From positions 1-28,924 of the IMG/VR virus record IMGVR_UViG_3300037584_001024: 28,924 nucleotides of DNA; one strand, written 5' to 3'. The DNA is from a virus. How positions within the stretch are numbered: position 1 is the stretch's first letter; each line of letters opens with the position of its first letter. The notes beneath the pieces were generated by a model. The model had not been told where the DNA came from, searched no databases, and saw nothing but the letters and a program-made list of their open reading frames with translations. Below, piece after piece: positions 1 through 28,924 of the stretch. The translations under genes and the position numbers were made by a program.

Positions 1-1091
1 GGTTCAAGCAAGATACTCGGCTCTCCGTTTGTGTAATCTATTCTTGGTATGTCTAATCTGTCTGTTGTTTTTAGATAGTCTTTTGGTTGGTCGCCTTTTA
101 CTAATTGTGCATTTTGTATAAATATATTTCCACTTGTAGCTGTTAAATCATTATCAGCAGTTGCAGGATAAATACGTACTCTTGTTATATTGTTAACAAA
201 ACTTATACTACAACGATACCAACCACCACCTACATTTTGCATACTCGTATTAGTAGTGCCAACTGTTGAGCCTATAACCCCATTCTGTAAATCAAAATAA
301 GTACCACTAAAGGAACTATGGTCTACTCTTAATCTTATAAAATTAAGTGTTCCTGCTTTTGCATATACACTAAAAGTTTGAACACCACTTGTAGATACAG
401 CCTGTTCTACTTGTGCAAATGCTGATGAAATGTCAATTTTCCAAGCGTCAAAAATATTATAATATCCACTTTGACCACCTGTTACAGTTGTGTTAGTTTT
501 TGTCCAAGTAGTATCAAACTGATTAGACTGTGGCACTATATTATAAGGCACATCTTCTATAAGATAATCTTCGTTTACTCTTGTTCCTGTTGAGTTTCTG
601 TCAAAGTCAAAGTCGGCATCTGTAATTATTCTTAAAGAAAAATCATCAATGCTAAAAGAACTATAACTATCGTGTCCATAAATTCTTAAGATATTTTTAT
701 TAGCTTGTGCTTTAAATTCTACTGTGTGTGTTCCATTAGCATAATAAGTATAACCCCCATTAACATCTTGATTGCCTGTACCTGAAAGCCTTAATAATAT
801 TCTGCCTGTTGTGTTATTGGAAATAGTAAATGTAATTCTATATCTTGTTCCCTCAACAAAACTAAAAGCTCTACTAATATCATTATTAAATGGTGCAACA
901 GCAGGATTCCAATTAGCCTTACCCCCTGAAATAGTCCAACCTGTAGTTTTACTCCAATCTGTATCGGTATCAAATCCTCCGTTACTAACTAAGTTTTGCC
1001 CTAAAGCATAAGCAGGTTTTATAGAATATAAGTAGTCCTCAGCATAAGCTGTAGGTGTGGTTATTATGGATGCTTTTTGTAGTAAACTCAT
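1..1091 (-). CDS. Tail fibre / adhesin-like protein, 3' end outside window
   Basis: The minus-strand frame stays open from the ATG at 1091 to the left edge (363 codons seen), so the C-terminus is missing. Two beta-rich modules are visible. The first (about residues 33-145) begins NLVSNGGFDTDTDW and has the look of a carbohydrate-binding, jelly-roll module (CBM_4_9-like). The second (about 165-335) contains FSVYAKAG, GGGWYRCSISF and a late AQLVKGDQPKDYLKTTDR stretch, a pattern I know from tail fibres and concanavalin-like modules of marine phages. The start overlaps the stop of the 59-codon gene upstream (ATGA). Its place at the end of the structural cluster fits a host-recognition role. The fold is inferred from sequence pattern only; the structural-protein call is fairly safe, the ligand unknown. 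Confidence 0.7.
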   Translation of the reverse strand, partial: MSLLQKASIITTPTAYAEDYLYSIKPAYALGQNLVSNGGFDTDTDWSKTTGWTISGGKANWNPAVAPFNNDISRAFSFVEGTRYRITFTISNNTTGRILLRLSGTGNQDVNGGYTYYANGTHTVEFKAQANKNILRIYGHDSYSSFSIDDFSLRIITDADFDFDRNSTGTRVNEDYLIEDVPYNIVPQSNQFDTTWTKTNTTVTGGQSGYYNIFDAWKIDISSAFAQVEQAVSTSGVQTFSVYAKAGTLNFIRLRVDHSSFSGTYFDLQNGVIGSTVGTTNTSMQNVGGGWYRCSISFVNNITRVRIYPATADNDLTATSGNIFIQNAQLVKGDQPKDYLKTTDRLDIPRIDYTNGEPSILLE

Positions 1092-1267
1092 TGTATATTC
1101 TCTAATAGTTGTATAGTCATTGTGTTGTTCTCGTATATCTGTACTCTTCTTCTGAGATCCGAAGTTAAATACTCTACTATATAATCATCTCCCCAACTAT
1201 TGGTTGTTGTTGCGTTGCCCCAATAACTGTAGCTGTACCCTATTCCCCAATTTATCGTGTTTGCCAT
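1088..1267 (-). CDS. Small Trp/Tyr-rich structural-cluster protein (59 aa)
   Basis: A 59-residue ORF starting MANTINWGIGYSYSYWG and rich in W, Y, N and T. It sits between the connector gene and the fibre gene; its stop overlaps the fibre start as ATGA, which argues for real translation. The leader is A-rich (AAAATTAAAAAAATATATAA before the ATG), as is usual for Bacteroidota translation starts. The NTINWG opening resembles short proteins seen beside tail fibres in flavobacterial phages, but I cannot assign a family. A small structural or fibre-associated role is inferred from position. Confidence 0.6.
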   Translation of the reverse strand: MANTINWGIGYSYSYWGNATTTNSWGDDYIVEYLTSDLRRRVQIYENNTMTIQLLENIQ

Positions 1268-1308
1268 TTATATATTTTTTTAATTTTACTTCGTTTCTCT
1301 TTTTGGGC

Positions 1309-1809
1309 TTATAACACCCATCCATTAAATGTTGCATCTTTATCTGGGTTAATATCCTCATTACTATTGCTTGTGTATTCTGGGAATAGATTGCTGTTAA
1401 AGTTCATATAATCTATAAATCTTCTAGTATAATATTCTGCAAACTCTCTTTCCTTAGCTACTAAATAATCTACCTCACTTTTACTTGCTGTTTCTGCATT
1501 CTCACTAGATCCCTTAAACACTCCCCCATTCTTGACACTAAAAGCAGCGAAAGGCAAGTAATCCATCATAGCAAAATGTATAAGCATTGGTTGTATGTAA
1601 TCGTTAACTAATGCTAAATAGTTACCACCTAAGCTACTTGTGCTTATATCCGTACTAATCTTATTATATAGATCAGATCCTAAATAGTTTCTTATATGTA
1701 TCTGTTGTGCTAGTTTAATAAACTGGATGAACTTGTCTGTGTCCACATTGCCATCCATTATGGTGTTTTTAATTAAATCTGATCTTTTAATAAATAATAC
1801 TGTTGCCAT
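1309..1809 (-). CDS. Head-tail connector protein, DUF6712-like
   Basis: 166 aa, mostly helical, with a central stretch NDYIQPMLIHFAMMDYLPF (about residues 69-87) and a conserved-looking tail EFAEYYTRRFIDYMNF. Size, helical character and the position directly after the portal gene (3 nt gap) match the DUF6712-type connector proteins of Bacteroidota phages, which are placed at the head-tail junction. The stop is followed by a 41-nt non-coding gap. I recognise the family by pattern rather than by a decisive motif, so the adaptor role is moderately supported. Confidence 0.6.
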   Translation of the reverse strand: MATVLFIKRSDLIKNTIMDGNVDTDKFIQFIKLAQQIHIRNYLGSDLYNKISTDISTSSLGGNYLALVNDYIQPMLIHFAMMDYLPFAAFSVKNGGVFKGSSENAETASKSEVDYLVAKEREFAEYYTRRFIDYMNFNSNLFPEYTSNSNEDINPDKDATFNGWVL

Positions 1810-1812
1810 ATC

Positions 1813-3573
1813 TTATCCTTTATAATCTGGGTGATGTCCTCTATTCGGCATATCAAATGGTGCTACCTTGCTTTGCTCTGATCCTGCAGGTTTAGCTTTG
1901 TAGCTTTTCGGTATGCTATCTACTTCATTATAATCTTTTATCTTGTCGCTTTTTTTAGTGGCATCTTTTAATCTATATAAAACCTCTTCCCAGACGTGAC
2001 CGCAGTTAACACCGCCTTTAAATTTAAACAAATCATAGGCTTCACCATTATGCCCAAATGATTTATTTACACCATCTCTACTAGCTTTGTCTATATCCTC
2101 TAATCTATAAACCACATTGCCTTTGCTTCTAATCATCATTCTAATACAGAAATCTCTAGAGTTGCTACTTGGGTATTCTTCTTTATATCTGTATCTTACT
2201 TTATAAAAGCTTTTATCTAGGTAACTAAATCCATCTGGTTTAGATTTAATAAAATCTTGTAGCTTTTGTAATCCTGTTTTCTTTACCTCTATGCTTTCAG
2301 TAGCCCATTCTTCTACACTCTTATTGCTATCACAATGGTTTCTACTATCTACCTCTTCCCATTCCTCACTCATTGTTTCACCCTGTAAGTTGTCTAATAA
2401 TACATTAGCATAATCATCTGTTAACTCATTACTAAGTTTTACACCTGTTTCTTCTTCCTTAGTTTCATCATCCTCTATTCCCTCTAAATCTGTAAACTCT
2501 AATGGTTGTAATGTTTTGAAATATAATTTTAATGATATATCGTTGAATGCTAATATTTGATCAAAAGCATCTATTAACAATCTCTGGAAAGGTCTTATTA
2601 CTGTGTTATCCATTAATATACTAGCAGTTTTTAATTCATCTGCATTATTACCTAAACCTGTATTGTCTTTAATACCAATTAACATAGGGCTTACAACTCT
2701 GTGTGCTACTAATATTTTTTTAGCACTTTCATCAGATAGAAACTGGTATTGATTATGTGCATCACTTAATTGTATTGGCTCGATACTTGCAGCAGTAGCT
2801 GGATCATCATTAAAAGCAAGTATAAATTTACCTGCGTTACTAGAGCCACTAAATTTCTGATATATCTTTTTTTCTATTAATTCTCTTTCCTCTGCGTTAG
2901 GTGTTCCGTTGTTAAAGTTAATTAACATACTAGGTGCTAAACCATTGAGTATATTATTTAAATGATAATTAGATATTTCTTCTTCCAGATCTGCGTATTG
3001 TAAACCACCTGCATAATCAGGGCTAGAATAATATTTAAAACCTGCACGATAAGGCTTCACGTATAAGATCTCAATGCTTTCTTTGCTCATACCAAATGCT
3101 GGGATTCTTGTTAGCTTATCTCCCTTTCTATATTTACTCCAATCCTGAAAATAAAAATATGCAGGTATATCCCCATCCTCGTTAGATTTTTCAGCCCTTA
3201 ATGTTTCAACAGGCATATGCTCTACTTGTGCTATTGTTTTCCTATCCTTAGAATATATTATTTGCATCGCACATTGCCCCATAAGTTTTAGATCATAACA
3301 TAGTTTTCTAGTGCAATCTTTATTAAACAAAGAAATCATTTTAGCATATTCTTCTGGCTTTCTATTGCTATCCGTAGCATCTAAGCCTTTACCAAATATC
3401 ATTTCACTAATAGCGTTCATACAAGCACTATTTGTAGGGCTACCATTATATCTATCTATTAAATATTGAAAGTAATTATTATCTTCCCCATATGCTATCC
3501 AGTCCTGATAGGGCTTTTCTACTATATTCGGAGTAGTATATGTTGCTAGGTTTACTATTCTTAAATCGTTCAT
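1813..3573 (-). CDS. Portal protein with C-terminal extension
   Basis: 586 aa. Residues 1-360 carry portal features: an N-terminal region around WIAYGEDNNYFQYLIDRY, a long middle, and the signature GLGNNADELKTASIL (306-320) followed by VIRPFQRLLIDAFDQIL, which corresponds to the helical stem region of portal proteins. Portals form the dodecameric DNA channel at one capsid vertex. After an acidic linker (361-420) there is an extra module at about 445-540 with FCIRMM, VVYRLEDIDKA and GVNCGHVWEEVLYRL; its Cys/His residues recall MuF-type minor head domains, but this is a guess. The start overlaps the end of the upstream gene by 4 nt. The window before its ATG (ATTATATTATAGT) is a degenerate match to the start-proximal box seen at other late genes. 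Confidence 0.85.
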   Translation of the reverse strand: MNDLRIVNLATYTTPNIVEKPYQDWIAYGEDNNYFQYLIDRYNGSPTNSACMNAISEMIFGKGLDATDSNRKPEEYAKMISLFNKDCTRKLCYDLKLMGQCAMQIIYSKDRKTIAQVEHMPVETLRAEKSNEDGDIPAYFYFQDWSKYRKGDKLTRIPAFGMSKESIEILYVKPYRAGFKYYSSPDYAGGLQYADLEEEISNYHLNNILNGLAPSMLINFNNGTPNAEERELIEKKIYQKFSGSSNAGKFILAFNDDPATAASIEPIQLSDAHNQYQFLSDESAKKILVAHRVVSPMLIGIKDNTGLGNNADELKTASILMDNTVIRPFQRLLIDAFDQILAFNDISLKLYFKTLQPLEFTDLEGIEDDETKEEETGVKLSNELTDDYANVLLDNLQGETMSEEWEEVDSRNHCDSNKSVEEWATESIEVKKTGLQKLQDFIKSKPDGFSYLDKSFYKVRYRYKEEYPSSNSRDFCIRMMIRSKGNVVYRLEDIDKASRDGVNKSFGHNGEAYDLFKFKGGVNCGHVWEEVLYRLKDATKKSDKIKDYNEVDSIPKSYKAKPAGSEQSKVAPFDMPNRGHHPDYKG

Positions 3574-3935
3574 ACTATAATATAATCATTATCAAAAGAG
3601 TTCTCTGTAACATAATCACCATCATTCATATCGTAATAGTTGTTTGTGGCTTGATTTAATGTTTGATCTGTTACAAACATCCTATCTCTATATATTACAT
3701 TAGAGCCACTTTCTAAAGTTAGATTATAAAATCTACCTTCTTTTAAAATACTGTTCCCAGAATGCGTGTAAACGTTGTCTATGCTTATGTAATTACCAAC
3801 TGTTGTAGCACTAATACTATAAGTATAACTTTTATTAGTAGATTCATCTCTAACTTTTAATGTGCCACTACTTATAAATTCTCTGGGTATTATTTTAATA
3901 TTTTGTGAACTTGAACTCGTGGTTAATACTTTCAT
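3570..3935 (-). CDS. Small beta-rich virion-cluster protein (121 aa)
   Basis: 121 aa starting MKVLTTSSSSQNIKI, beta-rich and low in cysteine, with a middle LKEGRFYNLTLESGS and YRDRMFVTDQT and an acidic C-terminus ending NDYIIV. I chose the ATG at 3935 rather than an upstream ATG at 4013, because the upstream extension would run through a clear hairpin terminator (3970-3995) and because 3935 carries the start-proximal box TTTATATA at -13 and TGCAAAA at -33. It lies between the tube-like gene and the portal. Similar proteins occur near fibres and capsid genes of flavobacterial phages, but no function is known to me; a structural role is inferred from position. Confidence 0.7.
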   Translation of the reverse strand: MKVLTTSSSSQNIKIIPREFISSGTLKVRDESTNKSYTYSISATTVGNYISIDNVYTHSGNSILKEGRFYNLTLESGSNVIYRDRMFVTDQTLNQATNNYYDMNDGDYVTENSFDNDYIIV

Positions 3936-3940
3936 ACTAA

Positions 3941-3968
3941 TATATAAAGAAAAGTTTATTTTTTTGCA
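3941..3968 (-). promoter_or_regulatory. Start-proximal box upstream of the 3935 gene
   Basis: On the minus strand TGCAAAA (3968-3962) is followed after exactly 13 nt by TTTATATA (3948-3941), then 5 nt and the ATG. The same two-part spacing occurs at 6174 and 6970. It lies directly behind a terminator hairpin, which favours a promoter reading. Confidence 0.5.
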
Positions 3969-3969
3969 T

Positions 3970-3995
3970 AAAAAAAGGGATGCTATTAACATCCC
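3970..3995 (-). terminator. Rho-independent terminator after the tube-like gene
   Basis: On the minus strand GGGATG (3995-3990) pairs with CATCCC (3982-3977) across a 7-nt loop and is followed by seven T residues. It lies 28 nt beyond the stop of the 4023-4580 gene and just before the 3935 start box. Confidence 0.8.
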
Positions 3996-4022
3996 CTCTT
4001 TTGAAATACACACTAAAAAATA

Positions 4023-4580
4023 TTAGTTCGGTGCTATTTGGGTTCCTGATACTGTTACTTGTGCAAAAGAAGTTGCATTCATAAATGGTGGTGGAAATTT
4101 CTCCATCGCTTGAAAGCTTAAAGTGAATCCTGAAAGATCACCCATAGCTGCACCACTTACAATTGTGCCCCCGTTTACATCTGCTCCATTTTCATAACCA
4201 ACAACAAATCTATTTCCATTGTAATCCTCTACAATCACCTGTGGTCTAGAATAAGCTAAAAGCTTTAATTCCTGATTAGTACCTGCATCTAAGAAAGGTA
4301 ATGTTAAGTTTAAAACACTTTCGTAAAAAGTAGTTCCGTTTTCTCTACTAGAATTTACAGTTGTTTCTAAACTAGAATTTCCCTTTATATCAAATTTATA
4401 TGCAGTCGGTGTTCCTGTTATGTTGTTAATTGTTCCGTCAAAAGCTGATGCTGCAGGCTCATTTGAGCCATCATCAGTAGCAGTTCCTAACCCACCAAAA
4501 TCTACAAAGTAAATAGCTTTTAATCCACCTACTCCAGATTTGCAAGGTAGTCCTCTACCAGTTGTTAGTAAACACGCCAT
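4023..4580 (-). CDS. Probable major tail (tube) protein or other abundant virion protein
   Basis: 185 aa, beta-rich, without membrane segments. Visible blocks are LLTTGRGLPCKSGVGGLKAIYFVDFG at the start (residues 4-29), a central region LPFLDAGTNQELKLLAYSRP, and GAAMGDLSGFTLSFQAMEKFPP near the C-terminus. The terminal block is of the kind found in tail tube proteins, and the gene is isolated between two terminator-like hairpins right after the capsid gene, as expected for an abundantly made protein. A capsid decoration protein is the main alternative. The leader before the ATG is A-rich but lacks the TTTATATA box. Confidence 0.55.
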   Translation of the reverse strand: MACLLTTGRGLPCKSGVGGLKAIYFVDFGGLGTATDDGSNEPAASAFDGTINNITGTPTAYKFDIKGNSSLETTVNSSRENGTTFYESVLNLTLPFLDAGTNQELKLLAYSRPQVIVEDYNGNRFVVGYENGADVNGGTIVSGAAMGDLSGFTLSFQAMEKFPPPFMNATSFAQVTVSGTQIAPN

Positions 4581-4604
4581 AGTTTATTATTTTTAAAATT
4601 ATTA

Positions 4605-4628
4605 AATAAAGGGGGCTTTTACACCCCC
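4605..4628 (-). terminator. Hairpin terminator after the major capsid gene
   Basis: Minus-strand GGGGG (4628-4624) pairs with CCCCC (4615-4611), loop TGTAAAAG, followed by TTTATTTAAT. The T tract is interrupted, so termination may be partial, leaving read-through to the tube-like gene. Confidence 0.65.
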
Positions 4629-4635
4629 TCTTATA

Positions 4636-5595
4636 TTATGAATATAGTACTACTTCTGATCCGATGCCATACTGTACACCACTTGTAAATCTCATAATGA
4701 TTCTCACATTTTGATCTCCAAGAGTTTCAGATGTGTCAATTAAGCGTACTTCTGCGTGATCTGATAAAAGACCAGTACCGAAATATAGGTTGCTTTTTTG
4801 TGCACATACCATTTTGTTAGAAGCAAGTCCAGGTGCTACAAATAAATTAACACCATCAAAAGATAATGCTCCATTGTTCCACCATTGTGTTCCTTGTGCA
4901 TTTACACCATTAGCACCTAATCCTGATGCTCCAAAACCTCCTAATGCTCTTACATAAGCCTTAGCTACATTTTGTGGAATGTAAATAAATAGATCTTCTT
5001 TTCCGTAGATTTTACTAGGAATAGCATCTACTACTTTGCCTAATTCTGAGATTACATTTGCAGCAGTTACAGTTCCCGCAGTTACATCTACTACATCACT
5101 ATCTGATCCAAATAAAGTTACGAATCCATCAAATTCACCTGCATTACCATTCGCACCACCCCAGATAGTTTCTTCTGTTTTCTCTGCTACTTTTGCAGCA
5201 ACGTGAGAAATTAAGAAATCTGAAAACTTAGGCGGCATATTATCGTATGCTGAAATGCCCATAGCAATCGCTTCCCAGTCGTTTCTGTAATCTTTCTTAC
5301 ATAATTGTAGGTTTACTTGGAACTCTTCTGGCTGTAATATTCTTTCTGTTAAAGTAAGAGCATCAGCAGTTAAAGAGAAATCACAAGTAGCATCTGCAAC
5401 AATACCACTAGATGCAACCTTTTTAATTACTTCTTTATACTTAATGTTGGGCTTTACAGTAATCCCTCCATTAGAAATTGTAGCACCACTCAAAAGTGCA
5501 GCAGCGATATAATCTCCTGCAAATTCACCAGCATAAGTTGTCGTTAAGCTGTTTAATGAGTTATCTACATCTAAATTAATTTTTCTTGTACTCAT
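4636..5595 (-). CDS. Major capsid protein, HK97-type fold
   Basis: 319 aa. The C-terminal third reads KSNLYFGTGLLSDHAEV then VRLIDTSETLGDQNVRI, ending with GVQYGIGSEVVLYS, which matches capsid proteins of Bacteroidota siphoviruses; the earlier EEFQVNLQLCKKDYRNDWE region fits the E-loop and spine-helix part. The protein forms the icosahedral shell. It follows the scaffold gene by 21 nt and is closed by a hairpin, so it can be a strongly expressed unit. The N-terminal roughly 40 residues could be cut by the XkdF-type protease encoded upstream, but no cleavage site can be read from the sequence. Confidence 0.85.
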   Translation of the reverse strand: MSTRKINLDVDNSLNSLTTTYAGEFAGDYIAAALLSGATISNGGITVKPNIKYKEVIKKVASSGIVADATCDFSLTADALTLTERILQPEEFQVNLQLCKKDYRNDWEAIAMGISAYDNMPPKFSDFLISHVAAKVAEKTEETIWGGANGNAGEFDGFVTLFGSDSDVVDVTAGTVTAANVISELGKVVDAIPSKIYGKEDLFIYIPQNVAKAYVRALGGFGASGLGANGVNAQGTQWWNNGALSFDGVNLFVAPGLASNKMVCAQKSNLYFGTGLLSDHAEVRLIDTSETLGDQNVRIIMRFTSGVQYGIGSEVVLYS

Positions 5596-5618
5596 TTTAA
5601 TTATTGATTTTAATTATT
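5595..5618 (-). repeat. Short direct repeat in the capsid gene leader
   Basis: The 11-mer AATAATTAAAA (minus strand) occurs twice, at 5618-5608 and 5605-5595, the second running into the ATG of the capsid gene. A-rich leaders favour translation in Bacteroidota, so this may be a translation enhancer for an abundant product; chance is also possible in such A+T-rich DNA. Confidence 0.4.
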
Positions 5619-6174
5619 ATTTATTTTTATTAATCATTGCAAGCACTCTGTCCATAGTCGTTTGACTTCTATTTTGTGAGTACAATACTTTTTTCTTTTC
5701 ATTTACTACCTCTGGAGAATGCTTGATAGGTTCTGCAGCAGGCTGTGATAGTTCTTCCACTACCTCTTCTGGTAATTCATTACTCATTTCTTCTTTCTTA
5801 CCCATTGATTCTTTCATATCCATTACCATTTTCTTTAGAGCATCAAACTCATCTTTGGTAGGGTATTTCTCCTCATTCATATCTTCTTTCTCTTCTTCTT
5901 CTTCCTTTTCATCCTCATACTCTTTTTTCTCATAACCTAGATCAGCAATAATACCTTCTTCTTCGATTTTCAGCATATCGCCTGATTCCATTTCATATTC
6001 CCCCACAGGTAGAGCTACCTTAGTATCTTCGGTAAGAATAAATACCTCGTTGCCAGATGCAAACTTCTCAGCTTCTAAAACTGTTCCATTCTCTAGCTTT
6101 AATTGTTCCAATCTCACCTCTTCGGATGGATTGATTACATCCTTGATTTTATTTAACATTTCTGTTGCTTTCAT
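5617..6174 (-). CDS. Capsid scaffold-like acidic protein
   Basis: 185 aa, very acidic and low complexity in the middle (EDEKEEEEEKEDMNEEK at about 88-104), with predicted coiled-coil helices (KDEFDALKKMVMDMKESM) and a basic end NRSQTTMDRVLAMINKNK. The order protease, acidic helical protein, capsid protein is the usual protease-scaffold-capsid set, and basic C-terminal helices of scaffolds bind capsid subunits. It would act inside the procapsid and be degraded by the protease. The leader has TTTATATA at -13 and TGCAAAA at -33. Function is inferred from context and composition. Confidence 0.65.
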   Translation of the reverse strand: MKATEMLNKIKDVINPSEEVRLEQLKLENGTVLEAEKFASGNEVFILTEDTKVALPVGEYEMESGDMLKIEEEGIIADLGYEKKEYEDEKEEEEEKEDMNEEKYPTKDEFDALKKMVMDMKESMGKKEEMSNELPEEVVEELSQPAAEPIKHSPEVVNEKKKVLYSQNRSQTTMDRVLAMINKNK

Positions 6175-6179
6175 ATTAT

Positions 6180-6207
6180 TATATAAATTAAAAATTACTA
6201 TTTTGCA
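6180..6207 (-). promoter_or_regulatory. Start-proximal box upstream of the scaffold gene
   Basis: Minus-strand TGCAAAA (6207-6201), 13 nt, TTTATATA (6187-6180), 5 nt, ATG at 6174. Same spacing as at 3935 and 6970. It lies in the short gap after the 52-codon gene. Confidence 0.5.
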
Positions 6208-6216
6208 TTTTGTTTA

Positions 6217-6375
6217 TTAAATTCTTCCAATACCCTGTGCGTGTAACGATCCATCGCAACAATCTATATGGTATCTATCATCCTTACATAAACAACCCTT
6301 TCTGCTTCCATAGGGGCTTGTTCTACTTGGTGTAACAAATTCTGTTACCTTTTTTTTAAATCTTTTAGTATGCAC
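6217..6375 (-). CDS. Small Cys-rich protein between protease and scaffold (52 aa, GTG start)
   Basis: 52 codons from GTG at 6375; the codon before it is a stop and no ATG exists in frame, so GTG is the only good start. The basic N-terminus (HTKRFKKKV) is followed by YGSRKGCLCKDD, IDCCDGSLHAQGIG. The CxC and CC pairs could bind a metal, and the C-terminal CCDGSLHAQGIG pattern resembles short proteins I associate with flavobacterial phage capsid clusters. It overlaps the protease stop by 11 nt. Role unknown; a capsid-assembly accessory protein is a guess from position. Confidence 0.6.
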   Translation of the reverse strand: MHTKRFKKKVTEFVTPSRTSPYGSRKGCLCKDDRYHIDCCDGSLHAQGIGRI

Positions 6376-6970
6376 TTAATATATTTTTTATTTGATCTAT
6401 TAAACCTTGTGCATTATCTTCTTTACTTAATTCGCTTTTTGGTTTATCTTTAGGTCTTTCCATTTTATCTGCAAAATAACCCTCTATGCTAAAGCCCTTT
6501 ACCTTTCCTGTCTTTACAAACTCTTGCCAGATCTTCTCATTGTTTACTTTTACAGCACCCATCCAAGTACCCATCGGCACATTCATATCATACTTTCTAG
6601 ATTTATCGTGGGTTTCATCCTCTACTATCCAACTTTCTACTAAGCTTAAACCATTTAAACTATGCTGATGTTCTAGTGTAGTTTTATTTTGATTGCCTTT
6701 CATTAAGTATAATTGTGATGCTTTCTGTACTGTGTCTTTAGAAAAGTATATGTAATATTCTTCTGCACCATTACTTCTGTAAATAGGTTTATTAGGAATT
6801 AACAAAGCCCCTAATAAGATTCTTTTCTCATTATCTACCTCTGCTAATTTAACCTCTTGTGATTTAAGAGCAATAAAATCTTCTTCTATCGCAGGATTCT
6901 CTACTACTGATATTGCTTCAATACCACCTAGCTCATCCATTTCATCAATTACTAATTCTATAACTTTCAT
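6365..6970 (-). CDS. Prohead maturation protease, XkdF-like
   Basis: 201 aa. The core (about 50-165) contains GALLIPNKPIYRS, YYIYFSKDTV, TTLEHQHSLNGLSLVESW and KGFSIEGYF, the pattern of the XkdF putative phage serine protease family (Phage_XkdF). His101 or His103 and Ser161 are candidates for the catalytic residues known from capsid proteases of the herpesvirus-protease type; I infer this from motif positions. It would process scaffold and capsid inside the prohead. Gene order protease, small protein, scaffold, capsid supports this. Upstream, 35 nt after the tape measure stop, it has the two-part start box. Confidence 0.85.
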   Translation of the reverse strand: MKVIELVIDEMDELGGIEAISVVENPAIEEDFIALKSQEVKLAEVDNEKRILLGALLIPNKPIYRSNGAEEYYIYFSKDTVQKASQLYLMKGNQNKTTLEHQHSLNGLSLVESWIVEDETHDKSRKYDMNVPMGTWMGAVKVNNEKIWQEFVKTGKVKGFSIEGYFADKMERPKDKPKSELSKEDNAQGLIDQIKNILSAY

Positions 6971-6975
6971 AATTA

Positions 6976-7003
6976 TATATAAATTAAATTTATTTTTTTT
7001 GCA
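6976..7003 (-). promoter_or_regulatory. Start-proximal box upstream of the protease gene
   Basis: Minus-strand TGCAAAA (7003-6997), 13 nt, TTTATATA (6983-6976), 5 nt, ATG at 6970. It fills the whole gap between the tape measure stop and the protease start, and would allow the head module to be transcribed apart from the tail module. Confidence 0.5.
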
Positions 7004-7005
7004 TT

Positions 7006-8805
7006 TTAATCTCCAAGACTTGCACCTTGTATAATATTATTCTCTAAACTTTGTGCAGAGGTTACATCCTGACTTACAACAAAAGCCTGTACTGGTTGTT
7101 GTTCTTGTTGTGCTATGCTTTGTGCTAATTGATTCTCTGGAGATGCACCAACAATATTAAATGCAGGTGCTGCAGTTCCCTGTGCTATTGCTGATGGTAA
7201 AGCCCCACCACCACTTTGCCCTGGCACTTTTACTGACATTATATTTTTTACGTTTCCAATACCCGTAGATATTACCGTAAACATAGCAGCTATTCTTGCA
7301 AACGTACTAGGTATTGTTTCATCTTTTAATGTTTTGTTTGCAGCATCATAAGTATTCATTAAAGCACTAGCTACTGCAAAAGCTTTACCTGCCACAGTTT
7401 GCTGTCCTAATAATTGACTAAGCGATTGTGATGCATCTGCAAATATTCCTAAAGCACTTTTCTTTGCTTCCTGTGTTTCTTCTTCTATTTCTACCTCAGC
7501 AGTTTTATATTTATCATTTATCTCTGCTAGTTTCTTTTTTTCTGCTTCATCTAACTCTGCAAGTAAAGGTGACATAATTCCATAATGCTCTATGATTTGT
7601 TGTCTTAATTTAGAAAAATGTTCTTCGTTTTTTCTTATTTCTTCTGCTTGTCTTTCTGCATCTGTGTCTATAAGAGCCTGTCTGATAGCTTCTATTTCAG
7701 AAGCCTTTTGTTTTTCTCTATTGATTGCGTTAGCATCTCTCTTTGCCTGTTCGTTATCCTCTATCTGTGTTACACTATTTTCAAAACCTGCTAAAGTATT
7801 TTTTAAGGTGTTTAATTTGTTCTGTGTAGTTTCAATAGATTTATCTGCTTCTTCCTCTACTTTCTCAGGATCAAAAACTAACTCAGCTATTCCCCCAAAT
7901 AATCCCTCTGTCAATCCAAAATCTTTACCAAACTGTTTACCAATAGCATCTATGCTTCTTAATAAGATAGCTAATGGTGCTGATATAAACTGCAATACTC
8001 CAGACAAAATAGCTTTGTTTCTTTCAGCAGCTTCTAACTGTGATTCTTTTATTTGTTTCTGTGTTTCTAATTGTGCTTCTAATTGAGATATAACAGCTTT
8101 TGTTTGTTGTACCTTTAAGCCTAATATTTCTTTCTCTGTTTTGCCTTGTTGTTTAAGGATGTTTTCTGATCCCTCTATTGCCTTAAATCTTTTTTCCTCT
8201 TCTGCTACCGCTTCACTTTGTTTCTTTAATAGGTCAGTCGTTTCAGTGCTTACACCACTAACTAATTTTTTTATCTTATCAAAGTTAGCTATTAACAACC
8301 CAACAGCTACAATTACTGCACCTATTCCTGTTGCGATTAATGCCTTGGTAAAAACACTTACACCCCTTGAAGCACTTATAAATCCTAATCTTGTTAGCCT
8401 TAAAAGTTTTACACCTTTTCTCAGTTGCCCAAAATATCCACCTGTTACCATATTTAGAGCAGCAGTATTTTCTCTGCTCTTAATTAATTCCTTAGAAATA
8501 AACCCTTGTCTTTTCTGAAAACTTATATCTGCTTTAGCTTCTTGCTTCTGGAGATTTAAACTTTTTAAAGCAATTCTCTGTTCTTTTAATGAATCTGTTA
8601 CTCTGTCAATAGATGCTTGTACCTTTTTTCTAGCACCTAATTGAGATTTAGGTATATCTTCTTGGATTCTTTTTAATCTAAGCAGTTCTTCTTCTAACTC
8701 AATAGTTATTTTTTTCTGCTCTAATATTGTATCTGTAAGTTCTTTAAAGGATTGCTCTGCTTGTTTCAGATCACCCCTAATCCTAATTACTCTTTCTTCT
8801 GCCAT
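7006..8805 (-). CDS. Tail tape measure protein
   Basis: 599 aa, long coiled coils (about 10-110 and 185-460), one hydrophobic stretch ALIATGIGAVIVAVGLLIA (155-173), a second at about 266-285, then a helical Ala/Ser-rich region and a Gln/Ala-rich C-terminus. This is the usual composition of tape measure proteins, which set tail length and help DNA entry. By the usual rule of about 0.15 nm per residue the tail would be near 90 nm. The start overlaps the 47-codon gene by 23 nt. Oddly, it precedes rather than follows the head genes. Confidence 0.8.
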   Translation of the reverse strand: MAEERVIRIRGDLKQAEQSFKELTDTILEQKKITIELEEELLRLKRIQEDIPKSQLGARKKVQASIDRVTDSLKEQRIALKSLNLQKQEAKADISFQKRQGFISKELIKSRENTAALNMVTGGYFGQLRKGVKLLRLTRLGFISASRGVSVFTKALIATGIGAVIVAVGLLIANFDKIKKLVSGVSTETTDLLKKQSEAVAEEEKRFKAIEGSENILKQQGKTEKEILGLKVQQTKAVISQLEAQLETQKQIKESQLEAAERNKAILSGVLQFISAPLAILLRSIDAIGKQFGKDFGLTEGLFGGIAELVFDPEKVEEEADKSIETTQNKLNTLKNTLAGFENSVTQIEDNEQAKRDANAINREKQKASEIEAIRQALIDTDAERQAEEIRKNEEHFSKLRQQIIEHYGIMSPLLAELDEAEKKKLAEINDKYKTAEVEIEEETQEAKKSALGIFADASQSLSQLLGQQTVAGKAFAVASALMNTYDAANKTLKDETIPSTFARIAAMFTVISTGIGNVKNIMSVKVPGQSGGGALPSAIAQGTAAPAFNIVGASPENQLAQSIAQQEQQPVQAFVVSQDVTSAQSLENNIIQGASLGD

Positions 8806-8926
8806 CTTTAATTTGTTTAATTGCTTCCCTTAGATTTGTAGCTAATTTATATTTTCCCTTTGCGATTCTTATCTCTTCCGTTTCGTTTGTTGCAAACTTC
8901 AAACCCTCTAATATTGTTTTTATCAT
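8783..8926 (-). CDS. Small basic helical protein before tape measure (47 aa)
   Basis: 47 codons, MIKTILEGLKFATNETEEI then a Lys-rich helix ending GRRKSN. It fills the gap between the 696-aa distal tail gene (4-nt ATGA-type overlap) and the tape measure gene (23-nt overlap in another frame), so translational coupling is likely. No family recognised. Position suggests a tail assembly or tape-measure-associated role, but that is only context. Confidence 0.55.
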   Translation of the reverse strand: MIKTILEGLKFATNETEEIRIAKGKYKLATNLREAIKQIKDGRRKSN

Positions 8927-11013
8927 ATTTTTACAATTAGTTCTAAATCACTTTTATTTGTTAATAGATTTGTTTTAATACTATTAATCCTATATTGTTT
9001 ACCATCTATTACAAAGACATCATTTAAATTATAGTTAATTAATATTTTCTGCGGTAGATATGCTTTTAATTTTAGCAATCTGTTTCTTCTGTTAAATATA
9101 TCCTGTATATATGTTTTATAATAATTATTAAACAAAGTTCCTGTGAAAGAGGAATCACCACTAAACTCATTAGTCATTAATCCAAAGTTTATATTTGCTG
9201 TGCTTGTACCAGGTGTAAGGCTTAAACTATTAGATGGCACATTATAACTTGTCAAACTTACTGCTGATGATGCAGATTCCTGAAAAGAGATTGCTAATGA
9301 TGCTGTTCGGTGTATAGGGTAAAAAAGTAAAGGTAAATCTTTATCAGGCTGTTGATCTTTATTTACACTCCATCCCCATTGTATAGATGTTTTAGTTCCC
9401 CCCGTTGTATCGTTTATATCAAATAATGTTTCAAACATAAAATGCTCAAAGGGTAACTCTACCTTATAACTGCCACCATCTATCTTTGTAGCTAAGCTAT
9501 CCTCATTATATCTTAATGTGCCCCACTCTTCATTGTTAATTTCTTTGTAAGCATTAGCCAGAAAACTTTTTAAACCTTCAAATCTAAATATAATTTCACT
9601 ATAAGGTAATGCTACATTTGATTGACTAGAGCTTACATCCACAAACTCTGTAATGTCATAACTTGTTCCTGTGGAATTAAAAGCATCCAAAGTGTTTACA
9701 AATATAGTTCCATCTTCTTGCTCAAACGCTACAAGGTTGAACATCTTAAACAAACCTGTCAAAAAATCTATAACTTTCATTTCAGGTATCTGTTCTGTGA
9801 TTACGAAGTCAAACTGATTAAAAGCTGTGAATGGTGCGGCATCAAAAGATTGTGATGCAAACCCACCCTCTTCCTGTTGTACAATCCATCTACATTTAGT
9901 TAATGTTTTATCAGCAGTATGTGTAACACTTACAGTCCAATCACCTGCAGCAAAAGATTGCAAGTTTCCTGGAGATGAAACCCAACCCTGTATTCCTAAT
10001 TCACCCTGTACCATTGTTGTATTTCCTGTTAATTCTGTTTCTTCTCTTCTTAACACCCCATCTTTATAAACTTTGATCCCATATGATACGCTATCGGTTG
10101 ATTCTATCACAAGTTGCATATTGGTTAAACTACCTAATCTATTATCATCATCCCAATCACTCGTGATTCTTAGTGTAGAATCATCCACCATATTAGCATA
10201 TGTATTGCCTGAAGTGGGTGTCCAATTATCAACAGGTGTTTCTAATATTTGAACTTCTGTGCCTGTGCTAACTACTTGTTCTGGTGCTCCTGATTTTCTA
10301 TGTAACCACATAAATAAATGATCATACACATCATTAGTGTTTGTAAAAAAATCATTAGAGAAAGTTAAACCATATTTAGTTTCAATTGCTTCTACTATTT
10401 TTCTAACCCTGATCGCATATTTAAGCTGATTCCAAACTACTCCTCTGTGTTTACCTGTATGTGGGTAAAGATTGCCTGTGTCTTGTGAAGCAGTATCACC
10501 ACTATCATAATATAATCTTGTGGTGTGAGTAATTAAAGGCGCTATGACATCATTTATATTTTGACTAGTTTGTAATCTAGATTTTACTGTTGACATATTC
10601 CATATGAGATTCAGGGAGTTTAATGGTGTTAAAGTATTTAATTTATCTTCACCGATTAGATCCTTTAAATCTACAGTATTACCAAAGAAAACTATTTTAT
10701 AAGTATGTGCTTTATTAAATTTTAATGATACACTATTTAATTTTATTTTACCTTTTTTAAAATCTACTCCATTTAATTTTATTAAAGCATCTTTTTTTGT
10801 TCTTGCATCATAACCATTATCTATATCAAAGTTATAATAGTGTTTAAATATTTTGTTGTTTACCCTACTAGCTGGTAAAGAAAATTGTTGAGAAAACGCA
10901 GTGAATATCTTTTTTATATCTCTAACATTTTTAAGAGTATCTGTTACTGTAATAGATTCATCTTTAAATAAATCTACTCTTTGCCCCTCTATATATAATT
11001 CAAGGTTTTGCAT
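8923..11013 (-). CDS. Distal tail / baseplate-like protein (696 aa)
   Basis: 696 aa, no membrane segment. The N-terminus reads LELYIEGQRVDLFKDESITV, then TAFSQQFSLPASRVNNK (about 38-54), and the C-terminus NLNDVFVIDGKQYRINSIKT and SDLELIVKI. I know this N- and C-terminal pattern from large tail proteins of Bacteroidota siphoviruses, located between the completion proteins and tape measure. It would be part of the tail tip and may carry the fibre. Its start shares the last base of the upstream stop. The function is family-by-pattern; no enzymatic motif is seen. Confidence 0.65.
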   Translation of the reverse strand: MQNLELYIEGQRVDLFKDESITVTDTLKNVRDIKKIFTAFSQQFSLPASRVNNKIFKHYYNFDIDNGYDARTKKDALIKLNGVDFKKGKIKLNSVSLKFNKAHTYKIVFFGNTVDLKDLIGEDKLNTLTPLNSLNLIWNMSTVKSRLQTSQNINDVIAPLITHTTRLYYDSGDTASQDTGNLYPHTGKHRGVVWNQLKYAIRVRKIVEAIETKYGLTFSNDFFTNTNDVYDHLFMWLHRKSGAPEQVVSTGTEVQILETPVDNWTPTSGNTYANMVDDSTLRITSDWDDDNRLGSLTNMQLVIESTDSVSYGIKVYKDGVLRREETELTGNTTMVQGELGIQGWVSSPGNLQSFAAGDWTVSVTHTADKTLTKCRWIVQQEEGGFASQSFDAAPFTAFNQFDFVITEQIPEMKVIDFLTGLFKMFNLVAFEQEDGTIFVNTLDAFNSTGTSYDITEFVDVSSSQSNVALPYSEIIFRFEGLKSFLANAYKEINNEEWGTLRYNEDSLATKIDGGSYKVELPFEHFMFETLFDINDTTGGTKTSIQWGWSVNKDQQPDKDLPLLFYPIHRTASLAISFQESASSAVSLTSYNVPSNSLSLTPGTSTANINFGLMTNEFSGDSSFTGTLFNNYYKTYIQDIFNRRNRLLKLKAYLPQKILINYNLNDVFVIDGKQYRINSIKTNLLTNKSDLELIVKI

Positions 11014-12149
11014 TAACGTATGTTGTTTACAGTTTGGAAAGCAAATTCTACTTCTATCGTATAATCTATTAACTTATCGTTAACATTTGTTTTATATCCT
11101 AAATTGCTAGATGTTATGTGAACAGGCAAATTGTTACCCTCATAATCTATCCACACCATCTCACTCAGCATTAATTCTTTAAATATAAGATTGTTCCCCT
11201 CTGGATAGTGCCCACTATTTAACACAAGCTTTTGGGTTGCGTTTTTACTCAGAATTTTTTTCTGATGGCTATATGTGTTATAAATACCATCTACAACTAT
11301 ATTGCTCTTGTAAGTTTCCTCCGTTGTATTGATCGATAGATTAGATCTTTTAAACATCCATAAATCCTGTAATGCTCCATACTTATTTACAAATACTAAT
11401 TTGTAGGGCTCATATTTACACTCTTCTATATTTGTAACACGCAATTTTGTAACACCCTCTGTTGCACTCACAAACACTTCATCTACTCCATAAATACCAA
11501 ACTCACCTAAAAAGCTTTCTAAACAGAAACTATCTTCAAATATTCCCCCATCTTCCAAAACTCTATCCTCATATCCATCAGCACCTGCTTGTGATTCATT
11601 TGTGATATATTCTATTCTTAGTTTACTATCTGTTACATCTGCTACAAGGTCTGTATATATTTCTTTACCCTTATAAAAAAAACTCACACTTGTCGTATTG
11701 TTAGGATCAACAGGTATTCTTAATGGTGCATCATCAGGTTTTAATATAGTTGTGTTGCTGATCAATAAACCCTCTAATAAACTTGGGTTAACACCATCTT
11801 CAAAATATCCATACCCATCATAAGCAATGATTCCTAATACTGCTGTGTCAGGAGTTTGTGCTGTTCCTGAAATACTTTTAGTTATTCTGTAATCTACGTT
11901 AATCGTTGAATATAAATTTGTTGTATTATATTCTCCATCAAAGCCTGTTGTTAAATAATCTCTTACTAATTCACTTATCTCGAAAGATACTTTTGCACTA
12001 TATGCAGTTGATGTTAATGAATACGTTACACTACCGCCCCAACTACTACTTGCAGTTCCTGTATATATGTAAATCTCTAATTGTGCTGATGTCAAATTAC
12101 TAGCACTTACATTTATAAAGTATGGGCTTCTTACATTTATCTTAGCCAT
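11013..12149 (-). CDS. Tail structural protein (378 aa)
   Basis: 378 aa, beta-rich. Visible blocks are SPYFINVSASNLTSAQLEIYI at the N-terminus (residues 8-28), a central EYITNESQAG, and ECKYEPYKLVFVNKYGALQD (about 245-264) followed by LWMFKRSNLSINTTEE. The KLVFVNKYGALQDLWMF pattern recurs in distal tail proteins of Bacteroidota phages. It lies between the HK97-gp10-like and the 696-aa tail genes and overlaps both by a few bases, so the three are probably translated together. A distal tail role is inferred. Confidence 0.6.
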   Translation of the reverse strand: MAKINVRSPYFINVSASNLTSAQLEIYIYTGTASSSWGGSVTYSLTSTAYSAKVSFEISELVRDYLTTGFDGEYNTTNLYSTINVDYRITKSISGTAQTPDTAVLGIIAYDGYGYFEDGVNPSLLEGLLISNTTILKPDDAPLRIPVDPNNTTSVSFFYKGKEIYTDLVADVTDSKLRIEYITNESQAGADGYEDRVLEDGGIFEDSFCLESFLGEFGIYGVDEVFVSATEGVTKLRVTNIEECKYEPYKLVFVNKYGALQDLWMFKRSNLSINTTEETYKSNIVVDGIYNTYSHQKKILSKNATQKLVLNSGHYPEGNNLIFKELMLSEMVWIDYEGNNLPVHITSSNLGYKTNVNDKLIDYTIEVEFAFQTVNNIR

Positions 12150-12696
12150 TTAAATTTATTTCTTGGTTTTTAATATCATTATATATTTGTCCTTCTAAAT
12201 CTAGTGCGTATGCTTTTAGTATATCATCTGGTAAATACTTCATTACTTGGTTTAAAGCTTTAGTTAAAAACATACTAGGTGCAATACCTCTAAACCAAAT
12301 GCTTCTTACTATTAAATGTTGTAATGATTTTTGTGTAATAAACCTACCTGTTTTTTTATCTCTTCCTTTTATTCCTCTTCGCTTAATCCATTTCTCTATC
12401 CCGTCAGTTAGTCCACCTTTTTTTCCTGTGCCAGATCCAAACCTGTATGGACTATTAGGTGCTTTGTTTCCGCTTCCCGTTCCTTGCACCCCTTGATCTA
12501 TAAACTTAGCATAGTCCTTCGCAAATATACTTAGGTCAAAACTACCTACCCCTGTTTTAACTTCCTTTCTAATACTATTTAAAAGAGCACCAGATACAAC
12601 TTTCTTTTCTTGTTTTAAGTTAGCCTTGCTTTGATTAACCAAAAACTTAGCATAACCATTTAATATCTTTTTTAATTCTTTAGGATCTTTTAACAT
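12142..12696 (-). CDS. HK97 gp10-like tail completion / neck protein
   Basis: 184 aa, basic. The first 65 residues (LVNQSKANLKQEKKVVSGALLNSIRKEV, seen at 19-46, then FAKDYAKFIDQGVQG at 58-72) match the HK97 gp10-like pattern: helix, 'tGaLr.Si', beta strands, 'Ya.fvd.G'. A glycine- and lysine-rich insert with PNSPYRFGSGTGKKGG and a helical C-terminus follow. Such proteins complete the tail at the neck. It overlaps the upstream tail terminator-like gene by 7 nt. Confidence 0.7.
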   Translation of the reverse strand: MLKDPKELKKILNGYAKFLVNQSKANLKQEKKVVSGALLNSIRKEVKTGVGSFDLSIFAKDYAKFIDQGVQGTGSGNKAPNSPYRFGSGTGKKGGLTDGIEKWIKRRGIKGRDKKTGRFITQKSLQHLIVRSIWFRGIAPSMFLTKALNQVMKYLPDDILKAYALDLEGQIYNDIKNQEINLNG

Positions 12697-13160
12697 ATCG
12701 TAATGTCATTGTGTATTAATATATCAAAGGTACTAGCCCATCCTGCTAATCTGTTTTCAAACCTTTCATAAAAAGGCTCACAGCTTGCCACCCCATCTAA
12801 CTGATATAAATCTGTATGTAATGTGCCACCTCTTAAAACACCGATCAATTTATTTACCACTCCTAATTGTGTATTTAATATATCGTGTTCATTATTGTTG
12901 CCTACAAACTTATCTGCTCCCTCTTCTTTATTTTCATCTACAATATCCATTGTTAGGATCGTTACATTAAATCTTAACACTTGATCTTCTTGTGATACGT
13001 TATTTATAATAATATGTGATAATGGAAATATAGTTTGCTTATTTAAATCTACATCTGTAATATCTCCTGTGGTTACTGTGTTACAATTAACATCCGATAA
13101 CAACTGCTCTTCTATTTTAGTTAACACTAAATAAAAGCCCCTTATACCTTTATGGCTCAT
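12690..13160 (-). CDS. Tail terminator-like protein
   Basis: 156 aa, mixed alpha/beta with no membrane segment. Visible are FYLVLTKIEEQLLSD near the N-terminus, FPLSHIIINNV, LNTQLGVVNKLIGVLRGG and a C-terminal EPFYERFENRLAGWASTFDI. This arrangement, with a final strand pair after 'EPF..RFEN.LAGW', is what I recall for tail terminator or completion proteins of Bacteroidota phages. Its place directly before the gp10-like gene supports this. Assignment is from pattern and order. Confidence 0.55.
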   Translation of the reverse strand: MSHKGIRGFYLVLTKIEEQLLSDVNCNTVTTGDITDVDLNKQTIFPLSHIIINNVSQEDQVLRFNVTILTMDIVDENKEEGADKFVGNNNEHDILNTQLGVVNKLIGVLRGGTLHTDLYQLDGVASCEPFYERFENRLAGWASTFDILIHNDITIC

Positions 13161-13282
13161 CTCTTATATGTTTTAAAATTATATATTGCAATTCTAAATA
13201 AGATAATTAATAGGATAATAGAATATATATTTAGGTGGGGCTCACCACATAAACCTAATAGGTGCTTTATTGTTTCAATCAT
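13157..13282 (-). CDS. Small one-TM protein in tail cluster (41 aa)
   Basis: 41 codons, MIETIKHLLGLCGEPHLNIY then a hydrophobic helix (about 19-36) and a basic tail NFKTYKR. Its start overlaps the stop of the frameshift ORF (ATGA at 13282-13279) and its stop overlaps the next start (ATGA at 13160-13157), so both junctions are coupled. The LGLCGEPH motif is one I associate with small membrane proteins of flavobacterial phages. Function unknown. Confidence 0.6.
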   Translation of the reverse strand: MIETIKHLLGLCGEPHLNIYSIILLIILFRIAIYNFKTYKR

Positions 13283-14009
13283 TTAAAACCTTTTTTAATT
13301 AATCTTTGTTCTATCTCTTGTTTCTCTTTTTCAAATGTCAGATAGTATAAACATTTGTGTATATTTAATTTAGTGATATTTTCAAATCTTGTAATGTCGC
13401 CTTTAGCGAGTGCATAAATGGAGTTATACCATCCATACTTTCTAGTAAAATTTGTTGCTCCATCAAGTTGTCCTTGTCCGCTTTCTGAATATAGCTGGTC
13501 ATAACTTTGCATAAGTCGATCCCTAAATTGTAAAAAAAAACAACCGATCCAAATACAATTCCTAAAGGCATATTGTTATAGATCTGAAAATTGCCTGGCT
13601 CATACTCCTCAATAATATATTTATCTCCTTTTTTTAATGTAACAGGTCGATACAATACTGCCATTGCCTTTTCAATCTCTTCCCACTTTCCAATATAAGT
13701 ATCCAAATCTACATACTCACCGAAACTCATATCATCTAGATTAGGTATAAAGCCATATTCAATCCCATCCATTTTAAATCTATTTATCAGTATGCTTTTG
13801 TTTTCTAATATGTCAAATATTTGTGCAGTTATGCTTGTGATATCATCAGCCCTCATTCTTCTTATGCTAACATACGGGATGTTACAAAATATTTTAATTG
13901 TTTCTATTTGCAGTTGTGTATCTGTTAAATCTTTTAATGAAGCAAACTCTTTATATTGTTTTAAAGTTATATCATTTAAACTTGTTGGTACTGTTATGCT
14001 AGTTTTCAT
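13279..14009 (-). CDS. Tail assembly chaperone, long form by -1 frameshift (gpGT-like)
   Basis: Predicted fusion of the first 159 codons of the frame-0 gene with a -1 frame that ends at 13279, giving about 243 aa. In the slip zone frame 0 reads GTT TTT TTT TAC; slipping back one base on T-TTT-TTT continues as TTA CAA TTT. The -1 tail contains SESGQGQLDGATNF, KYGWYNSIYALAKGDITRF and ENITKLNIHKCLYYL, a conserved-looking pattern in Bacteroidota phages, and ends just where the 41-codon gene starts. In lambda the gpG/gpGT pair made this way is needed to assemble the tail tube on the tape measure. Frameshifting is inferred from frames and motif. Confidence 0.65.
13365..14009 (-). CDS. Tail assembly chaperone, short form (gpG-like)
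   Basis: 214 aa in frame 0. Features include SLNDITLKQYKEFASLKDL near the N-terminus, FIPNLDDMSFGEYVDLDTYI (88-107) and AVLYRPV (117-123). Size, position between terminase and tail genes, and the overlapping -1 ORF fit the G/GT chaperone pair. After the slippery run, both frame 0 (55 codons, ending ITPFMHSLKATLQDL and ISLN) and -1 stay open, so the stretch 13365-13531 is dual-coding. The gene has TTTATATA at -13 and a 36-nt gap after the terminase stop. Confidence 0.7.
   Translation of the reverse strand: MKTSITVPTSLNDITLKQYKEFASLKDLTDTQLQIETIKIFCNIPYVSIRRMRADDITSITAQIFDILENKSILINRFKMDGIEYGFIPNLDDMSFGEYVDLDTYIGKWEEIEKAMAVLYRPVTLKKGDKYIIEEYEPGNFQIYNNMPLGIVFGSVVFFYNLGIDLCKVMTSYIQKADKDNLMEQQILLESMDGITPFMHSLKATLQDLKISLN
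13532..13540 (-). other. Slippery T9 run, -1 frameshift site
   Basis: Nine T on the minus strand. In frame 0 they read (G)TT TTT TTT T(AC), so T TTT TTT (13539-13533) is a legal X XXY YYZ heptamer. Slipping back one base joins residue 159 to the -1 frame. Confidence 0.65.
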
Positions 14010-14014
14010 ATTAA

Positions 14015-14022
14015 TATATAAA
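14015..14022 (-). promoter_or_regulatory. TTTATATA box upstream of the tail chaperone gene
   Basis: TTTATATA at 14022-14015 on the minus strand, 5 nt before the ATG at 14009. The upstream element is only approximate (AACAAAA, one base off the spacing seen at 3935, 6174 and 6970). Confidence 0.45.
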
Positions 14023-14044
14023 CTTTTTTAATTTATTTTTGTTA

Positions 14045-15208
14045 CTAATTTATTGTATATCTTCCAAAGTTAGGTCTGCTTAATATACTATAAGTCGCAT
14101 ACCTTACTGCATCTATAATGTGATTGTTCTTATCTTCTGGAATATTTGTTAGCTTTCCGCTCTTATCTTCTTTCCATTTATAATTCCTGAACTCCTGAAT
14201 TGCATTGTTACTTGTAGAAGTAATAAAAACCTTATACCTCTTCAATAAATCGATTCCAGCATTTACACTATCCCTACCCTTTAAACTAGGTCTAATGTTC
14301 CAACCCATTCTTCTTAATTCTTCTATTAATCTCGGCTCACTACTATCCATATATAATTGATTTCTTGCAACCCCTACCTCCTTAAATGTATTGTGTAGAT
14401 CTTTAGTGGTCATTTGTGTTCTGTATAAATGTTCTTTAATATAAAGATTATAATCTAAACTATAAACACTTACAAGTGTTGAGGGATCATTGGAGTATCC
14501 TGCATCTGCACCATATGCTATAAACTTAGCATCTTCAGGTATCTGTGAGCATTCATAATAATTAAATATAGTAGCTTTGCTTATACCCTTTAATCCTAAT
14601 CCATATATCTGCCAGTATTGTTCATCCGTTTCTTTTAATCTTTCTATCTCGGATTTAATGCTTTGTTCTAAGAAAGGATTATCTAAATAAGTTGTTCTAA
14701 AGAAATCACAATCTTCTCTAGGTATTACTTTATCATATATCCAATGGTATTCGTCACTCGGATTGTAATCAATTATAATTTTGCCATCTGTTCTAAATAT
14801 TAATTGTTGCCAATCTTCCCAATTTAACTCATTAGCTTCATTAATAAATAACAGGTTTCTTTTTCTACCTCTTACCTTTTGTGGCATATCTAAGCTAATA
14901 AACTCTACAAGATTATTAAACAACCTATACTCGCTATTGGATTTATTGTGATCCTCTTCTTTGTATATATTTAATTTACGCAATATGTCTAGGAAATCAC
15001 GCATTACCGAAGCTCTTAAACTAGGAAAGGCTTTTCTGCAGATTGTTATTGTTTTGTTTCGATTACTCGCACAATATTGCAAGATAATCCATAAGAGTAT
15101 ATTATATGTTTTACCAGATCTTGTACCACCCTGTTCAACAATAATTTTTTTATTACTATTGATGAGATGCTTATAGACTTTATTGGTTTGTATCTTCTGT
15201 TTTATCAA
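14045..15208 (-). CDS. terL: Terminase large subunit
   Basis: 387 aa. ATPase domain: Walker A GGTRSGKT (27-34), Walker B NLLFINEANE (118-127), coupling motif around IIIDYNPS (144-151). Nuclease domain with the three expected acidic positions: D235 in YGADAGYSNDP, D288 in LYMDSSEPR and D366 in NNHIIDAVRYA. It packages and cuts phage DNA at the portal. The sequence is of the PBSX/Terminase_3-type. The start overlaps the small terminase gene by 29 nt. It follows directly on the modification cassette, so base modification and packaging genes may share a transcript. Confidence 0.93.
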   Translation of the reverse strand: MIKQKIQTNKVYKHLINSNKKIIVEQGGTRSGKTYNILLWIILQYCASNRNKTITICRKAFPSLRASVMRDFLDILRKLNIYKEEDHNKSNSEYRLFNNLVEFISLDMPQKVRGRKRNLLFINEANELNWEDWQQLIFRTDGKIIIDYNPSDEYHWIYDKVIPREDCDFFRTTYLDNPFLEQSIKSEIERLKETDEQYWQIYGLGLKGISKATIFNYYECSQIPEDAKFIAYGADAGYSNDPSTLVSVYSLDYNLYIKEHLYRTQMTTKDLHNTFKEVGVARNQLYMDSSEPRLIEELRRMGWNIRPSLKGRDSVNAGIDLLKRYKVFITSTSNNAIQEFRNYKWKEDKSGKLTNIPEDKNNHIIDAVRYATYSILSRPNFGRYTIN

Positions 15209-15539
15209 TTATCTCTACTTGAAAATTAGTAGGCACCCCATCAGCACCTGTGATCTCTTGTCTTTCTACATATCCTCTTTTCTTTCCTTTTGTTTTCAAA
15301 TAAAATATAGTCGCACTTGTTGAGTTCTCGGCTATCTGTCTGTGTAATTGTGATTCAGCAAAATCCAATGCTACATTCTGCACATCATCTACTTGCTTTT
15401 TAAATTCTAGATCTGTGTTATACCAGTCATAGTAAGTTGTTCTGCCTATGCCCACTTTCTTACAGGCTGTTGTAACAACTCCCAAAGATTTTTCTAATGC
15501 ATCTAATAATGCCTTTTTATGCTGTTCGGTTTTGTTCAT
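15180..15539 (-). CDS. terS: Terminase small subunit
   Basis: 119 aa from ATG at 15539; an in-frame TTG two codons upstream is possible but less likely. The N-terminal half holds a helix-turn-helix, VTTACKKVGIGRTTYYDWYN (about 22-41), followed by helices EFKKQVDDVQNVALDFAESQLHRQI and a C-terminal TKGKKRGYVERQEITG. This is the usual form of phage small terminase that recognises packaging sites. The start overlaps the dioxygenase gene stop by 23 nt. Next to terL the call is safe. Confidence 0.85.
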   Translation of the reverse strand: MNKTEQHKKALLDALEKSLGVVTTACKKVGIGRTTYYDWYNTDLEFKKQVDDVQNVALDFAESQLHRQIAENSTSATIFYLKTKGKKRGYVERQEITGADGVPTNFQVEIIDKTEDTNQ

Positions 15540-16407
15540 TTTCAATACTATTTTTATAATCTTTTGCTTCTTTTTTTCTTTGTCGTAATGAATCTAAATG
15601 ATCAGGATCTAATCGATTAGCTTCACGCACCATTTTCTTTTCTCTAATTCTGTCAATCTCTTCTTCTATTGTATTGCATTGCCACATTCTTTCTAGTGAA
15701 TAATAAACAACACTATACCTATAAGCCTTATTATTTCCATACTCAATAGGGCTAACTCCGTGTAGTAAATCTTGTCCATCGAATATAGTCAATGAATTGT
15801 CTGCTACTTCTAATGATATATCTAGTTCTGGTATTACCAAATGTCCACCCTGCACATCTCCTTTAAACACAACCATATTGCTGTAAACATTTTTAAAGTT
15901 ACCAGAATCGTAATGATATTTTAATTGATTGTTTTTGTTTACAATACCGCTTGTAAATACACTATTATTAATTACCCATTGTTCTTTTACCTTATCTTTT
16001 ACTTTGTTTTTGTGTTCGCTAAATGTTTCAGGAAAGAACTCGTGATAGTATTTAGATACTTCTTGTGCAAATCTGCTAATAACATAATGCTGTTTAGGGT
16101 GTGAGGTTCCCATTGCACTAGCACTACAATAATCGTGTTTATTTTCTTGTCTTGGATTATAGCCAAATACTGCGCTTGTGTTGACTAGTCCGTGTGTTCT
16201 TTTGCCTGTTCCGTATTTAATGTTTTTGACTGCCCATCGCACATCGTTTGGTTTCTTGGGTAAAATCCTGTAAAGTAAAATGGGCTTGTTGTTATGATAT
16301 ATAATTACATCATCTTTTATATGTCTGCTTACATCTGATAACATCGCTGTTCTTCTGATATAATCTTTTTTGTCAATTGGTTTTCTATCTACATCTATTC
16401 TTCTCAT
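15517..16407 (-). CDS. TET/JBP-type 2OG-Fe(II) DNA base dioxygenase
   Basis: 296 aa. The double-stranded beta-helix core shows the iron ligands H165 and D167 in YHYDSGN, GG at 187-188, the distal H216 in LLHGVSP and R230 in YRYSVVYY for 2-oxoglutarate. Upstream, VFGYNPRQENKHDYC (80-94) matches the 'G..pr...r..yC' pattern of the TET/JBP family. Known members oxidise 5-methylcytosine or thymine in DNA. The C-terminal helix (250-296) is Lys/Arg-rich. Its start overlaps the glycosyltransferase stop (ATGA), and its end runs into terS. Phage TETs in published work act on 5mC, but no cytosine methyltransferase is in this window, so the substrate is open. Confidence 0.85.
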   Translation of the reverse strand: MRRIDVDRKPIDKKDYIRRTAMLSDVSRHIKDDVIIYHNNKPILLYRILPKKPNDVRWAVKNIKYGTGKRTHGLVNTSAVFGYNPRQENKHDYCSASAMGTSHPKQHYVISRFAQEVSKYYHEFFPETFSEHKNKVKDKVKEQWVINNSVFTSGIVNKNNQLKYHYDSGNFKNVYSNMVVFKGDVQGGHLVIPELDISLEVADNSLTIFDGQDLLHGVSPIEYGNNKAYRYSVVYYSLERMWQCNTIEEEIDRIREKKMVREANRLDPDHLDSLRQRKKEAKDYKNSIENEQNRTA

Positions 16408-17147
16408 CGCATATCTTTTAATCTTAATTCAGCATTGCCTGTTGTTTTTCTAATATACATTTTACAAAATTCAGGAAACATACTCTGTATTTGATATATA
16501 GAATCATATACATATTGTTTTGTTCTTATCTCTTGTAGCCCCCCCTGTTCTTTATAATAATTTGATTTAACTGTTAAGTAATCTAATCTTACAAGCCTTT
16601 TGTTTCTTATGTATTGCCTAATACTATATTCATAATCCTCTCCGTGGTTTGTAACACGATCTAAAAATTTATCGTGATCAACAATGACACCAAACATAGA
16701 AGCAATTATATAGCATAGCTTTGTATATATTCTGTTCTTCATAAAATACGGATTGCCTGCTGCATAAATACCAAAGGTTTTAGCTTGTATTTGCTCACAA
16801 GCATTAAATCCTTTATAAAAGACGTCTTTTTCCAAATCCTCAACATCTATTAGCTTATTACCTTTTTTTCTTTGCACCTTTTCTATATCATCATCAAACA
16901 TCATTAGCCTTGTACCCTCATCATAATACTTCTCAATAAAGTTTCTTTGTTTGCCAATGGTGGGCACACCTACAACAATTTTATAATTATCCGCAAGGCT
17001 TTCTTTGTATATTTTTTCTTCTTCTTTGTTTGCTACAAAAATTGTAATCAGATCTTTACTAATATTATAATCCGATAAAAGCCTTAATGTTTTCTTTTTT
17101 ATTGTTTCTGGTCGCTTATAAGATGGTATTGCAATTTTATAATCCAT
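16404..17147 (-). CDS. TET-associated glycosyltransferase-like GT-A enzyme
   Basis: 247 aa from ATG at 17147 (a TTG three codons earlier is less likely). The N-terminal IAIPSYKRPETIKKKTL is typical of GT-A enzymes, VPTIGKQRNFIEKYY precedes the acidic DDD (85-87, in LMMFDDDIEK) that would bind the metal and sugar nucleotide, and NHGEDYEYSIRQYI (about 162-175) supplies a later acidic motif. This order matches the TAGT family predicted to glycosylate bases hydroxylated by phage TET/JBP enzymes. It is tied by overlaps to the ParB-like gene upstream and the dioxygenase downstream. Sugar and linkage cannot be told from sequence. Confidence 0.75.
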   Translation of the reverse strand: MDYKIAIPSYKRPETIKKKTLRLLSDYNISKDLITIFVANKEEEKIYKESLADNYKIVVGVPTIGKQRNFIEKYYDEGTRLMMFDDDIEKVQRKKGNKLIDVEDLEKDVFYKGFNACEQIQAKTFGIYAAGNPYFMKNRIYTKLCYIIASMFGVIVDHDKFLDRVTNHGEDYEYSIRQYIRNKRLVRLDYLTVKSNYYKEQGGLQEIRTKQYVYDSIYQIQSMFPEFCKMYIRKTTGNAELRLKDMR

Positions 17148-17718
17148 ACTTATCAATTAAAAATTTAAATGCCTGTGTGTTGTCCGTAAGGCTTTCTTTT
17201 TCTCTTATTGTTTCTAGATCTTTAACTGCCTTTTCATACTCATCTGCATTAAAATACAGGGTTATTTGCTTTACCTTTGCATTTATATATGTGTCTAATT
17301 CTTGATGAAAAATATCTTTGTCAACTTCAGGCTCCTCGTCCTCATCAAAATATATTCTAGGCAGATCTAATCCCCATTCCTTTAATTCATTTAACTCCCA
17401 TTCGTTTGCCAACACATCCCAGTCCCATTCTCCAAAGCTACTGTTATCTTTAATAACAAATTCTTTTTTTTGTTTTTCTGATAAATCATCTGCCTGTATA
17501 ACATAAACATTTTTTAAACCCGCCTGCACTGCAGCCTTGTATCGCATATTGCCACCCAGTATAATATTGTTCTCATCCACAACAATTGGTCGCAACTGCA
17601 TCATTTCTGGAAAATCCTTAATGCTTTTTACAAGCTTGTTAAATTTATAGTCCTTAATTACCCTTGGGTTTTGTGGATTGTTTTTAATTTTATCTATGTT
17701 TATTTTTATAGGTTTCAT
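17137..17718 (-). CDS. ParB-like nuclease-domain protein of the modification cassette
   Basis: 193 aa. The ParB/Srx-type core is at 1-95: NNPQNPRVI (13-21), QLRPIVVDENNIILGGNMRYKAA with the GGNMR box (55-59) and DDLSEKQKKEFVIKDN. Then FGEWDWDVLANEWELNELKEWG (95-116), which in many phages precedes a DNA methylase domain; here no methylase follows, only an acidic linker and a short alpha/beta tail. Such ParB proteins often sit beside DNA modification enzymes, and TET/JBP-TAGT-ParB neighbourhoods have been predicted in phages. It heads the cassette, with TTTATATA at -13. Whether it is a nuclease, CTP-switch or adaptor is not clear. Confidence 0.75.
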   Translation of the reverse strand: MKPIKINIDKIKNNPQNPRVIKDYKFNKLVKSIKDFPEMMQLRPIVVDENNIILGGNMRYKAAVQAGLKNVYVIQADDLSEKQKKEFVIKDNSSFGEWDWDVLANEWELNELKEWGLDLPRIYFDEDEEPEVDKDIFHQELDTYINAKVKQITLYFNADEYEKAVKDLETIREKESLTDNTQAFKFLIDKYGL

Positions 17719-17723
17719 ACTTA

Positions 17724-17731
17724 TATATAAA
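17724..17731 (-). promoter_or_regulatory. TTTATATA box upstream of the ParB-like gene
   Basis: TTTATATA at 17731-17724 on the minus strand, 5 nt before the ATG at 17718. The upstream element is weak (AATAAAA at the expected position). It would start the modification-terminase unit. Confidence 0.4.
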
Positions 17732-17736
17732 TTTAT

Positions 17737-18159
17737 TTAATTTTTTTTATTTAAATTTTTAACAGGCAACTGGTTTACTATTCTATAAATTCTATTTACA
17801 TAATCATCACTTATGTAATCTATCTTATGTTTTATTGTTTCTCTTTTTAATCTCTTTAATTCATCATCAGTATATCTTTGCTTAAAAATATCAAACCATT
17901 CATCTAGCTTTTCATTATACTTTCTATATACTTCAAAATTTCTTAAGCTGTGTAAAGCTGTTGCGTGATCATAACTCTTGCCCATACTTTTATAAAAATC
18001 CTTTATATCATATAAAGTAAAATTGTAATGATTCCTTAATATGAAATTAAATAAAGATCTAGGCTCTGTATGTTTTCTGCTTCTGCTTTCTTCAAATATA
18101 TCTACCCCAGATAAATCTTTTAATAGTTGCACTATTTGTTTTATTTCTTTATTCTTCAT
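17737..18159 (-). CDS. Stand-alone DnaA domain IV-like DNA-binding protein
   Basis: 140 aa from ATG at 18159; an in-frame TTG at 18186 inside the preceding gene would add 9 residues but ATG is preferred. Residues 25-75 look like the DnaA C-terminal HTH: RSRKHTEPRSLFNFILRN, YDIKDFYKSMGKSYDHATALHSL, where DHATALHS replaces the family's DHSTVLHA signature that contacts DnaA boxes. No AAA+ ATPase precedes it, so it is only the DNA-binding part, plus a basic helical C-terminus. It could bind the phage origin or compete for host DnaA boxes, or act as a regulator. Domain call is good, role inferred. Confidence 0.7.
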   Translation of the reverse strand: MKNKEIKQIVQLLKDLSGVDIFEESRSRKHTEPRSLFNFILRNHYNFTLYDIKDFYKSMGKSYDHATALHSLRNFEVYRKYNEKLDEWFDIFKQRYTDDELKRLKRETIKHKIDYISDDYVNRIYRIVNQLPVKNLNKKN

Positions 18160-18169
18160 CCTCACTTTT

Positions 18170-18451
18170 TTATTCTGTTCCTGCAATAATATGATCAGAT
18201 GGGTGTCTGTTTCTATTATACTGGTCCACCCTCCATTGATCCTTTCTTTCTAACTTTTCTAATTCAAAAGTCAAATGGTCTATTGCTTTTTGTAAATCCT
18301 GATTAGGTGTTTTATGTTTCTTATATGCTCTAAGTATATAAGTTACTGCTGTGCCTAAATGATAATTTAATTCAAAGTTATCCACTACTTGCTTTGCTGT
18401 ATATCCATTATCACCATTATAATATTCAGGTGTCTTTACTTTTGTTTTCAT
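18170..18451 (-). CDS. DUF3310-like protein (93 aa)
   Basis: 93 aa. KTPEYYNGDNGYTAKQVVDNFELNYHLGTAVTYILRA (split here at about 7-25 and 26-43) followed by DLQKAIDHLTFELEKLER matches the DUF3310 pattern (Y-x-x-x-x-x-E, G-N-x-x-K/T-Y-x-x-R, D-L-x-K-A). The family is common in phages, often near nucleotide metabolism genes, and is of unknown function. The start overlaps the RecE-like gene stop as ATGA. Confidence 0.65.
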   Translation of the reverse strand: MKTKVKTPEYYNGDNGYTAKQVVDNFELNYHLGTAVTYILRAYKKHKTPNQDLQKAIDHLTFELEKLERKDQWRVDQYNRNRHPSDHIIAGTE

Positions 18452-19215
18452 AATGTTCCACTAATATAATAATTATCTATATCTACCCCATCTATAAAAT
18501 ACGTTTCAAATATCTCTAATGCTTTCTTCACCTTCTCTTGCCCTCTTAAATAAAAATCCTCACTACAATCCCACACCCCAATATCTAAGCTACCTTTGTC
18601 GATAACTACAAATTTAAAATCTTTATAAGATCTATCAAATAAATTACAATATAAATAACATTGCACATCATAAGAATATCTATTAGCACTATGATGAAAA
18701 TTTTTTATATCAGTTGTAGTTTTAAGATCACAAATATAGTATCTTCCCAATACATCTGCTTTGCCCCTAAAGGGATAGCCATCTATTATTTTAATCATAG
18801 GCTGTTCAAAGATACTGTCAGTAATCATTTTTAAAGCTGTTTCATTTCTAAAGAAAGCATCTGCTAGTTTCTCTGCATCCTGCTTTTCTTTCATTGTAAA
18901 TACTTTGCCGTATTCTTCCTTTGCCAACTTATATGCCTTTGTGTTTTTGGATTTTACATCTACAAAGATTTGTTTTTCAAATACATCTGGCTCTAAAATT
19001 GCTGTGTGAAATAACCACCCATCCCTAAGTGCCTGGCTTTGAGCGCTTCCATACTTTAAAACATACTTATACGTTTTAGGGCTACTTAATAAAAGTTTAA
19101 TGCTGGAACTAGATAATGCTAAATGATTCAGTTCACCGTAATAAAAATCATCATTATACATTTTATTAATTAGATCTTCTTCTTCGTAATGTTTTCCGTT
19201 TAATAATTGTATCAT
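18448..19215 (-). CDS. RecE-like PD-(D/E)XK exonuclease
   Basis: 255 aa. Motifs in order: LALSSSSIKLLLSSPKTYKY (32-51), ALRDGWLFHTAILEP (62-76, H70), GKADVLGRYYICDLKTT (151-167, with D154 and the D163-x-K165 pair) and YDVQCYLYC (182-190). These match the exodeoxyribonuclease VIII-type PDDEXK domain (DUF3799) found in phage recombination modules, a 5'-3' exonuclease working with a single-strand annealing protein. The annealase partner is not obvious; the OB-fold protein at 23071-23436 is one candidate. Starts by ATGA overlap with the 39-codon zinc-binding-like gene. Confidence 0.8.
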   Translation of the reverse strand: MIQLLNGKHYEEEDLINKMYNDDFYYGELNHLALSSSSIKLLLSSPKTYKYVLKYGSAQSQALRDGWLFHTAILEPDVFEKQIFVDVKSKNTKAYKLAKEEYGKVFTMKEKQDAEKLADAFFRNETALKMITDSIFEQPMIKIIDGYPFRGKADVLGRYYICDLKTTTDIKNFHHSANRYSYDVQCYLYCNLFDRSYKDFKFVVIDKGSLDIGVWDCSEDFYLRGQEKVKKALEIFETYFIDGVDIDNYYISGTL

Positions 19216-19331
19216 CTCATATCAGCTTCAAAACAATTAATACTGCAATATGGCTTTTGTTCTTCCATATCTTTTCCACATACTCCGCACTCGTATTTAT
19301 CCTCATAGGGATTATCTAAATAAATAAACAT
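19212..19331 (-). CDS. Small CxxC...CxxxC zinc-binding-like protein (39 aa)
   Basis: 39 codons, MFIYLDNPYEDKYECGVCGK then KPYCSINCFEADMR. The four cysteines (15, 18, 29, 33) in CxxC and CxxxC pairs form a plausible zinc knuckle. It ends with an ATGA overlap with the RecE-like start, so translation is likely coupled. Function unknown; a zinc-binding accessory to the nuclease is speculation. Confidence 0.6.
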   Translation of the reverse strand: MFIYLDNPYEDKYECGVCGKDMEEQKPYCSINCFEADMR

Positions 19332-19360
19332 ATAATAAAGTTAAAATTAAACCTAGATAG

Positions 19361-19654
19361 CTAAATATTAATGCTATCATTTTTGCTCTGTATTTTTTCA
19401 TATTCTTCTAATTTTTCTTCAACCCTTCTAGCTCTTTGTATTGCTCTTAGTTTATCACTTCTTAATCTATCTATAATATTATCAAAGGTTTTTCTTTCAT
19501 TCTGTAATTGCCAGATATATAAACTAAGATTGATAATCATTTTTTCAAACTGTTTAAGATCTTCATTATCACTTTTATCCCTCCACCTTTTTAATAATTC
19601 TAATACTGCGTGTAGATCTGCGTTAGCTTGAAGAGTTAATAGATCTCTTTTCAT
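19361..19654 (-). CDS. Coiled-coil protein (97 aa)
   Basis: 97 aa, almost all helix with heptad-like spacing from about residue 33 to 90 (MIINLSLYIWQLQNERKTF, RRVEEKLEEYEKIQ). Charged, no cysteine, no membrane segment. Start overlaps the 49-codon gene stop as ATGA. Proteins of this kind are common in the early region of flavobacterial phages; function unknown. Confidence 0.6.
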   Translation of the reverse strand: MKRDLLTLQANADLHAVLELLKRWRDKSDNEDLKQFEKMIINLSLYIWQLQNERKTFDNIIDRLRSDKLRAIQRARRVEEKLEEYEKIQSKNDSINI

Positions 19655-19800
19655 TTTATATTATAAATAATAGATCTTGCAACTTTTTCTTTACCTTCCC
19701 AATAACTCCATTTATTAATATCGTTTTCTTCTATTGCTATCTTTTTATTTATTTCGCATAATCTTACTTCTGCTTTTAAATCATCTAATTGTGTTCTCAT
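19651..19800 (-). CDS. Small helical protein (49 aa)
   Basis: 49 codons, MRTQLDDLKAEVRLCEINKK then WSYWEGKEKVARSII. Likely a coiled coil followed by a short helix. Its stop overlaps the next start (ATGA) and it fills an otherwise empty gap, which supports it as a gene. No family recognised. Confidence 0.5.
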   Translation of the reverse strand: MRTQLDDLKAEVRLCEINKKIAIEENDINKWSYWEGKEKVARSIIYNIK

Positions 19801-19801
19801 T

Positions 19802-20035
19802 TTATAATTTGTTTTTTAATTGTTTGTATTTCTTTTCTCTTTCTTTTTCCCATCCCTCTTTAGCCTTTACTGCAAATTCATATAAAGCTGGTATATCATC
19901 TAACATTGCATTAGCATCCCATTCCATATAAATAGTTCTATCCCCATCCTTCCAATCATCTACTTCTGCTTCTATATGTAAAACTCCAGGAGATTGACTA
20001 AGGCTGATTGTTCTAGTTACTAAATATTCTTTCAT
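19802..20035 (-). CDS. Unknown small protein (77 aa)
   Basis: 77 aa; beta-strand N-terminal half (EYLVTRTISLSQSPGVLHIE) with acidic DDWKDGDRTIYMEWD, then a helical Lys/Glu-rich C-terminus. Overlaps the upstream 94-aa gene stop by 4 nt. No family recognised; early-region accessory protein by position. Confidence 0.55.
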   Translation of the reverse strand: MKEYLVTRTISLSQSPGVLHIEAEVDDWKDGDRTIYMEWDANAMLDDIPALYEFAVKAKEGWEKEREKKYKQLKNKL

Positions 20036-20316
20036 AATGTTTCTAATTTGCTTATTGCTTCTTCCATAGTGTCTAGAAAAAATTCTTCACCTGTTTCAAA
20101 ATCTGTAATTATATATTCAACATCTTGCCCAAAAGCACTAGATATAGAACATCCATTCTCTAAAGCAATATATACATATCCACTCATCGAATTAAAACCT
20201 ACTTCCATTATATCCTCTCTCGGGCATTCTTTGTAATAAGCTTTCCATATTTTGCTTAAACCTTTAGCTTCTAAATAGCTTGGGTTTTGTAAATTATACA
20301 TAGTTAAATTTTCCAT
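20032..20316 (-). CDS. Unknown early-region protein (94 aa)
   Basis: 94 aa, acidic, with SYLEAKGLSKIWKAYYKE, then a beta region SGYVYIALENG and YIITDFETGEEFFLD. No cysteine motif or membrane segment. Start overlaps the 52-codon gene as TAATG and stop overlaps the next gene, so it is part of a tightly coupled run of small early genes. Function unknown. Confidence 0.55.
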   Translation of the reverse strand: MENLTMYNLQNPSYLEAKGLSKIWKAYYKECPREDIMEVGFNSMSGYVYIALENGCSISSAFGQDVEYIITDFETGEEFFLDTMEEAISKLETL

Positions 20317-20474
20317 TAGATAAAGTTTTTGTATTTGTTTAAGTTAATTGTAAATGATTGAAAATCCTTAGCTTCTTTTTCTGTTTTAAAGTAATGGCTT
20401 TCAAATTGATCCTTGTTTATTATATCTAATCTATAAGAATCTTTTTCTTTGTTTGTCATTATTCTAGTTTTCAT
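20316..20474 (-). CDS. Small basic protein (52 aa)
   Basis: 52 codons, MKTRIMTNKEKDSYRLDIIN, ending NLNKYKNFI. First gene after a 73-nt A+T-rich gap (20475-20547); its stop overlaps the next ATG as TAATG. The middle FESHYFKTEKEAKDFQ resembles short 'phage strand-helix' proteins but no family can be named. Confidence 0.5.
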   Translation of the reverse strand: MKTRIMTNKEKDSYRLDIINKDQFESHYFKTEKEAKDFQSFTINLNKYKNFI

Positions 20475-20547
20475 AATTATAATTTTATTAGTTATTAAAT
20501 AAATTTAATAAATATTATAATATAAACCTAATAATTATTAAAAAATT
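20475..20547 (-). promoter_or_regulatory. A+T-rich intergenic segment, possible promoter
   Basis: 73 nt with only a few G or C between the nuclease stop and the 52-codon gene. A weak match to the Bacteroidota promoter pattern (TTAG, 20 nt, TAAATTTA instead of TTTG and TAnnTTTG) can be drawn, but in such sequence this is thin support. No ORF or hairpin seen. Confidence 0.25.
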
Positions 20548-20958
20548 TTAATTATTGTAAGATTTTACCCTATGTGCTTGATCTTCAGGAATTAGATAGC
20601 AAGGCTTCTGAATCTTTTTTTTTGTCCATAATGTAGTGTCAGGGCAAAACATATTTACTTCTTTAGGCATTTGTAAATCGTTTAACCAAAAAAGATAATT
20701 GCCACTAGGATCATTAACAAAATATAATGCCACACAATCCTCTTTAATAAGTTTTTCATATTTATATTTTTCTATCATTTTATCTTTATAATGTGTTTTT
20801 CTAAACTTCATTTCTATTACACAGCATTTACCTTTAGGTGTATATCCTTTAGCATCATAATGCTCATAACCCTCACCACACCATTCAAGTTCCCAGCCAT
20901 CAAAATTTAACAAGGTTACTATAGCCTGTTCCCATTGATGTACCTTATCTATCTTCAT
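20548..20958 (-). CDS. Small PD-(D/E)XK nuclease-like protein
   Basis: 136 aa. HYDAKGYTPKGKCCVIEMKFR (33-53) gives a D35 followed by E49-x-K51, the PD-(D/E)XK core spacing, then YKDKMIEKYKYEKLI. The size fits single-domain resolvase or VRR-NUC-like enzymes of phages that act on recombination or packaging intermediates. It overlaps the 70-aa gene by 14 nt and lies in the recombination and replication block. Exact substrate cannot be decided. Confidence 0.6.
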   Translation of the reverse strand: MKIDKVHQWEQAIVTLLNFDGWELEWCGEGYEHYDAKGYTPKGKCCVIEMKFRKTHYKDKMIEKYKYEKLIKEDCVALYFVNDPSGNYLFWLNDLQMPKEVNMFCPDTTLWTKKKIQKPCYLIPEDQAHRVKSYNN

Positions 20959-21157
20959 AAATTTTATTTAGATCGTTTATCCATCCTTGTACCTTTTTTA
21001 TCGTGCCTTTACAATTACAACCACCTACATAATCATATCTGTGATTCATATATTTTGCGTGTAACTTACTGATTAATTCTAATTCATCTTTACTTATTGT
21101 GTTAGAGCTTTGTTTGTTTCTAAATGTAGTCCAAGCTGTGTAATCTATTTGATCCAT
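20945..21157 (-). CDS. Small protein with CNC motif (70 aa)
   Basis: 70 aa; the second half YDYVGGCNCKGTIKKVQGWI, then NDLNKIYEDR, is a pattern I have seen in short flavobacterial phage proteins. Two close cysteines might bind a metal with other residues. Starts by TAATG overlap with the 45-codon gene. Function unknown. Confidence 0.55.
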   Translation of the reverse strand: MDQIDYTAWTTFRNKQSSNTISKDELELISKLHAKYMNHRYDYVGGCNCKGTIKKVQGWINDLNKIYEDR

Positions 21158-21294
21158 TATTTTCTCTTGATTTTAATATTATTTAGAAAATTTTTTCTTT
21201 CCTCACACCCACAATCTTCACCCCAGATTTTTTTCACCAACCACTTAATGCCTGTTATTGTAGTAATTTTTTCTACTATATCTCCTAATCGCAT
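21157..21294 (-). CDS. Small Cys-containing protein (45 aa)
   Basis: 45 codons, MRLGDIVEKITTITGIKWLV then KKIWGEDCGCEERKNFLNN. Its start overlaps the sigma-like gene end by 10 nt and its stop overlaps the next ATG as TAATG. The CGCxxR motif recurs in short proteins of Bacteroidota phages and matches the GxCNC motif of the next gene. Function unknown. Confidence 0.6.
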   Translation of the reverse strand: MRLGDIVEKITTITGIKWLVKKIWGEDCGCEERKNFLNNIKIKRK

Positions 21295-21800
21295 AATTTA
21301 TCCTTTAAATATTGTTTTACGTTTCTATATGTATTATATAAACTATAATAACTAATTTTGCTTTCCCTACTTAGTTTGCTTATGCTTGTGCCTGTTGCTA
21401 CTATTGTAAAAACTTTCTTATCATACCAATACATTTCAGACAATTCGCTGTTAAGTTTTTTTTGCATTTGCTCATACTCAATTTCATTAACACCTACAAT
21501 CTCAGGCATCTTAGTTTGATCTACATAATCTAGAGGGATTTTTTTTATCCTAGATTCTACCTTGTGAAGATTTAAATACATACCTTTTAATATTTTGTAG
21601 ATATAATAATAATTTACATCATCATCAAAAGTTATGTTTAGCCCTTTCTCAACATCTTGTTGTAGTTGTATATACATTTCCTGACATATATCTTCTGCTA
21701 CAACTTCATTGCATCCAAAAGATTTCAAAACATTAATCCAGTCCTTATGTTTTTTAAATGCTTTTTCTACTACGTTAAAAGGGTAATTCTTTTTTGCCAC
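21285..21800 (-). CDS. Sigma-factor-like protein (ECF-like)
   Basis: 171 aa from a GTG start at 21800; no in-frame ATG lies nearby and the frame closes upstream. Residues 35-46 (AEDICQEMYIQL) resemble the D-x-x-Q-E-x-f helix of sigma region 2, and 139-166 (SISKLSRESKISYYSLYNTYRNV, then KQYL) a region 4-type helix-turn-helix. The middle has a Tyr-rich helix and acidic linker in place of clear regions 2.3-2.4, so it is divergent. It overlaps the helicase gene by 26 nt. It could redirect host RNA polymerase to phage promoters; the shared TTTATATA box is a candidate target. A related HTH regulator is the alternative. Confidence 0.6.
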   Translation of the reverse strand: MAKKNYPFNVVEKAFKKHKDWINVLKSFGCNEVVAEDICQEMYIQLQQDVEKGLNITFDDDVNYYYIYKILKGMYLNLHKVESRIKKIPLDYVDQTKMPEIVGVNEIEYEQMQKKLNSELSEMYWYDKKVFTIVATGTSISKLSRESKISYYSLYNTYRNVKQYLKDKLCD

Positions 21801-22689
21801 TAGGTTTCTCTTTAATAATATTTACATTATCAATCTCAAAACCCACATTATTAATTATGCTTTTTAACCTAATAGGTGCATCAATAGGTGTTGGCCTTGA
21901 TCCTGTATCTGTATCTTTTATTTTCCTAGTGTGTATCATTGAGTACATCCAATCTGTAGGATGCTGTATGTATCTGTGTATTACAAAAAAATCATCTGCT
22001 CGGTTTACAAATTTACCACCACCCTCCACATCTGAAGCCATTGGGGGAATTGGGTGTCCTTCATAATAATCACCTTTAGAATGTTTTTTTCTTAGTGCTT
22101 CGGTGGCTGCGTGTGTATTAAGCCATATTGTAACATTATTCTGTTTGCAGAATATTCTTAATTCGCTTGTTGCCTGATAGTCATATTCGTGTCCATTAAT
22201 CCCCTTTAGAACATCTCTGTCTTTTACCAAGCTATTATAAGGATCAATTAATAAACCCTGATAATCCCAAGCCTTTTTAATATTTTGCGCTAAATCTAAC
22301 AAATCCTTATAGCTATATAATTTATCTGCCTGAACTAATTTAAAATGATTATTAACATAATCACTTACTTTATCAAGCTTAGTTTTGCTCATTTTGTTAA
22401 TTGGCTCACAAGCTATAAATTCGCAAAGCTTTCTAATAATACTATATGCTTCGTTTTCGCTTGAATATACCAACCAACGTATATTGTGTTTGAGTGTGTA
22501 TAAGAGCATTAAATAAAGAATCACAGTAGTTTTACCTACATTTGCGTGTCCTAGTATTACATTAAAATTAGATCTTTTAAATCTTATATGTTCATCTAAT
22601 TTCTTGTGTCCTAGTTTTAATCCTTCCTTTAATTTTCCTGTTCTTACTTTGTTTAGTTTTTCTAGTTCTTCTTGAAAGTTTATTAGCAT
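21775..22689 (-). CDS. DnaB-type replicative helicase (RecA-like core)
   Basis: 304 aa. Walker A GHANVGKTT (47-55), Walker B-like LLIDPYN (146-152), WLNTHAAT (189-196), and GGGKFVNRADDFFVIHR (223-239), the arrangement of DnaB_C hexameric helicases. The N-terminal primase-binding domain of full-length DnaB is missing; only about 40 residues precede the core. It would unwind DNA at the phage fork. It ends KKELPF, echoing the LPF end of the SSB gene just upstream, perhaps a shared interaction tip. It follows a terminator by about 20 nt, so it begins a new transcript or depends on read-through. Confidence 0.8.
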   Translation of the reverse strand: MLINFQEELEKLNKVRTGKLKEGLKLGHKKLDEHIRFKRSNFNVILGHANVGKTTVILYLMLLYTLKHNIRWLVYSSENEAYSIIRKLCEFIACEPINKMSKTKLDKVSDYVNNHFKLVQADKLYSYKDLLDLAQNIKKAWDYQGLLIDPYNSLVKDRDVLKGINGHEYDYQATSELRIFCKQNNVTIWLNTHAATEALRKKHSKGDYYEGHPIPPMASDVEGGGKFVNRADDFFVIHRYIQHPTDWMYSMIHTRKIKDTDTGSRPTPIDAPIRLKSIINNVGFEIDNVNIIKEKPSGKKELPF

Positions 22690-22710
22690 TCTTAAGTTAG
22701 TTATTTTTTT

Positions 22711-22740
22711 TTAAATAAAAAAGGGGGCAACTAAGCCCCC
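22711..22740 (-). terminator. Strong hairpin terminator after the SSB gene
   Basis: Minus-strand GGGGGC (22740-22735) pairs with GCCCCC (22728-22723) across a 6-nt loop, followed by TTTTTTATTTAAAAAAAA. It lies 5 nt after the SSB stop. Confidence 0.85.
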
Positions 22741-22744
22741 AATA

Positions 22745-23074
22745 TTAAAAAGGTAAATCATCATCTCTGTCTGGAGATTGATCTACTGCAGTCACTTCCT
22801 CTACATAGGATCCTATTCTCCACCCAACAATTGTATTGAAGTATTTTATCTCCTTGCTTTGTGGGTTTTCCCATTTCTTTCCATATAGATTGACTTCGAC
22901 ATCTACTTTATCATTTGTTTTATAATGATCCAATAAATTGCATTTATCTTTTCTAAATTGTAATGTAAGAAACTGCGGATAATCTCCAAAGGTTTTTATT
23001 ATTAGATTCCTAAAGCTAAAATTACCTCTTGTTTCTGTTTGATTTATTTCTACTATTTGTCCTTGTAATTTCAT
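22745..23074 (-). CDS. ssb: DUF3127-type single-stranded DNA-binding protein
   Basis: 109 aa. OB-fold pattern with GQIVEINQTETRG, IIKTFGDYPQFLTLQF, KCNLLDHYKTNDKVDVEVNL and IKYFNTIVGWRIG, typical of DUF3127, the SSB-like family of Bacteroidota. It ends DRDDDLPF, close to the conserved acidic tip (DDDIPF) of bacterial SSBs, through which partner proteins bind. It would coat replication intermediates. Start overlaps the upstream OB-like gene by 4 nt; a terminator follows directly. Confidence 0.85.
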   Translation of the reverse strand: MKLQGQIVEINQTETRGNFSFRNLIIKTFGDYPQFLTLQFRKDKCNLLDHYKTNDKVDVEVNLYGKKWENPQSKEIKYFNTIVGWRIGSYVEEVTAVDQSPDRDDDLPF

Positions 23075-23436
23075 TTTAATATATTATTAAATTCGTTTGT
23101 AAATTCTCCTATATCTTTAATGTTTATAACACCTCTACTCGCAAGTTCTATTGCACCTTTAAATGCTACTTGTCTAATTATACTGTCGTTCGTACTCATT
23201 GGTTTTTTATAATCAAACTCTGCTTTTCCTAATGCTTTGGCGGATTTATACTTTTCGCTAGTTACCTCGTAGCTAATACTATCTCCTACTGCATAAGCAA
23301 AACTATCTGGTGCAGGTGTGCTAAATCCGTAGTTATCACCATTTTCAAATGTTACAGATACCTTTTTAAATTCCTTTCCATCCTTAGATGTCCAATTCTT
23401 CTCTTGCTTAATAAATTTAATTTTTGATTTTTTCAT
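23071..23436 (-). CDS. OB-fold-like ssDNA-binding or recombination accessory protein
   Basis: 121 aa. The N-terminal part (1-75) has the beta pattern of an OB fold (KKVSVTFENGDNYGFST, VGDSISYEVTSEKY). The C-terminus SIIRQVAFKGAIELASRGVI plus EFTNEFNNILK is a helical tail of a kind I associate with phage SSB-like proteins. It sits in the same unit as the DUF3127 SSB and could be a second SSB or an annealase partner of the RecE-like nuclease. No catalytic motif. Moderate support. Confidence 0.5.
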   Translation of the reverse strand: MKKSKIKFIKQEKNWTSKDGKEFKKVSVTFENGDNYGFSTPAPDSFAYAVGDSISYEVTSEKYKSAKALGKAEFDYKKPMSTNDSIIRQVAFKGAIELASRGVINIKDIGEFTNEFNNILK

Positions 23437-23551
23437 AATTTTTGATTTTTGTTTTATATAATTTAATTTCTGATTCTAAGTAGTTAATTCTATTTAACAT
23501 AGTTTGCACTCTATAATAATACAAATCTATTAATTCATCTTTACCTGTCAT
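23417..23551 (-). CDS. Small coiled-coil protein (44 aa)
   Basis: 44 codons, MTGKDELIDLYYYRVQTMLN then a helix RINYLESEIKLYKTKIKNYE. The end overlaps the OB-like gene start by 20 nt in another frame. Leucine spacing fits a short coiled coil. No family recognised. Confidence 0.45.
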   Translation of the reverse strand: MTGKDELIDLYYYRVQTMLNRINYLESEIKLYKTKIKNYEKIKN

Positions 23552-23553
23552 AG

Positions 23554-23772
23554 TTATTTTTTTAAATAAACCTTTTTAGGCACTCGATTATATTTAATGC
23601 TTTTTATAGAATCTCTGTCATCAAGATTATCAATGTTAGTTTTATTAATAATTCTACTTTCCAGATCTATTATCGTGTATCCTTGTTTAGCTAATAACCT
23701 AATAGCTTTTAGCTGTTCCTTAGCCCTTTCTTGTATTCTATAGGCTTCAAATATTTCATTACTTATCGGCAT
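23554..23772 (-). CDS. Unknown helical protein (72 aa)
   Basis: 72 aa; helix YRIQERAKEQLKAIRLLAKQ followed by a basic C-terminus RVPKKVYLKK. It overlaps the 68-aa gene by 14 nt. Basic character and early position suggest nucleic-acid or regulator association, but no family is recognised. Confidence 0.5.
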   Translation of the reverse strand: MPISNEIFEAYRIQERAKEQLKAIRLLAKQGYTIIDLESRIINKTNIDNLDDRDSIKSIKYNRVPKKVYLKK

Positions 23773-23965
23773 CTAGTTTATATTTTGAAAGTTCATTGTT
23801 AATCATTTGTATTAGTGTTTGTGCATCAGCATCATACTGAAGATCCCAGTCACCTGTTTTTACACTATGTATTAATGATTCTCTAATTAGATCTAATTCA
23901 AATATGCTTAAATCAACTTTAAGTATATCGTCTGTTGTGTGTTGTTTTTTAAATATATTTTCCAT
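23759..23965 (-). CDS. Unknown acidic protein (68 aa)
   Basis: 68 aa, helical, acidic (LKVDLSIFELDLIRESLIHS, DWDLQYDADAQTLIQMINN). First gene after the terminator at 24013-24045 and a promoter-like segment, so likely an early transcript head. Function unknown. Confidence 0.5.
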   Translation of the reverse strand: MENIFKKQHTTDDILKVDLSIFELDLIRESLIHSVKTGDWDLQYDADAQTLIQMINNELSKYKLDADK

Positions 23966-23984
23966 AATTATAAGTTATTTTATA

Positions 23985-24017
23985 TAAAATTATAAAAAAT
24001 ATTTAATAAAAACCAAA
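23985..24017 (-). promoter_or_regulatory. Candidate Bacteroidota-type promoter behind terminator
   Basis: Minus-strand TTTG (24017-24014), 21 nt, TAATTTTA (23992-23985), seven of eight bases of the TAnnTTTG -7 element at the accepted spacing, followed after about 19 nt by the ATG at 23965. It overlaps the terminator T tract. One mismatch in A+T-rich DNA makes this weak. Confidence 0.35.
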
Positions 24018-24045
24018 AAAAAAGGGCAAAAATTAATCTGCCCCC
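24013..24045 (-). terminator. Hairpin terminator after the NinG-like gene
   Basis: Minus-strand TGCCC and GGGCA (24043-24039 with 24028-24024) form a 5-bp stem with an 11-nt loop, followed by nine T. It lies about 65 nt beyond the NinG-like stop; the 24046-24109 stretch in between is A+T-rich and without ORF. Confidence 0.7.
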
Positions 24046-24109
24046 TTAACTAACTCAAATTATAAGAAAATTAAACTATTCAAAAACTTTCTAAATATAG
24101 TAATAAAAA

Positions 24110-24490
24110 TTAATCTAGCAAATTTTTATAATGTAAAATTAATTCTTCTAGATCTTTATTAGAAAATTTTTTTATTTGCCTAGACATTGTTATTAACTCA
24201 TCGGCTGTACCTTCCCCATAAGTACGATCAATATATTTACCCATTAAATAGTTTTGTCCACCGTGAAAACCATTACAGCTTTTACACTGCACGTGTACGT
24301 TTTGGCTATTCCATCTTGTTGCATAATGTCTGCGAGATACAAAGTGCCCTGCATCTACTTCCTTCCAATGTTTTCTGATACCGCAAGTAACACATTGTAC
24401 CTGTTCTTGTTTTGCTAATCTTGTTCTTATAAACTTGCTAAATGCTGTGTCTAGCTTTCGCACTAAACCTTTTCTAGATATTTTTCTCAT
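24110..24490 (-). CDS. NinG-like recombination nuclease
   Basis: 126 aa. KLDTAFSKFIRTRLA (12-26), then C33 and C36 in QCVTCG, DAGHFVSRRHYATRW (46-60), NVHVQCKSCN with C69 and C72, and GKYIDRTYGEG match lambda NinG (Rap-like HNH family), which promotes recombination at branched DNA. The metal-binding Cys and the H49/H55 residues are intact. The gene stands alone between an A+T-rich zone and a terminator. Confidence 0.85.
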   Translation of the reverse strand: MRKISRKGLVRKLDTAFSKFIRTRLAKQEQVQCVTCGIRKHWKEVDAGHFVSRRHYATRWNSQNVHVQCKSCNGFHGGQNYLMGKYIDRTYGEGTADELITMSRQIKKFSNKDLEELILHYKNLLD

Positions 24491-24625
24491 TTTGTATAAA
24501 GTTATAAAAAAAATTTAATATTTTATATAGTTATATAGTTATATAGTTATATATATAAGTATATTATATATACTTTATTATTAATAATAATAATATATAT
24601 AGTATATATATAATAAGGAAAAAAA
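24491..24625. other. A+T-rich non-coding zone with iterons and inverted repeat
   Basis: 135 nt with only about ten G or C residues. It holds TTATATAG in tandem (24523-24546), a 7-bp inverted repeat AGTATAT-tat-ATATACT (24558-24574) and TTATTATTAATAATAATAA-like repeats. No ORF. It could be a replication origin melting zone or promoter region for the NinG-like gene; sequence alone does not decide. Confidence 0.4.
24523..24546. repeat. Three tandem TTATATAG repeats
   Basis: TTATATAG at 24523-24530, 24531-24538 and 24539-24546, with a fourth imperfect copy TTATATAT behind. Exact 8-nt period. Confidence 0.7.
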
Positions 24626-24754
24626 TTATTTCCCTTGTCCTATATATTTTTTTTTGTAACCTTTGGAACTTTTTAATCTGGATTGATTTTTACTGTGTGG
24701 ATGACTTTTTCTTTTGGGTTTTCTATATATTGCTACCTGTATTTTCCTTGCCAT
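24626..24754 (-). CDS. Small very basic protein (42 aa)
   Basis: 42 codons, MARKIQVAIYRKPKRKSHPH then RLKSSKGYKKKYIGQGK. Nearly half Lys, Arg or His. It starts on the stop of the upstream gene (TAATG). The C-terminal SKGYKKKYxGQGK is a pattern I associate with short phage proteins in Bacteroidota; DNA or RNA binding is likely from charge only. Confidence 0.6.
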   Translation of the reverse strand: MARKIQVAIYRKPKRKSHPHSKNQSRLKSSKGYKKKYIGQGK

Positions 24755-25767
24755 TACTTACTACTTTTAGGATGTTTTTTAGGCAACAAATCATAGTCTT
24801 GTGTATATTTAGCGTTTTGTGATCTACCATTTTTTATTAAATATAAAAAAGCATTTACCCTAGCAAATCCCCATTGTGACGCACTTTTAACATTTGGACT
24901 ATGCGAAGTATTAAAAGCACCTAAACCTCTTTGATAAACACTAGATAACATTCCCACCGTTACACCATAACCTAATTTCTCTTTATACCTTTTATTAAAA
25001 TCATTAGCCTTTTTTTGTAGAGTTGCTCTATCCTTAGCAGTTACTTTAGCACCAGTTTTACCCTTAGCACTTCCACCTGCACTTCCTTTGCCTTTAGGGT
25101 TTTTGTTGGGTGTACCAGATCCTGGTGCTTTGGGTGATTTAACAATTCCACCCCTTTTTCCTACCTTAGCATAACTATCTTTTTTAACACACTTACCCTT
25201 TCTCTTAACATATCCTTTTGGGCATTTTCTAGATTTTTCATATAACTCGTGTTGTTCACAAGGCATATACCAAACCTTATCATCTTGTTCGTGTGTATGA
25301 TGTCCTTTGCATCCTATATCCTCTGCAATCTGTTCTGCTTTTTCTTTAGTGCTATAAGCTAATCTTCCATTGATTACAGCATAATCATCATTTACTTTAA
25401 TATATTCTTTAGCTAATTTCTTTTTGTCTATTTGTTTTAACTTAGATATAGCCCAATTAACACCTGCACTACCACCCCAAGCATCCCACATTAATCCACC
25501 ACAACCCTCAGAGTATGGCACATCTTTATTTTGTTGATGTCTTTTAAAACTAGCCATTCTCGCAATAGTAGATCTTGTAAGTGCTTCACCACTAGCAAGT
25601 TGATTAGCCCTTGTCCACCCAACAGGTGTGCCACATTTGCTACCATTTTCCTTTTTCCACTTCAATGCACGCTTAGCGTTATTTCTAGCTGATTCAGGGT
25701 AATCACTATAAGTTTTAAGATCTATTCTTAACAACTCCATTAACTCATATATTATTATACTATCCAT
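24754..25767 (-). CDS. Multidomain protein with DUF5824-like C-terminus
   Basis: 337 aa in distinct pieces. At 20-112: YPESARNNAKRALKWKKENG, GTPVGWTRANQLASGE, IARMASFKRHQ, GCGGLMWDAWGGSAGVNWA, a module known from virion or protease fusions in marine phages. At 125-175: VINGRLAYSTKEKAEQIAED, GHHTHEQ, VWYMPCEQH. At 181-197 a C-x11-C basic loop. At 200-245 Gly/Lys/Ser low complexity. At 246-337 a DUF5824-like part (YKEKLGYGVTVGMLSSVYQR, QWGFARVNAFLYLI). It lies between holin and NinG genes. All modules are of unknown biochemistry; delivery or virion maturation are possible. Confidence 0.6.
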   Translation of the reverse strand: MDSIIIYELMELLRIDLKTYSDYPESARNNAKRALKWKKENGSKCGTPVGWTRANQLASGEALTRSTIARMASFKRHQQNKDVPYSEGCGGLMWDAWGGSAGVNWAISKLKQIDKKKLAKEYIKVNDDYAVINGRLAYSTKEKAEQIAEDIGCKGHHTHEQDDKVWYMPCEQHELYEKSRKCPKGYVKRKGKCVKKDSYAKVGKRGGIVKSPKAPGSGTPNKNPKGKGSAGGSAKGKTGAKVTAKDRATLQKKANDFNKRYKEKLGYGVTVGMLSSVYQRGLGAFNTSHSPNVKSASQWGFARVNAFLYLIKNGRSQNAKYTQDYDLLPKKHPKSSK

Positions 25768-26206
25768 TTTTTATTTTTCTAAACTTTTCTACACCTCTAC
25801 TACCAAAGTAAGCTACATAAACCGTAACTAATAAATTTTTTAAAAGATCTACCCAACTTTTATCTACATTAAAACCTATATCAAAACTATCCAGAATTAT
25901 CAACAAAACCATACTAGTTGTTAAAAATATCAATGACATTGGTCTAGTATTTTTACTTAACCAACTATCGCTTTTCATATCACTATCCCATCGCTTAGAT
26001 ACCTCCTGCATTTCAATAGCATCCATTTCTAGCAGTTTTAAAGCAGTTTCTTTGTCCTCTTGGGGCAAATCCTTGTCTTGCTGAATTAAGCCCTTTAAAA
26101 CACCTAATGCGCCATTATTAGGCAATACATCACCAACTAAGTTAACAATTCCACTACCTTTGTCTAATAAAAACTTGCCAACCTTACTATCCTTAAACTT
26201 TTTCAT
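25760..26206 (-). CDS. Holin, 3TM (GTA-holin-like) type
   Basis: 148 aa. N-terminal half soluble with DKETALKLLEMDAIEMQEVS, then RWDSDMKSDSWLSKNTRPM (72-90), a signature I know from 3TM holins, then hydrophobic segments at 90-107 and 119-135 and a basic end. It would open the inner membrane to release the endolysin. It overlaps the 48-codon gene by 14 nt and lies two genes after the M15 peptidase. Confidence 0.75.
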   Translation of the reverse strand: MKKFKDSKVGKFLLDKGSGIVNLVGDVLPNNGALGVLKGLIQQDKDLPQEDKETALKLLEMDAIEMQEVSKRWDSDMKSDSWLSKNTRPMSLIFLTTSMVLLIILDSFDIGFNVDKSWVDLLKNLLVTVYVAYFGSRGVEKFRKIKNG

Positions 26207-26339
26207 TCCATTTTATATGTATGCAAATCAACAATAAAAAAATATTTAATTCATCCCATTCCATTACTTCATCTTTAGGATGATAGCTAAAACCTAATAA
26301 AACACCTGTAAGGCTTCTATCTATTATAGCTATTGTCAT
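26193..26339 (-). CDS. Small hydrophobic protein of lysis block (48 aa)
   Basis: 48 codons, MTIAIIDRSLTGVLLGFSYH, DELNIFLLLICIHIKWNEKV. Overlaps both neighbours by a few bases (endolysin stop and holin start), suggesting coupled translation. The single hydrophobic stretch (about 32-41) is short. It may be an antiholin or accessory lysis peptide by position only. Confidence 0.55.
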   Translation of the reverse strand: MTIAIIDRSLTGVLLGFSYHPKDEVMEWDELNIFLLLICIHIKWNEKV

Positions 26340-26791
26340 ATTATTCTATATGCTGTTCTACCATTTATTTTTTCTGCTCTTAGTAATCTATTTCTATTTT
26401 TACCTTCCACATAACTAATATGCAACCAGTTTGGGTTATCATCATCTCCAAACTCCCATATCATTTGATCAAACTCTAAATTATCTTTTACATACTCAAA
26501 CATCTCTGCATTTGTTTTATGCCCATAAACATCATCTATATCCATTGCCTGACCTTTACAATGCTGACTAGAACTAACACCACCAATAGCTTTGTTTGTT
26601 TCAGGAGATCTAAAGAAACTATTAACCTTTATCGGTCCACCTACCCATTCTCTTAATGGCTCAAATACCTTTTCTGCTATAATCTGCATATTTTGCATTT
26701 GCTGATCATTAGGTTTATTTTCTATTCCTAATCTTTTAGCTGTGTTAGAATGTATCGCTTCTCTATATGTAATATGATTACTTATTTTCAT
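26336..26791 (-). CDS. Endolysin, peptidase M15 type
   Basis: 151 aa. SFFRSPETNKAIGGVSSSQH (58-77) with zinc ligands H77 and D84 in HCKGQAMDID and H124 in NWLHISY make the M15A (VanY/DD-carboxypeptidase-like) metal site. No signal peptide, so it needs the holin for release. It cuts peptide bonds in peptidoglycan. Start overlaps the barrel-like gene stop by 4 nt. Confidence 0.88.
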   Translation of the reverse strand: MKISNHITYREAIHSNTAKRLGIENKPNDQQMQNMQIIAEKVFEPLREWVGGPIKVNSFFRSPETNKAIGGVSSSQHCKGQAMDIDDVYGHKTNAEMFEYVKDNLEFDQMIWEFGDDDNPNWLHISYVEGKNRNRLLRAEKINGRTAYRII

Positions 26792-27861
26792 AATCTAAAA
26801 TTCAAACCACACTTAATAATCTTAATTTCTTTACCCCAATATCTTTGCATATTAACCTCAGTAAATACACCTATTTTGCCAACCTTAAATCCAAACACAC
26901 CACCAAAAGAATAATCCAACCAATCATCACCATTTCTCCCATACCAATATCTCTCATCACCGCTAATTAATTTATGTTTAGGCAAAACATTACCATATGC
27001 GTGTAACCAAAAACTTTTACGATAGTGATAAAAATCTAAACCTGCAATAATACTAGCATACTCGTGTGGTGCTATTTTTGCTAATTCAATCTCATTATAC
27101 GCATTAACCACATCTTCAAAAATATTATTTCTATAATCTAAATCTGAGCTACTTATTAAGTTACCTTGCTGATCAAACCATTGATAATCATATCCTAAAC
27201 TAGCCCCACTTATTGGATCGATCATTTCATAAACCATATCTGTATGGCCTGCAAAGTCGTAAGCTAATACCCACCAAGGGTTGTCTTCTAAGTATTTTTG
27301 TATTGGGTTATGCCCATATGCTTTCTGTGCTTTACGATAAATTACCCCAGATGATAAACTTAATTTTTTTCCTAATGGGATTCTAAACCTCGCTTCTGCC
27401 GAAGTATAATCTATATCTACTAATTCATTAACTTTATATTCCCCTTTTACTAACCACCATTTTGCTAAGTATCTAACAAAGGCTTCTTTGTTTTCAAACA
27501 TATCACCCTGTTGCCTACCCTTGCTATATTCAAATAAATATTCTAAACCTTTTGTGTTTCCTATATTGCTTCTTGTTCCTACGTTATTTTCTGATCCATC
27601 ATAAAACTTATTGCGATCTTCATACTGAAAATTAGCTAACTTTCTCCAACCAATACTCCAAATATAATCTGCAGGATTTCTTTCCGTTGTTTCTATTAAA
27701 TCATTTTCCTGTGTTACATAAAAGCTTTGATTGTCCTGTATTGCATTAGTTTGACTATATGCCCCATATATAGTAGAATATTTAAAAGTTTTCTTAAATA
27801 TATTTTGTGAGAACAATATGCTAGTAGATAGCATAAATAAAATAATTATATTTTTTTTCAT
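26788..27861 (-). CDS. Exported outer-membrane beta-barrel-like protein
   Basis: 357 aa from ATG at 27861; an ATG five codons earlier lies inside the upstream gene, while 27861 has AAAGG at 7 nt upstream and sits 1 nt after that gene's stop. MKKNIIILFMLSTSILFSQ is a Sec signal peptide. The mature part alternates short hydrophobic and polar residues (AEARFRIPLGKKLSLSSGVIY, HAYGNVLPKHKLI) and ends KCGLNFRL, typical of outer-membrane barrels. A phage-encoded envelope protein might alter receptors, block superinfection or aid lysis. Family unknown; export is well supported, barrel is inferred. Confidence 0.6.
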   Translation of the reverse strand: MKKNIIILFMLSTSILFSQNIFKKTFKYSTIYGAYSQTNAIQDNQSFYVTQENDLIETTERNPADYIWSIGWRKLANFQYEDRNKFYDGSENNVGTRSNIGNTKGLEYLFEYSKGRQQGDMFENKEAFVRYLAKWWLVKGEYKVNELVDIDYTSAEARFRIPLGKKLSLSSGVIYRKAQKAYGHNPIQKYLEDNPWWVLAYDFAGHTDMVYEMIDPISGASLGYDYQWFDQQGNLISSSDLDYRNNIFEDVVNAYNEIELAKIAPHEYASIIAGLDFYHYRKSFWLHAYGNVLPKHKLISGDERYWYGRNGDDWLDYSFGGVFGFKVGKIGVFTEVNMQRYWGKEIKIIKCGLNFRL

Positions 27862-27862
27862 A

Positions 27863-28183
27863 TTAAAACCTTTCATTTAATAGTTCATCAATTTTTTCTT
27901 GTATTCTTTCCTCTGTATTTTTGGGTAATTCTAAACTAATACCGCTTTCAATCTTCAGCATTACTTCCCCATCACTGTATAATATTACAGTTGGTAAATA
28001 TTTAATGTTTTCCTTTTTAAATATACCTGCATTTTTACCCATATACAGAGTTTGTATGCTATGATCTTTAAATTTATCTAAAGATATTTCATTGTCTTTC
28101 AAAAAATCTGCACTAAATTGTATTATCTCAATTTGAGCAAAACTCGCAAAAGTCACTAAGTACGCAATTATTACACATCTCAT
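27863..28183 (-). CDS. Exported thioredoxin-like protein lacking CXXC
   Basis: 106 aa. MRCVIIAYLVTFASFAQ is a probable signal peptide (cleavage after SFA, about 15). The rest follows the thioredoxin outline: IIQFSADF (20-27) in the strand before the active site, and KYLPTVILYSDGE (61-73) with the cis-Pro loop, but the CXXC pair is absent. So it is probably not an oxidoreductase; a periplasmic binding or chaperone role is possible. It overlaps the upstream gene by 4 nt and is followed 1 nt later by the barrel-like gene, so the two exported proteins form a pair. Confidence 0.55.
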   Translation of the reverse strand: MRCVIIAYLVTFASFAQIEIIQFSADFLKDNEISLDKFKDHSIQTLYMGKNAGIFKKENIKYLPTVILYSDGEVMLKIESGISLELPKNTEERIQEKIDELLNERF

Positions 28184-28494
28184 CTTTGTTTACTAATTTG
28201 ATACAATCTCTCGTCAATCTTTTGTAGCTGATCTTTTACCTCTTTTACATCTCCACTTAATACATCAGTTTTTTCTTCAACCCTTTGGATCGTGCTTCTC
28301 ACAAGTTCATCTTTGTATTGAAACTCAACTGGGTTTACACTATTAGTTTTTAGTGCATCTATATCCTCTGTATTAGCAGTTACACTTGCCTGTAAGGTAA
28401 AGTATATACCAAACAAACTAGAAAGCCCTACAACTGCCCCTATAATTTCTTTTAGAGATAAACTAAACTTGCTTTCTGGATTTAAATCTGCCAT
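28180..28494 (-). CDS. One-TM coiled-coil protein (104 aa)
   Basis: 104 aa. A hydrophobic segment IIGAVVGLSSLFGIYFTLQ (17-35) is followed by a charged coiled coil (EDIDALKTN, RVEEKTDVLSGDVKEVKDQLQ) to the end. This layout is seen in XhlA-like or spanin-like lysis accessories, and the gene is in the lysis block. Overlaps its neighbours by 1 and 4 nt. Role inferred. Confidence 0.55.
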   Translation of the reverse strand: MADLNPESKFSLSLKEIIGAVVGLSSLFGIYFTLQASVTANTEDIDALKTNSVNPVEFQYKDELVRSTIQRVEEKTDVLSGDVKEVKDQLQKIDERLYQISKQR

Positions 28495-28859
28495 TACATT
28501 TTGTTTTCTTGGTAAGATACCCCCATAAATCCGTGCATTCCCTCGTTATCTAAATCAATCGCATAACTCTTCCAACCATAAGGATGATCTACAGTAACAT
28601 TGCCCTCTTCGTCAGTTTCTTCTAAATCTTTCCAAAGCACATCAACGTGATACTTGTCTGATAGAACAGGTGCTTTAGTTTCTTCACCTTCTTCATCATA
28701 CTCTCCTTGCTCTAAAACTATGTTTCCAAGCTTAACAATAGTATGCTTATGTGAAGGCACATCATTACCCTCTTCATCCTTTACACTTGGTAAAGCATTG
28801 ATCTTAGCTAAAGCACTAGCTTCATCACTAAATTCATATTTACTTATTCTTATTCCCAT
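28494..28859 (-). CDS. Acidic phage protein of unknown function (121 aa)
   Basis: 121 aa, rich in D and E (QGEYDEEGEETKAP, DLEETDEEGNVTV), ending with PYGWKSYAIDLDNEGMHGFM and GVSYQENKM. No cysteine or membrane segment. It lies between the partial gene and the TM protein. Small acidic proteins of this form occur near lysis or fibre genes of marine phages. No family named. Confidence 0.5.
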   Translation of the reverse strand: MGIRISKYEFSDEASALAKINALPSVKDEEGNDVPSHKHTIVKLGNIVLEQGEYDEEGEETKAPVLSDKYHVDVLWKDLEETDEEGNVTVDHPYGWKSYAIDLDNEGMHGFMGVSYQENKM

Positions 28860-28860
28860 T

Positions 28861-28924
28861 TTATTTTGTTAATTGTGTTAATAAATTATTTATTTCGGTA
28901 TCTGTCATACCCTCTGTATCGTAA
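28861..28924 (-). CDS. C-terminal end of a truncated gene
   Basis: The last 20 codons of a gene enter from the right edge: YDTEGMTDTEINNLLTQLTK followed by TAA at 28863-28861, one nt before the next ATG. Too short for any family. Confidence 0.5.
   Translation of the reverse strand, partial: YDTEGMTDTEINNLLTQLTK

Follow-up and report, generated by a model that had tools for sequence, protein, structure and literature searches.

A two-box element stands in fixed register before the start codons of five genes in the window, the whole stretch of DNA analysed here, which is a linear IMG/VR virus contig of 28.9 kb (28,924 nucleotides) with 31% G+C and nearly all of its genes on the minus strand. 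The element is probably the late promoter of a phage group, read by the host RNA polymerase together with a phage-encoded ECF-like sigma factor and starting transcription at or near the ATG, which would leave the head mRNAs leaderless. The group appears to consist of marine Bacteroidetes phages that switch on their late genes with a sigma factor of their own. With these results, the late regulatory code becomes readable for a large group of uncultured marine phages. The group has hundreds of relatives in IMG/VR, and two Nonlabens phages are the closest of its cultured members found here. The analysis also provides a candidate for the sigma factor that is probably behind the code.

Register and copies of the element in the window

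The first-pass annotation had described TTTATATA-N5-ATG at five minus-strand genes (ATGs at 3935, 6174, 6970, 14009, and 17718), and all five copies were found exactly so, with TTTATATA at -13. TGCAAAA is likewise present at -33 to -27 in the first three, where 13 nt separate the boxes. At 14009, box 1 is AACAAAA at -34 and not TGCAAAA at -33, and the 17718 element has a degenerate, A-rich sequence without a clear box 1. The description of all copies as following intergenic gaps needs qualification for 17718, where the gap is just 18 nt and the upstream half of the element therefore runs into the end of the preceding gene. A supposed sixth copy at the portal gene (3573) was discarded: it is coding sequence (NDYIIV-stop) and lacks box 1, and relatives do not keep the box-like bases. 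The coordinates are collected in Table 1.

The 16-mer TTTATATA-N5-ATG was observed five times, against a mean of 0.285 and a maximum of 3 in 200 third-order Markov sequences. Among all TTTATATA-to-ATG spacings of 0-29 nt on either strand, none gave more than two matches except the five at N5, and of the six copies of TTTATATA that lie within 60 nt before a called start, five are at -13. Because TTTATATA alone shows no enrichment in the window (14 versus 9.6 expected), significance attaches to the register, which, as had been argued from the constant spacing, goes beyond what A+T richness would give. When both strands were ranked with a matrix derived from eight boxes taken from other phages, the window elements took places 1-5, and every one of them ended at an ATG.

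Table 1. Elements, terminator, and candidate sigma factor in the window
Feature	Position	Strand	Details
Late promoter element (predicted), gene 3570-3935	3936..3971	-	TGCAAAA 3962-3968; TTTATATA 3941-3948; ATG 3935; matrix rank 4
Intrinsic-terminator-like hairpin	3970..3996	-	GGGATG-loop-CATCCC + T7; directly adjoins promoter element; fold -12 kcal/mol; T-run end -34
Late promoter element (predicted), gene 5617-6174 (scaffold-like, then major capsid)	6175..6210	-	TGCAAAA 6201-6207; TTTATATA 6180-6187; matrix rank 2
Late promoter element (predicted), head protease gene 6365-6970	6971..7006	-	TGCAAAA 6997-7003; TTTATATA 6976-6983; matrix rank 1
Late promoter element (predicted), gene 13365-14009	14010..14045	-	AACAAAA 14037-14043; TTTATATA 14015-14022; matrix rank 5
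Late promoter element (predicted), gene 17137-17718 (ParB-like; then glycosyltransferase, TET-like oxygenase, terminase small and large subunits)	17719..17754	-	degenerate box 1; TTTATATA 17724-17731; matrix rank 3
ECF-sized sigma-70-like factor, proposed reader of the element	21285..21800	-	171 aa; homolog of P12024L_35; family profile; AlphaFold model

Conservation of the element in relatives

Protein scans of IMG/VR yielded 374 relatives with the head protease and 549 with the capsid protein, and the best 80 from each scan were analysed. A DNA-level search of the window among isolated phages gave no match. At the protein level, the portal of the isolate Nonlabens phage P12024L is 36% identical to that of the window, and both P12024L and P12024S (~35% portal identity) share the promoter architecture and have a gene for a protein with sigma region 2. 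A Bacteroidetes host is indicated by the scan of genome contigs, in which the matches were two Bacteroidia/Bacteroidetes MAG contigs only.

Orthologous late genes of P12024L and of dozens of diverged IMG/VR relatives are preceded by the element in the same register. In nonredundant sets, both boxes precede the orthologs of the head protease in 26 of 31 cases, of the scaffold-like gene in 17 of 27, and of gene 3935, in register, in 19 of 23; they precede none of the 30 capsid orthologs and none of the 32 orthologs of gene 4580. Box 1 occurs in relatives as TGCAAAA, TACAAAA, or AAACAAA. In the clade of the window, box 2 reads TTTATATA; elsewhere it is CGATATA, CGTTATA, AGTTATC, CGTTATC, or CGTTAAT. 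P12024L carries seven such elements before late genes, one of them opening the terminase operon at 22090. In the G028-type phages, which have a more distant sigma factor, AACCTATTTAATAG may be the promoter in the same place, with few copies. TAnnTTTG promoters also occur in some relatives, where most of them stand upstream of different genes and are usually followed by a leader.

The association with late genes was also recovered in a scan that used no protein information. The pattern GCAAAA-N14-CGWTATAT-N4-8-ATG was searched across all of IMG/VR and gave at least 120 stretches, of which 118 loci were analysed. Relatives of the late proteins of the window phage are encoded at 111 of the 118, and an ORF of 100 codons or more begins at the ATG, again at 111 of 118. 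A control pattern with an N9 spacer gave 82 stretches and no relatives in the 80 that were analysed.

A candidate sigma factor and rival readings of the element

The reader of the element is likely the phage-encoded factor at 21285-21800. It is the window homolog (phmmer 2.5e-4) of P12024L gene 35, which contains sigma region 2 (PF04542, 1.4e-5). A tblastn search of the window protein against isolates gave no match, and its score against Pfam Sigma70_r2 is 14.9 bits, under the cutoff of 24. Within its family, PF04542 was detected at E<=0.05 in 14 of 24 members (best 1.3e-8), and the family profile matched ECF sigma factors of known structure in the PDB, SigR (1h3l, region 2) at 1.2e-6 and SigH at 4e-5. 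In the AlphaFold model (mean pLDDT 78.7), a low-confidence linker (residues 87-104) joins two helical domains. ECF sigma factors are the best whole-chain matches in Foldseek (probability up to 1.00), at TM-scores of ~0.3-0.4 that are low because the low-confidence linker makes the domain placement uncertain. By fold, residues ~105-171 resemble the helix-turn-helix of sigma-4 domains (rmsd 1.7-2.7, Z ~9); Pfam r4_2 matches just 2 of the 24 family members. The length of 171 aa, with regions 2 and 4 only and a short linker, is that of an ECF factor (<~200 aa). Family and predicted fold point to an ECF (group IV) sigma-70-like factor, the single sequence being weak by Pfam. Homologs are encoded on 28 of 33 long relative contigs, and several of the other five are shorter.

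The type of box 2, the putative -10 box, changes together with the sigma factor. Mapped onto the sigma tree, the -10 types require nine changes, the minimum possible, versus a shuffled mean of 20.3; shared vertical descent could partly explain this agreement. Promoters within one genome agree in -10 type in 18 of 21 genomes by script and in a 19th (L073) by eye, where TGTTATATA had been misclassed. In one further genome (L070), a single base is different at one gene; another (L050) has discordant boxes and is a real exception. One -10 variant on several unrelated promoters per genome is what a shared trans-acting factor would predict. That factor might instead be a host ECF sigma, or the host RNA polymerase might act with another phage activator while the phage sigma serves otherwise. 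In favour of a host ECF sigma, the ECF-type motif SM6 of F. psychrophilum has a conserved CGT in its -10 region (PMC9723704) and resembles the CGTTA of most relatives. A host factor would, however, be expected to keep a constant -10 box, whereas the box (TTTATATA, AGTTATC, CGTTAAT) diverges by phage clade in step with the phage sigma, whose gene is present on most of the long contigs. This reading is considered unlikely.

The first-pass annotation had left open whether the boxes form a late promoter giving almost leaderless mRNAs or a translation element. The distance between box 1 and box 2 has a sharp peak at 20, with 64 pairs versus ~8 expected in nonredundant relatives, and in the CG and AG clades the box-to-box distance is 19-20 nt and that from box 2 to the ATG 12-16 nt. 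In two relatives (L175 and L188), the element before the terminase small-subunit gene has no ATG at its end, and the leader would be ~21 nt. Of 23 nonredundant relatives of gene 3935, 18 have an intrinsic terminator whose end is 32-43 nt upstream of the ATG, and the interval between terminator and gene consists of the promoter element alone. Since the terminator leaves just the element before the gene, transcription would have to restart within it.

Box spacing, the leader in L175 and L188, and terminator placement fit a promoter and do not fit a translation element, i.e. an AT-rich, unstructured stretch with a Kozak-like start context (A-3/A-6) and no promoter role. Flavobacteria do use A at -3 and -6 (PMC6847099), and the box provides both. 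Against this stand the position of box 1, 27-33 nt from the ATG, an inter-box spacing that is tighter than the distance to the ATG, the persistence of the element where the ATG is missing, the major capsid gene, which lacks it in all 30 nonredundant relatives, and the terminator directly upstream. A role in translation only is accordingly disfavoured and judged improbable. The late promoter with almost leaderless mRNAs, as put forward earlier, is a prediction well supported by the conservation and spacing of the boxes, by where the terminators lie, and by the link to the phage sigma. Its likeness to the T4 late promoter is not supported.

Less probable still is a variant of the host housekeeping sigma-A promoter (TTTG/TAnnTTTG): such promoters exist in the relatives noted above, yet the TAnnTTTG -7 box occurs in none of the five window elements. 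A scan with the E. coli sigma-70 consensus was uninformative (77 promoter-like matches versus 97 in shuffles). Chance or A+T richness, to which the 31% G+C and the unenriched TTTATATA might point, is practically dismissed by the register, conservation, and matrix tests and by the diverged relatives that conserve the element.

In the proposed mechanism of the phage late promoter, RCAAA(A), TGCAAAA in the window, would serve as the -35-like box, and TTTATATA, or CGWTATA, AGTTATC, or CGTTAAT in relatives, as the -10-like box. Host RNA polymerase carrying the phage sigma would place sigma-4 on box 1 and sigma-2 on box 2. The end of the -10 box lies 5-6 nt before the ATG, and transcription would start at its A or a few nucleotides from it. 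In the late operons (terminase, tail, protease, scaffold/capsid, and portal units), the head mRNAs would then be leaderless or nearly so. Sigma binding to the element, the precise position of the start, expression late in infection, and translation without a leader are inferred; the literature searched gave no transcriptome of these phages. A broader proposal, in which a self-encoded, fast-diverging ECF-type sigma acts at promoters fused to late start codons, the sigma switch brings on a leaderless mode, and sigma and -10 box form clade-specific pairs, may well hold, with less assurance.

If true, one element sets both late transcription and start-codon-first translation in a widespread marine Bacteroidetes phage group. 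Leaderless late mRNAs are predicted here in a phylum that, to our knowledge, is without Shine-Dalgarno sequences and in which leaderless messages are rare. They would be unusual for the phylum because flavobacterial mRNAs usually carry leaders, with a median of 24 nt and 5.5% leaderless mRNAs in F. psychrophilum, and with 87% of leaders longer than 10 nt in F. johnsoniae (PMC6847099). The matched sigma and -10 variants constitute a natural series for studying sigma-promoter co-evolution and possible orthogonal parts for the genetics of Bacteroidetes.

Comparison with known systems

Phage-encoded sigma factors include T4 gp55 and SPO1 gp28. The T4 late promoter (TATAAATA, gp55/gp33/gp45) has an AT-rich -10 box and drives late genes via a phage sigma-like protein; the window element shares the first trait and is proposed to share the second. 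A T4-type late promoter, the comparison drawn in the first-pass annotation, was nevertheless rejected: the -10 box is not TATAAATA and varies by clade (CGWTATA, AGTTATC, CGTTAAT), and the RCAAA box, a second conserved box ~20 bp upstream at fixed spacing, contradicts the lack of a -35 element in that type. In contrast to the T4 system, the candidate factor of the window has both sigma-2-like and sigma-4-like domains.

According to the available text of two reports on the Kuravirus phiEco32, gp36, a phage factor of the sigma-70 class, directs the RNA polymerase of the host to the middle and late genes; the mapped starts have the AT-rich motif tAATGTATAtA 6-8 nt upstream (PMC4281155, PMC4331800). 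As TTTATATA ends at -6, this distance would put the start of the window transcripts at the A of the ATG or a few nucleotides past it. Both gp36 and the window sigma are phage-encoded and of the sigma-70 class; hhalign gave a probability of 0.8% between them, in the HTH only. The phiEco32 promoters have a different motif, TAATGTATA being absent from the five window elements, and neither a -35-like box nor fusion to start codons is described in that text (PMC4281155, PMC4331800).

TA-led leaderless genes of Actinobacteria and Deinococcus-Thermus carry TANNNT ~10-12 bp before the start codon (PMC3160421), a -10 box sited for a start at the start codon, as is predicted for the window element. At its five genes, TTTATATA occupies -13 to -6. 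The TA-led box resembles the sigma-70 -10 box, whereas that of the window belongs to a phage-specific two-box element in Bacteroidetes. Flavobacterial ECF promoters (SM6) have a CGT-containing -10 box in common with many relatives (CGTTA), and flavobacterial ECF sigmas and the phage sigma probably belong to one class. Unlike the SM6 promoters, the window system is phage-encoded and late-gene specific, and the box of the window clade is without CG. A phage ECF-like sigma combined with a start-codon-fused two-box promoter and a clade-varying -10 box was not found in the literature searched. Phage-encoded sigmas and, in other phyla, TA-led leaderless genes are already known.

Variants of the proposed promoter element in related phages

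At the position corresponding to the proposed two-box promoter, AACCTATTTAATA is found before the ATG, after a T-run, in the phages that carry the more distant, G028-type sigma factor (L297, L210, L221, L220, L222, and L217), and it is possibly their own version of the promoter. In the relatives L175 (at 8471) and L188 (at 9237), the gene for the small terminase subunit is preceded by the same two-box element, but here the element ends without an ATG and a leader of about 21 nt follows. In relative L050 (IMGVR_UViG_3300000117_001812), the head protease gene is preceded by the -10-like box CGATA and the ortholog of window gene 3570-3935 by AGTTA; a recombinant contig, a transitional state, or a mis-assembly could each account for this discordance.

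A further sigma-like gene was observed in L168, a near kin of the window phage; its counterpart is absent from the window.

Other features of the window

The adjacent oxygenase and glycosyltransferase genes belong to the late operon that begins with the promoter at 17718, and they are likely a DNA base hypermodification cassette. The AT-rich tandem repeat may be a replication origin or a regulatory region.

Features in the window and in relative L168
Location	Feature	Evidence
Window 15517-17156	TET/JBP-type oxygenase and TET-associated glycosyltransferase, adjacent	PF12851, 1.4e-13; PF20691, 5e-17
Window 17737-18186	149-aa protein	DnaA C-terminal DNA-binding domain, weak match, 5e-5, below cutoff
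Window 24523-24616	Extremely AT-rich tandem repeat, intergenic gap	TTATATAG x 3.9 plus TA-rich 29-mers
L168 (IMGVR_UViG_3300017727_000149) 7638-8162	Additional, divergent sigma-like gene	E ~1e-22

Follow-up and report, generated by a model that had tools for sequence, protein, structure and literature searches.

Does a phage gene that carries nine consecutive T's specify one protein or two, and if two, what changes the reading frame? The gene lies in a 28,924-bp IMG/VR virus record, the whole of which was analyzed and is called the window here, with its main genes on the minus strand. The frame-0 open reading frame (ORF; 13365..14009, minus strand) encodes 214 residues, of which 1 to 159 form an N-terminal domain that would be common to both products. 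It reads GTT TTT TTT TAC across exactly nine T's (13532..13540, minus strand), with the heptamer T_TTT_TTT in register at 13533-13539, and remains open on to 13365. From TTA (13533-13531), where it joins, the -1 frame continues through a tail of 84 codons (13282..13533, minus strand), reached by the frame change, to a TGA at 13281-13279, so that a -1 change after residue 159 would give a fusion of 159 + 84 = 243 residues. The two frames share a dual-coding stretch of about 165 nucleotides (nt) (13368..13533, minus strand), in which 55 post-slip frame-0 codons overlie the -1 frame, and the +1 frame at the run closes within 1 to 7 codons. An earlier note, made from the letters of this DNA, had proposed a programmed -1 frameshift here: the nine-T run was exactly as described, translation bore out a -1 frame open to 13279 and a fusion of about 243 residues versus 214, and its span of dual coding, 13365-13531, was right within a few bases.

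The -1 stop and the following ATG share bases in the sequence ATGA (13279..13282, minus strand), an arrangement that the same note had read as a sign of real use; the overlap recurred in 131 of 207 unique relatives, and thus in most of them. In the window the overlapped ATG starts a 41-residue ORF (13157..13282, minus strand), kept in the closest relatives only (21 loci), which lies between the two-frame gene and a gene for a 156-residue protein (12690..13160, minus strand). The latter matched phrog_30964 (unnamed; E value, 2.7e-18), and we take its product to be tail-terminator-like; another gene downstream matched phrog_5 ("tail completion or Neck1"). In many relatives this tail-terminator-like gene itself directly follows the two-frame gene.

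Relatives were collected in two scans of viral contigs, each with one half of the gene as the sole query, and many contigs were shared by both scans. At all 204 testable loci of these scans, frame 0 and the -1 frame were present as separate overlapping ORFs with the same -1 offset, and no locus carried a fused single ORF (0/204), a regularity well in excess of chance. The conservation of both frames, on which the earlier note had made its reading depend, was therefore seen throughout. The 204 loci represented 156 unique overlap DNAs, every one of which had T_TTT_TTT in the frame-0 register (156/156). With distant relatives added, the set grew to 278 unique overlaps. Among the 275 parsed automatically, the run comprised 9 T's in 230, 10 T's in 44, and 12 T's in 1, and the remaining three (L033, L034, and L230), which were read by eye, had nine; every relative read thus had a run of 9 to 12 T's, never below nine. 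The cultured Nonlabens phage P12024S has CTT TTT TTT TAT at the same place, and runs of at least nine T's were also found in freshwater phages 27 to 33% identical to P12024S. Distant copies in Bacteroidia genomes and in one viral contig read GTT TTT TTT TGC, GCT TTT TTT TTG/TTA, or AGT TTT TTT TTG, all with nine T's and each carrying the tail as a separate ORF in the -1 frame.

Conservation of the -1 frame, including the motif F-R...KWGWYxSIYxLAxGDITRFENITKL, started at the run, where there was no conserved start codon. Past the slip, most relatives, like the window, have 55 further frame-0 codons; several deep branches have more, and P12024S has about 25. Among the relatives seen, a stop interrupts the -1 tail in just one, the distant contig L230 (620-665). 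In L008 and L049, a one-base deletion before the run is offset by a tenth T, leaving about nine residues in another frame before the original frame is restored. One two-frame copy (L378, 6581-7329) lies in a Bacteroidia chromosome near lipoyl-synthase-like and TonB-like genes; none of the ORFs listed around it is an evident phage gene, and the copy is possibly a remnant. Four BFVD chains, A0A516L611, A0A6J7WJY4, A0A6J5N3F3, and A0A6J5MY57, matched both the frame-0 and the -1 tail models, some only weakly, which hints that they may be naturally fused single-ORF relatives. Flavobacterium phage 6H (L206, 10044-10927), a fold-level relative at 15% identity, was considered as support and set aside, as TAG closes its -1 frame immediately; its protein ends RCFFYSTR at T_TTT_TTC_TAT, and an open frame continues past the -1 stop.

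Across the main group (1,460 pairs), the positions of substitutions followed the two frames. Upstream of the run, 55% fell at frame-0 third positions, and downstream of the frame-0 stop, 59% fell at -1 third positions; between the run and that stop, the third-position shares were mixed (39% and 37%) and substitution rates were lowered. A two-frame test was made on 53 independent (nonoverlapping) pairs over 159 nt of dual coding. Among 245 changes silent in the -1 frame, 30 were also silent in frame 0 versus 6.8 expected, and 3 touched stops versus 10.2 expected. Reciprocally, 30.5 of 235 frame-0-silent changes were silent in the -1 frame versus 6.2 expected, with 2 touching stops versus 18.8 expected. 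A single-coding control downstream stayed near expectation (18.5 silent changes versus 22.2 expected; 27 stops versus 20.2 expected). Because doubly silent changes exceeded expectation and the control did not depart from it in this way, purifying selection acts on both frames across the 159-nt dual-coding stretch of the main group.

These results bear on three simpler accounts of the locus. Homopolymers are error-prone and the window is a single contig, so a miscount of the run during sequencing or assembly might have split what is truly one ORF, the concern that the earlier note had itself raised. This account is extremely improbable: none of the 204 loci sharing the offset was fused, the cultured isolate agrees, and selection acts on the frame-0 tail as well. 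Sequencing error is excluded as a general cause because runs of 9 to 12 T's occur in all relatives, the P12024S and Bacteroidia copies included. It is also very improbable, though not to that extreme, that the locus holds two separate genes, with the -1 ORF starting internally and no fusion made. The window does have an ATG in the -1 frame, at 13512, and P12024S is annotated with two coding sequences (CDS), but this ATG is missing in most relatives, which have RLVESYD instead of RLMQSYD; the -1 conservation, with its F-R motif, sets in exactly at the run, and the invariant run would be left without a reason. Scarcely more credible is the proposal that the fusion alone matters, strong conservation of the -1 sequence having left the frame-0 tail open incidentally. 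Conserved -1 residues do force parts of frame 0, KLN even forcing the frame-0 stop, and the frame-0 tail differs widely in length between deep branches and is poorly modelled; against this, -1-silent changes avoid altering frame 0 or touching its stops, and the downstream control lacks such a bias. The run, the frames, their conservation, and the selection on both frames are all directly observed, and by sequence evidence the locus is a real, conserved, programmed two-product gene that encodes two alternative C termini, in proteins of 214 and 243 residues. Both proteins are presumably made, two-frame selection by itself being no proof of this.

The gene follows the terminase large-subunit gene terL (14045..15208, minus strand; PF04466, E value, 3.9e-24; PF17288, E value, 3.6e-19). 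At least four genes separate it from the tape measure gene (7006-8805; phrog_24676), which it does not adjoin. The tail genes are followed by those for the tape measure, a protease-like protein, a major-capsid-like protein, and the portal (1813-8805), a gene order uncommon among tailed phages. The region 15517-17718, which lies upstream of the terminase genes, holds ORFs that we take, from their translations only, to be ParB-like, glycosyltransferase-like, and 2OG-oxygenase-like. Several relatives have a GC hairpin followed by nine T's, resembling an intrinsic terminator, between terL and the two-frame gene (2934-2976 in L009 and about 2938-2968 in L024), which suggests that the gene starts a new transcript in those relatives; this hairpin was not seen in the window.

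The frame-0 product matched phrog_32199 (function unknown; E value, 8.7e-15). AlphaFold2 (AF2) gave a confident domain for residues 1 to 165, with a predicted local distance difference test (pLDDT) score of about 90 for residues 11 to 160, and modelled the post-slip frame-0 tail poorly (pLDDT, 39 to 58); the -1 tail was modelled as four helices (pLDDT, 60). The "tail protein" family phrog_166 was matched weakly by 25 of 59 members (best E value, 7.9e-5). A fold search of the viral library BFVD gave weak matches to ctCpR1 (E value, 0.04) and ctgFB34 (E value, 0.47), both annotated as tail assembly chaperones, and nearly all its other matches were uncharacterised. PDB searches by sequence and by fold yielded nothing usable, with no solved structure resembling the protein, and for the two-frame gene Pfam gave nothing above chance-level matches. 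A role as a tail assembly chaperone, the name given by the earlier note, is our best guess, reached partly by elimination: the nearby tail genes and the weak profile and fold matches agree with it, but the position of the gene is noncanonical and frame 0 continues for 55 codons beyond the slip.

Whatever the slipping agent, we consider it probable that the gene is programmed to give two products and that these act in tail assembly. As proposed, two proteins with the same 159-residue N-terminal domain would differ in their C termini. The majority product would end in the 55-residue frame-0 tail (214 residues), and the minority product, arising from a -1 change at the nine T's, in the 84-residue helical tail (243 residues), although the ratio of short majority to long minority is one that we infer. 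By analogy with gpG/gpGT of phage lambda, the pair would most likely be a tail assembly chaperone in which the shared domain would coat the tape measure protein and the minor form would use its -1 tail to recruit the tail tube protein.

That the agent is the ribosome, with two Phe-tRNAs slipping by -1 on U_UUU_UUU, is the reading that we narrowly prefer, at roughly even chances. Frame change, dual coding, and real use, as proposed in the earlier note, thus stand on conservation and the selection test, but the ribosome as their agent does not stand equally firm. It is somewhat less than an even bet that RNA polymerase slips on the nine-T template instead, so that the mRNA pool would be mixed: ordinary translation of transcripts with one U added or two removed would yield the -1 tail, and that of transcripts one U short would terminate after a few codons; the two kinds of slippage may also act together. 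The run spans 9 to 12 T's in every relative even as its placement on the codons shifts between clades, and a run that never drops below nine fits the polymerase more readily than it does a ribosomal site of seven bases. The extra T's to the left and right of the heptamer number 1/1, 1/2, 2/0, 2/1, or 1/4 and, in one deep clade of Bacteroidia (GCT/AGT TTT TTT TTR), 0/2, left and right always adding up to at least two. Two clades that lose a T on one side carry extra T's on the other, for which a chance origin has a probability of about 0.01 by a rough, post hoc estimate. T_TTT_TTT is the sole heptamer in use. A search for a stimulatory RNA structure downstream of the run found none: RNAalifold predicted no pair and fold z-scores were near 0 (-0.8 to 1.0 in 12 sequences); nor does the window have an intrinsic terminator at the run. 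Bacterial polymerases have been reported to slip at a run length of nine (PMC5009743). On the other side, the frameshifts of phage tail chaperones have been attributed to the ribosome (PMC5009743), and the extra T's may simply follow from the residues wanted, namely hydrophobic-F-F-aromatic/Leu in frame 0 and Leu/Phe/Val in the -1 frame. Leu and Phe codon usage was checked alongside the run-length argument, which is suggestive and not decisive between ribosome and polymerase, since the two frames call for the same hydrophobic residues. More tentative still is the composite proposal of a widespread Bacteroidota phage family that makes its chaperone pair through RNA polymerase slippage on an invariant run of at least nine T's, with both selected C termini sharing a 165-nt stretch.

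Frame switches of this kind are known; what sets this one apart is the long dual-coding overlap and a run never below nine T's. In the lambda G/GT pair, the -1 frameshift occurs in translation and is conserved (Xu, Hendrix and Duda 2004, as cited in PMC5009743). The present gene resembles that pair, at the level of sequence and conservation, in its short protein and longer -1 fusion with a distinct C terminus, and also in the canonical X_XXY_YYZ slippery heptamer in the frame-0 register (T_TTT_TTT), in the tail and neck genes downstream, and in having no recognised enzymatic domain. Unlike lambda G/GT, to which no sequence relation was found here, it follows terL and lies several genes ahead of the tape measure gene, has 55 conserved frame-0 codons after the slip where lambda has a short run-on, and uses sites of 9 to 12 T's only. 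A conserved A/T homopolymer of at least nine at the frame change is a feature of the bacterial transcriptional slippage genes, which include Thermus dnaX, Shigella spa13, and IS elements (PMC5009743); this is, however, a phage gene of an unrelated kind, and slippage in it is proposed from the sequence. Nonlabens phages P12024S and P12024L have the same gene, T9 site, and -1 tail, also just after terL, with a frame-0 tail in P12024S much shorter than in the window. There P12024S_38 and P12024S_39 (L120, 11995-12689), corresponding to phrog_32199 and phrog_38404, are annotated as separate, unrelated hypothetical CDS though a T9 -1 site joins them.

The analysis thus gives a probable function, and a second product that had been missed, to a large unannotated family of marine and freshwater phage genes, which includes two cultured phages in which the two-product gene can be tested. 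It also identifies a stretch of phage DNA under measurable two-frame selection, in a kind of gene that gene callers split or truncate. With a run that is invariant over deep divergence, the family offers a clean natural case for setting ribosome against polymerase at a homopolymer.

Follow-up and report, generated by a model that had tools for sequence, protein, structure and literature searches.

The stretch of DNA analysed here, called the window throughout, is the whole of IMGVR_UViG_3300037584_001024, a linear contig in IMG/VR that is 28,924 bases long and comes from a marine phage. The genes for ParB, TAGT, TET/JBP, TerS and TerL lie on its minus strand in that order, and each overlaps the next in the ORF list (Table 1). 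The original prediction placed an overlapping trio of ParB, TAGT and TET/JBP genes here, and the ORF coordinates agree. Its description of the trio as "fused into the terminase operon" is loose, since it is the genes that overlap and the proteins are separate.

Table 1. Coordinates of the cassette, its flanking terminase genes and the two parts of ParB
Feature	Positions	Strand	Basis or remark
ParB	17137-17718	-	ORF; ParB_N Pfam match
ParB N-domain, residues 1-118	17365-17718	-	ParB_N; conserved "socket" retained as cargo changes
ParB C-terminal tail, residues 119-193	17137-17364	-	Cargo-specific element; predicted helices 134-149, 158-174, 180-191
TAGT	16404-17156	-	TTG start; ATG at 17147 is the likely start
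TET/JBP dioxygenase	15517-16407	-	ORF; Tet_JBP Pfam match
TerS, small terminase subunit	15180-15545	-	Matches PHROG 4044 (terminase small subunit; E=1.7e-08); the slot ends downstream at the start of this gene
TerL, large terminase subunit	14045-15208	-	Terminase_3, E=3.9e-24; backbone gene flanking the slot

The genes of the cassette

The Pfam matches to Tet_JBP, TAGT, ParB_N and Terminase_3 each exceed the curated cut-off. Measured against near relatives, dN/dS is 0.02-0.08 for the cassette genes, which evolve under purifying selection. Chance or misread ORFs are ruled out by these two results together with the invariance of the catalytic residues described below. The closest named TerL matches are in Flavobacterium psychrophilum phages (36%), and a genome scan gave matches only in Ignavibacteria and Actinomycetota MAG contigs; the host is probably a member of the Bacteroidota, an assignment that we make with low confidence.

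The dioxygenase gene is predicted to encode an Fe(II)/2-oxoglutarate enzyme of the TET/JBP family (PF12851; E=1.4e-13, 50.8 bits against a cut-off of 34.9), nearer to TET than to AlkB or FTO. The iron ligands H165, D167 and H216 and the 2-oxoglutarate residue R230, which had been described as intact, are invariant across 35 aligned TETs, including those of a Mycobacterium phage and a Gordonia phage. The expected structural match, to a TET-type double-stranded beta-helix, was also obtained: the 26 best PDB matches of the AlphaFold model (pLDDT 93) are all TET-family enzymes (NgTET1, CMD1, CcTET and TET2), with FTO and ABH2/AlkB-type enzymes ranking after them, and the TM-scores to these matches are moderate (0.5-0.6). 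The family profile picks up CMD1 (9e-05) and TET2 (1.4e-04) from sequence too. A helical C-terminal extension starts at about residue 247.

The gene adjoining TET encodes a predicted GT-A-like glycosyltransferase of the TAGT family with a DxD-type motif (PF20691; E=5.2e-17, 62.9 bits against a cut-off of 27.5), and it is also matched by PHROG 842, "beta-glucosyl-HMC-alpha-glucosyltransferase" (E=8.5e-22). The DDD motif (D88-D89-D90) and HGED box (H171-G172-E173-D174) that had been noted in this GT-A enzyme are invariant in 17 TAGTs, namely the window's and those of 16 close relatives.

For ParB, the ParB_N match (PF02195; E=3e-07) involves a profile that spans residues 5-86 only. The AlphaFold model of the N-domain has a pLDDT mostly above 85, and its best Foldseek matches are ParB-CTP/CDP structures, in keeping with the designation ParB-like. 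The tail is modelled as a short helical element at lower confidence. A DNA-binding HTH of the kind that partition ParB carries, together with a C-terminal dimer domain, is not recognisable in the window ParB. The predicted correspondence to a DNA hypermodification neighbourhood, TET/JBP together with TAGT, is upheld for all three families: by profile for the glycosyltransferase, and by both profile and predicted fold for TET and ParB.

An exchange slot between ParB and TerS

Relatives of TET, TerL and ParB were gathered from viral contigs, and the content between ParB and TerS was listed for 185 distinct contigs. ParB precedes TerS throughout, and the region that follows the ParB N-domain, up to TerS, is a slot in which the cargo varies: GT-TET in 66 contigs, Mom in 22, a GT without TET in 18, a TET-GATase-C7-ADDT set in 12, an ABC-ATPase/GNAT protein in 8 and another GT with TET in 5, the rest being rarer sets. 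The families identified by Pfam include Mom (PF25680), ADDT (PF18724), TAGT (PF20691), C5-methyltransferase (PF00145), D12 and N6/N4 methyltransferases, PAPS reductase, and UDP-galactopyranose mutase beside a GT. One version of the slot holds TET, ADDT (amino-acid:DNA transferase) and a kinase, while another (L094) holds a QueD/PTPS-like gene, a QueE-like radical SAM gene and GTP cyclohydrolase I, a set that resembles the preQ0 pathway. Judged by these family assignments, the cargo consists mostly of DNA-modifying enzymes. TET was found nowhere in 39 records with other cargo, by a search that recovers TET in the window record. The proposition that ParB-less relatives never carry modification genes was dropped, because four of them have a C5-methyltransferase.

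The limits of the exchange are visible in two contigs whose TerL is ~97% identical to the window's, one carrying Mom (L085) and the other TAGT only (L084). Compared with these, the upstream DNA homology of the window ends inside parB, at 17366 and 17358 respectively (codon ~118), and restarts at 15542 and 15540, which is the start of terS; comparison with L088 and L103 gave breaks at 17365 and 15542. Because homology ends at codon ~118 of parB and restarts at the start of terS, the ParB tail and the cargo move together, and the tail plus the cargo is the exchanged unit. There is also an inner exchange, in which the GT alone has been replaced. This is seen in five independent pairs whose flanks are roughly 80-96% identical, homology being lost at or close to the 3′ end of parB and regained at the start of TET, with unrelated or distant GTs between; the ParB tail and TET remain paired. 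In L017 and L018, a C5-methyltransferase has been inserted cleanly between the TET stop codon and terS. Between the window and L008, dN is 0.11 for TET and 0.12 for TAGT, lower than for TerL (0.22) and the exonuclease (0.41), as would be expected if cassettes move.

The enzymes and the association of TET/JBP, TAGT and ParB are already known; what is new is that the cassette sits in an exchange slot. A limited literature search yielded no account of interchangeable modification sets occupying a slot between ParB and TerS, which is a weak negative. Phage hypermodification neighbourhoods of TET/JBP and TAGT were reportedly described by Iyer and colleagues in 2013 and by Burke and colleagues in 2021, and they resemble the window in having the dioxygenase beside TAGT with a ParB-type gene. 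The window differs from them in that its record, like those of most of its relatives, is without a C5-methyltransferase, and in that its cassette occupies a slot with changing cargo and a cargo-specific ParB tail.

The direct reading of the cassette into terS and terL had been singled out as a feature of this phage. The overlapping gene order is indeed present, but it is not peculiar, as actinophages have ParB-TET-(TAGT or ADDT)-kinase-terminase. The order in Mycobacterium phage Indlovu is ParB, TET, TAGT, PIG-L deacetylase, an annotated adenylate kinase and terminase; in Mycobacterium phage Prince it is ParB, TET, ADDT, a P-loop kinase (Ploopntkinase3) and terminase; and Gordonia phage CaiB has a similar cassette. 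These cluster B mycobacteriophages and CaiB share ParB, TET, TAGT or ADDT, and terminase with the window, but they have the reverse TET/GT order and additional PIG-L deacetylase and P-loop kinase genes, and their TETs are only ~29-37% identical to the window's. One GenBank record names a cluster B TET "thymidine hydroxylase", which is an annotation and not evidence. In an Ignavibacteria MAG contig, ParB-GT-TET precedes genes that occupy the TerS and TerL positions; in an Actinomycetota MAG contig, terminase-like genes come after ParB-TET-ADDT and a kinase. Given these cassettes in actinophages and MAG contigs, the junction with the packaging operon is usual for such cassettes.

The ParB tail and its relation to the cargo

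A profile of the tail of the window ParB matches 79 loci, and TET is present in 79/79; the tail in turn is present in 76/76 near-clade TET loci whose ParB has 150 aa or more. No mismatched pairing of tail and TET was found in either set, and unrelated tails accompany other cargo. When pairs are matched for N-domain identity (60-70%), similar tails are found in 47% of those with the same cargo versus 1% of those with different cargo. For 31 TET+GT loci, tail similarity has a partial r of 0.96 with TET (given N-domain and TerS) and 0.22 with GT; restricting the comparison to the 34 near-clade loci gives 0.77 with TET, 0.33 with GT and -0.13 with the ParB N-domain. The permutation applied to tail similarity treats related loci as exchangeable, which makes its p values optimistic. 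Because the GT gene sits between the tail and TET, DNA distance alone does not explain the ranking of the correlations. There is good evidence that the ParB tail and TET are co-inherited, and moderate evidence for a functional link between them.

A different arrangement occurs in the loci that have no separate cargo (n=11), where ParB is 366-499 aa long. In the one such locus that was scanned (L229), ParB is fused to an N6/N4 methyltransferase according to Pfam, and other long ParBs of this group share TDPPY and GSGST motifs with it, as judged by eye. Loci of this kind, in which ParB adjoins TerS, at first sight contradict the idea that ParB occurs only where there is a separate modification gene, but their ParB is much longer and bears methyltransferase motifs. 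"DNA modification methylase" genes that match the window ParB are common in Streptococcus phages. The PHROG 498-type ParB-domain DNA methyltransferases likewise combine the N-domain type of the window with a DNA-modifying activity; the window differs in that its enzymes are encoded by separate genes and are not joined to ParB.

Two readings of ParB must be weighed. A serious possibility, and one that we lean only slightly against, is that ParB serves packaging or replication and has no role in modification, the slot being an insertion site and the tail following the cargo only because the N-domain and TerS serve as recombination arms. The breakpoints are at the edges of conserved sequence, as homologous recombination alone would give, and the constant position of ParB before TerS agrees with such a role. 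Linkage could also account for the co-inheritance of tail and TET, as both lie between the homology arms, which counts against a docking function, as does the want of a recognisable HTH in the window ParB. Less easily accommodated are the complete agreement between tail and TET in both sets of loci and the persistence of their pairing when the intervening GT is replaced. The same is true of the ParB-methyltransferase fusion in cargo-less loci, the ParB-matching methylase genes of Streptococcus phages and the actinophages, in which ParB still heads the TET cassette. A ParB without a role in modification is compatible with a DNA-modification cassette, and the likelihoods that we attach to our explanation and to its alternatives are not exclusive.

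The second reading, which we offer tentatively, is that DNA-modifying enzymes of phages have a general adaptor in the ParB N-domain, which would act via a chemistry-specific tail or by direct fusion. It would link modification to packaging, and the chemistry would be changed by swapping tail and cargo. One 118-residue module might in this way serve oxidase, Mom, glycosyltransferase, methyltransferase and deazaguanine enzymes.

The modified base and the proposed working of the cassette

Our favoured explanation, which we consider probable, is that the window carries a DNA-hypermodification cassette, lodged after the ParB N-domain and before TerS in a slot whose contents can be swapped, with TET acting on thymine, TAGT adding a sugar and the ParB tail serving for docking. 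TET/JBP would hydroxylate a pyrimidine of replicated phage DNA at its 5-methyl group, most likely converting thymine to 5-hydroxymethyluracil, so that TET and not a thymidylate-synthase-type enzyme would supply the hydroxymethyl group. TAGT would then transfer a sugar to the new hydroxyl before packaging, giving a base-J-like glycosylated base. ParB, via its cargo-matched tail, may bring the dioxygenase to DNA, by docking it there or directing it, and the terminase specified by the adjacent genes would package the modified DNA. Replacement of the GT would change the sugar and replacement of the whole unit would change the base chemistry; the changed decoration may alter which host nucleases are evaded, giving the cassette a protective function. 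The proposed logic of thymine hydroxylation by TET/JBP followed by glycosylation is shared with kinetoplastid base J (JBP1/2 and J-glucosyltransferase). The window differs in that no J-binding domain was seen in it, and the base J glucosyltransferase is presumably different from the window TAGT.

The starting base had been left open among 5mC, T and host methylation. It is still a matter of prediction, but comparative evidence narrows the choice: TET is likely to hydroxylate thymine and not 5mC, because its relatives are repeatedly paired with ADDT and kinase genes, and a C5-methyltransferase is found in only 3/48 TET records. TET and ADDT (PF18724) occur together at three points on the TET tree. 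L064 is inside the window's wider clade; it and L065 and L067 have ADDT with TETs ~60% identical to the window's, and ADDT is found also in a far clade and in actinophages. Of 35 records tested, 8 have ADDT, and 8/8 are TET carriers. This pairing is a property of the relatives, the window itself having TAGT. ADDT acts on thymine-derived bases, for example in phages ViI and M6. As in pathways of that type, the relatives L064, L171, L214 and L222 have TET with ADDT, a P-loop kinase and an FAD enzyme; in the window TAGT replaces ADDT.

The original prediction noted neither a cytosine methyltransferase nor a nucleotide hydroxymethylase in the window, and this stands. PF00145 has no match in the window record, where absence from the contig is not absence from the phage, and no thymidylate-synthase-type enzyme was found in this 28,924-base contig, which may be an incomplete phage. 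The latter enzyme is also absent from all 48 TET records (0/48), which gives no support to a route at the nucleotide level.

A rather unlikely alternative, with some evidence in its favour, is that a phage or host C5-methyltransferase makes 5mC, which TET oxidises to 5hmC and TAGT glycosylates. Passages of PMC12730594, citing Burke et al., describe a C5-methyltransferase/TET/GT route for phages. The solved structures that best match the TET model are oxidases of methylated DNA (5mC or 6mA). Moreover, a C5-methyltransferase gene above the PF00145 cut-off directly follows TET in L017, L018 and L029, whose TETs are 81-84% identical to the window's; this is what a 5mC pathway would have, and it counts against thymine. 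On the TET tree, however, the methyltransferase beside TET is one recent gain, cleanly inserted between TET and TerS. No match above the PF00145 cut-off is present in 45/48 TET records, ten of which are ~29 kb, although virus records are fragments and a gene absent from one may be present in the rest of the phage. Four contigs (L118, L119, L121 and L129) have a C5-methyltransferase upstream of TerL without TET, and ADDT, with its thymine-derived substrates, is paired with a TET of the same wider clade (L064). A base-contact residue was considered as a discriminator between thymine and 5mC. At the position five residues after the iron histidine, the near-clade TETs of the 35-sequence alignment carry Asn (N170) and those of the ADDT clade Asp; this candidate was dropped because both residues occur in 5mC enzymes.

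It is very improbable that the cassette acts on host DNA or RNA, or on cell-surface sugars, instead of the phage genome: TAGT is a GT-A-type enzyme, and TAGT-only slots have no known hydroxylated base to act on, but the alternative cargo, situated beside packaging genes, belongs to families devoted to DNA modification (Mom, ADDT, N6/N4 and C5 methyltransferases, preQ0 enzymes).

Finally, we return to the hypermodification cassette in its exchange slot and to what it may mean. We know of no explanation of what ParB-like genes do next to the DNA-modification genes of phages. With an N-domain that is kept, a tail that tracks the cargo and fusions to methyltransferases, a docking or targeting role for ParB becomes directly testable. 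The TET/ADDT pairings are a cheap route to candidate thymine-oxidising TET enzymes for biotechnology. For the phages themselves, the slot is a catalogue, across 185 contigs, of alternative DNA chemistries at one locus, and the presence of a TAGT-like GT with UDP-galactopyranose mutase suggests that these may include unusual sugars on DNA.

Glycosyltransferase cargo

The slot between the ParB N-domain and TerS, compared here across loci on related viral contigs (L-numbers, with positions on those contigs in brackets), carries a TET-associated glycosyltransferase (TAGT)-type enzyme as its sole cargo in L084, L086, L107, L131, L135 and others. TET is absent from these TAGT-alone loci, and no thymidylate-synthase-type enzyme was found in the records of those tested. 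In L175 (1529-3578) and L176, a UDP-galactopyranose mutase (PF03275, 5.7e-62) adjoins a TAGT-like glycosyltransferase; the gene pair suggests that galactofuranose may be placed on DNA.

Other cargo and flanking genes

In the slot of L094 (1107-4102), genes for QueD-like and QueE-like proteins and for GTP cyclohydrolase I stand beside one for a protein of 294 aa; together they are likely to form a 7-deazaguanine set. The 294-aa protein, which has no Pfam match, may be a DpdA-like transglycosylase. A 356-aa fusion of an ABC-ATPase with a GNAT domain is the only cargo in L088, L093, L103, L130, L154, L231, L233 and L235, and is possibly a Mom-like acyltransferase that carries its own ATPase. Within the slot of L143 (1040-3892), a PAPS-reductase-type protein is followed by a second ParB-domain protein.

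Genes located upstream of ParB in the window
Feature	Position
Exonuclease VIII-like PDDEXK protein	18448-19215
Small protein with DnaA C-terminal-like HTH	17737-18186

TET with amino-acid:DNA transferases

In PHROG 6059 and mycobacteriophages, TET/JBP dioxygenases are labelled 'queuine tRNA-ribosyltransferase' in many records; the amino-acid:DNA transferase (ADDT) is labelled 'DNA glycosylase' and the P-loop kinase 'adenylate kinase'. TET, ADDT and a P-loop kinase, often with a GATase or FAD enzyme, occur together in L064 (1876-4835), L171, L188, L214 and L222, and these sets are candidate thymine hypermodification pathways of marine phages.
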